64,000 nt of DNA, from positions 25,315,001-25,379,000 of the forward strand of contig JASXTE010000005.1 in the NCBI GenBank assembly GCA_030280995.1, given 5' to 3'. Positions within the stretch are counted from its first letter, which is position 1; every line of letters begins with the position of its first letter. This stretch comes from Hemileia vastatrix (taxonomy: Eukaryota > Basidiomycota > Pucciniomycetes > Pucciniales > Zaghouaniaceae). The notes beneath the pieces are model-generated. The model was not told where the DNA came from, did not search any database, and worked only from the letters and a program-made list of their open reading frames with translations. Positions 1-64,000 of the stretch are shown piece after piece. The position numbers and the translations under genes are program-made.

Positions 1-3000
1 CTGCAACCTTGAACCCAAATTCATATCTAATTGAGCACATATTGAGGTGGTGTTGAAACAATCGTGAGGAATTTTTGATTTTAATAACTAGAAATTAATT
101 AGAAAATTTATTGAAGCACAGTTGATCATTAGAAAAACAAATCTTTATGCTTGACTTATTAGAATTTTTAGTAGGAATAATGAAGTAAGTGAACCACACT
201 ACCAAAAAAAAAAAAAAAGCGGGCACATTCATAAGATTGTGAAAAATCATGTTTTTCATTCTTTCTTTGAATATCTAAAAATTATTGTATAAATTAAACT
301 AGAGCCCCTTTTGCATGCTTTTACAGGATTTTTCACTAATCAATTTATAAAAGAATCTCCAAATACTATAAAAAGTTTTTCAAGAAGAAAAATTATTAAA
401 ATGATACTTTTCATCAAAATTTTATTAGTAAAAATTTCCTGATGTATATATTTGCTCTCGTTGTATGAGTATATATTCTTAAGTATTTCTTAAGCTTTAA
501 CATACTAGTGGAAGCTACATAAAGCTCATAATTGTTGGTTAAAATAATTTAGTTAATTTTACAAAACAAAAAATTAATATTTTTACCATAATTTTAGATT
601 TAAAAATATTTTCTTGTCACTATTTTTCAAAAAATAATAATTTACCATTACCTTCATTATAGAAAAAAAAAGTAAGTTTCCAATTTCAACAAGAATAAAA
701 TATTTGGCTAAAACATTTTTCACAATAGTTATGAGTTTTTTTTTTGTTTCATGCCATTTCATTTTCAATTCTCTATAATTTATTACATATGTTAATTATT
801 TATTCTATTTAAAAAATATCATTCCTAATACTTCCCTCCCTTCTTTTGTGCTTCCTATATGCTTCTGTCAGACAGGCTACTACACTTACCCAGAAAAATA
901 ATTAATTATTTCTGGGATGAAGCCACACCTTTTAATTCTTATTTTTTTTATTTTATTTTATTATATTTACTTTATAATTAATTGTAGTAAATTAACTAAT
1001 TACAATAAGTAAATTTAGTAAATATTTAAAATTAATAATAATGTCCCTCCTATTTTTATTCCCTAACACCATGCTCAATGAAAGGTTGGAAGAGAAATAA
1101 AAATATATTAATACTAAATTTTAAGAACTTAAAATTCTTTTATTTAAAAGGTTAAAATTCTATCAATTCAAAATTTTAATTCAGATTATTTTATACTAAG
1201 TCTGACATATAAAGTAAACCTTAAAATATATCAAATAATTTGATATATAAAGTAAAATATATTTTATTGACACATCTTTATAGAACACTTTTGTTATTTG
1301 AAATTTCTTATTTTGGAAAAGTTTTCCTCTCACACTCCTGTATGTAGGTTTGTTAAATCCATGTGCTCTCTCTCCTTTTTGCCTATAAAAGGCCTTCCAT
1401 TTTGTGCTGTTTTCTTTATTCCTTACTACTTACAATTTTATTATTAAACAATCAAATATCATTTTTTATTACTACCTCTGTTGCTTTAGTATTTGAAATT
1501 GCATAACTTTAAAATCATAAAGTAATAATAATAAATCCTTCATATCTTTTTTTTGACTAATTAATCTTATAAGATAGAAATCTATGTACCTTGTTTGAAA
1601 TCCTTGAGTTATCCACCTTTGCCGCCATTTGGACTGCCATAAAACATTCTAGACCATTAGGACCCCTTGACAACTTCCCCTCACACATTATCTCACTCTA
1701 TTAAATTTAGTGCTACTCTCCCCAGTCCTCTCCACTCACCACCCCTTGTATCCCCCTTCACCACCCCTCTCCCTCCAACCTCACCTCACCCAAATCAATT
1801 TGTTACACATATCACTCCTTTTGATCTCCTATCCACCCTTATATATCTCATATCACTATGAATAACTTTAACTGATCTCCTTCTCACCCCTCTTCCTCTA
1901 TATGATAAAAAAGGGGTGAATTGACAAGCCAAAGAGGTTGGGTGAGCAGCAAAAGGATCAAGATGATTTTGAGGTTAAATGGTTGGGATGGGGAACAAGA
2001 AGGTTGGATTTGGAAGTAAAAGGTTTAGGATATCTTAAAAAGGGCTTAGAGGGTGGAAAGGAAAGGTTGAGGTGGGAGGTGAAAGAGGTGGGGTGGGGTA
2101 GGGAGAAGTGAGAAATGGGTGAGTGTAGATGAGGAGGGAAGAAAGAGTAGTGGGGTGAGGTGAAAAGTAAAAGGGGAGGGGAGGGGTGAGGAGTATGGAA
2201 ACTTACTCATGAATTCTCAATACTACAGTAAATGCCTTAGGATTTTTATCAAAATAACAGATATGGGAAAAAATTCAGAAGGAATAAAAAGGCAGAGAAA
2301 GGCATGTATAGAGCTCAAAAGAGTGTGAAACAAGGTGGAAAAAAACTGAAGTTTGACTCTATCTTTCAGCCAAAGAACAGAGTTCACCCTGTCTTATTTC
2401 AGCACTCATTTTACACAATCAAAAGAAACATGTAAAAGTGGTTTATTTCTATTTGTACCCCTCAATAAATACAAGCTATTGTTTTATTCAATGTTTGTAA
2501 TAAGTACCAAAAATTGAAACTGAATATCTACAGGAGTGTAAAAACTAGCCATTAAATACAATTTCAATTTTTTACAAAGTCTTTTACAGAATGTTTATTA
2601 AGATTATACATCAGATAGAAAACCAATAAAATGGGTAAGCTTTTGAAAAAAGTTGGGAAAAGTAAAAACACCTATATTAAAATTTTGAGCTACTGCACTT
2701 TTTTTCTTTTATTATATGAATGTATAGAGCTTTTAATTTAGTTCAAAAAAAATTTTAGTGAGATGTATAATATTTTTAAATTCAAAAATAAAATTTAAAT
2801 AAGTATTTAAAATGAAGCACATTGATATATATAGTAAACCTTTTGCTTTATTTTATGTTCTATGATTACTGTACATGAAATTATAATTAGTCATGATAAC
2901 CAAAAATTTAATAAGATGAGTATGTTAGCTTCCTCAACATCTTTTCTATAATCTATTAAATAGAAGGAAAAAAATTTTGAGTCATTTTTTATACTAAATT

Positions 3001-5589
3001 TTTTTCATTTCAATGACTATATACATTTTCCAAAAACAATATATCTTAATTTTGGTGGAACTTAGATTGAACTCACAATGAGATCCTGTTTCAAACTGTG
3101 GTTCAAGCTAAGTTAAACTGTGAGAAAATTTATAATTTTTTAAAATTTTTATTGAATATTTTTAAATGTTAACATAAGTATATTCTTATATCAAAATGAT
3201 TCATATTAAATATTTTAAATTTCTGGAAACAAACACAAATGATGAATCATTTTTGAGAAATTTTTCATTAAAAATATTTGGAAGTTGATTTTCTAATATT
3301 ATGGAATTATTCTTTTTTCTCCATTAAAGATTAAGAAGATAACTAAAGATTATTTTAATGCAACTATAACATATAAAAAAGGTATCAGATCTTCTTTTTA
3401 GATTCATACTAACTAAAAAAACAATTTGTTCATTTTAAGTACAAATTATATAGATCCTTCAAAGCCTCAAATTTTTTTTCTTGATTTTCATATGAATATT
3501 AAAGGGAAATCTCATAGGATAAAAATGGTATCTTTTTAAAAAATTAAATAAATAAATTTCAAATAAATATATATTGTTGTAAAAACTCCAAGTTTAACCT
3601 TAAGTTTCTGTTTTAAATGTGTACTGGTGAGTTGAAATATTCTCTATCCAATTTCATTTTTTTAAAAATATATTCATTCTAGTATTTCTTATTTATAAGG
3701 CCAATTACTAGAAGATTTATAGAATCTTCTGTTTACATATAATATCAAAGAGATTTAACTTTAAAGAATTAGAAATTTATTAGCAGAATAATATAATTTT
3801 TATCTATCAGTGTGTATATCATTTTTCTAATAATTGATTGATAAATTGTTAACTCATATATTCTATTTAAGAAGTATGTGTAAACTCTCAGTATTGAATT
3901 AATCCTGTCAAAAACTTTTTTCCAAAGACTACAAAAGAAAACCTAAAACTTTTTACTTGATTTGTTCATCAACAACATAGAATTGAAATATTCTTTCTAT
4001 TCATTTAAAATATGCATCATTATTTATTTTAATTAAAATATAATCCCTTTAAAACTAGCTTTTTTATATGAGTATAACTCAAAATACCTATTGTGTCTTT
4101 TTTACAAATTAATTATCATATGGTAGTTATTAAATCAGCAACTAATATAATGATGAAAAATTACCACTTCTACCTATTAAGTTAAGTTCTTGCACAATAT
4201 TTTATTCTGAAATTTCACCTGAACCACATTTTTTGACATGAGAACACTTTTGAAAATCTATGGTGCTTATTCCCAGGTGGACATAGCAATTATCCCACCA
4301 TATAGCATGGAAGAACACTAAAGCATTAATATTAAATTTAAAGAGATTTATGCTTTTTTGTTGTGTTTTATCTTTAAAATTTTACTACTAGTTTGAATTT
4401 CAGTTTTTCATATGGAAAATTCATTGAGTTGTGGTTAATTATTTTAACTCATGAGATCACTCACCAACTGACAATATTTTCATAGAATTTTAATGAACTA
4501 AATCATTAAAAGTTCTGGAATCTCATATATTTATTATTTTAACTAAATTCCGATTACAAAACTACTTAGTATTTGAAGAATAAACAAAACAAATAAAAGT
4601 TCAAAAATTAATTTACTTTTGATTTTAATCATTGACTTACATTTAAAAATTTCAAAAGCTGGATTAAATCAACTATTATAAGAGATATACTTTTTTACAC
4701 ACATATAATCAAATAATTTCTCAAATATTAGTGTTGAGTATAAGGAATTTATTAGAGTACTTCATTTAGTGAGAGATTGAGAAAACACATTGATATTTTT
4801 TTTTTAGTTATATGTGGTTTAACTGTATTCAAGAAGTAAAAATATAAGATATTTGATGGTTCAATATTTTTTTGGATAACTCAACTGAATTGAAAATAAT
4901 TATTTTAAATGAAAAAAATATAAAAATACATGAAACAAAAAATAAGGTCATATAGGTTAGAATTAAAAAACAAAGCTTCAAATTCTGGGTTAAAAGGAGT
5001 TCTCAATAAAAAGAGCCAAATATATAATTTTATATGTTTTCTCAAAAAATTAATGAACTCATTAGAAAGCTTAGAAGTAATAATTTTGAAATAAGTACTA
5101 TGATTTTCAGTCTTTTTACTGATAAAGTGAGATTCAAAATTAGCATTAAATTGTGTTTTATTAAAAATACTGTGGATTTATCAGATTCTTAAGCTCCCCA
5201 ACTTTGAATTTCTATTAATTTTTCATTATACTCTCAATATTATTTTAGAACAGTATCATTTATCCTTGGTTAAGAGCTCAATATGAGATCAAAGTAAATT
5301 TCAGTATCAGTTCATTAAAAGCTTAGTCTGAGTTCCATCTGTGTTCCATCTAAGTTCAAGTTGAGGACTTTCTAGAAAGTTCCCCCCAAATATTGTGTGG
5401 TGTATCATGTGGATAAAAATCAAGTGAGTATTAATGAAAAGATGCCAAAATGTGATGTTTGAATATTAATTTTATTCAGTGATTTGTAAATGATACTGCA
5501 TAGGGTAGTTGAATAAGCCAAATAAATATGAAATGACCCAGGTAACATGAAATTATATACTTATATTTTACTTCAATGGTGGTAGACAC
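1..5589. other. AT-rich region with no recognisable gene
   Basis: No open frame here looks like a protein family I recognise; the few frames above 60 codons are low-complexity. What can be seen: many homopolymer and TA-rich runs, a 28-bp near-perfect palindrome at 890-917 (arms starting CCCAGAAA), a strong pyrimidine-rich block at about 1640-1905 followed directly by a purine-rich block at about 1915-2200, and a TATAAAA-like string near 1383 with no convincing gene after it. It is probably old, decayed repeat DNA. Confidence 0.6.
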
Positions 5590-6170
5590 CCTAATTTAGT
5601 TAGTTAGTGGTTTTATAGCAACTCAGCATCTTTATTTAGTTTGTTGCTTTATTGCTACTTCATATATTTAGTTATTTAGTTAATTTATTATTAATTTGAC
5701 TTTTTAGTTAGTTAATTATTACTTTGATTTTTTAGTTAGTTAGTTATTTTATTTCTGCTTTACATTTTTAGTGAGTTAGTTTTTTGATTGTTGATTTTCT
5801 TTTTAGTTATTTAATTAGTTAAATACTGTTTTTATCTTTTGGCTATTAAATTAGTTGATAACTGCTTTGCTCTTTTAGTTAGCTAGTTATTTTTTGCTGC
5901 TTTACATTTCTAGTTGTTTAGTTAGTTTATTACTCCTTTGCTATTTTAGTTTTATAGTTAGTTTATTATTGCTTTTTTTTATAGCTTATTAGTTGATTGA
6001 TTGCAGTTTTTCTTTTTAATTTACTTAGTCATTTTAATACTGCTTTGCATTTTTGGCTAGTTAATTAGTTGATTACTATTTTGCTTTTTTAGTTAGTTAG
6101 TGATTTGATTGCTGCTTCACATATTTAGTTAAATGATTAGTTTTTTACTGACTATTTTTTTAGTTAGTTT
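5590..6170. repeat. Degenerate TTAGT-rich minisatellite
   Basis: About 580 bp made of some 14 imperfect units of roughly 36-45 bp. Each unit contains a (TTAG)n/TTAGTTAGTTAG core followed by TTATT and a GCTGCTTTGCAT-like end. Units vary in length and sequence, so the array is old or fast-evolving. It is bounded on the right by a purine-rich tract. No coding potential is seen. Confidence 0.7.
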
Positions 6171-6890
6171 TAATAGAGGGGAATGGTGAAAAGAAGGGGA
6201 GTGATGCAAGGTGATTAAGAGAGATGACAATAGGTGATGGGTGTCTTAAGGAAGGGGAGAAATTTGAGGAGAGGTGGAGAGAGGTGAGGAGTGATTTGAT
6301 GAAGGTGAAAGGTGGAAAAAGATTCAAGGAATTAAAAACCAAAAGGGAGGGGATCCAATTGCAGTGAAGTAGAGGGGATAGGGGTGAGCATGATGTGCAG
6401 TGAAAAGATGAGATAAAAAATGACAGGTATTGGTAAGCCTCATGATTTGTAGGTTTTAATTCTGTCTAATTGTGAGTATGGGGAGTGAGAGAGAGGAGCA
6501 GAAAATTGAATGGAATCTCATGATGGGGTGGGGTGACTTGTGAGAGGAGGAAGAAAGGGTGGCACCAGTTGGTTTGAAAGTGGTAGAGAGTGGTGTGTGG
6601 TGGTATGGCTGGGTTTGAAAGTCAAGGAAGGTGATAGGGTGTTTTGAAAATAGAGTAGGGTGAAGAGGTTTTCAAGAGAAGGAGAGAGGGTCTGCAAGAA
6701 GTGTAGTGGGAGGTTACAGAGAGGTAAAATTATGTAAATAAGAAGAGGTACAAGAGAGGAGAAGAGAAGATAATGAGCTGAAGGAGAGGAACTTTCCATA
6801 AATGAAAACAAGGAAATGAAGAAAAGAGGACAATAATAATTTTTAAAAAAAGAACAAGACACACACTAAAAATAAGTATCATCACCACAA
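6171..6890. other. Purine-rich tract, no gene supported
   Basis: This stretch is strongly G+A biased on the plus strand (GAGAGG, GGTGAG and AGGAGA strings). The apparent minus-strand open frames of 60-114 codons are Pro/Ser/Leu-rich by-products of the composition and I do not call them genes. The bias resembles the purine block at 1.9-2.2 kb. Confidence 0.5.
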
Positions 6891-6895
6891 AAAAT

Positions 6896-7271
6896 CAAGT
6901 GGCACCTGCTAACAGGTGCCTATCCCCATATTCATTTTTGATTTAAGAGTAAATTTGATTTGATATTACACAAGCTAGTGTGCTCATTGTTTAGTGCACA
7001 GTCTTTCTAGTAGAGCTGCAGCTGAGGTAAAATTAAGTTAAGTCAAAGATAGGGAATGGCACCTGCTATCAGGTGCCTGTGGTTTTTTTCTGGTGTATTG
7101 GAGGATTACTTTATGATGATGAGATGACGTGACCCAAGAAGATGCTAACATCAAAAAAACAAAAAACTAAGGTGGGCTCAAACAAGGCTACTTTGTAAAG
7201 CAGACCCAGAGTCATACACCACAACCAAAAACTGAACTAGACATCTAGCTCAGGGGGTTTTCCCCCTGTGC
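6896..7271. repeat. Dispersed repeat ending in CTGTG, with hairpins
   Basis: Two copies of a short perfect hairpin (arms GGCACCTG and CAGGTGCC, 4-nt loop) lie at 6901-6920 and 7059-7078. From about 7130 to 7270 the sequence matches 54030-54186, down to a shared terminus with a TCTAG/CTAGA-type inverted repeat and CCCCTGTG. Read on the other strand the end is CACAGGGG, like the CACTA element termini at 14396 and 32043. It abuts the truncated reverse transcriptase of element A, so it is probably the end of a DNA transposon inserted into that gene. The other end was not found. Confidence 0.5.
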
Positions 7272-8717
7272 ATGGATTTCAGAAGTTTAAATGTACTGAC
7301 AGTTACAAACAGATACCCCCTTCTGCTGACTAGTGAGTTGATTGACACTCTTCAAGGTGCAGAAATTTTGAAATCCCTAGATCTTAGGGCAGGTTACCAT
7401 AACATATGTGTGAAAGAAGGAGATGAACACAAAATGGCATTCTGCATTAAATTTGGTCATTTTGAATGGTTGGTAATGCTGTTTGGTCCATTTGACACAC
7501 CTGCCACTTTCCAACACTTCTTTAATAGCATCTTCAGGGATAGGATAGGGATAGAGGTAGCAGTATATCTGGACAACATCTTGATTCACTTCAGATCAAT
7601 AGCAGAACACCAGATATGTGTGAAGGATTGTTTGAAGTGCTTGAGGGAGGCACAATTATGGGTTTACCAGAAAAATGTGTCTTCCCAGTAAGTGAAATAC
7701 CCTACCTGGGGATGATCATTTAAAGGATAGGGTGAAAATGTATCAGGAGAAGGTAAAGGCAGTAACAGAGTGACCAAAACCAGCATAAGTAAAATGGCTC
7801 CAGTATTTCTTAGGCTTTGAAAAATTTTACCACCACTTTATTGAAAATTACTCCCACATCTTCCAACCACTTCATGACATCACAAAAAAGGAAGCCAAAT
7901 TCACTTGGACAAGTAGTCAACAAGATGCATTTTCATACTTGAAAAAACAATTTTTAACAGACCCTATTATTTTAATTGCAGACTTAATAATGCTATTTGT
8001 CCTAGAATGTGACCTCTCAGACTTTTCACTAGGTGCAGTATTATCCCAATATGATGCTGAAAATGTCTTACACCCAGTAGCATATTTTTCACATAAATTT
8101 TTAGGCACTGAATTGAACTATAAAATATATGATAAGTAGTTACTTGCACTAGTTGAAGCAGTAAGCACCTGGAACCACTATTTGGAAGGAGGACCTTGCC
8201 ATTTACAAGTTATTATTTACACAGATCATAAAAATCTGGAAACCTTCTTGACCACAAAGAATTTGACTCCACAGAAAGTGCCTTGGGCAGAACTGCTAAG
8301 CAGCATTAATTTTTTTAAAAATCAGGCCAGGGAAGAAAAGCAGCCAACCAGATGCACTGTCCCGATGTTCCAACTTGCACCCAGTTCCAGATCAGCCACA
8401 TACTGTTGGGGAAAATCTATTAAAGGGGGACCTTGAAGAGGGGTTAAGCCTAGATGAGGTGGAATTTGTGGATGAGGATTTTATGGAATGGGTAAGGAGG
8501 GGGAAAAGAAAGGATTAAGGATTCCAGGAGTTGGTGAGGGCACTGTAATCAAAGGAGGAATTGGTAAGTAAAGAATTGGAAGAGTATCACCTGGAAGGGG
8601 GAGCACTGTATTAGAATGGGAGGACAGTGGTTCCAAATGATGAAGAGCTAAAAGGGAAGGCAGTCAAAACAAGGCACAACTCTCTAATGGCAGGACACCC
8701 AGGACCGCTGAAAAAGG
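7272..8717 (+). pseudogene. Element A: chromovirus Pol relic, part 1 (RT, RNase H, start of integrase)
   Basis: Decayed Ty3/gypsy polyprotein. The frame at 7272-7691 has the reverse transcriptase start MDFRSLN, NRYPLL, a D-L-R-A-G-Y-H block and a catalytic box degraded to YLDN (normally YxDD). The tether and RNase H region follow (LFVLECDLSDFSLGAVLSQ near 7995, then TDHKNLETF near 8222). Stops and frameshifts fall near 7689, 8137 and 8340. From about 8660 the integrase zinc-finger start MAGHPG is readable, and the frame stops abruptly at 8718 where a TGTGG LTR begins. The missing continuation is at 36032. The N-terminal Gag and protease part is absent: the left edge abuts a repeat terminus at 7270. 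It is non-functional. Confidence 0.85.
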
Positions 8718-9516
8718 TGTGGTCTTCTAAAATTGGAAGGGGCTTTTGTTGTATTATTTGGTACTGTTTGTGGATGTCATAAATGACATTATTTTATAAA
8801 ATATAGCCTTTTCTGGCTTTATGGAGTGAATATTGGGACTACTGTCTTAGGTTAAAGTGCTTAGTACCATTGGATAGACCTAATTTGGCTCTTAATTTCA
8901 TGTCTAAATCTTGTTATTGCTTAATTTTTTGTTTTAAAGGTTTTAGTAGTTGTAGTGGATTTTTCGAAGGTAAAAGGGATTTTGGCTCAGAAGTGTGCAC
9001 CCAAATGGTGCCGTCCCACATATGTAGTTGAAAGGTGGGGGAAGCTCTTGGGCATGGTGTTTATGCATTTTAGAAACAACCATCTTGTAATTAGATCACT
9101 GTTTCTCACCCAGCTTTCACTGTTTTTTTCGACACAATTGGCTGTGTTTTTTTCAAGGTTAGTTCTTCATTTAACTCAACTTTGGAAACTGGTTTCTCTG
9201 GTGTATCTTTGCAAACTTCATCAAGTATTATTTCTGTTTTCCATGCAATAAGTGCACTGTGTCTCTGGTTTCTGGTGTGGATTTTCTCTACATTTCAGGT
9301 TTTAGTTCTTTTTTTCTCAGTGGTCTTCTATTGGCTACTGTCTTGGCTTGTCAAGCAGTCAAGAAGTTTTTTGGAAGGGGTATTGTAACAGTCTTCAATT
9401 TTCTGTAGCAAATTAATCTCACCTGGTGTTTCTCAAAGGGAAAGGGTATTTTCTCTCTGGCTTTTATCCAACTCCCTTGGTCAAGGCCTATAGCTAGTAC
9501 TATAGGATTGTCTACA
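8718..9516 (+). repeat. Element C 5' LTR
   Basis: It starts TGTGGTC and ends TCTACA, about 799 bp, and aligns along its length with 35160-36031. Relative to the 3' copy it lacks about 70 bp after position 9074. Many substitutions separate the two copies (clearly several percent), so the insertion is old compared with element B. Frames inside it (8955-9388) are not genes. Confidence 0.8.
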
Positions 9517-9520
9517 TTTC

Positions 9521-9536
9521 TGGTGCCCAACATAGG
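9521..9536 (+). other. Primer-binding-like site of element C
   Basis: TGGTGCCCAACATAGG begins 4 nt after the 5' LTR. It starts with TGG, as expected for pairing with a tRNA CCA end, and matches the element B site at 39012-39028 except for a few changes. The priming tRNA was not identified. Confidence 0.6.
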
Positions 9537-9891
9537 TTAAAGATTTTCTAGCTTTTCGAATCTCTGTTACTGTTGGGCTCTCTTCTTTTATGGCATTTCT
9601 GTTGGTCTAGGACATCTTTGGTAGACCTTTTTCTGGATTTTGGATTTTTGGTTCTGTACCTCTCTGTGGTTTTTCTAGGGGTTTTCTCTTTATTTGGATT
9701 TGATCCCTCCTAGGTCTCTGAAGACTATTTAGGAGACTTTTCCTATCTTTGGTAGCTATTGGGAGAGTCTAGGTTTTCTTTGGTGGAGAAATTTGTTTGT
9801 GTAACTTGACTTTGGATATCTTTGGTGGCTGTTGGAGGAATCTAGGCTGTCTGTGGTGGAGTATTTAGAGGTTTAACTGGCTATAGTTAGG

Positions 9892-11448
9892 ATGGTTAGG
9901 ATAAATTTATGGAAAGGGAAAATATGCTTTGGAGAAGAGGTAAAGCTAATTTTAGGTATCTTTGAAGCTGATTCTGATGTGGATGGGGCTTCAGACTTTG
10001 ATAAGGTGAAGTAGGTCATATTCTTCATTGATGATATAGAGTTGGTAAAGGAAGTTCTTAGGATGGATAGATATAGCAGCCAGGATTGGGAGAAGCTAAA
10101 GGTGAAGATTATCAGGAGGCTTCCCACTGTGTTTTCAATGGATGATCTTCATGTGATTTCTAGGAAATGGGTATTTCAGGGTGGTGTAACATCTCTAGTG
10201 CAGTATGGTAAATTTATGGAAGAGTTTGAAGAGGTTATGGAGTATCTGGATGAAATGGGTATGTCATCTCATTAAATGGAAGCTAAGTATGTTCTTTGGA
10301 GTGCAATGGGTCTGGAGGTCAGAAAGGAGGCTCAGGAATTTCTTTTAAAGGCTGGGCTCATGAAGACACTTCTAAATGGAAAATGTAGGATTCCTTCTTT
10401 GGGTGTTTTCAAGAAGGCTATCTGGGAACATCTGGAAATCCTGGTCACTAAAGAGGTGGAAACTGAAAATGAATATTTAATGGATAGAAAGGTTCAGGAA
10501 AAGGTTGTGGAAGATTCAGCTTCAGTTGCAATTCTGGAATCACCCACTCTCAAAGACAATGATTTTTGTGATTTTTCAGGAAATGGTAATTCTTTTTCAG
10601 GGGATGTCATAGGATCTCAAGAATGTGCTTCACTGGTTGGTTTGGATATGTACACACTAGATGAAAAGTGTATCTATTCATATGTAGATGGGCTCTGTGG
10701 GAAGAAAAACTTGACAGTTCATGATGAAATGGTTTCTTCATGTTCAGATAATGGTGGTTTAAATAAGGATGTTTCTGTTGAAGTTCTTGATTATCAGAAA
10801 GAGTCAGTGTTGGATTTATTTCTCCTAGAGGAAGATTATTTTCAGTTGATTCCTTCAAGATCAGAAGATGTATGCTTGGAGGAGCATTTCTATTTGGAAG
10901 TTATGGACTCTATTCTGGAGGATTTGTTGGATTCTCAGAGTAATGCTGTACTGAATGATTTGGGGTCTCATACAAAAGAATCTCAGTTAGCTCTCTCAAG
11001 ATCAGATGATTGTTTTTTGGGGGAGAATTATTTATTTGGTGTTCTGGGTCCTGTTTTGGAGGAATTTTTGAAAATTCAGAACAATTTTGTAATGGATGAT
11101 TTGGAGTTGGGGAGAGTAGGATCTCAGATGCTTCACTCAAGTGGAGAAGGTTTTTTCAGTGAGGAAGATAAAATTATTGATGTTTTGGATTTCACTGGTA
11201 TGGATGAGATCATTCTGCACTCTCAGTGGAGGGAAAATAAAGATGTGGTGACTTTTCATTCAATTTCAAATATTGAAAATTTGATGGAAAATGGAAATGA
11301 AATTAGCAGAAAAGCCAGTGTATGGAGAAAGATTGAAAACTTTTTTGGTGGTATTATTATGGGATATCAGAATCGGAAGAGGGGTAAAGATAGTTCTAGC
11401 CCTAGAGGGAAACTTATTTGTTTCAACCAGTGTATTTCAAGAATATGA
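9892..11448 (+). pseudogene. Element C Gag-like protein with a novel repeated acidic C-terminal domain
   Basis: One reading frame runs from ATG 9892 to 11448, broken by TAG at 10012 and TAA at 10273. The first ~190 residues follow element B Gag closely (for example WVFQGGVTSLVQYGKF beside WQAKGGVSSMADFKKL). After that similarity stops: there is no CCHC knuckle and no protease. Instead about 250 acidic residues follow, with a repeat of roughly 46 residues: copies start at SRSEDVCLEEH, SRSDDCFLGEN and SSGEGFFSEED, each followed by a VLD/VMD and an L-E-E/D-L-L helix-like block. I do not recognise this domain. The frame ends beside a copy of the TAAACTGG stem-loop family (11450-11475). Confidence 0.7.
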
Positions 11449-12059
11449 CTCCTCCAAAATGAGGATAAAATACTTAATTGGTTTTTGTGTTGTGTTTTTG
11501 GTTCTTCAGGATCCATCTTCCACTGTCTTTGGTCTGGTTTCTTTTGTTTTAGGTCCTTTCATCATACTCTTTTGGGTTTCAAGGCTCTTTTAAAAAGTTT
11601 GGGTTTCAATATAGATTTTCAATTTATGATAAAGTTAAAAAAAATTGGTATAATGGAAAATATAAATAAAATAAAATAAATAGATAAAGATAAAAGAAAG
11701 GAAAAGAAAATAGGTTTAGTTTTGCCTCCAGCATGAGGATAAACTGCATAATTTAAGAAGAGGTGGTTCTGAAGATGGATCAAGATTTTAAGGTTTAGAA
11801 GATGGAAGTGAAGATGAAGATTCTGATTCTGAAGAGTTTGATGAAGATTTTCCAGTGGTTAGGTCCAGCACAAAAGGTGCTGAAGATGTTTCTTTTCTCC
11901 TCCAAGAGGTTAAAATGGCTGGATCTGATCTTGATTCTGGTGATCCAGATGTTTGCATTGATGAATATGGGGCTGTTGTTTGAGATGGATCAAATTTTGA
12001 AAATGGTGTTTTGTTGGTGAACTGGATTCTCTGAAAATTCAGAAGAAAGAGAAGGATGT
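11449..12059 (+). other. Element C junction: stem-loop motifs and remnant of the RNase H-integrase linker
   Basis: Two stem-loops of the B/C family lie at 11450-11475 (arms TCCTC/GAGGA) and 11725-11747 (CCTC/GAGG followed by ATAAACTGC). From about 11780 an acidic linker similar to element B (DSDSEEFDED, then STKGAED) is readable with stops. In element B this linker follows RNase H, so in C the whole protease-RT-RNase H block is absent between 11448 and this point. Confidence 0.6.
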
Positions 12060-13480
12060 TTCAAAATTTAAAGATTGGTTTCCTGGGTGGGCTGCTCAAT
12101 TGGCTCATGTGAAAGCTGGTGATTTTGATGACAGGGTTGTACTCTTAGATGTTGTTTTGTTGGATTTTGAAGATAGGACCTGGGGTAAGTCTGAGTTTTA
12201 TTCTATTTTGGTGGAACATCTTTTGACCTTAGGGGGGCCAGATAGTTGTGATGATGGAACTTGGTTGGAAATCAAAAATAAAATTCCTGGGTTCTATATT
12301 TCAGGAAGGAGGTTGAAGAGGAGGAGAAATCCAAATACTCATATTGTAGAGACTCAGAAGAAGGGTCAAGAAGTTGTGCTGAAGTTTTTTTATGAAAATC
12401 TTGGTCATAGAGGCTTTGTGGAGACTTATAGAAGACTTGCAGACAGATTTTGGTGGCCTGGCATGAAGTTGGCTGTGCAGGGTTTGGTTCAATCTTGTGA
12501 AGAATTTCAAAGATGAAGTCACTTGAAACCAGAAGTTATTGGCCACGCTACTGGAGAATCAACTGTGTTTGGAAGGGTCAGTCTGGATGCTGTCCATATT
12601 ATAGAGAGAAAGTATAAATATTTGATTTTTGTTAGGGATGATTTTTCTGGTTGGGTTGAGGTAGTGCACCTGGTTAATTTTAATTCTAAAAATGTAGCAG
12701 AATTTTTAAAGAAAGAATGGTGTTATAGATATTGATTGATGAAGTTATTTACTGTTGATGGTGGGCCAGAGTTTTATGCTGAATTCAAGGAAGATGTTGC
12801 TATTATTGGCTCAAAGGTTAGAGTGGCTACAACTTAGTATCTTGAAGCTGAAGGCATGGTTGAAAGGGGTAATAAAGTTACCAAGAATGCTTCAGTGAAG
12901 ATGTGTGGAGATAGTGCTGAAAATTTGAGGCATTATTTACCCTTAGTTTTGTTTTCTGACAGAGTCTCTGTAAAGAGGAAAACTGGCTGCTCTCCATATG
13001 TGCTAATATTTGGACAGAAAGCAGTTTTACCAGTAGAAATGGAAGCATTTTCTTATCTTGGAACTGATTGGGATGATGTGCACTCAACTGAATATTTACT
13101 TTGTGCTAGGATGCAGAAGTTGTAATGTAAAGTGGAATTTCAGGAGAAGGCATACTCTAGATTGATGAAAATTAGAATTCAATCAGTCAGATACTAGGAC
13201 AAGAAGTTGTATCATAGACTCAGAAAACCCTGAAAACCTGGTTGTTTGGTATTGGTATATAATAAAATTTTGGAGAGTCAGTGGGAAAATTGTTTGCTGA
13301 CAGGTGGAGTAGACCTTACAGAGTCAGATATTAGGTTTCTGGAGGTTCTTATGTTTTGGAGGAGCTGGATTGTGTGGTCTTAATGAAAAAAGTGGCTGCT
13401 GATCAATTTAAACAGTTTTATCTAAGGGAAACTAGAAGTGCTGAAGACTTACTCTGCAATGAGGATAAACTATGATCATT
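12060..13480 (+). pseudogene. Element C integrase relic
   Basis: Ty3/gypsy integrase, homologous to 44640-46033 of element B. Visible parts: zinc-finger region NLGHRG ... FWWPGMK ... SCEEF (the last Cys of the HHCC finger is changed to Phe); core with SLDAVHI (first Asp, ~12585), TVDGGPEF (second Asp, ~12755) and MVERG (Glu, ~12856); and a C-terminal region ending at the conserved stem-loop. Stops at 12514, 12733, 12835, 13123 and 13195, with a frameshift after 13250, make it inactive. It is joined to a Gag-like gene with no reverse transcriptase between them. Confidence 0.85.
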
Positions 13481-14395
13481 TTTTTAATTATTTTTGTGGT
13501 TTTGTTTAGTCCACTAGGAATTTAAACTGGAATTTCTTTTGGTCTTCAAGTGCTGGGATCTTTACTGTTTTGGATGTTGTGTTATATGTTAGATGGTACC
13601 CAGAGGGGGGCTTCTAGATTTTATTTTTGCAAGTGTGGGGGTAACTGGTGAGCTGGCTGCTCTGTAGAAAAATTACCCCAAAATTTCTGTTTCAAGCCTT
13701 TGGTTTTTTCCTATTTGAATTATAGTGTTGTTTTTTGTTATTCAGGTTTTCAGTCCTCTATGAATTTTAACCAGCTTGTACTTTCTCTTTAATCTTTGGT
13801 CTCTTTAGATTGGTGGTGGATCACTAGTGGTCTCCCATCATTCTTCCTTATTGGAGGGAGCGCACCCAGTTATCTTTTCTTTGAACTGGACATGGCTTTT
13901 CATTTTCATTTTCATTTTGTTATTTGGTGTTATGAGTGTGGTTTTAGATTATTTTTGTTTTTATCTTATTTTTTCTTTTGATTTTTTATGGAGGTTATTA
14001 AGATAAAAGAGGTGAAAGAATTATAAACAATATATATTGATGTAACCACATCAGGGTCACCTGCATGTGGGCAATCATAGGTGGGAAAAGGCTCATAAAT
14101 TGGCCAGACAATGCTACTTTCTTTAATCTTATTATTTATTATTAGTCATCTCTTTTTTATTTATTTTACTCACTTTTATATTTTATTTTATTTTATCTCA
14201 AATTATTTAAAAATAATTTAAAGGTGTATCTACATCAAGGCACACTTGGATGTGGGAAAGGTATCAGGGGATCAGCTCATTAATTGGCTGGGGGATACCA
14301 TTTGTATTTATTTTATTTTCATTTTCATTTTTCCAATCTCTCAGAAAATTGGGCATTATAAATTTTATGTATTTCAATTTATATATATATATAGT
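13451..14395 (+). ncRNA. Element C structured 3' region, first part
   Basis: Non-coding but conserved with element B. It holds stem-loop copies at 13451-13472 and 13508-13531 and a worn one at 13752-13774, a long hairpin at 13638-13679 (GGGGTAACTG arm), a paired block near 13815-13875, and two copies of the CCACATC-type double hairpin (14046-14119 and 14230-14299). In copy 2 the paired arms are GGTATC/GATACC and AGC/GCT, where element B has GATGTC/GGCATC and GGC/GCC. Calling it a functional RNA is an inference from these compensatory changes. Confidence 0.5.
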
Positions 14396-14437
14396 CACAG
14401 GGGGAAAAAAATGAGGACTTTTAGGCAAGTCGTTTTT
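14396..14437 (+). repeat. CACTA left terminal inverted repeat
   Basis: It begins CACAGGGGGAAAAAAATGAG and continues with GACTT, AAGTC and a T run. It pairs with 32002-32043 read on the minus strand. The preceding three bases AGT are repeated after the right end. Confidence 0.85.
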
Positions 14438-14630
14438 TTGTATTTCTGACTAACCTTGCTGTAACCTGGTTAGAACTTCAAGTGATCCATATTCAAAACT
14501 GCCTCTCATGAATCAGGGGGTGAAATTTGGAGTCAATACTTTTTACTTTTATTAGTTAGCTTAATCACTGGCAGTAAATATTTGTATATATATTTATTGT
14601 CCACAAAAAATATACAATTCTAAAACCACA

Positions 14631-17600
14631 TTAAAAATCAGAATAGCTGCTGGCTATATTTTTTAATGATATCATACAACAAGTATTTGAGAAAACATTT
14701 GCAAAACCACTAGGATGTGTAGTTTTTGAAACATGACCAATAATTTCCTTGCTATTCATAACTACTTTTTTTGACCATTTATCATAACACCAAAAAACAT
14801 TAAGCCCAGCTTTTAAATAAGGATTTTCAATTTTAGGATCCACAATGTCATATAAGCCAACTAAAATAAAATTTTGACCTGAAAATGTTGTTGACTGCCA
14901 CATTTTCAATATAACCCCAACAACATTTCCTTTTGATGAATTTACCTCAACATTGCTATTTCCTTGATTTGTTGAATATAATGAGTAGTTTTTTCCATCC
15001 AGTAACAAGTTATCTACTTCAATAATTTGAGGTGATAGAATTTGAGATGAAACAGATGGTTGATTTTTTGTAAAAATACTGGAAAATATTTTTTTACCAT
15101 CAATCATGTTGAGATACTCTATCCAAAATTCATAGTCTTCACACAGTAGTTGAGATGATTTTGAGGGAATTTTTCTTTTCTCTGAACTGAAGACATTTTT
15201 CATTTCATTCTCAAATCAATCATTAGTTCTGTCCATTAATGATTGAAGCTGACCGGTCAAAATAAACCTTTTCATAATGGTCTTGTCCATTTGATCTTTA
15301 AAAAAAATGAAATTAATAAAGTTAAGTAGCTTTAATTAAGGAAAACATACATGTTTTCTTATTGTTTGGAATGGAGCTTAACATTCCATTTATACGCTTG
15401 TGGACCCATGCTGCAGTTGATGGTGCAGGCCCAAATCTTCTTAGAACTTCAGGAAAATGTTGTGCTAAGTGGATGTTTGGCTTTATATTGATATCTGGCC
15501 AAAATTCCTTAAGACACTTCATATAATCTTTTAACTGACCTTGAAGAGATGAAATTTGAGCTTCACCTATCTCCAAGGAAGTCAGAATATTGATTATTGA
15601 AACCAGCAGTGAAAGACATTTAATCAACTTCTTCTCTCGTGCGTCAGAATTTTCAATAGCCCAAACTGGTATCAAAGCTGCCACATAGTAAATTTTACAT
15701 AGTACAAACCATTCAGCAGCTTTAAAATTTGTACCAGCCTCTCCTAGACTACTAGGAACACGGGTTAGCCATGAAGGTGTCTTAGTATTGTGGATACAGG
15801 TTTGAACAATTAACAATTCACTCGATTGTAGACACAAATTATCTGTTGATGCATCTGGTCTTTGTGCTGGTTTCAAAGTGACTTTGGGTCTTGATAAATC
15901 TGAATATTTCTGAAAGGTGTGATCTACAAAAATATTTTGAGATACAATTTTCATCTAATAATAGCTCATTTTAACTTACTTGAACTGGAAAAATTGGATC
16001 TAGAATCATTTTCATCCAAACAGATATCTTTAGGAAGTTGATTGTGACTTTTTGATGGACCAGCCGTTTTTACTTTCTTGACCTGCTCATGAAAACTATC
16101 TTGATGAGAAGGTTTACATTTAAAATTTTTTTGCAGAGGTAGAAGTACACAAACAGAACTTTTTGATTTATTAGATTTTCTCAAAGGCTGAGAGGATTAA
16201 TAAGGGTAAGAAGGAGACTTTGATTTTTTCTTTTCAGTTGAAAAAGAATATATGAAATTACTAGAGGCACTAGAAAATGAATTTTGGCTTGATATGGAAG
16301 GATTTGGATTGAAATCATTAAAGCCTCTTTTTGATCTATTTTTCTTTTGTTTTTGAATTCTTTCTCCAGCCACATGTATCTGAAGGTACATTTTGTGAAA
16401 GTCCTTTGCCATTCCAAGGAGTAAGCAGTGCATCAACTCAATTTCAACAAATGAAATTGGTTTCAAATATGGAAGCTGAAGAAGTGATGAATATCGTAAA
16501 CCTTTACTCTCCAAGATTTCTTTCCTTTCTTGTGCACTGGAAGCAGTTTTCCATTTGAGAGCGTATGTGCGATGGTGAGAATCAGTCCGAGAAAGAAATT
16601 CAGAAGGAGTTTTGCCAGATTTCAGTTCCTCCTTTGAAATGTAGCAAAAATGGCATGGAATGTTAGAGCTATAGCTGGAAAATCCTGAAAGCTTCTGGAT
16701 AGCTGGAAGATTGCCAATCAAAGGAAATATCGCTGCATGGATTAACCGTCCATTTGGGTGATTATAAGTCTTGGAGAAAAAACATCCTTTCCACAAGGCA
16801 AGAAGTTCGTCCAAAAGTGGTGTAATAACATGATTACAATGGTCCAAACTGGGTTCATGAGGCCCAGGTGTAATTCCGGCCAAAAAGACATGTTGCTTTT
16901 TATATCGTAAATGAGGTGGGAGATTGAGACAAATCAGTATGATTGAACCAAATGATACCTTATTATGACCACCAATTTAGTTCCCAAATGGATTAAACCA
17001 ATCCATATACAAACTAAAAACCAAATTCCCACTTTTTTTTGTAAAATAACCTCCACTAGAATCTTTAAATTCTTTCCACACTGACCCATCCCATACGTCA
17101 CACATTTTTCCACGTGTCTGACGTGGTCTTCTCAAAGAAGTGTCGAGATCATCCTCAAATCCAGGAAGAAGTAGAAGACGTGCAAGCCAAGATATAAGGG
17201 ACTGAGTTTTATAAGTTTGTGCTGGTAAGGATTTATTATTTTTCACTTTGAACAAGGGGTAGTTGCATATCAGCAAATCTTCATCCTTCTTAGGAATGGG
17301 ATTTAGTAGAAGTTGTTTGCAGTGACTATGATCATAGTTGTACTCATTGACTGATTTGAAAGGTTGATGAAAGCAATTTGGACAACAGAGTAACTTTTTT
17401 AAAGGGGCTTCGAGATTAAGTCTCTGGATAATTGTGTATATATTGTGCGGAAGTAATTGAGATTCTTGTTCAAAACTAGCAGGATTTCCAAAACTTCTGG
17501 AAATTAGTTGAATTTTGAAAAATTCAGCTTTAATTCTTATTTCAATTTGGTCCCTAGATAGGTTTTGTACCAAGTGGCCATAAGCAATTTCAATGAGGGT

Positions 17601-17935
17601 AAAGAAAATATAAGGTGAGAGATGGGAAAGAGCAGGTGGAGAAAAATCAGAGGAATCAACACATGTGAAATTTGAGTTCGGTGAACTAGATGATTTTGAG
17701 ATATTAGATTTTCTTAAAATAGGGGTAGTTGAGTTGGTATTCAAAGTATCAGGTGTTAAAATGGGTTGGTGGGTTGGCTATGATGATAAAAATTATTTTT
17801 GTGGTTAGAAATGATATAAAATTAGAGAATAATTCAATTGCATACCTCTTCTGAGAGGGGGATTCTTTGTTGTGAAGTGCTGGCAATTAGACGTGAACTC
17901 AAAGTTACTTCAGGATGGGAGGTTTAAGGAAGAGA
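14631..17935 (-). pseudogene. Tnp2/Plavaka-type CACTA transposase
   Basis: DDE transposase for the surrounding element. Read on the minus strand, a short first exon (ending near 17848 at a GTATGC donor) joins at phase 0 to the main exon. The main exon carries a cysteine pair (CCPNC), then YMDWFNPFGN, a catalytic-region Asp motif typical of the family, then CLNLPPHLRY, ITPGPHEPSLDH and a C-x2-C-type block (IPCHFC). After two short introns (15924-15979, 56 bp; 15296-15350, 55 bp, both in phase) comes the C-terminal part with PSWLTRVP, HFPEVLRRFGP and KRINGMLS. In-frame stops: TAA at 16977 (right after FGN), TAA at 16197 and TGA near 15222. The family call is strong. The N-terminal start and exon edges are inferred. 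Confidence 0.85.
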
Positions 17936-18932
17936 GGATGGAATATTGGAAATTGTTGGTGATTGTTATTCTTGATTTTTTTAAAGAGTAAAATTTTTTG
18001 TTGATGTTTATAAAATGTTGTAGAAGACATTGAAACACCTCTTTCAATTTCCCCATTAGGATTAGTAAATGTCTTTTTATCACAGCCAAGCTCAGAGAAA
18101 ATTCAAATCTTGTACTTAGTTGGCATTTTTAAATGGCTTATAAAAATATAATACTTAGGATGGTGGTGATAGAGGAACAAGGGGGAAATGAAATTTGATG
18201 TATTCCATGCCAAAATATGTATTATAATTGATTATTCAATTTGAATAATATACTAAATTGAATTAAATTTTTTTTAAAGTTTCATGGGTTTAATATTAAA
18301 GGTGTAGGAGCATGAAATTGCATGAACTGCATGGTAGAAGATACAGATACAAGTAAAAAATTCTGTACCATAATCAATCAGGGATATTGAACATACATGT
18401 ATAAGAAATGGTTGAAAAGATACTAAACTTTTTTCATTTAAAAATTAGAGTACTTTTTTTTGTACTGCATGATTCTCTGAGTATTTTGGTCAATGAAAAA
18501 AGGAAGTATAATTTAAAATTTAAAGACTTTAATTTATATTTTTAGGAAAATGAAAAAGGAAAATTTTGTTCAAAAATCATATTTGTATATTCAGCTTAAC
18601 CATAGATAATGAACCATATAATTTATTTCTAAAATCACGTTTATGGAGTGAATAGAATTTAAATGAAAGAAGTTATGAATTTATAATGATATTTAAGCAA
18701 TGACATGTCAAAACTTAAAAATTATACCATTCAAAGGTAATCTTTCAGGTGCAATTATGAAAAATGATATTCAGTGTTTTTTTTTAAATTCTTTTCATCA
18801 TTTAAGGAATTCTTGTGAATGGATAAAATTAAAAATTGCAAAATTCATTAATACAGTGAAATAATTTTTCTTGTTGCTATTGAATGTACACATATTTTAA
18901 AATAAATAAGGTTATAAACAATAGAATAAATA
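17936..18932. other. AT-rich spacer inside the CACTA element
   Basis: There is no recognisable gene. It lies between the 5' end of the transposase gene and the 3' end of the next minus-strand gene, so it could hold the transposase promoter. Only AT-rich sequence with short homopolymers is seen. Confidence 0.5.
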
Positions 18933-19972
18933 TTATAATAAATGTAAAAGAGAGGGTATTTTAAAGGATTGATTCCTGCATAGCAATAAAAACTGTAATG
19001 TAGCTAATGAATCAGTATTATAGCAACACAGTGGAAGATTACTTGGACAAGATGATGTTTCTGACATAATGGATGATTCTTTTCTAAGTGAAACAACATG
19101 TTTATACAAAGATTTACATTTTCTGGTTCCTCTTAACTTATTCAAAGTAATCTGATCAATCTGGGAATAAAAATTGGAAAGTTCATCTGATTGCCATTTC
19201 AATTTTCTTTTCCAAAGATTTCCTTCCTCATCCTTCTCAGTGTCAGAGTGATAATTTGGTTTATCAAATAAGAAGAGATATTCTTGATCCAGTACAGATA
19301 TTGCAGTATGGAGCCAAGATTTTTGTAACTGAAGTAGAGTTTCAATGAAAGTTCTTCTAGAAAAAAAAACTTGACTTACTTTTCTTCTAGTTTCCTTATT
19401 TTTTTTCCAGGACAGAAAATTGGAGGTGATCTGGACTGTCCCTGTTGGGTGCAGAGCCATAGTTCTATTATGAGTGGCACAAAATCCTCTTGGTACTCAT
19501 TATGATCAAAGACATAATATCGAAATGCCTGGTTTTTGAAGGCATAGCAATAGTGCTTTGCCAGATGAGAGATAACCAATTGTTTCCATTCTGTGTCATA
19601 ATTCATAGAAAAGCATAGTCGAGGTATTCCAACTGCTTTAGCATCATTATGACAAATATGATGAAAAACAAGTGGAATTGTTTTTTGCTGCCCAGAGGGA
19701 AATAACTGCAGTTCCTCCATGGTTTCAGTTGCTTCAGATATTTTTGGAAGGGAAGTAGAAGGTAAAGGATTGACAAGAGAAGAGATTTCAGAAACAGTCA
19801 GAGAAGATGGATAAGTATCTTCTTTCTTGCATTTCCCAAGGATAAGCTTTATAAAATCAATTATAGAAGCTGTTGAGGTAGCCTTGGAGTTGGTAACACC
19901 TATTTCAGCAAGAATTTTATTGAATGCCCTAGAGCTTTTGAAACCTGTTGCTGGTATTAAAGTAGAGTCTAA
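18933..19972 (-). pseudogene. Cargo gene with HSDTE...WQS domain (unknown function), minus-strand paralogue
   Basis: Read on the minus strand from an acceptor-like TTTTAG near 19973: an open frame with a helical region (TASIIDFIKLILGK), then FHHICHNDAKAVGIPRLCFSMN, HLAKHYCYAFKNQAFRYYVF, and after a frame change at 19357-19379 a second part with LFDKPNYHSDTEKDEEGN, KRKLKWQSDEL and KCKSLYKHVVSLRKES. The frame change coincides with a GTAAGT...CTAG segment of only 23 nt whose removal restores the frame; it may be a very short intron or a frameshift. The second half is clearly related to the plus-strand gene at 27.8-29.6 kb. N-terminal exons were not found. I do not recognise a named family. Confidence 0.6.
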
Positions 19973-20402
19973 AATTTTACATTAGTGAAAAAATTATAGC
20001 CTATCCAATAGGAAATTTACATGAAGACATTGTTTGTGGTAATTAAAAATATGTACAAATCAGGGGAAATGGGGTAAAAGAGGGGATAAGTACACCTTAT
20101 ATATCAAATTTTAACATTTTCCCCTTGTTAATAACTTTGAAAGGGCCTAATAAATTTTCTTTCCTTTGTGTACTTGTGAACCTAAAAACATTTTTTAATC
20201 AAACTAAGAAAATCAAACATTTTATTAAAATTACATGTAATTACAAGATGATTATGAAGATATTTTTGCCCATCTAGATGCTGCTCTCAGGAACAGCCAA
20301 GCTAAAAGTATTTCAAATTCAGTCTCAAAGAATCACAGTGGAAAATGAAAATAGCTTACTCAGCCAAGTACAGTTTTTTTGATTGAATCTAAACTTTTTA
20401 AA

Positions 20403-22618
20403 TTATTGAGTAATAATATTGATAAAGATTCTTGGAAAATTACCCACTCGTGTAATGTTTTCTTCTATTTCAGAGGCAACAATATATCTGTAAACATGGA
20501 CCTCTTTAGTTTGACCTATCCTGCAAACTCTGTCAATGGCTTGTTTCTCCATCAAAGGGTTCCAGCAAGGTTCCTAAAAATAAAAGTTGGATTAATCATA
20601 ATTTGAGAAATTGAAATCTTAAAATTAAGAAAACATGTGATGCCATTGTCAGATTAAGACCTTCTCCTCCAGCCTTCAAAGACACCAAAAGAACACCGGA
20701 ATCAATGGTAGAGAATGACTGGAGGACAATTTCCCATGCACTCATGTCAAGTGAACCATCAAATCTGAGATTTCAGATATTGTACTCAGAAAGAGCAAAT
20801 GAAATTCTAATATTTTGAAGGTTAGTTTTAATATTTTTTCATTGAAAGAAAAACTTACAATTTAAGTGTGTCAGTCCACTCAGAGAAAATGACACATTTC
20901 ATTTCTTTTTCAATAGAGTATAATTTGAGAAGGAAGTTGACCAGGTGGACAAATTTTGGACTCTCCTTCCAGTTCATTTCTTCCACCACAGATATTTCTG
21001 AATTGTGTGGGAACTGAGGGTGATTGCAGAAACGTGGCAATGCTGATAGAGCCACTAATCCAGAAGGATATTTAGCAGGTAAGCTGTTTTCATCCATGTT
21101 GAGCTGCTTGAATAAGGTATTATTCTGCATGATGTACATTTCTGAAAGTTGACCCGTCAAATTGATAATGAAGTTTTGATATTTCACTCTATTTATGAAG
21201 TTAAAATCCCCCTGATCCAGACATATAGAATTCTTTGTCCTTTGAATCATTATGTCCCCTAAGACGTTTTGAATAATCATTTTGACATCAGTAAATTGGC
21301 CTTTCTTTTCTGGAGTTCCAACGTATTTATTCCATCCTTCAGAGGTTGATAGTGGCTCAAGACATAAAAATTGAAAGATGGGAAATAAATCTTGGACTTT
21401 GTTCTGGATGGGAGTTCCAGTTAGACTAAGACGGCGAGATGTCTTTAGTGCAGTAACAGATATGGAGGACTTTGAAGATGGATCACATATCCGACTATAG
21501 GAAAATGAATCAAATTTATTAAATCAATAGTGATTAAAAACTTACTGTGCTTCATCCAGAATCACACAAAACCATTGAACATGGAACAAACCTTCCTTTT
21601 CTAAACTTCCTAAATCTTTTATCATAATATGATATGATGTTAAGACAATGTCAGCCTCATAAAAGCTTATGAAATTTTCACTTCTTCCCTTTCCATGATG
21701 AATAATCACTTTAATCATCAAATCAGGATCAGTATGTCGTAAAATTTTGTGTTCCCATTGTTTCAATAAAGTTGAGGGTACCACTATGAGTGTTTCCTTC
21801 ACCTTCTTTGTGCTTGATGAAGGGTTTTGAAGACGTGAAAATTCAGAAGCTTCATTTAAAGTACTAACAATCAGAGCAATTGTTGACACTGTCTTCCCAA
21901 GGCCCATGTCATCTGCTAATAGAATCAATTTTGGAAGTGTGTTGGTAACTCTTCCACTCAATTCATTTTCCCAAGTTGAATCTCCACAGCACCTCCATAA
22001 ATATGTTTCAGTACGCCTTTACTGAATTAGCATAAATTCAAGAGCCTGGCCTTGATGGGGTAAAAGGCATGTTTTCAAATGTTGGGGTTGAGCCATAGAA
22101 GCTGGGTGACTGAATTTGATGGAGAGGAGTTCCTGTATGTGAATGAGTGAACCATCAAGCTGAGTTGAAAACGGATATTGAACTTCACAGCCCAAGTGAA
22201 GAGAGGGTGTATAGTTAGTTGGTTCAGAAATATCCTCTTTGATAGGAAGAAGGAAGGTGTAGAGGGAAGAAATATGTGCCGGTAAACAGAAAAGTAATAT
22301 ATTGATTGTTGGAGGAAGGGTGAGATCTAGGTGAGGAACAAGAAGAGGTGTTTCTTGACCAGGCGTCCAACCACCAACTGAAGCTATAGTTGTTGAGGAG
22401 GATGGTTTTCCAAGAAGAGTGTAGAGCACCTTTGCATGTGTAGAGATAAGATTTCCCACACAAAACTTTGGCTTCTGTAAAAATATTTTGATAATATTTT
22501 CAGTTTTAGATAAATAAATAGAAACATGCTGTTTCTGAACTGAAGCTGTATTGTGACTAGTTGTAGTGTAGGACCTCAAGATACAAATACAAATGGGTTT
22601 GATAGTAGAAACATCCAT
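20403..22618 (-). pseudogene. SNF2-family ATPase (Rad5/Rad16-like) carried by the CACTA element
   Basis: A SWI2/SNF2 DNA translocase. Seen in order: Walker A as ADDMGLGKT (~21925), the Ia region (VVPSTLLKQWE), VLTSYH, Walker B as DEAH (formed only after removing a 51-bp intron, 21495-21545; unspliced it reads DEAQ), SLTGTPIQN, the IIQNVLGDIMIQRTK linker, FCNHPQ, VIFSEWTDT, RFDGSLD, KAGGEGLNL and, after another intron, EPCWNPLMEKQAIDRVCRIGQTK (motifs V and VI). No RING finger was seen between the lobes. In-frame stops: TAA at 22019 (just before Walker A) and a TGA near 20774. The ATG at 22618 begins a ~200-residue N-terminal region without known motifs. Its role in transposition is unknown; remodelling of chromatin at the transposon is plausible. 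Confidence 0.85.
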
Positions 22619-23400
22619 GATGGTAAAGAAATAAAAGATGGGACAATTTTTTGAGGAAGCAGAGCCCTATATATAGGACTTGATATTTTGGGAACAAAGG
22701 GACTTTTTTGTTTGGAAGTGTTTTAATTTAATGCAGAAGTATAAAGGGCTAAATTAATAATGTAAATCCTTCAATTATATATAAAAACTACATGTACTAA
22801 ATAATAAATCTTCATTTTTAAATAGTAAAAACTTTCAAGGAACTTTATTTTTAATTTTTTTGAGGTGCATTTAATAAATTAAATTCATATTTTGTAAAAA
22901 AAGGTCATCAAATATAGTTTGAGAGATCAATAATTAAATAATACTGATTTGCCTACATTTACTTTAGCTTACAGCTGCTTACATAAATTAATAATGATTA
23001 TATTTTTTCATATTTCACTTGAATAATCATCTTGCAACATTCTAAGAACCTGTTTCCTAGAAATGGTTTTAGATTTGAAGGCTAGATGTGTTCAGTGTAT
23101 AGAATAATATCACAATATATATTAGTACATTTGATTAAATTTTACCTTATGAAATAGCTTATTAAAATTCAAAAACAGCTTTTAATTTCCCAATGAAATT
23201 TTAAGGAATTTATATGTACCTTGATATTGGGAATCATGAAAATTGCTATCTTCAACACCAAAAAATTTGACATAAAAAATTTAATTTTATAAAAACCAAA
23301 AAAAAAAATTTATTATTTTATATTTTAAGAACAGTATATTATTAATTTTAACTTCATTACCTCTGAATTACCCCTTTGAATCACTTACTTTAAAACTTTG

Positions 23401-23473
23401 AAGCCCCCCTTTAGCCCCTCTGTCACCCCCAGTGGGGCCCCCCTGGGGCTGACTGGGGGTGGAAAAGGGGCTT
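23401..23473. repeat. GC-rich foldback
   Basis: In otherwise AT-rich DNA, arms AAGCCCC (23401) and GGGGCTT (23467-23473), plus inner arms CACCCCCAGT (23424-23433) and ACTGGGGGTG (23452-23461), form a two-level hairpin. The central GGGGCCCC is self-complementary, and AGCCCC/GGGGCT offers an alternative pairing. Confidence 0.8.
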
Positions 23474-23816
23474 AAAAAGTGCCAGGAAAGGCTGCGCAAA
23501 GGTGTTTCTCTCTAGTAAAATTCTGTTAAACCCCTCATAAAAACCTTTCTCAATTCCATAAACTTAAAATGCATAACCTTATGTAAATATTATGTTTAAT
23601 CTCTGCTTACTTTTTTTCTCTCTCTCCATGTTGCCAGTCACAGATTTATATATATGTTATTTCCCATCAAATATGTAGTAAAATGTAGTTGAAAAAAATA
23701 AATTTTTTGTTGATTTAGTCCTATGAGACTCCCCAATTACTCACTTTTCACATTGAAAAAAGAATTACCTATATACTTATTCAAAAGTCATCACCTGTCC
23801 CAGTTCCCTTATTCAT

Positions 23817-24325
23817 GGTTTGATGGACCATAATGTTTAAATTATGGTGCATTGAACCTTTTTTTAAACTCACATTCTCTGATCCCATGAAAAAAAATCC
23901 CACAATTATTTTTATTTTCATGGGACCACAGTATTTTAACTCACGTATTTTTGCTATATTAATCAAACATTCAATTTCTTATGGCTCATTTTTGAGCCAG
24001 GATTGGTGCCTGCTACTTAGTCACGTGCAGCAAAGTATCGCTGCAACACTTTTCTGCATGCGACCAGCAGCTAGCCACCAAAGGCTGGGTCAAATGAACC
24101 ATATATGTTTTATGATATGGTCCATTTGACCTGGCCACCTAAACCATTACTTGTCACGTGCAGCAAAGTATCGCAGCGATACTTTGCTGCACGTGACCTA
24201 GAGGTGAGAAGCAAAAAAAAGGGAAATAGCTAGATGGACCAGAAATTCTGGTTCATCTAGCTATACTGTGAGAAAAAGAAATGACCATATGAAAATAAGT
24301 ATCAGTGATACCTTCTTTCATATGG
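23817..24325. repeat. Cluster of eight palindromes
   Basis: Consecutive inverted repeats: 23817-23858 (15 of 18 paired), 23884-23924 (10-bp arms), 23982-23999 (7-bp arms), 24020-24064 (decayed 45-bp palindrome), 24088-24131 (17-bp arms, 1 mismatch), 24153-24197 (perfect 22-bp arms around a single A), 24226-24264 (19-bp arms, 1 mismatch, single A centre) and 24285-24325 (two-part arms with a symmetric 4-nt internal loop). The 24020 and 24153 palindromes are copies of each other, and several share an ATGGACCA/TGGTCCAT core. They sit between divergent genes. Confidence 0.85.
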
Positions 24326-24766
24326 CTAAAAAATTAAAATAAAAAATAATAAAAAATTTAAATGTGCCATTAGGCAAAATAAATAATAATATAGAAAAAT
24401 TGAGAGTTAATAAAAATTTAAAGAAAAATTCAATTAACTTAAGTATATGTTAATTTATAGTAAGCTCAAATTAATCACAAAAAATCAAAAACACCACAAA
24501 GAAAAAACAAAATCAGGCAGGCTGTGAAATAACATGGCTGTGCTATGCACATATGAGTTCAATTTAATTTTTATAATATTATATTTCAATTTAAATTAAT
24601 ATATATAAATTTGTGCATAAATTAAAATGTATTGTATTCAACTTCAATGTGAATAATGAATATGAGATGACCTTCACATTGAGATTCATGCGCAATTACA
24701 TCTGCAGCTGCTTCTTTCTTCCTTTAACCACAATCAGGCTCAACTCTCTCAACTCATTTAGATATT

Positions 24767-27330
24767 ATGCCTTCCCAGACTTCAACCCCTAGCCAAGCCC
24801 CTCCAAGCTCTCCCTCTGTGTCTGAAGAATCAGCATTGCCTGTACCTGCTACAGCACAAGTTTCTACTCAAGATAAAGACAATGCTGGAACAGGCAAGTC
24901 TAATTTTTTGTGTAATTTTTACCTCTTGAGTTCTTTTTTTTTTACTTTGGTCTCTTCTTGTATCAATTAGAGTCTGGAAAATTTTCTAAGTCCATGGATA
25001 TATCTAGCCCTCTCTCCTCTATAAAAGATTCTCAAGAATTAGGTGGAGGCTCTGGTGAGTTTTTTGTATCATTATTAGTTTTATTTTGAGCTAACAAGCT
25101 CTACTTCAGATGGTGCTTCAGATCACGCTCACGAAATGGAAGACTTGAAGAGCATGAGGACAGAATTTTGAAGGATGAAGTCATTCAAATCTCAAAGGAT
25201 GATTTCCTCACATCTGTATCTGAGTTTCAAGCATCAGTGGAGAAACTTGCTGGCAAGAAGATTCTTTCGGGTGAAATCAAGCAAAAGGTTCAAGAGCTTC
25301 TACTTGCATGTGAAAAATCCGAAAAAAGTATGTATTCAAGTATTAATTATTTTTCAAATAACTAATTTCTTCAATTTTAGCTGTTGCTAGTGGAAAACAG
25401 CTTCCACCAAATGATCAAATTGTCATCATTGATCTCACAAACAAGCCTGAAAGAAGGGCTTCAAAAAGAAAACAGACCATTAACGTTTCCAGCCATCCTG
25501 TTCTATCTGACTCAGAGGATGACTCCCAGTCTCACTCAAAGCTACGTTTACTATACAAAAAGGATGCACCCAAGAAGCAAAGGTTATCAGATAATCTAGA
25601 TTCTTCACTACCACAAGCCTCAACCTCCGAGATACCTCCTCCCCCAGAGGAAACTTCATCAGCTCCCTGTATCCCCAATCCTTCTGTCTCTATTCCTGAA
25701 CCTGCTAAAAATATTGAAGCTCCATCACTCCCTTCAAAGAAACCTACTGGTTCTAAAGCAACTGTTACCAAATCTATCATCCAATTAACCCTTTCTAAAC
25801 CTCCCCCTGCTAAATCTCCCACTTCTACATCTCCCCCTGCTCCATCTCCCCCTGTTCAATCTCCTGCTCAGTCCCCCTCAACTCAAACTCCTGTTAATGC
25901 TCCAGCTAAAAAATCTATCCCTGATTAATCCTCAAGACCCTTATCTGCTTCAACTTCATTGCAACTGGCTGGCCCTCCAGAATCTTCTTCAACTTTAAAA
26001 GAACAAAGTTCTATCCCTGCTACAGTTCATACACCTGCTTCCTCTACATCTTTCCCTCCCCAACCCACTTCAGCTCCCATTGCCTCATCTTCAACTGCCA
26101 TTCCTTCCACTGCCCCAGCTTCTACATCCAATCTAGATAATGAGGCATCATCATCTACTGCTAAATCAAATTACTGCTTTGTCTTGGCCCAGCATAGAGA
26201 ATCTGTGGAAAAAATTTGTTCCACATTTTCAGGTAGAATGGATCAAGATGCCTGGAGGAAAATGGCATTAAATTCTTACAGTATATTGGAGTATCATCAC
26301 TCTATCAAGGTTGATTCCTCTAGTGAAATGAATAATTCAACAAACTGTTCCTGGCAGCAAGAAAGCTGCTCTATAGGGAAATGGCTTTAGCAGGTTTTGA
26401 CTTTAGGTATTTTATTTCATATTTTCATCTGAATTATAATAGCAGTGGTTGACATTTTTTACAGCACCTTCTTACCTCTTTCCCTCAGAATCTGAACTAT
26501 GGTATCGACTTGACATCTTCCATACAGGCTTTATCAACAGTAAATTCAAGAATTCAACCTACTTATTTACTGCTCTTCTCCAGCTAAATGAGCCATCCAA
26601 GGGTCAGAAGAATTCTTGGGCTCATCTTATAATGGAAGCAATCAGTTTATCCGGACCCCGATTGAATTCTTCAAGAGAAACTTTTCAGACTGGCAGCACT
26701 GAAGATAGTGTCCTAGATGCTATCTCATACTTGGAGAGCTTGAAGATACAGAAAGATGTCAACAATGAAGAGAAATAAGATTCACTGTCAACTAGTAAGA
26801 AGGTTTCTATTGGACATCTCACTCTTCTTCATGACCAAATCCTTGTTATGCTTCAATGTTTGATTATGTTGAAGGGATACTCCAAAAAAACTGACTTTTT
26901 GTTGGAAGAAAAAACTGGGGATACTTTGGTTAAATCAAAAACAAACACAGAACTTCAGTCAGAAAACCAGGATAAAAACTATTCTTATCTAGCTTTTTTC
27001 TTAGCTGGTGGGGTAAGAGGTTTGTTTTTGTGCAAGGATGATATCAGGAAGGCAAGATATGTTTTTTGTGCTGAGCTAATTGAGGTCACCAATTGGCTCA
27101 AGAAGAGTCACAAAAACAGGGATAGAGTCAAGTGGCCCAGGACACATAAATACATTGTTGATATTATTTTTACCTGTATGGGTTCTGACAATTTTTTCAA
27201 TAAGTTTAGTATGAGTATTGAAGGCATTTCAATGGCTATTGTTTTAGATTTTTTAGAGCAATCGTCTGTAGATACTAAAAACCAGGAACTTCCATGGATT
27301 GGAAAGGGGGGAAAAAGATCTTCCTCCTAG
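24767..27330 (+). pseudogene. Cargo gene of unknown function with Pro/Ser-rich middle
   Basis: A multi-exon gene in decay. Likely exons: 24767-24893 (GC donor), 24971-25054, 25110-25327, 25381 to about 26400, then about 26461-27330; introns of 53-77 bp with good GT/GC-AG ends and matching phases for the first four. The protein starts with a Ser/Pro-rich tail, has a short acidic helical part (DFLTSVSEFQASVEKLAGKK), a basic stretch (RRASKRKQT; KKDAPKKQRLSD), about 200 residues of Pro/Ser/Thr-rich linker and a C-terminal helical domain (MLQCLIMLKGYSKK ... AELIEVTNWLKKSHKNRDRVKWPRTHKY). Breaks: frameshift near 25150, TAA at 25926, frame change near 26330 and a TAA after EEK near 26776. I do not recognise a family. 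The basic patches suggest a nuclear protein (inference). Confidence 0.55.
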
Positions 27331-27788
27331 TATAAGCTTGTAAATATATTGCTTTATTTTTTTATATAAATATGATCTGATTATCTTTTTCATTTTTGCT
27401 TGCGTGAATCTAAAATTTTTTCCATCTTAATATATTTTATAAAAAGATCAATTGATGGCTATGAATTACTAATTTCCATTTCCATGGAAGAGTGAAATAT
27501 ATTTTACAAATTAATAATATTGAGTATAAGTTCATATTTTTGACCAGAAAGAATCAATTGCAATGTTTTTTACCTAATGGCTATCTTACTATGGATGTTT
27601 TAAAATTCTTACTATAAATTTATTTCTTCTTTTCAAATATAATGAATAATGCATATTATAATTATTTTGTTCTAAGAAGGTTCTATGATATTTCAAAACT
27701 TGCCTTATTTCCTAATAACAACCACATTCAACATCTACCTTCAAGAGTATCAAATCTTTTTTTTTACTAAGCCAAGTTATCCTCAAAA
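27331..27788 (+). other. Spacer between two plus-strand cargo genes
   Basis: About 460 bp of AT-rich DNA between the end of the first cargo gene (stop near 27328) and the ATG at 27789. No further gene is seen; it presumably holds the promoter of the second gene. Confidence 0.5.
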
Positions 27789-29635
27789 ATGGACATCAGT
27801 ACAGATGGTAATTATTTTTTATGTTTGTGATCTCAACTCTTGTACTCACAGGAATAAAAGTTCTAATGGTTGATTCTCCAAGAGATAGTAGAGACAATTC
27901 CCCCCAGCCTAACTCATCACATGCATCACCAAATAGACAGGAAGAGGAGAGTCCGGCACCCCCACCTGCTTCACCCTTGCATGAGAAATCACAAGGACCC
28001 AATCCTGAACCTGGAGAGAGTGAAAGAAGTAACCCTTCTACAGGTAAATAGCTCTACCTTATAACAACATGATATTACATGTTTTATACTCACAATTTCA
28101 TCAATATTTATTTTTTTCAAATCCATTTTGTGGTGGTTGTAGCAGGTAAGTAAATGGGAAATCCAAAATTTTCATTTGCTTATTTCAAATTATTTTTATT
28201 TAACCAGAAAAAGAAAAAAGGAAAAATGAGGATTTTCTTCAAGGTTCATCTGGTGATTATGATGGTAAGTACAAATTCATATATTTATTGTTTCATTTTA
28301 TCTTTATTAATTGAATTTACAGTGGAATCAGCTTTGGATCCGGAGTCTTATATTCAATGGCATCAGCACAAAGAATCACAGGCAAAGAAGAGAAAGTCTG
28401 AAAATTCTTCCAGGAGACAAGTCACTTCTTTAGCCAAAAAGAATCAAATTCCATCTGCATCCTCTCCCTTAGGAGGATCTGTCATCATGTTTGCAAGATT
28501 TCTTTTAGGCTTTGACCCCTCAAAGCAAAAATTTCCGCCGTTCCCTGAACCAGGGCTAGTCAACAAATGGAGAAGCCTGCACCAGAAAAGGGAAAAAATG
28601 ATTCAAGAGATTCAAAATAAGCCCTGTCCTAGCCTGGATTTTGCTCAAAAAAATTATTATCAAATCAGAACTTGATCAGCTTGTTTCTACCTTCAAAAAT
28701 ACTACCTTTACACCCACTTCTGACTACCCCCTTCCACCAGGCCAGAGCATTAAAGTTGTTTGGAAACGTCAAGCTGAAGCTAAATTGGCTCAAACTGGGA
28801 TCTCTTGCTTCTTGTATGACTGGGGAGAAAGTTTTGATGATGATTGGAACTCAACCATCCTCACTCAAATTGTCTCTGGATGGATGGCTTGTTATCAGGG
28901 CAAAGGTTTCCAAAATTTTCTAATTTATCAAGACATTGTCAGTAATGAAGCAGTTTTAAGCATTCTTCAGCAATGGATATCTGGACAGGCCAAAATTTTC
29001 AGGGATAAAGCCAAAAAAAAAACAATCTGATTCTGATCTTTCCCAAGTGCAGAAGATAAAAAGTGTGAAACACCAGACTGCTAAAATGAGAAAAGAGGTA
29101 AGTGAACTACTTTATCACAGTAGTATATAAATAAATTGATTCTTGACTTATATAGTTGCGTGACCGTTGAATTGAGATTGCTGCTTCATTCTTGGTTCCT
29201 GATAAGGCTGGGATTTTCAAAGATGCTGAGCTTCATTCAGACACAGAGGTAAGTGCTAGTGGAACTCACACTAAGAGAATAATTCCTTGGCAAAGTCTAG
29301 CACTTTTCCGATGTTTAGATTCACTCAATGAAGGATGGGTCAAGAAATCAATGATGAAAGCAAAATCATCAACAGCCAAATCTTCTGTGAGGGCCAAGGT
29401 CACTTGTTCTCTAAAACAATTTTTACCACCAACAACTGGGGGAAATCAACCTGAAGCAGGGCCTAGCAATTGTCCCATTAAATATGAAATTGATGATAGA
29501 CCTCTTCCCAATGGTATTTCTAAAGCTTATGTTGATGATGAATATTATAGCAAACTAAGTGTAATAGAAAAATTGTGTGTAGATAATAAAAGTGATATTG
29601 ATTTGAAGGAGTTAGCTGAAGTTATTGAGTGTTAA
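27789..29635 (+). pseudogene. Cargo gene with HSDTE...WQS domain (unknown function), plus-strand paralogue
   Basis: Five exons fit by phase: 27789-27807, 27852-28043, 28208-28264, 28323-29097 and 29156-29635; every junction is GT-AG. The N-terminus is Pro/Ser/acidic (MVDSPRDSRDNSPQP), then a basic patch (QAKKRKSENSSRRQ). The core (GISCFLYDWGESFDDDWN, SGWMACYQGKGFQNFLIYQD, ILQQWISGQAKIF) and the C-terminal block (FKDAELHSDTEVSASG, RIIPWQSLALFRCLD) match the minus-strand cargo gene at 18.9-20.0 kb. Breaks: a one-base shift in an A run near 28650, another in an A run near 29020, and TGA at 29168. Function unknown. Two paralogues in one transposon suggest an old duplication of a cargo gene. Confidence 0.65.
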
Positions 29636-32001
29636 TGTTCTGTTAGTGAGATCATGTTAACTCCTAAGCAAATAGAATATCTGAAAAGATGATTTTTTCA
29701 TTTTAGTGATATTTGAATAATTTTTACTGCATTGGAAATGTGCTATTTAAAATTTTGTTTTTTATTTTTTGAAAAAGATGGATATATAGTATATACAAGG
29801 GCTAGAGACATTAGTTTGAAGAAATACAAACATGGATATCACCAATATACAATTTCTTTTACTATCTCAATCATCCCTCATTAGGCTCCAATCATTTTCT
29901 CCCCATCTCTTAATTTTTTTTATATCTATATTCCACTATATAATCTATGGTGGGTTAAAATTGCTCTCAATTATTTTGTTAAATTTTTTTGAATTTTTAA
30001 ATTAAATTTTTTCAGTCTTCTACAATTTTCTTTCACTGCCTCTATTGTTTTTCACAGCCTCAACTATCTTTCCCAGCCCTAAAAATTCAAATTTTATTTC
30101 ACAACCATCATTATCACTCCTTTCACTGTCACTAGTAATTCACTTTTTTTTTCCAAATTGTTAAAAATTTTATCTTTGTAATTTGAACAAGCAGTTGAAT
30201 TGTTTTTGTCCCCATGATATTTCTAAACCCACAACATCAACAATAGTACATCTACATAAATCTTTTTACAATAATATTCCACGTAAAATGGAAATTTCCT
30301 ATTTAAAAAAGTAGAATTGATCATAAGAGCATTACATAGTTGTAAACCATAATAGATTTTTTTTTCTTTTTCTACTTTTCTGAAAAAGTCAAAATCTACC
30401 TGGTGTAGGTTTCATAAGATTTTACTGATGTGATCTTTAATTTTGTTAATTCTTAAAAATAAATAATACATTTAAATTTTTCAATAAAAAAAACCTGATT
30501 ATGTGAGCCAAAATCAATTTTTTGTAGTTGTAAAATCTAATGATAAGAAAATATAGCTCAAAATTTTGTACAAAATTTTACTGGAGCTTTATTCAGAGTA
30601 TTTAGCTACGCTTGAATTTTCAAGAGCTATTTTATTAATATTTTATTTATCAGAAAAACAAATATATGTAAAATTAAGTTATTTCCTAATCTAAATCTGA
30701 AATATATTTTAACTTCAAAAAAAATTAACCAGTTGCAAACATAGCCTGATGGGTAAACATGAATGATTTACAAAAAATAAAAAAAATAAAAAATAACTAC
30801 GTAATTCCAAAAATAGTTGAAGTTTAGAAGAATTATTGCTGAGAGAAAGGTGAAAAAAAGATGATTATTTTTACCAGGTCTGAGTGAGGTAATAAAGAGG
30901 AGAATTATCCAAGCACTAAGGAGAGTGATATGAAAAAAAGGTTTATATCAAATAAAAAGTCTATAATAGGAGCATCTATGAAGAAGAGGAAGAATTGTTC
31001 TTATTTCAAAGCCATTAGTCTTTATATGAAATAGTGCATCAATTTCCATATCAAAATCATTTCTGCTTTTGATATTTTATATTTTGGAAATTTTTTTCTG
31101 AGCTTCTGATGTTTCTGTAATCTGTTTGTGCAAGAAATGCTTTTTTTTAAAAAATTGTTGTATTTCATATATTATAAGTGAAAAAAGGAAAAATAAATCA
31201 TAAAAAATAATATTCCTAACATGAATTTTGAGTTTCATATTAATAATGATAAAGACTAATCTATATCTATATTAAAAGTGCAAACACTTTTCAGTTTTAT
31301 TATTAATCTTACAAAACAAAACAAAACAAAAAAACTTCTGAAGTAGGAGAAATAATGATATTAAAAAATTGATACTATCATTTGACTGAGGAAACATGAA
31401 AAATTTCTAACCTTTTGACATTAGCTGAAGGCAAATTGTCTTGATTAGAATAAGAAAATTAATCTTGATCAAAATTATAAAATAGCTCTTGGATTATGCT
31501 TACTAGTTTGCAATTTGAAAACACTTCAAATATTACTTAACACCAAATAAACTTTAGAAAAGATGTGGACATGGTCATTTTTATGGCTCAGATATAGTAA
31601 ATTCAGTGCACAAGAATCTCTACCTTAATATATGTAATCCATTTGTTTAATGAAAAAATAATAATAGTGCAAAATACATTATGACAGTTTATAATATTTG
31701 GCTTTTTTTTCTAATAAATTATAGCATGGCACTTTTTCCTGTTATTGGTCTTTTGATAGAAATAATTTGTGTTTTTCATGAAGAAAGTGCAGAATATTAT
31801 TTGAAATTGTCTGAAATTTGATGATATCTGTTTTTTAGAGTTTCACAGATTTTTCCATTCAAAAATCTGCATCCAAGAAAAAAAGTTTGGTTGTAGAGAT
31901 TTCCCATAAATTATCAGATATTGATAATAAATTATACACCTATATCTGGACATCAAATTTAGCATCAAGAGATTACTCCACAGATTACTCCAGGAAACCT
32001 G
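29636..32001. other. Right subterminal region of the CACTA element
   Basis: About 2.4 kb of AT-rich DNA between the last cargo gene and the right terminal repeat. No coding region is recognised. Short direct strings recur (ATTACTCCA twice at about 31973-31992), but no clear array of transposase-binding repeats could be established by eye. Confidence 0.5.
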
Positions 32002-32043
32002 AAAAATGACTCGGCTACAAGTCCTCATTTTTTCCCCCCTGTG
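32002..32043 (-). repeat. CACTA right terminal inverted repeat
   Basis: On the minus strand it begins CACAGGGGGGAAAAAATGAG and matches 14396-14437 at 37 of 42 positions by eye. It is followed by AGT, the same triplet that precedes the left end. Confidence 0.85.
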
Positions 32044-32640
32044 AGTTTAATTTTAGTAGTATGTGGGGTAAAACTGTTTAAAAAAATTATGATTGTATTT
32101 CATTTAATTATTATTTTCATTTTTATTTTACTTATTTATTTTATTCTATATTATATTTTGTTTATTTCATTTTATTTTATTTTTATATATTTATTTTACT
32201 TTAATTTTATTATTATTAGAGAAGAAGATGAATAGAAGGCAGAAGAAAAATTTCAACTAATTTTTGAAAGAAGAATATTCTGGCTGGTGGTTGGAAATGT
32301 GTTGTCTTTTTTGTTTTTTGTTGGGGTTGGCAGAAGCACTATGGTCTTTGATGTGAATTCTTCTGTTCATGATGTATGGGTTGAAATGATCAGGCACTGG
32401 ATGGAATGGGACATTAATGGATGAAGAGTTGGAAATCGGGATTGAGTGTTGGAATATAAGTTTAATTATTCTTGACAGTTTCCAGTGTTCATCAAGAAGT
32501 TACTTCCTCAATGTTGCCTCAAAAACATACAAGGGTTCATGGAGGGAAAATGCTTCTAGAATATTTGAACACATCATGCTGAGATGTTGTTTCATGTCAC
32601 CACAGTCTAAAGTCAAGGTGGTTTCAAGATGTTGACCTAC
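32044..32640. other. Element C sequence resuming after the CACTA insertion
   Basis: T-rich and A-rich DNA matching the composition of 46860-47150 in element B, then about 400 bp with no recognisable gene. The plus-strand frame at 32417-32635 has no family resemblance. Confidence 0.4.
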
Positions 32641-33860
32641 TCCAATAGAACACTCAGGAGGAGGCGCACCATCTAAAAAAAGAAATTTTTTCAGATATTA
32701 CTTTTTTGGAATTAATTATAGAGAATTTTATTGGCACTTACAGACTGGAAGATCAGAAAATTTAAGAGATGTGGGAATAAGGAATTCTGAAGGAGCAGAA
32801 ATGTAGGTTGAAGAAGGATCAGCCAAAGAAGGATAGGGATTTTCTGATTCTTCTTTCACTAGAATGAATGAAGATGGATTGTTTGTGTTCTGGGTTTTAA
32901 CATCAGCTAAAGAGGTCTGGTTCTTATGTGGAGTTTTTGTTAGCTGAAAGGTCTGGGTTATTGGGATTGACTGAAGAAGTAATGGTGGTCACAATAGGTG
33001 GGCTACTAGAACTGTGATAGGAAGGGACAGATGAATTAGATTGGGAATTTGACTTTGATCTTCTGGAAGAAGGGTTGGAGGTGTTGGAACTGTCAGAAGA
33101 ATAGTTGGCTGGCATAGTAGAGGTTTAGTTTCTTTTTGGGAAAGTGGCTGGAGAATTTGGTCTTGGAGTAGTGATGGAAGTACTGCTAATTTTTTTATGG
33201 GAGGCCCTATCTGGTCTTTTCTTTTGTTGATGTTGTTACTGATTTTGACTTCTGGGAAGTGATGGATGGGAAGAGTCTGGTGGTTCATTTTTGTTGCTAG
33301 TAAATGGTGGTTTAGGCAGCATTTCTCTAGGAGGGGAAAGTGGATTTTGTGACATGGAAGAAGAAATATGTGTTGGTGTGGAAACCTGTGCAGGTGCCAA
33401 AATTGTTGGTGCACAAATCTGTGTGGAAGCAGAAAAGTGTAGAGGAGAGGTGCCACCTTCAAGCCTGGAAAGGAGAAGAAGTAGGGATGGTTTAATATTT
33501 AGTAGTTGGGTTATTAGAAGCAAAATTTTTTTTGGAGGAAGATATCTTCTGTATCTTCTGGAAGGTATTGAAGAGTGAGATGAAGAAGAAGGTCCATATT
33601 CTGGAGATCTAGTTGGGGATCTGATCATGTATTTGTGGGATGGTTAAGGAGGAGGAAGAGGAAGTTGTGAATCTCTTTCACATTTTCTTTTTCTGGAATT
33701 GAAAGATCACATGCTTTGTAATAGTAGTTAGTGTCCATGGATGGGGAAGTAAAAGTGCAAGGTTCCTTGTCTGGACTCACAGTTTTCAAGAATAGTCTTT
33801 TGAAGCAACAAAGCACGGGAGTTCTGTGGAAGACATGGTGAGATGGAAAACTGGGAGAAT
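32641..33860 (-). pseudogene. Antisense Ser/Pro-rich coding relic inside element C
   Basis: The minus strand has overlapping Ser/Pro/Thr-rich frames (33816-33625, 33628-33236, 33115-32924) that together look like one decayed gene with frameshifts. A start is possible at 33837 (MSSTEL), followed by Cys-containing sequence (KTVSPDKEPCTF, YYYKACDLS) and then a disordered tail (RSPTRSPEYGPSSSSHSS). No counterpart was found in element B. It may be cargo of C or part of another insertion. Function unknown. Confidence 0.35.
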
Positions 33861-33976
33861 CAAAACAGAAAAGAGGTTAGAAAAAGGCCAATGTTGGAGT
33901 GGAAGTTAGAATATAAAGATAACAAGGAAATTTTATCATGATACATGCAACAAGGAGACTTTCAAAATTGTTGGAC

Positions 33977-34378
33977 AATCCATCAAGACTTTAAACTGAA
34001 AATTTTTGGGCAGTCCATCAAGACTTTAAACTAAAAATGGTTGGATAGTCCCCCAAGACTATAAACTAAGGAATTGGAAACTGGTGAGTCCTTCAAGACT
34101 ATAAAATGGTATTTTGTTGGTATTTATTTGGCAGAGGGCATCCAAGGGAGGAGTCTCTGAACTTATTTAAGGCAAGTGTGGGGGTAACTGATGAGCTGGC
34201 TTCTCTGTAGAACAGTTACCCCAGAATTTTAGTTTATTTCTCTGAGTCTTTAATGGTTTGATCTCTTGTTCTGTCTTATGATTTAGGTTTTGTGTCCCCC
34301 AAGATTATAAACTGAGGGTTTTGGGTCACCCAAGACTATAAAATGAGGGCTGTTAGCCCCCCAATACTGTAAACTGAG
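33977..34378 (+). ncRNA. Element C stem-loop array with long hairpin
   Basis: Seven copies of the B/C stem-loop family at about 33977, 34012, 34046, 34087, 34293, 34324 and 34354 surround a long hairpin at 34181-34222 (perfect 10-bp arms GGGGTAACTG/CAGTTACCCC). The clearest copies have arms AGTC/GACT (34012, 34087) and TAGTC/GACTA (34046) with 6-nt loops, followed by TAAACT or TAAAATGG. The last copy is worn. Confidence 0.6.
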
Positions 34379-34509
34379 AAAGTTTTTTTGTTGGCCTATA
34401 TTCTGGAACTCTGGAAAAGTGGAAAATTTTCATTTTTAATTCAAAAATCAAGCAAGTATTAAATTACAGAAAAGAATAAAGATTTGAAACAAAATGTTCA
34501 GCATTATCT
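34379..34509. other. Spacer of element C 3' region
   Basis: Short AT-rich stretch between the stem-loop array and the antisense gene relic; nothing recognised. Confidence 0.4.
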
Positions 34510-35095
34510 TTGAATTTTTGGATGAGTTTTTTCATTTTTTTTCAATTTCCTGTGGTTCTCTAGCAGGAGTGGATTGGAAATAGTCACATAAAAGGTGTTT
34601 TTTTTGAGAAGAGTGTTGTTGTAATTTGGTCATGATATTTGGTATAGGATTAAGGGTTGATGGTTCAATGGTTCCCACATTATCATCATCACTGTCAGAG
34701 GCTGGATTAACTGGAAGTTCATCAGTAATACAGTCAGTATGAAGAAAAATAAAGTCATGATCTTAAAATTATTTATCTACCATCATATGGAGCTGGGATG
34801 TTGGAACTAGAAGTTCTAATAGTTATGGCACTTCTTTTGAAGGGGTGTATTTTGTTGATTAATCTGGGTATTAGAATGGAAGGCCTGGACCTTTAATGTT
34901 AGTGGAAGATGGACCAGGTTGTGGTGGAGTGAAGCTGTTGAAGAAAATAATGGACCCAATCTATAGCAAGTCTTCTTTCTGGATTGGCGCACATTGCAGG
35001 AGGCTCTTTATGGATGAGCTGGTGGTGTTAAGGTGCAGATAATATTATTGTCAATATAGTATTGGCAAGGACCCATTTCAGAGACAGATTTCAGA
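34510..35095 (-). pseudogene. Element C antisense Zn2Cys6-like gene relic
   Basis: The minus strand just inside the 3' LTR aligns with the antisense gene of element B (49193-48502). The Zn-cluster region (~35069-34960) aligns without gaps: PCQYYIDNNIIC against PCELCARYQVPC, then 13 residues to the next Cys and 10 more to the last. The second and fifth cysteines are lost and a stop lies inside. The downstream exon (~34715-34530) shares N-x2-PN, L and YFQ-x-TPA with B exon 2 (DYFQSTPA against AYFQETPA). It is inactive, but it shows that the antisense gene predates the split of B and C. Confidence 0.6.
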
Positions 35096-35159
35096 AGAAG
35101 TTTGAAAATGGTAGATGTGGTGATGAAAAGAATATGGACATTCTTGATTAGAGGAATGA

Positions 35160-36031
35160 TGTGGTCTTTCAACATTGGCAGGGGCCTTTATTGTGTTATT
35201 TTGTACTTTTTGTGGATGTCTTAAATGACATTATTTTATAAAATATGGGGTTTTCTGGGTTTATGGGGTGAATATTGGGACTATTGTTTTGGGGTTAAGT
35301 GCTTAGTACCATTTGATAGACCTAATTTGGCTCTATATTTCATGTCTCAATGTTGTTATTTCTTAATTTGTGTTTTAAAGGCTTTAGTAGTTGTAGTGCA
35401 TTTTTCTAAGGTAAATGGGATTTTGGCTCAGAAGTGGGAGCCCGCATGGTGTGGGCATGCATATGCCATTGGAAGGTGTGTGAAGTGCTTGGGCATGGTT
35501 TTTATGCATTTTAGAGGTGGAATTGGGAAAATTTGGTGAGGAGCTGGATGTACATATTGAATAAGAAAGTTTGGGGCAACTCTAACCTAGATACAACCAT
35601 CTGGTAACTATATCACTGTTTCTCACCCAGTTTTCCCTTTTTTTTGGCCACAACTGGCTGTTTTTGTTGCAAGGTTAGTTCTTCATTTAAATAAACTTTG
35701 GAAACTGGTATCTCTGGTGTAGCTTTGCAACCTGCATCATGTATTATTGCTGTTTTCTATGCAATAAGTGCACTGTGTCTCTGGTTTCTGGTGTGAATTT
35801 TCTCTGCATTTCAGGTTTTAGTTCTTTTTTTCTCAGTAGTCTTCTATTGGCTACTTTCTTGGCTTTTCAAGAAGTCAAGAAGCTGTTTGGAAGGAGTATT
35901 GTAGCAGTCTTCAATTTGCTGTAGCAAATTAATCTCACCTGGTATTTCTCAAAGGGAGAGCAATCTCCTCTCTGGTTTTTCTCCAACTCCCTTGGTCAAG
36001 GCCTATAGCTAGTACTATAGGATTATCTACA
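35160..36031 (+). repeat. Element C 3' LTR
   Basis: It starts TGTGGTCTT and ends TCTACA, 872 bp, and aligns with 8718-9516. It contains about 70 bp (near 35515-35590) missing from the 5' copy. It is followed directly by the resumed integrase frame of element A. The purine-rich string AGAGGAATGA precedes it as a worn polypurine tract. Confidence 0.8.
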
Positions 36032-37243
36032 ACAGTGGAGCTTTTGAATTGCTGCTTTTACTGGAATTCTATAAAGGCATATGTCCAATGCTATGTAGCA
36101 GCATGTGACTCTTGCCAAAGGAAAAAGGTCAGCCCAAAGCCACTAAACCCTTTAGGAATACCCAAGCAGCCATGGAAGAAACTCTCTTATGATCTTAAAG
36201 TGGAGCTACCCAGGTCTGAAAGAAATGATGCTATCCTCACAGTAGTTGAATTCTGCACCAAGATGCCTCACTTTATCCCCACCACTACAAAGTTTATGTA
36301 AGAAGCTATTGTAGACATAATGGTGGAACATTTCTTGAAGTTTTATGGATTTCATGAAATTAAAGTATCAGATATGGGAAGTACTTTTAACTATAAGTTG
36401 TTAAAGGCGATGTGTGAGCAACTAGATATTAAGCCCATTTTGTTAAAAGCATGAAATCTGCAAAAAGATGGACAATATGAGATAGTAAATAAGGCAATTG
36501 AACAATACTTGTTCCACTTAATTAACTATCAGCAAGATTATTGGGTACAGCTGCCACCACTGGCTGAATTATTATAAAATAACTGGAAACATGCTGCAAT
36601 AGGCATGTCACCTTTCTATGCAAACTATGCATACCACCTGATATTCTAAATTGGAACCCCATTCTTGTTGTAAGCTCCAGAATCTGGAGAACAAACTCAG
36701 AAAATACTAAGTATACATAAAGAGTTAGAAGCAGTGCTCAAGTTGTCTCAACAGTAAATGAAGTTCCATCATGATCAAGGGAAAAACAAGAATTGGGTGC
36801 TTCAGGTAGGTGGAAAGGTTTGGCTAAGCTCACAATTTCTTTCCACACTACACCAAAGTGCCAAGTTAGATCATAAGGTAGTCCCATTTAAGATTAGGCT
36901 CAAGAGATTGGGCTAAGCATATGAACTGGAGCTACCTAGTTCAATGAAACAAGTTCACCCAGTTATCAACATTTCATTACTCACAAATCTTCAAGTTACA
37001 ATACTAGGGCACCCAGAAAAGCCACCAATGCCAATTTATGTAGGTTATAAAGAGGAGTTTGAAGTAAAGAAGATTATTTCTAAATGGGTGTTCAGGGGAA
37101 AGGTTCAATATGTGGTGCACTGTAAAGGTTATGGAGTAGGAGATAGATCTAGGGAACCAATAGATGACTTAGATAATTCTAAGGGGAAGGTTAAAGAGTT
37201 TGAGAAGAATACCAGGGGGTAGAAAGGGTAAAAGAGGGGGTAA
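36032..37243 (+). pseudogene. Element A: chromovirus Pol relic, part 2 (integrase, chromodomain)
   Basis: Continues the frame broken at 8718. Visible: FYWNSIKAYVQ and the CDSCQRKK half of the zinc finger, then the core (DLKVELPRSERNDAILTVVEFCTKM), a worn second block (VSDMGSTF), NYQQDYW, and after a gap the C-terminal part HPVINISLL followed by a chromodomain-like segment (EFEVKKIISKWVFRGKVQY, then HCKGYG and W/R-x-P-I-D-D-L). A chromodomain at the integrase end marks the chromovirus clade. Stops and frameshifts are frequent (36299, 36454, 36574 and others). It is non-functional. Confidence 0.85.
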
Positions 37244-37695
37244 TGTTAGGATTTGGATTGAGAGGGGGGGAGGAGGATTCCTGTGGAATCCATGCATTTT
37301 AATAGGCAGGAGAGAGGGAATTCGCATAAGGGGATCTTAAGGGGAAAGAACTGTGGGGAGCTCCTCATCGGAGAACCTATTTAGTAATTCAGTTACTTCT
37401 TAGTCTCCCATATTTTTACCCCTCACTGTTAGCAGCCCCAACATAGTCAGTCTAATTAGTCTCACTGCTGTATCAGCATAGTCAGTACCATCTTTGACTA
37501 GTCTTAGAATTAGTAGTATTCCGCTCCCTTAGGTTTTAACAGGGATGTTTCATTCAGTGATGTGCAGAAGCTGTTTTTTTGGAGTCAGTTAGCTAGCTAG
37601 CTAGTTAGTTTTAGGGTAGGGTGGGGGTGGAGGAAGGGAGGTTTTAAATGCTGGAAAATAGAAAAGTTAGGTAATTGGAATTAATTGATTATATT

Positions 37696-37730
<35 letters not shown>

Positions 37731-37855
37731 GTTGATTTTGGTGTTGTTAGTAAGTGGATGACTGACTGACTGAGATGGAATGAGATGAGATCAGATGAAA
37801 TGAGATGAGCTGAGATGATCTGAGCTGATCTGAGTGATTGTTTTGGTTCACATGG
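37244..37855 (+). repeat. Probable element A 3' LTR (partial) with short tandem repeats
   Basis: A purine tract (AAAGAGGGGGTAA) leads into TGTTAGGATTTGG, a typical LTR start. The right end is not identifiable because element B is inserted at 37856. Inside are a GATA microsatellite (about 37698-37729) and a run of TGAGATGA/TGAGCTGA-type units (37765-37835). The 5' partner is not in the window. Confidence 0.5.
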
Positions 37856-39009
37856 TGTGGTAGCCTAAAGTTTAGTACGGCACCTAAATATGTAAATGGA
37901 GTTATTACGGAGTGCAAGATTGGCGTTATTATTTTTTTTATATAAAAGGGTTTTATTTAATTTATTGGAGTTTAAAATAAGAAGAAATTGGTCACGAGCG
38001 AATGCCTACACAAATACAATTTATTTTGCGGAGAAAACTTATTTTTATGGTCTAAAAAATTTATAAGTATCAAGTCAAGTCACTCAAGAACCTTGGGAAA
38101 TTTTCCCAGAATTTTTACTATTTTTCTTATATTTTTAAATGAATTTTAAAGTTTTATAGAAATATTTACGTTTTCAAAAATTACTTAACTTTGATGAATT
38201 TTCACGGGGTAATTAGAGCCGCGCAGACTACCAAAATTCGTTTGGTAGGTAAAGGGGAAGTAGCTCTATTATGTGTAATTTTTCTAGATTTTTTATTATG
38301 GTTTTAAGGTTCTAAATTGAGTCCGGAAGTCCGGACGGACTCCGCTTTGACTCCGCTTTGACTCCATACGGACTCCGTACGGACTCCGTTCCGGCTCCGT
38401 ACGGACTCCGTACGGGCTCCGGATTGACTCTGGAAGAGCTCTGGAGGGGAAAACTTAGGCATGTGACTAGGAATACTTAAGCGCTTCTCAAACTCGAAAT
38501 TGAGGGGGGGAACACATCATACAGCTTAATCTTTAACCACCACAGTCTCATTTTTTACTCAACAAATTAAAATAACTTGTAATACCCTTATAACATTATT
38601 ATTTTTACATAACATTTTAGAAATACAATTCAACAGTTTAAATAACACTTCATATAGGGTATCTTTAGAAAGGTCTTCATCGCTGGGACTTGATTATTGC
38701 TGTCTCATAAAAATTCAAATTATTATAAAAACATAAAAGTCAATCTTTTCAGATCTTTCACTGGTACACCTTAATTGTTGTTATCAGTATTTCTTTATCA
38801 ACAGCCACTTTCTTTAAATCTCAATAAGCGTTAATTATTTTAGAGTTTCATTATTTTTATCAATCAGATCTAAGTAGATTGGTTAGCTTAGTGATTTAGA
38901 ACACCTACTTTGTTATTTTTATTGGAAGGACGGGGTTTTCAGCTAAATCCATATATCTCCTCCGGATTCTGCTTACAGCAAGGCGACTGTAAGAGTTTAC
39001 CTTACCATA
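37856..39009 (+). repeat. Element B 5' LTR
   Basis: About 1.15 kb, TGTGG to ACCATA (or ACCA, depending on where the edge is drawn). It differs from the 3' LTR by about nine substitutions and by extra copies of a 12-bp GACTCCGTACGG-type repeat at about 38331-38430, making it about 32 bp longer. Confidence 0.9.
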
Positions 39010-39011
39010 GT

Positions 39012-39028
39012 TGGCGCCCAACATGGGG
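39012..39028 (+). other. Primer-binding site of element B
   Basis: TGGCGCCCAACATGGGG lies just after the 5' LTR; the leading TGG fits a tRNA CCA end. The equivalent site in element C is at 9521-9536. The tRNA was not assigned. Confidence 0.7.
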
Positions 39029-39185
39029 TACAATTTCTCTAGCTTTCTTTAAAGACTTACTTGGATCAAGAACGTTATTAGCCTGCAAGAGGCTTATTTT
39101 CTGGAACTCTAATTGGATTTTTGTTATTGGCATGCAAGAGGCTTGTTATTTTATCGATTGTTAACGCTTTTCATTACTTATTGGG

Positions 39186-41795
39186 ATGTCTTCTTCTGCT
39201 GTTGCTTCTGGATCTTCTAACCCTCTTACTCCCTCAGTTAGAATTGTTTCTTGGGATGGCCCAAAGTTTGATGGGGAGGAGGTTAAATGGTTCATTAGCA
39301 GGTATGAAGCTGATGCTGCTGTTGATGGTGCTTCTCATGTGGATATGGTGAAGCAAGTTAGATTTTTTATTGCCGATAGGGAGGTGGAAAAAGAGGTTAT
39401 TGCTATGCAGGCATTCAAGGACAAGGATTGGGTTAAGCTTTCTAAAGCTATGGTTGATAGATGGGGTGTTAGGTTTACTATGATGGACCTCAATAAAATT
39501 GTTGGAGACTGGCAAGCAAAAGGTGGTGTTTCTTCTATGGCTGACTTCAAAAAGCTCTGTGTTCAGTTTGATGAAGTGGTGGAATATCTCATACTGGTGG
39601 ACAAGTTAGTGCATGAGAACCAAGCAAAAGATTTGTTTTGGACAGCATGCAGCAGGGATATTCGTATGGACGTCTTGAAGGATCTTTCAAGAAAAGATTT
39701 GATGAAGGAACTGCCTAATGGTGAGCAGAAACTGCCGGCTCTGGAGGTTATCAAAGAGAACATTCAGGCCCATCTCAAGTTATTGGCATTGGACAAATAT
39801 CAAGAGTCTTGCACTCAATATGTTAGCAAGGTTAGCAAGGTTTTGGCCAAAAACAACGATATTATGGTCAAAGCCCAGGAGGCCAAGAAGGCTCAAATGG
39901 GATTACCTGCTGCTAAAGTTGAGGGTAATGTAGATAATAAGATGGTCGATCACCTGGCCAATTTAACTAAACAATTAAAAATATTTGTTCAAGAAACCCA
40001 GAAGGCCAACAAGGCCCCAATCGCTTCTTCGTTGACGTCGACTTCTTATCAGTCTAGAGGTTATGAACGTCGAAATTATAATGGCAATAACAACGGTAAC
40101 CGCTTCCCAGGCAATGGGAGAAATGGTGGGAATGGTGGTAATGGATATAGAGGTGGCTATGATGAGCCAAAGGTGTGCTCCTATTGTAATAGGAGAGGGC
40201 ACAGAGCAACAGTTTGTTTTGCTCTTGATAAGGATATGGATGCTGGGCGAGTTTTATTTGATGGTAAAGTTTATAAATTTCCCAATGGTTCGTTCATCAA
40301 GCCCAGTGATGGACAGTCTCCTTCTGATTTGGTCAGAAGAAGTTTAACGGCTGAAAGGAGAGCCAGATTTGAAGAGGTGACGGATGAAGATGTTAATGCC
40401 AAGGGTGGCAAAAATGGTAATGGTAATGGTGGTAAAGCTGACAAGGGCAAGGAGAAAGAGGTCAGTAAAGCCACATTTTCTACTTTTTTTGGAGGTTTAG
40501 AGCTGGCGACGGTTGCCCAGGTGGAGGGTAGCTGTATGGCTGGCGAATACGATGTTAATGCTGCTAGAAGAGCAGCTGCTACTAAGGCGAAAAGTAGCAT
40601 TCAGAGCCAATTGAGGGCTAATCCTGGCAAGGCCAATAACAAAGTGAACCCTTACTCTAAGGACAAGAATTCTAGTGCTCAAACTGCCGCCAACAAATTG
40701 AACCCTTACTCTAAGGACGAATTATATAAAATGCAGAAGGGGATTGCTGATATGGGGCCCCCTAGTTATGGCAAGTTTGATTTAAATGGTGAGCCTATGC
40801 CAGATGATGATTCGGATTCTGAGGAGGACGTACCGTTGGCGTCTCTACCCAGACCAAGTTTTAGCGGTCCCATCCCAATGGAGGGAGTAAGAAGGACTAG
40901 CGATGGATCAGGATTAGTGCAAGAAGCTGGTGACAGAGTTAGGGTTATAGAAAGTGAAGATGTTATAATGGGGGGTGAAGATAGCTCGGTTGGACCTCAA
41001 GAGGTACCCAGGGCCAAGGTTGTTAAATCAAAGGTCCAGTATGAGCGGCCAGTAGTTTCTGGTCAAGCTAATGCGATGGACGCAGTTTTGAATAGGGTGA
41101 ATCAACTGCAGATTCCCTTATCTTTGGGGGAGTTATTTACGATTAGTCCGGCGCTTGCTGAAAAGCAAAAGAAGCATTTGACGAGGCGTCGGGTTTCCAC
41201 TGGAGAGGTGGAATATATTTGTGAAAATGCTGAAAAGTTTGGGGAAGATGTAGATACACATTTTTCCGCTCCCCTGGGTTACCTGGTGGTAACTCTAAAT
41301 GGTAAAGAAGTAAAGGCCTTGGTCGATTCAGGGTCTCAAATTAATTTAATTTCATTGGAGCAAGCGACGAGTATAGGCTTGCCAATTAAAAGTGGAACTG
41401 GGGGAAACCTCAGAGGTATTGGAGGGCATGCAACAGAGCTGATGGGTACTGCTGAGCATGTCAGGTTAGGCATTGGTGGATCTGTTGGTAAGGTTCACTT
41501 TTATGTGGCCAGAGGAGCAGTCAAAACTGTTCTTGGTGGTCCTTTTTTGATGGATTTTGAGGCCAGGATAGGGTATCAAGCTGGCATGGGGATTAGTTTG
41601 GAGATCACTGGTGAAGATATGCGGAGGTTACATATGCGGTTAGCACCTCCTGGAGATGAAGGTTGGGAAACACGGCCAGGGATTACTACACTGTGCCAGT
41701 GTTGTGTTTGCACCAAGAAGCGGCATATTAAACGGACGGCTTCTGGTGAATTATGTTTGTTGGAAGGGGATGAATGCCCTCATTTTTTGGGGTAG
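39186..41795 (+). CDS. Element B Gag-protease polyprotein (869 aa)
   Basis: Intact frame from ATG 39186. The N-terminal ~220 residues are a helical Gag region (FDGEEVKWFISRYEADAAVD, then LPNGEQKLPALEVIKENIQ). A Gly/Asn/Arg-rich stretch leads to one CCHC knuckle at residues 331-344 (C-x2-C-x4-H-x4-C, CSYCNRRGHRATVC). An acidic linker follows, then a retropepsin-type protease whose catalytic triad is DSG at residue 714 (VDSGSQINLISLE) with a flap-like G-I-G-G and later VLGGPFLMDF. The frame ends at TAG 41793 after a Cys-rich tail (CQCCVCTKKRH). Pol is in another frame with a gap between. It makes the particle protein and the enzyme that processes it. Confidence 0.9.
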   Translation: MSSSAVASGSSNPLTPSVRIVSWDGPKFDGEEVKWFISRYEADAAVDGASHVDMVKQVRFFIADREVEKEVIAMQAFKDKDWVKLSKAMVDRWGVRFTMMDLNKIVGDWQAKGGVSSMADFKKLCVQFDEVVEYLILVDKLVHENQAKDLFWTACSRDIRMDVLKDLSRKDLMKELPNGEQKLPALEVIKENIQAHLKLLALDKYQESCTQYVSKVSKVLAKNNDIMVKAQEAKKAQMGLPAAKVEGNVDNKMVDHLANLTKQLKIFVQETQKANKAPIASSLTSTSYQSRGYERRNYNGNNNGNRFPGNGRNGGNGGNGYRGGYDEPKVCSYCNRRGHRATVCFALDKDMDAGRVLFDGKVYKFPNGSFIKPSDGQSPSDLVRRSLTAERRARFEEVTDEDVNAKGGKNGNGNGGKADKGKEKEVSKATFSTFFGGLELATVAQVEGSCMAGEYDVNAARRAAATKAKSSIQSQLRANPGKANNKVNPYSKDKNSSAQTAANKLNPYSKDELYKMQKGIADMGPPSYGKFDLNGEPMPDDDSDSEEDVPLASLPRPSFSGPIPMEGVRRTSDGSGLVQEAGDRVRVIESEDVIMGGEDSSVGPQEVPRAKVVKSKVQYERPVVSGQANAMDAVLNRVNQLQIPLSLGELFTISPALAEKQKKHLTRRRVSTGEVEYICENAEKFGEDVDTHFSAPLGYLVVTLNGKEVKALVDSGSQINLISLEQATSIGLPIKSGTGGNLRGIGGHATELMGTAEHVRLGIGGSVGKVHFYVARGAVKTVLGGPFLMDFEARIGYQAGMGISLEITGEDMRRLHMRLAPPGDEGWETRPGITTLCQCCVCTKKRHIKRTASGELCLLEGDECPHFLG

Positions 41796-41851
41796 CAGGG
41801 GCTGATCACTCTAATGTTGTAATCTCTCCTCAGGATGAGATCCCGGATTGA

Positions 41852-44800
41852 AATAGGTCAGCTCACTTGGAGATAATTCAAGTGGATTCTCAATTATTTT
41901 CTGTTAATATTACTTTGGAGTGCAAATACGTTATGGACTTTTCTATATGTTTATTGGATTTACCCTGTTTTTCTATTAAATTTAAAAACGGTGAAAAAGG
42001 CAAAATGGGCCAAATTAGGTTGGATAAAAATTGGAAGGGTATGTTTATGGACCTCCAGCAAGAGGGTAAACTGCAAAAATTACATCAAAACTCGATTAAA
42101 AATCTCAGTATAAGTAAAACACAAAAAAATAACTTATGTGAAAATGTTATTCGGGACCTCCAGCAAGAGGTTAAACTGCAATTATCTCCTTCTATTACGG
42201 ACCTCCAGCAAGAGGGTAAACTGCAAATATCACATCAAAATCGGATAAAAAATCTCAGTATAATTAAAACCCAAAAAAATAATTTTTGTGAAAATTCAAT
42301 TCCGGTCCTCCAGCAAGAGGGTAAACTGCCAACTTTCTTTACGGGTGATTTACTGTTGGATAAGGGAAGAAAAGGTGTTGGAAAATCTGTTTATAAATTA
42401 GACGAGGGAAAGGAGAAAAGGGTAAAATTTAAAAATGAAATAAAATATTTTTATAATTTTTCTTATTCTGATTCTGGCGATGAAGAAGATTCATTTGATG
42501 AGAGTTTTAATGGCGATGTTTTACCTCAAGTTAATTTAGATGTGGACGCAGCCAAATATAAGAAAGTAGCAAATAAAGTTCGACCTATTAATGAACCGCT
42601 AACTGCTGAATTAAATCCACCTTTGAGAAGACCAAGGTTATCAAGAGATCCTTATGAAAGTCCCTTGGTAAAGAATCCGCCTGAATTTTCTGAGACGTCA
42701 AGAATCACTTTTGAGAGACTGGGTGTTGTTAATTTTGGACCTGATGGTTGGTTGTCTGGAGAAGAGAAGAAGTTGTTGTTGGATGTGATGGTCAAGCGAG
42801 AGAAGGCCATTGCTTTTGTAGAAGAGGAGAGGGGTGTGTTGAAGCATTCCTATGGGGAGCCTTACAAGATTCCTGTGGTATGTCATGAACCGTGGCAGCA
42901 GAAACCGATTCCTATTCCAGCTGCATTGAAAGAAGCTTATATCGAAGTTGTCAGAGAACGGATATGCACTGGACTGTATGAGCAATCAACGTCAAGTTAT
43001 TCTAGTCCAGTATTTTGTATCAAGAAACCGAATGGCAAGCTTAGAGTTGTTCATGATCTTAGGGAATTAAATAGGGTTACAATAAAGGATGCTGGGATAC
43101 CGCCTAGTGCTGAGGAGTTTTTTGAAGCGTTTGCAGGGAGAGTGTGTTATGGTTTGGGAGATATTATGGGTGGATATGATGAGAGAGAGTTACATCCGGA
43201 CTCAAGGCCTCTCACTACATTCGATACACCACTTGGACGTTTACAGTTAACAAGATTACCTCAAGGAGCAACAAATTCGGTTGCAGTTTATCAAGCTCAG
43301 ATGGCTTGGATCCTTCAAGATGAAATTCCACAATATGCTGGAATCTTTATAGATGATGGAGGAATTAAGGGACCAACAACCGACTATGATAACCAGGTGT
43401 TGGAAGAGAATCCCGGGATACGCAAATTCATTTGGGAGTTTGCAATTACTTTAGAAAGAATCTTGTTTCGAATTGAAGAGGCTGGTTTAACTATTTCAGG
43501 TTCAAAATTTTCATGTTGTGTGCCAGCCTTAGAAATATTAGGCCATGTGGTATGTAGAGAGGGTAGGAGTATGTCCAAGAAGAAAGTTAACAAAATTCAG
43601 CCCTGGCCAAGACCCAAGAATACGACCGAAGTTAGAGGGTTTTTAGGCGTTTGCGTATATGTTAGAATGTTTATCAAGGACTTTTTTTCATTGGCAGCTC
43701 CATTGAGACGGTTAACGAGAAAGGATGCAGACTGGGAGTGGGATGAAGAGTGTGAGAAGGCGTTTGTGAAGTTGAAGGAGGTTGTAGGGAAGGATTTAGT
43801 CCTGCACAAGTTGGATTATGGAAAAGGAGCTGGCAGAATTTATTTAGCAGTTGATTCAAGTCAGGTTGCAGCTGGGGCGGTTTTGTCTCAGATGGATAAA
43901 GCTGGTTACATCAGGCCAGTTAGGTATGAATCTGTAGTATTTACTGAGTTCGAATCAAGATATTCTCAACCAAAATTGGAATTATGTGGTGTGGCAAAAA
44001 TACTGAATAAACTTCAGCATATTTTGTGGGGGCAACATTTTGAGTTGCAAGTGGATGCGAAATCGTTAATCCAGATGATTAATTCCCCAAGTTTACCGAA
44101 CGCACCCATGACGAGATGGGTAGATTTTATTCAACATTTTTCATTTGATTTAGTTCATAAGCCTGGCAAGACTTTTACTATGCCAGATGGTTTATCAAGA
44201 AGACCACCCACTGAAGAAGATTCAGACTCAGAAGAGTTCGATGAAGATATACCTATTATCAAAGCCAGCACTAAAGGAGCTGAAGACTTTCCATACCTCC
44301 CCCATGAGGTTAAACTGGCAGGACTATTGTGTTTAGATTATGATGATGATGACCTCCACCAAGAGGATAAACTGGAAAATAGTTTTTATGTTAATAAAGG
44401 TGTTGGAAAAGGTGTAGATAAATTCGGCAGAGAGGAGGTAGAAGAAGATGTGGTGTATGTAGAGGAAAATGGATTGGTAGTGTGGGATAGTAGTAAATTA
44501 AGGAATGGTGTATATGTTGGAGAATTAGAGAATTTAAATAAAAGGGTGGATAAAGAGAAAGAGGTATTTTCAAATACGGTTTTCAAAGGATCCAAAGGTT
44601 CAGAAGTAAAACGTCGACATAGCTCGATTAAAGATTTATTTAGGGGTCAACAATTATTGGCTCATTCATGTGCAGGTGATATTGGTGATAGAGAAGTCCC
44701 TATTGATGTTATATTAATCAATTTTCAAGATGAAGTCTGGGGTCAGACTGGTTTTTATTTTTTGTTAGTCAAATATTTGTTGACTTTAGAGAGGCCAGAA

Positions 44801-46033
44801 GATTGTGAAGACAATCAATGGGTGGCTATCAAGAGGAAGTCATCTACGTTTTACCTATCTGGTCGACGTTTAATGAGGAGGAGGTATCCAAATCCTCAAG
44901 TAGTTATAACTCAACAGAAGGGGCAAGAATTAGTTTTGAAATCACTGCATGAAGATCTCGGGCATAGAGGCGTTGGAGAAACATTTAGAAGAATTTCTGA
45001 TTGATTTTGGTGTCCTGGCATGAAGATGGCTGTTAAACAGTGGGTTCAGTCATGCAAAGAATGTCAAAGACAAAGTTATTTAAGGCCAAAAGAACCTGGA
45101 CGCGCGACCGGTGAATATACGCTCTTTGGAAGAGTTAGTTTAGATGCCGTTCATATAAAAGAGGGACGGTATAAATATTTAATTGTGGCCAGAGATGATT
45201 TATCTGGTTGGGTAGATGCAGCCCCTCTTATTAATTTAACTGCCAAAAATGTGGCAGAATTTTTTTTGAATAATTGGGTATATAGGTATGGGGTGATGAA
45301 GTTGGTGACAGTAGATGGAGGTCCTGAATTTGGGACAGAGTTTAAAGAGGCCGTATTGAAAGTTGGATCAAAGGTTAGGGTAGCGACCCCATATTATCCT
45401 GAAGCTGAAGGCATGGTTGAAAGAGGGCATCAAGTTATTAAGGATGCTTTAGTTAAAATGTGTGGGACAAGTGCCAAAAAGTAGAGGCACTATTTACCTT
45501 TAGTTTTATTTGCTGATCGAATCACTGCCAAAAGGACGACCGGATTTTCACCTTATGAACTTGTTTTTGGACAGAAAGCAGTTTTACCGGTTGATTTAGA
45601 AGCTGAATCATATCTTGGAGTTGACTGGGACACAGTCAAAACTACTGAAGAATTATTGTGTGCAAGAATGATGCAGCTAGAAAAGAAAGAAGAATATTTA
45701 GAAAAGGCATATTCGCGGATGATGAAGATCCGAAATCAATCAGTCAAATATTGGGATGAGCGGTTGGCACATCGATTAAGGAAACCTTTGAACCCAGGAG
45801 ATATGGTCCTGGTGTATAATAGGAGTTTGGAAAGTCAATGGGGAAAGATGTTTGCAGATAGGTGGAATGGACCGTATAAAATCAAGGAGCAAGTTTCCGG
45901 CGGTTCATATGTGCTAGAAGAGTTGGATGGAGTAGTATTAAAGAAGAGGGTAGCGGCCGATCAAGTGAAACGGTTCTATCCTAGAGGCACCAGGAGTGCC
46001 GAAGTCTTCCTCCGCAATGAGGATAAACTATGA
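41852..46033 (+). pseudogene. Element B Pol (reverse transcriptase, RNase H, integrase), two in-frame stops
   Basis: One frame is open from 41852 to 46033 apart from TGA at 45002 and TAG at 45482. There is no obvious ATG near its start. Residue numbers count from TTG 41867. The N-terminal ~200 residues are element-specific and hold two ~105-bp tandem units (DLQQEGKLQ...). RT: LPQGATNS and the catalytic FIDD at residues 494-497. RNase H: AVDSSQVAAGAVLSQ (~663) and ELCGVAKIL. Integrase: HHCC finger (LHEDLGHRG ... SCKECQ), core Asp at 45142 (SLDAVHI), Asp at 45314 (TVDGGPEF) and Glu at 45419 (MVERGHQ), spaced about 35 residues as in D,D-35-E. The TGA replaces an Arg codon seen in C (RFWWPGM); a CGA to TGA change would explain it. 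Little else is damaged. Confidence 0.9.
42051..42330 (+). repeat. Tandem units in Pol N-terminus carrying stem-loop motifs
   Basis: Two direct units (about 42050-42155 and 42199-42305) are highly similar and are joined by a shorter one. Each begins with the stem-loop ACCTC-CAGCAA-GAGG followed by GTAAACTGC, translated DLQQEGKLQ; a fourth motif lies at 42307-42330. All four copies use the same reading frame. Confidence 0.8.
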
Positions 46034-47023
46034 TATCAATGAAACTTTATGGATACCTCCGCAATGAGGATAAACTATGACATTTATGAAATTATATGGA
46101 CGAACTCCGAAATGAGGATAAACTACAATTTTAATGACTTTTATTAAATTTATACCTCCGCAACGAGGATAAAATATCTTCTTTTTTTTATCAAAATACT
46201 TCACTATCGTTACACTGTATATGGACAACGAAACTGTGATGAAACATAACAAAATGCAAGAAAACCTTCATTGAAAATTTTCAAAATTAAAAATTCTTAA
46301 AATATTGGTGAAGATAGTGTTGGAAAATTTTTAAAATTTATTGGAAGAAGTGTTCACAGGGGAACCTTCTTAATTTAATATTGGCAAGTGTGGGGGTAAT
46401 TGATGGGCTGGCTGCTCTATACACAATTACCCCATAATGTTCGTTTCCAAAATTTTCCCTGTTTCTAGTTGAATCCTGGCTTTGTCTTTTAATTTTAGGA
46501 AGTCCACTAAGACTATAAACTGGAACGAATCAAGAGACACCGCTCTCAACGCCGGATTCAAGATTTTTTTATTTTATTTTGTTTTTGATTTTTTTATGTC
46601 AGATTGTGATTTATTTTCTTTAATATATATTATGAATTATTGTAAAGGTGATGCTCACTGGTGGTCTCTAATCATTTTTATAAATTGGAGGGAGCCCACC
46701 CAGTGATCATCATTATAAAAATTATCTTCTAAAAACTTTCATTTAATTTCTTTTCTTTTCAATTTCTCAAAATTGTGTAACCACATCAAGTTGCACTTGG
46801 ATGTGGGTATGATGTCGAGGGTACGGCTCATCAAATGGCCGGGGGGCATCTTTTATAATTTTATTTTGAAATTTTTTTTTATTACTTTTTTATCTTTCTT
46901 TTCACATTCGTTTATCTTTCTTAAAAAATTAAATTTTAACTTTTATTTCAAAACTATCTTTTTTAAACTCTTTTATTTTAAAGTAAAAAAAAAATTAAAA
47001 AAAAAAAAAAAAAATTAAAATTA

Positions 47024-47056
<33 letters not shown>

Positions 47057-48500
47057 TAAATAAAATAAATAAAATAATTATAAAAAAAAAATAAAAATAA
47101 AATAATAAAAAAAAAAAAATTAATTAATTAAACCAAAATTATTATATTTCTTAGTTTTATTTTTCAGTCTTCATTCTTTTTAGTTTTATTCATTTAGTTT
47201 AGACAGGAAACAGGGTCTAGGGGAACTCAATACCTATGGGATTTTACTTCAAGACATCTGTTAGTCCTCCAAGACTTTAAACTGGCTACTGTTCAAGACT
47301 TTCCTTAAGGTTTTATACGAATTTTGGAGCTGTTAGTCCTCCAAGACTTTAAACTGGCTAATTTTCAAGACTATCGTTAAAATTTTTTTTATTGGATTTG
47401 TTAGGTCCACCAAGACCTTAAACTGGAGTGTTATCAAATTTTAGGTCCACCAAGACCTTAAACTGGACTGTTATCAAGCTGTTGGGTCCACCATGACCTT
47501 AAACTGGATTTCTTATCGATTAAATGTTTGGTCCACCATGACTTTAAACTGGTAGTTCATTCATTGTTTAGTCCACTATGACTTTAAACTGGAAAATTAA
47601 TATCTGCAGGATAATTCAACATTCATTGGACCACTATGGCCTTATACTGGATTACTTGTCGATCAAATGTTTGGTCCACTATGACATTAAACTGGATTAT
47701 CAAATTTATTCAATCTTTGGTCAAGCCTAGGCCTTACTTAGGAATATATCAAGATATTTATGCACTTAAACGATCTTTGGTCCACCAAGACCATAAACTG
47801 GCAATCGATTATATGTTTGGTCTACCAAGACTTTAAATTGGAATGTCAATCTTGTTTGGATAACTCAATTCAATCTTTTAATTTATCACTTTCCCCTAAG
47901 ACTCTAAACTGGTTATTCAATTATTTCTGGAATTGGGTGCTGATAGCTTTAGGAGGTTAAAACTTTAGGTGGTGATGATGCTAAAGAAAGCATAATGGTT
48001 AATTAGGTGAAATTTGTGGCGCTTTAACATGGTCGAAAGTTAAAATTATTATTGGAAGCCTGGCAAAAGTATTTTATGGGTTTGCTGTATAGCAAAGTTT
48101 GAAAATTGTGATGAAGGAATCAGAAGTTAGGATGGTAGTTGGATTTTAGGGAATGATTTTTTTTAGTGCCTCATAGTTAGGCCATTTTTTTTTGGTGTGA
48201 AGCCTGGAGGACCTTATGGCGAGATTGGAATCATAGAATTCGGCTCAGTGGGGGGCCCTATGAGGTTGGAATCAGGAGTATTCGGCTCATAGGAAGATCC
48301 ACTCTCTCAATGCTGTGACAAGAAGGAAGACTGGTATATGGGAGTCTGAAGGGATTCAAACCTTGCTCTCAGTAGTGGAATCATCACAAGATTTATATTA
48401 TTTTATTTTATGTTATATCAGGCCAGAGAAGAAAGAAAACATCATTTATGTTGAAAGTTTAAGAAGACCAAGCAAAAACAAAATTTTATCAAGTTATACT
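46009..48500 (+). ncRNA. Element B structured 3' region with stem-loop array
   Basis: No coding region is recognised. From the last Pol codons (46008-46030) to about 47912 lie some 17 copies of the stem-loop family: four CCTC/GAGG-type at 46008-46175, AGTC/GACT at 46501-46523, and twelve in the array 47263-47911 (at 47263, 47335, 47403, 47443, 47485, 47530, 47570, 47628, 47673, 47778, 47819, 47889). Two long hairpins (46393-46433 and 46791-46850) and a 12-bp stem (46650-46711) are shared with element C. 46860-47150 is A/T simple sequence. 47950-48500 holds duplicated TTGGAATCA...TTCGGCTCA strings (48217-48282). Whether it acts as RNA is an inference. Confidence 0.6.
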
Positions 48501-48501
48501 G

Positions 48502-49193
48502 TTAGAAAAGATAATTTCTTTGAAATTGTTCAACATCATTATCAAAGCTTTGCACTAAAATCCTTCTTTTCATGAGGTCTTCATGGTTATTAGCTGGAGT
48601 TTCTTGAAAATAGGCCAGCATTTTTCGTTTCAACTCATTAGTAAAGTCAAGAAAAAGATAGCGATGAAAATTTGGGTAATGATTGATATAGTCCGTCTTC
48701 ACTCTACCAACATCATCAGTGTTTGTTATTTCGACAGCTAGAAGTTCAAATATGTTATTAAGTCATAGGTTTAGTCAATTTTGATTAAAAGTTTTTTTAG
48801 TAAGATAAATAGGGTCTTACATTTAGAGCCAGGAAGCATAGTCTCAGAAAAGTTAGTTGGGGGTACTAGCGTTATAGGATTAGGATCTTGTGAAGGCAAA
48901 ATTAGGCCGGGATCCGTTGATGAAGATTGAACTTTTGAAGCTGTTTTTGATCTTATTCGTTTTAAGAAGACAGGAATTTTGGATCGCTTTTTAGAAGTTG
49001 AGGGATCAGGGAGAGCTGCTGGTCCTAAATATACGTTTGTTTTAGAAGGAACTATTGGCCGGTTGCATTTGACTTTTTTCACATGGCATAAGTCGCAAGC
49101 TGTTCTGCCAGGAAGATTAGGGTTGGACATTAAACAAGGTACCTGGTATCGAGCGCAGAGTTCACATGGAGCGACAAGTTCTTTGGAAGACAT
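48502..49193 (-). CDS. Element B antisense spliced gene, Zn2Cys6-like protein (202 aa)
   Basis: Two exons on the strand opposite to gag-pol: 49193-48821 and 48737-48502, with an 83-bp intron (GTAAGA...TTCTAG) whose removal keeps the frame (609 nt including stop). The protein starts MSSKEL and carries C-x2-C-x6-C-x12-C-x2-C-x6-C at residues ~10-45 (CELCARYQVPC ... CDLCHVKKVKC), the spacing of fungal binuclear zinc clusters that bind DNA. A Ser/Pro/Lys-rich linker follows, then a helical C-terminal part (NFHRYLFLDFTNELKRKMLAYF). It lies just inside the 3' LTR, so its promoter may be in the 3' LTR or its antisense strand. A decayed homologue sits at the same place in element C. Likely role: an element-encoded regulator (inference). 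The reading frame is intact although Pol is broken. Confidence 0.7.
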
Positions 49194-49316
49194 ATTGATG
49201 AAGATGAATTTTATAGTTGATTAAAGAAGATGGTGGTTGAAGGTTAAAGATGAATATTGTGTTCAACCACTTATGCAAAGTTTTAAGAATGGGGACATTC
49301 TCGATTGGAGGGAGGA

Positions 49317-50438
49317 TGTGGTAGCCTAAAGTTTAGTACGGCACCTAAATATGTAAATGGAGTTATTACGGCGTGCAAGATTGGTGTTATTATTTTTTTT
49401 ATATAAAAGGGTTTTATTTAATTTATTGGAGTTTAAAATAAGAAGAAATTGGTCACGAGCGAATGCCTACACAAATACAATTTATTTTGCGGAGAAAACT
49501 TATTTTTATGGTCTAAAAAATTTATAAGTATCAAGTCAAGTCACTCAAGAACCTTGGGAAATTTTCCCAGAATTTTTACTATTTTTCTTATATTTTTAAA
49601 TGAATTTTAAAGTTTTATAGAAATATTTACGTTTTCAAAAATTACTTAACTTTGATGAATTTTCACGGGGTAATTAGAGCTGCGCAGACTACGAAAATTC
49701 GTTTGGTAGGTAAAGGGGAAGTAGCTCTATTATGTGTAATTTTTCTAGACTTTTTATTATGGTTTTAAGGTTCTAAATTGAGTCCGGAAGTCCGGACGGA
49801 CTCCGCTTTGACTCCATACGGACTCCGTACGGACTCCGTACGGGCTCCGGATTGACTCTGGAAGAGCTCTGGAGGGGAAAACTTAGGCATGTGACTAGGA
49901 ATACTTAAGCGCTTCTCAAACTCGAAATTGAGGGGGGGGAACACATCATACAGCTTAATCTTTAACCACCACAGTCTCATTTTTTACTCAACAAATTAAA
50001 ATAACTTGTAATACCCTTATAACATTATTATTTTTACATAACATTTTAGAAATACAATTCAACAGTTTAAATAACACTTCATATAGGGTATCTTTAGAAA
50101 GGTCTTCATCGCTGGGACTTGATTATTGCTGTCTCATAAAAATTCAAATTATTATAAAAACATAAAAGTCAATCTTTTCAGATCTTTCACTGGTACACCT
50201 TAATTGTTGTTATCAGTATTTCTTTATCAACAGCCACTTTCTTTAAATCTCAATAAGCGTTAAATATTTTAGAGTTTCATTATTTTTATTAATCCGATCC
50301 AAGTAGATTGGTTAGCTTAGTGATTTAGAACACCTACTTTGTTATTTTTATTGGAAGGACGGGGTTTTCAGCTAAATCCATATATCTCCTCCGGATTCTG
50401 CTTACAGCAAGGCGACTGTAAGAGTTTACCTTACCATA
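49317..50438 (+). repeat. Element B 3' LTR
   Basis: About 1.12 kb, nearly identical to 37856-39009; the 12-bp GACTCCGTACGG-type repeats are fewer (about 49797-49850). It is preceded by the purine tract GGAGGGAGGA. Confidence 0.9.
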
Positions 50439-51440
50439 ATGGCAAGTCAACATCATTGATGACTCATTTTAATTTGTAAACCCCATCCCCCCATTTTGAT
50501 GTTTCAGTATAAAAATTAAAAAAAAGTGGAGATTTATTTTACATGACTGATCATTGTTGGGGTGGTGGTGGTGGTTTTGGTGGTGTGGAATAAAGATGGA
50601 AGTATGGAAGGAGGGGTTTTTTATGGGTATATTAGTATTTATATGTGGTGTTGTGTTGTGTTGTGTTGTGTTGTGTTGTGTTGTGTTGTGTTGTGTTGTG
50701 TTGTGTTGTGTTGTGTTGTGTTGTGTTGTGTTGTGTTGTGTTGTGTTGTGTTGTGTTGTGTTGTGTTGTGTTGTGTTGTGTTGTGTTGTGTTGTGTTGTG
50801 TTGTGTTGTGTTGTGTTGTGTTCTGTTGTGTTGTTTTGTGTTGTGTTTTGTTGTGTTTTGTTGTGTTGTGTTGTGTTGTGTTGTGTTGTGTGATGAAGTT
50901 TCATCATTTTTTATATGTGACTCCTCCTCCTCCTCCCCCTCCTCCTCTTCTTCTTATTCCATACCTTTTTCATTTTCACATTGCTGTACTGTGCTGTGTC
51001 AAAAAAAAGGAAAAAAAAGAGTTGGTCTTTTGGAGCTTAGCTCTATTGATTTCACCCCTTTGTTAATGGACATCACTGCTCATTTTGGTAAAATCTGTTC
51101 AGTATATGAAACAGTGAGTTAAAAGGGTTAAAAAGGCATAAATAATCATTATTTGATGGTCTACTTTATGTCCTAAATTGAAAATAGATATTTTCTTGCC
51201 ATCTCCATGATAAATCAAATTGATCTTCATCTTTTAAATGATCTTATGGATTTGACATCATGGGAGATATAAAAATTAGAAACAAATAATTCTCAATCAA
51301 ATAACATGAAGAAGTCTATTTCTACACCTTAGAAAACATTGGCTTTATCAACAGAAGCCTTGATGTCTTTTTTTCTTGAAATGCCTGACCACACCATTGA
51401 AGAGGTTTCCAAAATAAATGTATCCTGAGTGAATTATCAT
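50439..51440. other. Flank of element B around the microsatellite, no gene
   Basis: Apart from the GTGTT array, the sequence has no recognisable gene. It may continue the element A LTR that B interrupted, but no alignment could be made. Confidence 0.4.
50648..50891. repeat. (GTGTT)n microsatellite
   Basis: A pure pentanucleotide array to about 50821 (about 35 units) followed by a slightly interrupted part to 50891, about 48 units in all. The long Cys/Val/Leu frames read through it are artefacts of the repeat. A CTC-rich run follows at 50922-50950. Confidence 0.95.
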
Positions 51441-52900
51441 GGCTATGGCCATTTTTGAGCCTGTATCATTGGTTTTTTTTAGATATCCTTGGACCATTTG
51501 AAACTGAAACATTTCATGGAAACTTACATTTGATTTCCTTTAGAGATTTTCTCACCTCTTACTCTGTAAGTGAATACATCAGGAATAAATTAGATGTCTT
51601 TGACTTTTTTGCCTGATTTCTTATTTCAATGGGAAAAAACACAATGTAAAGTGAAGGCATTTAGATCTGATAATAGAACTGAGTTCATCAAATCTTTTTA
51701 CCTTTATTTATTGGAAAAAAGGGGAATTTTTTTCAAAAATTCAATCCCTTACTTACCACATCAAAATTGTATAGCCAAACTTTACAATCTAACAATATTT
51801 GATATTAGAAGATCTTTTTTTATTTGAGAGCAAAATGGGGAAGAAGTTTTGGGTTCAGCTTCTTATGGGAGGAATATCTACATAATTAACTTCAAAATTC
51901 CCTGAATGGCATTAAAACTCTGTATGAACTCATGTTTGGTGTCAGGCCACAAATTGACATTATATGTATTTTTGATAATTTAGCTTATTTACATGTTTCT
52001 AATAAAAAAGCAACAGATAGATGATAGTGGGGTGAAATTTTTTGTCATTGGGTATGTTTCAGGTTGAAAAAGATAGATTATTTTTAGATCCCTCCAGAGA
52101 TAAAGTTATTCAATCAGAAGTTTAAATTTTAACCTCTATCAAGAACTCAACATCCTCCTCTTTAAATTCTGAAAATGAAGGTAAAAAGTCTAAAGGTAAA
52201 ATAAATTTTATTCTCAATACTTTAACACTAGGATATTCTACTGTTGATCAAGTGATAGAGGAATAGGATCAATTAGTTTTCACACTTCAAAATGAGTGCT
52301 GAAAACTTTTCCCTAATGCTCCAAAATATATACACTTTTCTTTAAAGCAATGTGAAGCTCATCTATGTAAAGCTGTGTGTGAATCTTAATTGCAGAGTCG
52401 TTTGATAGGGGTGTTTGGGAAATGTTTGATACACCACTGAATGATTTGGTTCTGGGGGGGGCAAAAGTGTGTTGGGTTTTAGCAGTCAAGAAAGATGCAA
52501 AATTAAACTTACTGACAAAACTTAAAGCAAGGTTTTTAGCACAAGGTTTTTTTCTTGAATATTGCAATTATTTTTTGAATAATCCTTTGCTCATATGGCC
52601 ACCTTCACCTCACCCTAACTCATTTTTACACTAGCAGTATATTTCAAATTTCATCTCCATTTCTTTGATGTAGTATTAGCTTACCTAAATGTACCAATAG
52701 AAAAAGATAATTACATAGAACAAGCAAATGGTTTCAACATACACCCGAATGATAGAGTATACAAATTAAAACATGACTTATATGGCAAAAAAAACTAGCA
52801 TTATCAGCAAGGCTGTACCAGGAGTCCAGTAAAATCTATGTTAAATTATTGGACCTGAATGAGAACAAAAAATTATGCATTTTATGTATAAAAATAGATT
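51441..52900 (+). pseudogene. Ty1/copia Pol relic (integrase and reverse transcriptase)
   Basis: Scattered frames keep copia order: an integrase core start (DILGPFETETFHGN near 51482), AFRSDNRTEFI and SIPYLPHQNCIAKL (51660-51790), then reverse transcriptase pieces GVWEMFDTPLND, KLKARFLAQGF (52410-52560), and YLNVPIEKDNYIEQANGF with KLKHDLYGKK (52685-52800). Many stops and at least three frameshifts are present. The Gag, protease and RNase H parts and the LTRs were not found. It is an old insertion. Confidence 0.75.
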
Positions 52901-52949
52901 AGGGGTTCAGGATCCTCTTTTTCATAAAGATCTTACCACCCATCCTTCA

Positions 52950-53720
52950 TATCAGCTAGGATCTTATGGATTATAATGCAAGTCATTATCCAATGATTTT
53001 CTGTTTTGATGATCAATTTTTTTGAAATTGGATTCTAAGCTCCCAGAGACTAGAAAATAATCCCTTTGAAATTCCAATAGTATGTTCAATTTTTACTCTT
53101 GATTGTGTGAGGTGATAATTAAAGGTTTATTTTGAGTCATTTTCTAATGTTTCACCTTGGAAAGCAGGTATCATGTACTTTCCACTTACATTGTTGAGTC
53201 AAAAAGTACATACTGGGATTCATCAGATTATGAGTCAGGATTTTCAGAAATCCTCATTCTTTGGAACAAGAAAGAGTCATGACATGAGCCAGAGCATCCA
53301 CTATGAAAACCAGTTAACTATTTATTGACATCACACACAATTTAAAGGGCAATAGAGTATCTAGATAGAAGATAAAAAGTTACTTTAAGAGTCATAAGAA
53401 ATTTGAGAACAACCTGATAAACCATTTTTTTCCAATCAAAATAATGGTTACTATCATGAACAGACTTTTGATTCAATGGTATATTTGTTCCATTGAAAAG
53501 ACCAAAAAATCCATTGAAGCTTTCAGCTTGCATAACTTGAGAGAATTCAATTTGCTGTTGTTGAGATGGCCACATGAGTGTTTGAGACTTGAGAGAAAGG
53601 ATGGCAATCATACAGAACTTTGTGCATATCCTATGGAAAAAAGATTTTCTAAATGTCTTATAGAAGCACCATTTCCACTTGATCCAAATTAACATAGTGA
53701 AACAGCAAGTTGAATGGAAG
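52950..53720 (-). pseudogene. PIF/Harbinger transposase relic
   Basis: The minus strand carries GFFGLFNGTNIPLNQK and YFDWKK (53342-53600), matching the D-G-T-x-I-P block of PIF/Harbinger DDE nucleases with Asp changed to Asn. It is followed by worn versions of the GSCHDSFLF-RMR block, the DS-x(n) block and the RVRIEHTIG-like end (53320-52960), with many stops. It is inactive. The neighbouring NAM-associated-type fragment at 58 kb is the kind of partner protein such elements often carry. Confidence 0.65.
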
Positions 53721-54029
53721 GATCAAACTGTTTATTACAACAATTGTGAAGAAAGATAGATTAATCAGAGATGAGTTGATAAAGTTAGATGAAGTAATTG
53801 GGAGAACTTCAAAATACTTCACAGGGGGAAGAAATGTGGAGATAGATGTCTGGTTCAGTTTTGTGACCCTATTACATTCCTAAGTGTGTTTTTGTGAAAA
53901 ACCATTGAATGTCAATTTTTGAGCCCAACTTTTTTTTTCTTTGGAAGAGGATTAAGGTGGTGTGGTGTGGGTATGTTTTTAAGAGAAGGGAAGAGGAGGC
54001 TCAAATATAATTCTTGGAGTAATTCATGA

Positions 54030-54186
54030 AGATGAGAGGACATGAGCTATGGAGGTGACAATGTCACAAAAGCAAAAAAAAAATATAAGGTGGGGTCAAA
54101 CAGGGTCACTCCACAAATCAGACCCAGAGTTGTATCCTGAAAAAAAAAACTGAACTAGAAATCTAGTTCAGGGAATTTTCCCCTGT
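54030..54186 (+). repeat. Second copy of the CTGTG-ended dispersed repeat
   Basis: Matches 7130-7270 (AAGGTGGG, CAGACCCAGAGT, AACTGAACTAG, TCTAG, CCCCTGTG). The end contains a perfect 10-bp inverted repeat, CTGAACTAGA/TCTAGTTCAG. The shared terminus makes it likely to be one end of a DNA transposon family. Confidence 0.6.
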
Positions 54187-54479
54187 GGTTGTGTTAATTT
54201 TAAAGGGGGGATTTTGAGAATTGAGTGGAGACTGTATCCGGGATCATGAACAAGAATTGGGCCCCTTTGGTTGATGTAACACTGCTTGGAATGAATAGAC
54301 ATATAATCTAAAGTGTTTTCTAAATCAGAGTCTGAAATTAAAGCTAAAGCAATACCATTAATAGTTTATTCAAGTTGTCGCCTAGTAGAGAGGTGCTTCA
54401 TTGTTTTTGGTTTAATGTTTAGGTGATGAGGGAAGCAGAAAGTTGCCACAAAATGAGCAGGGGTGTGTGTAGATATACA

Positions 54480-54800
54480 AAATTCCTAAGTATTTACCAT
54501 CAAAATTAAATTTCCTAGAGTGAAGAGTGACATAAGGATAGCATCTGAAATTATGTGTCATTTTACTTTCTCAAAAATTAATCATGGATGTAATTAGTAT
54601 GGGATCAGGAATTAGAAATGGAAACTGGGGTATAAGAGGTGGGATAATGAATTATCATGAATTTCTTATCCACAATTACTAGGGGGTATTAACATTAGTG
54701 GATCTGCAATTAAATTAATTGCAGATAAGAAACCTTATATCCCAATTATCTTCTGCAACTAATTTTGAAAATAATTGGGTTATTAGACTGTTTACCTCTT
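54480..54800 (+). repeat. Dispersed repeat, copy 1
   Basis: Similar to about 60830-61090: shared strings include TAGAGTGAA, GGATGGCATC/GGATAGCATC, AATCATGGATGT and GGGATCAGGAATTAG. A second part (AATAATTGGGTTATT) recurs near 61867. Non-coding; family unknown. Confidence 0.55.
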
Positions 54801-54863
54801 ATCTGACATTTTTCTACTCAATTTTATTTAACCACATCTTGGGAAGCTTCTGGGTGTGCCACT

Positions 54864-56899
54864 GTCATCCTGGATATTCCCAAGACTGAGTAAAAATTAC
54901 TTATAAATTATGTTAAACACATTTAGTATACATTGGAACAATAAATAAAGGTACACAAGTTGTATACATAAGTGAAATATATGATAAAATACAATATATG
55001 CCATTATAACACTTTATATACATGCATATATTAACCTTTTATAAGTCTTATGTACTTAAAACTAAGTTAGAATATGCAACGCTAATTTTAAGAACCTTAC
55101 ACATAAGTCTACATAACTTTCAAGTAGACTTAAAGCTGTTTTTTTTATTGTTTTATGTGAAAAACAAGAAATGTGCTTTAAATCACTTAAAAGCTGAATA
55201 TATGCACTATAAATTTAACAATATTAAAAATGTGCCTTGATCAATCGATTTTTCTTAATTAGGAATATTGATTTGGCTACTCAAATGCATAAAATAACAC
55301 TTTTCAAATTTGGTTTTTTTATGCCAGAAATGGCTTCTGTGTACTGGCTACATACTGCCTGAATTTTTCCTGTATGAATGGCTTCATTTTTAGCAAAGTT
55401 GGATTTTTCACACTATAATTTACCCAAATTCTATTCCAAATATGAGGAAAAACACTAAAATAGGCAACAGGTGCTTATTTATTGTCCTAATTTAATTATA
55501 GGTGCATTGATTTTATTATATGCACCAATTTCATTATAATTTCAAACTTGGCTCCAAAAAATCACTACCACACTTAAATTTGTCTAAATCAGTCAAGGAT
55601 TTACCCTAAAAGGGCTTTCAAAGGACTGCATTCAGATACCCCAAATCTCATAACCTTTTTTGTGTTCAGTGGTTATCAGTCAATTTTGGTCATTCTTGGA
55701 TGGGGATTTCACATAGTACTTTTGTCAGTGTGTGATAGTATCTAAGTATGATTTAAAAGTAAATATTTATAGTCCTACTACTTATTGATAAATGATTTAG
55801 TTATAAAACCTCAGGGGAAGACTAATAAAATAGTTATTCATAATATAAACTCACAATACTTGGATTTTTATGCGTGCTAGTGGTAGAAAATAGATAAATA
55901 AAATATATTTATAGCTTATATAAAGATAATATCAATTTATAAATGCTTTATAATATATTTATAAATGATAATAGTTGTTTAATAGTGTTTATTTGATGTT
56001 TAGTAAGTAAGTGATGTCTAATAACCTGTCAAATCCTCCCTCACTTATACCAAAATTCACTGGAGTGCACAGACCTTCAATCCAGATGATGTCACTGCTA
56101 TCCCCAGAAATTACAGCACTTTGAGGGCCCATCACCTCCCCATGGCATCCAATTCAAGAATTTTCAGCACCCAGACCTCCAGTAAGGACCCTCCATCACA
56201 ATTAATGATACCACAGACCCATACCATAAATAGAATAAACAGATAAAAGCAGATACCATAAAGAAACAGGTAAAATAACTCATCCAAAGAGTATATAATG
56301 AAACCCAAAGAATATAAAGGAACCAAATTAACTTTCCAAGCCCCCAATAACATCACCAAGCATCCATATTAACCCAGTAATCATCTCCAAACCCATAAAT
56401 CAGTGAAAATCCATCCAAGGAAGCAGATTAAGTTGTCCAATCTGGATATATGCACCTGAAATAGGTGTATATGCTTGTGTAGGCATTGTGAGTTCACTAA
56501 ATACATCCATATTACCTAAAATAAGCAGAAAAATAAAGGTTATAGGCTATTAAGAGGTTAAAACCCACTTATAGACCTAAATATACATAATATAACTACA
56601 TATTTCACTGAATATGAGGTTTATGTATACATATAAGCTTATGTATGTCTATAATTACTTAATATCATTTAAGGTAAGTATATTATGACTTCATTAACAT
56701 CTTAACAAGTATTATAAGGCTATTGATAAGCTATTTAAACTACTACAAGTTATATAATTGTGTAATAAGTATATATATATGTATTATAACCATATATATA
56801 AGTATTTTAACCTTATCTTTAAGTTATAGGCTTAATGTAATTAAGGTTATCTTATTTTAACCATAAAAATTACTCAGTCCTGGGGATATCTAGACTGAC
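54864..56899. repeat. Possible 2-kb element with 30-bp inverted repeats
   Basis: 54864-54893 and 56870-56899 are inverted copies (25 of 30 matching, core GACTGAGTAA). The interior is AT-rich with no recognised gene. No target duplication was found at the ends, so it may be a non-autonomous transposon or a chance pair of older repeats. Confidence 0.4.
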
Positions 56900-57970
56900 A
56901 ACTTTAGAATAGTTATCCCCATCATTACTACTGTTAATTTCCCTTAATACTGTGTAATATATGGTGTTATTATTTCTTTCTTTAGTCTTTTATTTTAAAA
57001 TATTACACACATATACTCTCTTTTTTTTGCTTATTCTTTTATTTTGATGGATTATCCCTATTACTCCAGGATTTTGGCAGGTGATACAATTCTAATTATA
57101 TTATTGGTCATTCTTTATGTTAATGGACAGGTGTATTACTTATAATGAGGCATCATTAGCCATGCATAGTACTGGTAAATCAAGGTGATACATTGGAGAG
57201 TTATTGGGTATAAAATGAGGGGGTTACTGGTCTTTCTTTCTAAATTCTTTATCATTACAATCATAATATATAACCAATACAATAACAATACATATAAATA
57301 GTACTTTTGAAGTCTTTGAATAGTATCTGAATTATTACATCTATTTTTCTACCAACTATAAGATTGTAACCCATTTATAATTAGTGAAATAAAACTTACT
57401 GAGACCCTTCTAATGAGTTATATTTTAATACTTATTGGATTTTTGCTACAGTATTCATATAGGACCATTAAAATCTTCTAGATAATTGACCATTCAAGCT
57501 ATTCACGTCTCTGTACTTGAACTCAGCCTGACAGCAACCCTCCCTACCTTGCTATGCACTCCCATCCATTCAGATTACTCCCCATCTGATATGCTCATTT
57601 CTACCCCTTTTATTCATCATCATCAAATATCTTAACATTCATCTTCATAATTGATCTTCTCAAAGGAAGCCTTCCCTGAGTTGTTCTTCAAATCCCACTA
57701 CTCCCTCTTTCCCCTTCTCAGTGGAGAAATTAAAGACTGTTCAATTAAAAAAAGATGATAATCTCATACTTATCAACAGGCTGAAAACTAAAACTAATTA
57801 TTATTCTTGTTTTAGAACTGAGAATTTAAATAAAGTAGGACCCCCCCCCTGCATCAAAGGTTAATGGCTATCTTTTAATGGCCCATGAATTACAGAATAA
57901 GATCAAGAAAAGGATATATCTATTGCCTAAACAGATGTCTAAGCACTTTAAGCACTATTAATTAAAATAC
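56900..57970. other. AT-rich region without recognised gene
   Basis: No gene is seen. The right part (from about 57720) may begin the decayed frame that leads into the NAM-associated-type relic. Confidence 0.4.
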
Positions 57971-59030
57971 AAGGAGGCTAAGACTCTTTCATCTTCCACT
58001 GTTTTTGGTATTACTGACCTTGATATCAGTAAGGGCATCAAATTTATAGATGATAAAATTGATTCTTAATGTCCTTAATTTTAAAAATGGATGCTATTTT
58101 TGGAGAGAAAGCTGATTTTAATCCTGAAAACATGTTGGATGAAGATGCTGTCTCCAAACATGATATTGAGAAAAATCTTTTTGAAACCTCCTCTTCCACT
58201 CAAGGCTCCCCTCTTTTTAATTCAAGAAATCAAGATATCTTTTCTTTAGATCCTTATGGTGATATAATGCAACCTAATCCAACTCCAGTGAGTTATTTTC
58301 TTGTATCTAGTCAATTTTTTTATTTACTTCTCTTTTACTTATTTCTAAAAAGGCCAAAGAAAAAACCCAGGAGTCACAATCAAGAGACTCTGAAGCTAGC
58401 AACAATGAGGATGATGAAAAAAATATACCAAATTCCTCCAAAAAAAAGCAAAGACCTTCAACTACAATATTTTTCAGAAGTCAAAGAAAATTTAGAAAAA
58501 TAGCACTTCTTAAACCCCTATTTCTTTTATTGAAGATTCTTTAGAGAAACATGATGCTGGTAAATGACAGGATACATCTTGAGAAATTAGTCTTCTTTTT
58601 TTATTTTTTTGTTAATATTTCATAAAACTTTAGGTAAAGTCAAAGTTTCCCAAGAGATTCTTAGCTTTCAAAATAAAAAATATGAACTCTCTTTACAGAG
58701 AAATGATAGGGAACAAGACTTGGAGGAGAGGAAAAATGAGCTCTCTTTACAGAGGGATGTTAGGGCACAAGACTTGGAGGAGTAAATATGAGCTCTCTTG
58801 ACAGAGGGATGATAGGGAAGAAGAATTAAAGTAGAAGAAGTTTGAGCTAAATCTAAGTATTGAAGATTAAAAGAAAGAGGAGAAAGATCTTCAGTACAAT
58901 CTCCTATTGGATCAGATAAAACTCAAGTATCAACTTGAAGATGATTCCGAAAAGAAATTTTTCATGATAGAATGTGTTAAAGCTAATAAATGTATTGAAA
59001 AAATTGAATTCTTAATGAAAATTTTTGATT
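57971..59030 (+). pseudogene. NAM-associated C-terminal-type relic
   Basis: Decayed gene whose order fits the rust-type NAM-associated domain proteins (SANT/Myb-like partners of PIF/Harbinger elements): TVFGITDLDISKGIKFIDDKI near 57997-58060, KMDAIFGEKADFNPENM (58085-58137), a possible intron from about 58287 to 58351, an acidic linker (QESQSRDSEASNNEDDEKN) and then a coiled-coil-like region with three ~57-bp tandem units (58685-58835, ELSLQRN-x-Q-D-L-E-E). Several stops break it. The assignment rests on motif order from memory and is moderate. Confidence 0.5.
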
Positions 59031-60165
59031 GATAACTAGTTTTTTTTATTTTTTTCCCACTTTTTTGTTTATAATTTCTTGTAGATGAAAGTATTTCATA
59101 ACTTCCTGTGTTTTTTTACACTATCTATCATCAGTTGATAAATATATCAAAAAATGAGACAAATACATTTTAAATGGTCCTAATAACATAATTTCATGCC
59201 CTATTTTTAAATTATATTTGTTTTCAAATCTAATTTTTCAACTTTAAATTCAAGTCAATAATTTTGCTTTTCTAAATACAGCTAAGTCAATGAAATTCTA
59301 TATCTGTTTTAAAAATCTTTCAACCCCCCCTTGCATTTTAATGAAGCAAGGGGTCGGTATCACCAAAAAAATTTCAAGTTATCAATTTTGCATGTCATAT
59401 TAAAAAATTTGGCAATACCCTCCTGTGCATTTTATTGAAGGGGTGAAAGTCACCAAAATTTAATACAATTGCATAAATTAATCAATAAATAAATAAGATA
59501 TGTCAAATTTACTACTAGTATAAAGTAATGAAAACTGTTCATGCTAAAATGCAGATCAAGTCTAGAAACTAAGTTTGGGACTTTTCACAGGTATATGCTA
59601 GAGGAGCCCCATGAAACAAATTAATGTTGTCATGATTACTTTTTATACAATGTGAAGGCTGTTGGTCCATTACTTTAGTTTATTAAATTGAAATATCAGA
59701 TTTATTAATTAAAAATATATGAAAGAATAATAAATATTTTATGAATTTACAAATCCCCATACTTTTTTAATCTACCTAAATTTTTATTAAATTTATTATC
59801 TTTTCCTTCTTTATAGGAAAGCCTTCACTCTCAGCAACAAATTGTTGCATGTTTTTAATTTGATGAGCTTGGCTATGAGAGGTAAATCAAGATAAGAATT
59901 TTTAAAAATCAGATGATAATTCTAAGCAACAAAAGAACCTGAATGGGGGAAGATACCTAGAAGCAAATACAGAGAAACAATTGCTGGCACATCATAGAAA
60001 AAATTTACAAAACCCTTCTCAAGTCATATAAATCAAAATGTGTGTAGTGTATAAGTTGTCTGTAGCCTTGGATGCACTCCACATTTCTTTTAATTACTTT
60101 TGTGAATCTCATGATTTCTGTGGGTTGCACTTTTCATTTTTTAATATCTGTGTTCTATCATGGGG
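59031..60165. other. AT-rich region with a paired hairpin repeat
   Basis: No gene is recognised. Two similar units at 59326-59385 and 59417-59457 have the pattern CCCC-CTTGC, an A/T loop, GCAAG-GGG, then TCACCAAAA. Only the first forms a perfect 8-bp stem (CCCCTTGC/GCAAGGGG). Confidence 0.5.
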
Positions 60166-60415
60166 GGTGGGGGAGAGGTAAAGGGGCATAAAATACCCCA
60201 TCCAGGAAGTGAAGCTGCCTGGCTGGGGTTTCAAATGTGAGGGAGGTGGTGGTGAGGTAGGAGGGGGTTAAGTACCCCAACTAAGCAGCAAAGATTCTTT
60301 TCTGGGGTTTCTGAGGAAAGGGTGGTGGTGGTAAGTTGGGGGGCATAAATTACCCCAGCCAGGCAGCAAAGCTTCCTGGCTGAGGCTTTTGAAGGTGAGG
60401 GAGGTGGGGGGTGTA
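60166..60415. repeat. Three tandem ~80-bp GC-richer units
   Basis: Each unit runs GGGGGNNNTAA or GGGGCATAAA, then TACCCCA, a GCAGCAAAGCTTCCTGGCT-like block, GGGTTT or GGCTTTT, and a GAGGGAGGTGGTGG tail. The minus-strand frame over the units (60231-60437) reflects the repeat and is not called as a gene. Confidence 0.7.
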
Positions 60416-62180
60416 AAAAACCATGTGAAGACATCAAGGAGGGGGGAAAGGGGGGATTATGGAGAGAAAAAAAGAAAGAAAAACAGAAGAGAGAAAAAAA
60501 TTAGTCTAGCCTTGAAAACCAAAAAAAAAGCACTTAAAGCACAATAACGCAAAAAAAAGAACAAAACATTTAATAATTTGCAAGTATAAAAAAAGGACAA
60601 AAAAAGACTTCCTGGGAGAGATGAGATGAGAAAAAAGTGAATTGAAAATAACTGATGGATGTTTGAGGAGAGAAGGAGATGGATATGAGGCTTCAATGAA
60701 AAAAAGAAAGAGCGAAAAATTATGCAACTGCAGAAAATATGCAATTTCATGTTGAGCTGATGAAGTGAAACAAATGAGATTTCAAATCTCATATTCACCA
60801 CCAAATGGGCAGGTGGGGTGTGTAGATAGAAAAAAATGCTAAGTGTTTTCAGACAAAATTAAGTATGCTAGAGTGAAAGGAGACTTAAGGATGGCATCCG
60901 CAATTGTATGCCATGTGAATTTCTTACAAATGAATCATGGATGTGATGAGTTTGGGATCAGGAATTAGGAATGGAAATTGGTGTATAAGAGTCAGGATAA
61001 TGCATTATTTGGGATTCCTTATCCACTAGCCCTGGGGCTTATGGATAAGAATCTTCCACAATTAATAATTTTGAATCCAGGGAGAAAAAGATCCTGATCC
61101 CTAATTGCAGATCCCTCAACATTTATACCCCCTAATAATGTCTGATCTGGTGAAAAACAATTCCTGTTCCCTAATTGTGGATCCCTTAAAGTTGATACCC
61201 CCTATTAAATCAAAACTTTTTTTATCCCTCTCCCTTACCTGTTCTCACACAAAACCTTTTGCTTTGCTTTCAAGGTATCACTCCATTTTGTCTTTTCAAT
61301 GAGACCTTCTCCAAATATGGGCCTTTTCTTTTTTCAAGTCCACAATAAATTCTATCTGCTCTACATTAGTCTATGATACTTAGAGGCACTAATTGATTAA
61401 CACTAAAACTATATCAGTATGATGATTGACAAGGATTTTTACCATTTAAAAATAAAATACTAAGAAGAAAAAATTGAAAAAATATAAAGAAATGAAAATA
61501 GGGAGTATCAAAGTACTTGCTTCAGCCATTATAATGGTGGAAATTAGGGATCCGCTCTTTTTTTCACCAAAACATATTTTCACAGATAATTAATCTAAAG
61601 GTTGTGGTTCCATTCTTTGTGCTGTGATATACCTTTAAGAAATTTCAAACTTCTAACTTTGATACCCCCTATTATTAATGGCAGAAGCTTCTTATCCACA
61701 AGCTCAAGGGCTAGTGGATAAGAAAATCAAAACAACCCATTTACTTGGTTCTAATACCCCAATTTTGAGTCTTAATGGCAGATCCCACAAAAAAAAACAA
61801 AAGTCCAATTAAACTCAAAATTTGATACATCCTACATCAAATAATCCATTTATTGTCAAAAAAATGGCAGAAAATAATTGGGTTATTTTTTTTTATCCCC
61901 CATTAATTTAATAGAGGATTGGAGAATTTTAATAGCTACACCTGGAAAAAAATGCCCCTGTCAGCAGGTGTCTCCTCTCAATTGAGCTATTATAGTTCAG
62001 TCAAGGATGGGGACCTTCTAGCAGGTTACACCTTTTTCTTTCTGGTGTAAGATAAATAAAAATATTTTAGAAAGAAGCGGAGACAAAAAAAAGGGAAGTA
62101 AAGGGCATCAGCATTTCTGGTGTAAGATAAATAAAAATGTTTTAGCAAGAAGCAGAGGACAAAAAAAAGAGAATTAAAGG
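60416..62180. repeat. Mosaic of dispersed repeats, no gene
   Basis: 60830-61090 matches 54480-54660. Between 61090 and 61720 phrases of the type CCCTAATTGCAGATCCC, TTGATACCCCCTA and CTTATCCAC recur several times in both orientations. 61930-62060 resembles 6900-7095 (CCTG-CAGG hairpin, TTTCTGGTGTAAGA end), and the TTTCTGGTGTAAGATAAATAAAA string is repeated at 62040 and 62114. Probably several small non-autonomous elements. Confidence 0.5.
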
Positions 62181-62181
62181 T

Positions 62182-62303
62182 TGTTAGGTTACACTCAACT
62201 GTGCTGTAGTAACCCTAAGTTGTATATATATATATAGTACACATAACATGATATAAGAGTGGGGTAATAGATAATTAAATAAACATCATCACTGGTCACA
62301 ACA
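62182..62303 (+). repeat. Possible short copia LTR
   Basis: It starts TGTTAGG and ends CACAACA (inverted TGTT/AACA ends), followed by GGTTATGGGCC, which may be a primer-binding site. It lies about 500 bp before a copia Gag start. At 122 bp it is short for an LTR, and the partner is outside the window. Confidence 0.35.
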
Positions 62304-62798
62304 GGTTATGGGCCTTCAAAGTGCTTATTCTCAACCAAAAGTGATTATACCACCATAACAATTTCCCTTATATCACTTGTTTTCCATTTCTTTCTCTCTT
62401 AAGACTAAATCTTGACCTAGTCAGATTTTATTTTTTTTCTTCTCTCTGTTTTTCCTTTTTCTCTCTTTATTCTCTCTTCTACTTCTTTCTGTTATTTGGA
62501 ATAAATGTTTTTCTGCTCTCTCTATTCATTTAAAAAATTAGGTCAGACTCTTGGCCAGATCCTGAAGTGTACTTGCAGATGAGAAACTACTCCAAGAGTT
62601 GTTTTTTCATCTCTTTCTCTTATCCTCCTTTCTCTTTCTCTTTTTTTATTTCTTCCTTTTTTTTCTCTTTCTTTCTTCTTCATTTCTCTCCTCATTATTC
62701 TCTATTCTTTTGTAGATTAATTAAATTAAATTAAATTAAATAATAATATAAAAAAATAATAAAATAAAACAAAAATATATTAAATATTTTTTTCCATA

Positions 62799-64000
62799 AT
62801 GTCAACAAACAACCCAGGGATTTTGGATGACAAAAATCCAACCCCAGCCCATAGAGACCTGCTGCCAAATCAATTGGCACAATCTTCTTTGACGGCTGCT
62901 ACATCTTCTGCCTCTTATTGACCCCAGGCTACCACTTCCACCCCACCTTACTGGCCCCTGGCTGCTACTGAGGACCCTGTGAATCCAAATCAACCAAGCA
63001 CAGGTTCATCAAGTGCCATTGCAATTCCACTCCAACCCATGCAACCAGTCAACATGAGCCTATGTGATAGAGAGGAATAATGTCACATTACACAATCAAT
63101 TGCCAGTATCAAACAAGAAATAAAAACCTGGACTAATATCTTGAAAACGGATGGGTCAAATTTCAATGCCTGGTACAGAGAAGTTAAACTAATGCTGGAA
63201 AAATATATTGACAATTGCTCCTATCCCCATAGGATCCTCACTGACACTAATACCTCTAAAAAAAGATTTCACAATGTATAATGCTCAACTATGTGGCACC
63301 TGAGATCAAATCGTTAATTGTTGACATAAGACCAGTAGGTTTACTATACCAAGAAATAGACACATGTTTCAATTTTCTGTGTAAGGCCTCTAAACTTAAT
63401 TTATGGGATATAATTTCAAGTCTCAGCCTCAAAGATTTTTGGGACCCATTGCTACTAATGACAAAATTTAAAGAATTTGTGGAAAAATTCAAAAGCCATG
63501 GCCCACAAATTAATGAAGATATGGTTCTTGGTATCCTTCTTCAGCAGTTGATGAAAAGCAACCCAATCTTCTATGAAAAAGTGCTAGAAGATAATGAATT
63601 AAGCCTTAGAGTATCTGGGGAATATACTTTTTGCACAGAATTACAATGAGTAATGTCTAATGTCTGGGACTGAATTAATGGCGGGAAACCTTTGAAAGCA
63701 AAATCTTCAGATGTCTCTCCTAAATTTTTAACAGCACAAACAGCTGAGAGCCCAAAAAACCAAATGTCAAGCATTGAAGGGGCGGAAACACCAACAGATA
63801 TGGTCACTAAAGCACCTCTATGTTAAAATTGTAATTCCCTGGATCACTTAAAAGCTAACTGTCAATTTCCCCCATCATTTGGTAACCAAATTTGACATAA
63901 CATTGCACCGGCACCATCTCCTGGTAAAAATTACCAAGCCTTTTATCCAGTACTTGCGCTTGTACTGATGATGCCAACTTATGTTAACCATTCAAATATG
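62799..64000 (+). pseudogene. Ty1/copia Gag relic, truncated by window end
   Basis: Starts at ATG 62799 (MSTNNPGILDD) with a Pro/Thr-rich leader, then LKTDGSNFNAWYREVKLML (UBN2/copia Gag type) near 63130-63200. After a frameshift an open frame (63281-63649) holds LNLWDIISSLSLKDFWDP, KFKEFVEKFKSHG and DMVLGILLQQL. A worn CCHC knuckle follows at about 63805-63860 (C, stop, NC, then SLDHLKANC). Stops at about 62920 and 63079 and the frameshift show decay. The protease and beyond lie outside the window. Confidence 0.7.

What the first reader, a model, noticed from the sequence alone, without database searches (positions are those of the whole stretch)
47263..47911. Array of about 12 stem-loops with co-varying arms and an invariant TAAACTGG tail
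Each unit has a 4-5 nt arm, a loop of exactly 6 nt (CTCCAA, CACCAA, CACCAT, CACTAT), a complementary arm, then TAAACTGG. The arms change together: AGTC/GACT (47263, 47335, 47570), AGGTC/GACCT (47403, 47443), GGGTC/GACCT with a G-T pair (47485), TGGTC/GACCA (47778). Worn copies lie at 47628 and 47889. Spacing between units varies (40-105 bp), so this is not a simple satellite. Compensatory changes in non-coding DNA argue for selection on pairing in the element RNA (packaging, dimerisation, Gag binding, 3' end control). I know of no described element with this design.
Basis: partly seen in the sequence, partly recalled or inferred. Interest (0 to 1): 0.88.

Follow-up and report, generated by a model that had tools for sequence, protein, structure and literature searches.

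The report
Exonuclease-blocking RNA motifs crowd a retrotransposon
A jumping gene of what is probably a rust-type fungus carries about two dozen copies of a tiny RNA fold resembling one that plant viruses use to stop a cell's RNA-degrading enzyme, so the element may protect its own RNA the same way.

Summary
The units are real but are one block of a larger set: 36 in the window, all on the + strand, 23 of them in one Ty3/gypsy LTR retrotransposon (37856-50438). Seven lie in frame in pol; the seventh reaches into its stop codon. The 12-unit array alone shows no covariation above shuffles; the full set does on three of five measures, and loop and tail also pair (CCA/UGG, GCA/UGC). The design is not unknown: it matches coremin, an Xrn1-resistant viral RNA (4-bp hairpin, loop YGNNAD, spacer with UAAACUA; PMC10520033). 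Units 46006 and 46053 carry loop CGCAAU and 46101 carries CGAAAU; both loops stalled Xrn1 when tested in the viral motif. The element's other 19 units form a second subclass in which loop C and tail G replace loop G and tail A; it recurs in IMG/VR contigs. Best reading: an array that blocks 5'-3' decay of the element's RNA. Against: the second hairpin that viral coremin needs is not evident, most loops break the published rule, nothing was assayed, and the host genome could not be searched.

The parts
37856..50438 (+). [not shown]
   Evidence: LTRs 96.3% identical; ends and ATGG read; domains
39186..41795 (+). ORF1: gag region with aspartyl protease at its C-terminal part
   Evidence: Pfam PF13650 E 1.1e-9, PF13975 E 2.2e-8; gag itself not matched, inferred from place
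41852..46033 (+). pol frame (RT, RNase H, integrase) with two internal stops at 45002 and 45482; ends with a stop at 46031
   Evidence: Pfam PF00078, PF17917, PF17919, PF00665; stops listed
42049..42329 (+). Four units in frame in pol (42049, 42154, 42199, 42304; loop CAGCAA, tail TAAACTGC)
44293..44375 (+). Two units in frame in the RNase H-integrase linker (44293, 44350)
46006..46177 (+). Four coremin-type units (46006, 46053, 46101, 46152); loops CGCAAT, CGCAAT, CGAAAT, CGCAAC; the first reaches the pol stop codon. By the published loop rule 46152 should not work
   Evidence: strict descriptor finds the first three; loops; rule
46498..46523 (+). Single unit of the loop C/U, tail G subclass
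47260..47912 (+). The reported array: 12 units of the loop C/U, tail G subclass
11448..13774 (+). Six units in a decayed relative X (11448, 11722, 11893, 13448, 13505, 13749)
   Evidence: pol part about 70% identical to Z
33974..34377 (+). Seven units in Y, another decayed stretch (33974, 34009, 34044, 34084, 34290, 34321, 34352)
   Evidence: likeness to X and Z seen only around the hairpin box
48771..49220 (-). Antisense ORF between pol and 3' LTR with a Zn2Cys6-like start; role unknown
   Evidence: Pfam PF00172 E 2.4e-5, matching 15 of 39 profile positions
49307..49316 (+). Polypurine tract before the 3' LTR
   Evidence: read

Best explanation
Each unit is a coremin-type fold in the sense RNA of a Ty3/gypsy retrotransposon. 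A 4-bp hairpin with a six-base loop is locked by contacts between the loop and the UAAACU(A/G) tail just 3' of it, so an enzyme that degrades RNA from the 5' end is halted. About 23 copies in pol and the 3' region would stop Xrn1-type decay at many points and shield the RNA downstream, or leave stable 3' fragments as viruses do. Shown by sequence: the motif, two subclasses, one orientation, the pairing and the match to published coremin rules for three units of this element. Inferred: nuclease blocking, extension to the second subclass, benefit to the element, stable fragments, and that reverse transcriptase, coming from the 3' side, is not blocked.
For: Strict coremin hexaloop descriptor: 4 sites in the window (3 in Z, 1 in X) vs mean 0.05, at most 1, in 40 resampled windows. 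Loops CGCAAU and CGAAAU stalled Xrn1 in the BNYVV context, and spacer C and U are essential (PMC10520033); the C is kept in 31 and the U in 35 of 36 units. Loop G2 and a tail A+pyrimidine go together: 5 of 5 vs 1 of 31 (Fisher 1.6e-5, relatedness ignored). In Z the loop-tail helix is complete in 19 of 19 units without loop G2; re-pairing halves gives p 0 of 20000 (stem) and 0.0004 (loop-tail) on 20 distinct rows. G-U 7 vs A-C 0 cells in Z, as expected for sense RNA. In IMG/VR contigs the unrequested fourth stem pair forms in 40 of 43 and 41 of 43 deduplicated sites of the coremin form and 16 of 18 sites of the loop C, tail G form; about 38% expected. Published motifs also occur in coding sequence and around stop codons.
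Against: No nuclease assay. The second hairpin that coremin requires is not evident: mean best energy -0.45 vs -0.25 (sd 0.13) in shuffles, as low in 5.5% of 200. 19 of 23 units in Z lack loop G2, and published loops without it (CAGAAA, CAAGAA, CAAAGA, CCGAAA) did not stall Xrn1 in the BNYVV context. Array alone not significant. Decayed X and Y keep the loop-tail helix in 5 of 12 units without loop G2, and over all 36 units G-U is 12 vs A-C 10. The third loop-tail pair is at chance in IMG/VR contigs (8 of 18). Hairpins are weak alone (mean -2.4 kcal/mol). Units descend from few ancestors, so counts overstate independence. This copy's pol has two stops.
Confidence: 0.6

Rival explanations
1. 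The fold is coremin-like but is a protein-binding or packaging site (Gag or a host RNA-binding protein), not a nuclease block.
For: Multi-copy and single orientation. Coremin also binds a viral silencing suppressor and plant DRB4 (passages of PMC13431473).
Against: The closest known match was tested as a nuclease block working without other proteins in vitro. No binding data here.
Confidence: 0.2
2. DNA-level array: spaced palindromes bound by a dimer of the Zn2Cys6-like protein encoded antisense in the same element.
For: Antisense ORF with PF00172. Long pol-3'LTR regions with antisense DNA-binding ORFs and tandem arrays are known in plant Retand elements (passages of PMC11963269).
Against: Three arm types (AGTC, GGTC, CCTC) coexist, arms vary together, and a non-palindromic tail is kept with a single orientation. 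The Pfam match covers 15 of 39 positions; no homologue found.
Confidence: 0.07
3. Protein-level repeat: the units are kept because pol encodes LxxE[GVD]KL, and non-coding copies are duplicates without function.
For: 7 of 7 pol copies share one frame; larger blocks are duplicated.
Against: 16 of 23 units in Z lie outside pol, where the core is kept and spacers diverge. Pol copies use CTC 7 of 7 for the first Leu although CTC is 9% of 166 Leu codons (copies are related). Of the first 60 of 120 relatives, 7 have L..[EDT].KL, in contexts that by eye differ from the units.
Confidence: 0.05
4. Ordinary amplified minisatellite with no function; arm changes are drift.
For: Local block duplications; no covariation in the array alone.
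Against: Core kept while spacers diverge; the unit at the pol end is 24 of 26 identical between Z and X, reached by 2.3% of 1058 pol windows (the 44293 unit, 20 of 26, is not unusual against a mean of 18.5); the same motif with pairing stems in unrelated contigs.
Confidence: 0.08

Closest known systems
Coremin / xrRNA_C of benyviruses, cucumoviruses, hypoviruses, chrysoviruses and others (PMC10520033, parts 1-5 of 6 read; PMC5869530, passages)
   Same: 4-bp hairpin, loop YGNNAD (4 sites by descriptor), spacer UAAACUA, sense only, copies in coding sequence and at a stop codon
   Different: Second hairpin not evident; 23 copies in one retrotransposon; most loops lack G2 and swap to loop C/U with tail G; no assay
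Flaviviral xrRNAs (PMC5760640, passages)
   Same: Proposed outcome: a directional block of 5'-3' exonucleases; one flaviviral xrRNA also halts bacterial RNase J1 in vitro
   Different: A ring-forming multi-helix fold; not compared by sequence here
Plant Retand Ty3/gypsy elements (PMC11963269, passages)
   Same: Long region between pol and 3' LTR with repeats and an antisense ORF that may bind DNA
   Different: Repeats there are family-specific tandem arrays with no RNA fold described in the passages seen; domain there is TRP28, here Zn2Cys6-like

Membership tests
xrRNA_C (coremin) | hp1: 4-bp hairpin | tested here: met
   All four pairs formed in 19 of 23 units of Z; over 36 units the pairs form in 31, 32, 34 and 35
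xrRNA_C (coremin) | Loop YGAD or YGNNAD | tested here: not met
   Met by 46006, 46053, 46101 and 13448 only; 46152 fails at the last base, the other 31 of 36 lack G2
xrRNA_C (coremin) | Spacer with essential C and U (…UAAACUA…) | tested here: met
   U in 35 and C in 31 of 36 units; the A after CU only in the coremin-type units and a few decayed ones
xrRNA_C (coremin) | Second hairpin just 3' of the spacer | tested here: inconclusive
   No clear hairpin after most units; 5.5% of shuffle sets as low. Weak second hairpins are noted for some viral cases
xrRNA_C (coremin) | Stalls Xrn1 | not testable with these tools
   Needs the enzyme
Ty3/gypsy LTR retrotransposon (host element) | LTRs, target duplication, PR-RT-RNase H-INT order | tested here: met
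Zn2Cys6 DNA-site array | One conserved half-site | tested here: not met
   Inner triplets GTC and CTC coexist, with A, G, C or T at the next position

The most novel reading that the evidence does not exclude
A retrotransposon has armed its own RNA with a dense array of exoribonuclease-blocking folds of two loop-tail types, and the same minimal fold is a widespread, undescribed leader element in phages and bacteria, where it would block RNase J: one small device against 5'-3' RNA decay shared by RNA viruses, phages, bacteria and retroelements.
Probability: 0.4. Interest if true: 0.92.

Novelty: new variant of a known kind. Interest (0 to 1): 0.78.

Why it matters
If true, resistance to 5'-3' RNA decay is not only a trick of RNA viruses: a retrotransposon, whose yeast kin assemble in RNA-decay bodies (PMC4589538, passages), would use it too. 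The natural exchange of loop G and tail A for loop C and tail G offers a direct test of how coremin folds; the 2023 paper read here says its structure was unsolved.

Tried and rejected
Considered and dropped: frameshift-type pseudoknots (no slippery site seen by eye before the pol units; not computed); a G9-Y26 pair in the coremin-type units (the base after UAAACUA is free in 43 deduplicated sites); the third loop-tail pair (columns 10-26) as a general rule (8 of 18); known Rfam families (whole window: none, 45900-48000: 11 matches, all below gathering score; and 19 loci: only tRNA and tmRNA, none at the motif). The descriptor for the loop-tail fold found 21 sites on +, 0 on -, null mean 0.375; one of the 21 (11158) is not among the 36 units and looks unlike them.

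Led nowhere: relatives of the pol protein in viral contigs and genome contigs (none confirmed); patterns CCA/TGG and GCA/TGC in viral contigs (none); homologues of the antisense ORF (none). One search used a mistyped structure (column 19 for 24) and is replaced. Copies from the host genome were never obtained.

Full report

The host element. Z (37856-50438) is a Ty3/gypsy LTR retrotransposon: LTRs 96.3% identical, ATGG on both sides, aspartyl protease, RT, RNase H and integrase by Pfam, a polypurine tract before the 3' LTR. Its pol frame has two internal stops. Named relatives among the 120 listed of 410 hits are mostly Puccinia, Austropuccinia and Phenoliferia near the top, with two from a MAG labelled Sphingobacteriaceae. 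A rust-type fungus is likely; the species is unknown. The 3.3 kb between pol and the 3' LTR also holds an antisense ORF with a partial Zn2Cys6 match.

Where the units sit in Z. Four are early in pol (42049-42329), two in the RNase H-integrase linker (44293-44375), one reaching the pol stop codon with three more behind it (46006-46177), one at 46498 and twelve in the array. Seven are in frame and read LxxE[GVD]KL. Of 50 relatives printed, 23 had the anchor before the linker, and their linkers look much shorter by eye. The unit at the pol end is 24/26 identical to X, a level reached by 2.3% of 1058 pol windows; the 44293 unit (20/26) is not unusual, and 44350, 46053 and 46101 have no counterpart in X.

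Structure. The stem is 4 bp (columns 4-7 with 14-17); a fifth pair forms in 12 of 36. Loop bases 3-5 can pair with the last three tail bases: CCA with TGG, GCA with TGC. On 33 distinct rows the combined structure pairs 86.6% of cells against 70.5% in shuffles, covariation 0.357 against 0.138, with 0 of 500 shuffles as high and slid versions lower; the counts of pairs changed on both sides and of pair types do not exceed shuffles. A set of 24 rows that I chose, leaving out units with loop G2 and near copies, gives the same picture (91.1% against 79.9%). In Z, re-pairing 5' and 3' halves of 20 distinct rows never reached the observed stem pairing in 20000 trials, and loop-tail pairing with p 0.0004. 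Against this: the array alone gives nothing above shuffles, and X and Y keep the loop-tail helix in 5 of 12 units without loop G2, against 19 of 19 in Z. Shuffles ignore descent, and the units derive from few ancestors.

What it matches. Coremin is a 4-bp hairpin with loop YGAD or YGNNAD, a spacer whose C and U are essential, and a second hairpin; the published core is GUCCGAAGACGUUAAACUAC (PMC10520033, parts 1-5 of 6 read). Loops CGCAAU and CGAAAU stalled Xrn1 in the viral context. Units 46006 and 46053 have CGCAAT, 46101 CGAAAT, 13448 TGCAAT; 46152 (CGCAAC) should fail. A strict descriptor finds these four and no others, against a mean of 0.05 in 40 resampled windows. Among 36 units, loop G2 goes with an A+pyrimidine tail end: 5 of 5 against 1 of 31. 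The 19 other units of Z have loop C or U at position 4 and tail G instead.

A test outside the window. With stem, loop CGCAAT and TAAACT fixed, viral contigs gave 68 matches in 67 stretches, 43 after removing near copies: the next tail base is A in 43 of 43, the one after is free, and the fourth stem pair, not asked for, forms in 40 of 43. With the tail TAAACTAC fixed and three loop bases free: 69 matches, 45 kept; loop G2 in 43 of 45, fourth pair in 41 of those 43 and in both others. With loop C4 and tail G fixed: 18 matches (17 different), fourth pair in 16 of 18. About 38% would pair by base composition (I assumed 62% A+T). In genome contigs the first form gave 45 stretches, 37 kept of 46 matches, fourth pair in 26 of 37. 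By record title these are 18 spirochaetes, 21 Bacillota, 4 CPR bacteria, one Endomicrobiellum and one Sulfurovum. I read gene context only for the 36 loci and ran no family search on their proteins; that most are DNA phages is my judgement from contig length and source.

How it probably works. Coremin works only in sense orientation and gives Xrn1-dependent stable RNA in yeast (passages of PMC5869530). Yeast Ty3 RNA gathers in P bodies; deleting Xrn1 raises Ty3 RNA but lowers packaging and cDNA (passages of PMC4589538). An element with many coremin-type folds could pass through such bodies and keep its RNA, or leave stable 3' fragments. Both are inference. Weak points: no evident second hairpin, most loops outside the published rule, no assay.

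Literature limits. xrRNA with retrotransposon: 18 papers, 16 listed, titles seen; one opened, where xrRNA occurs only in the reference list. Coremin with retrotransposon: none. Xrn1-resistant or exoribonuclease-resistant with transposon terms: 4584 papers held two of four terms, 15 listed, none with either resistance term. RNase J1, xrRNA, bacteriophage: 137 papers, 15 listed; none of those titles reports such a motif in phages. The library holds open papers only, so absence from print is not shown.

Noticed in passing
L001-L112 (viral contigs) and L113-L157 (genome contigs): The coremin hexaloop motif recurs in IMG/VR contigs and in bacterial genomes. In 10 of 15 deduplicated spirochaete sites a start codon with an SD-like site follows 11-18 nt after the motif. 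No Rfam family at the motif in the 34 loci searched.
   Followed up: partly
L030 4698 and 4803; L004 12515; L023 1947; L086 5355: In 4 of 50 loci scanned for tRNAs the motif lies 1-3 nt behind a tRNA or tRNA-like gene, as if it guarded an RNA end left by tRNA excision.
   Followed up: no
[quoted passage not shown] an unlisted further frame lies at 48502-48762.
   Followed up: partly
46383-46434, 34164, 13628; 46685: A conserved hairpin box (GTGTGGGGGTAAYTGATG...TTACCCC; 45 of 52 identical between X and Z) and a second polypurine-like tract ATTGGAGGGAG inside the element.
   Followed up: no
16197-16883, - strand: ORF with a weak Transposase_21 match (E 1.1e-4, 21.9 bits, below the Pfam cut-off of 28.6).
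   Followed up: no
50649-50891: Short TGTTG-type tandem repeat just downstream of the element.
   Followed up: no
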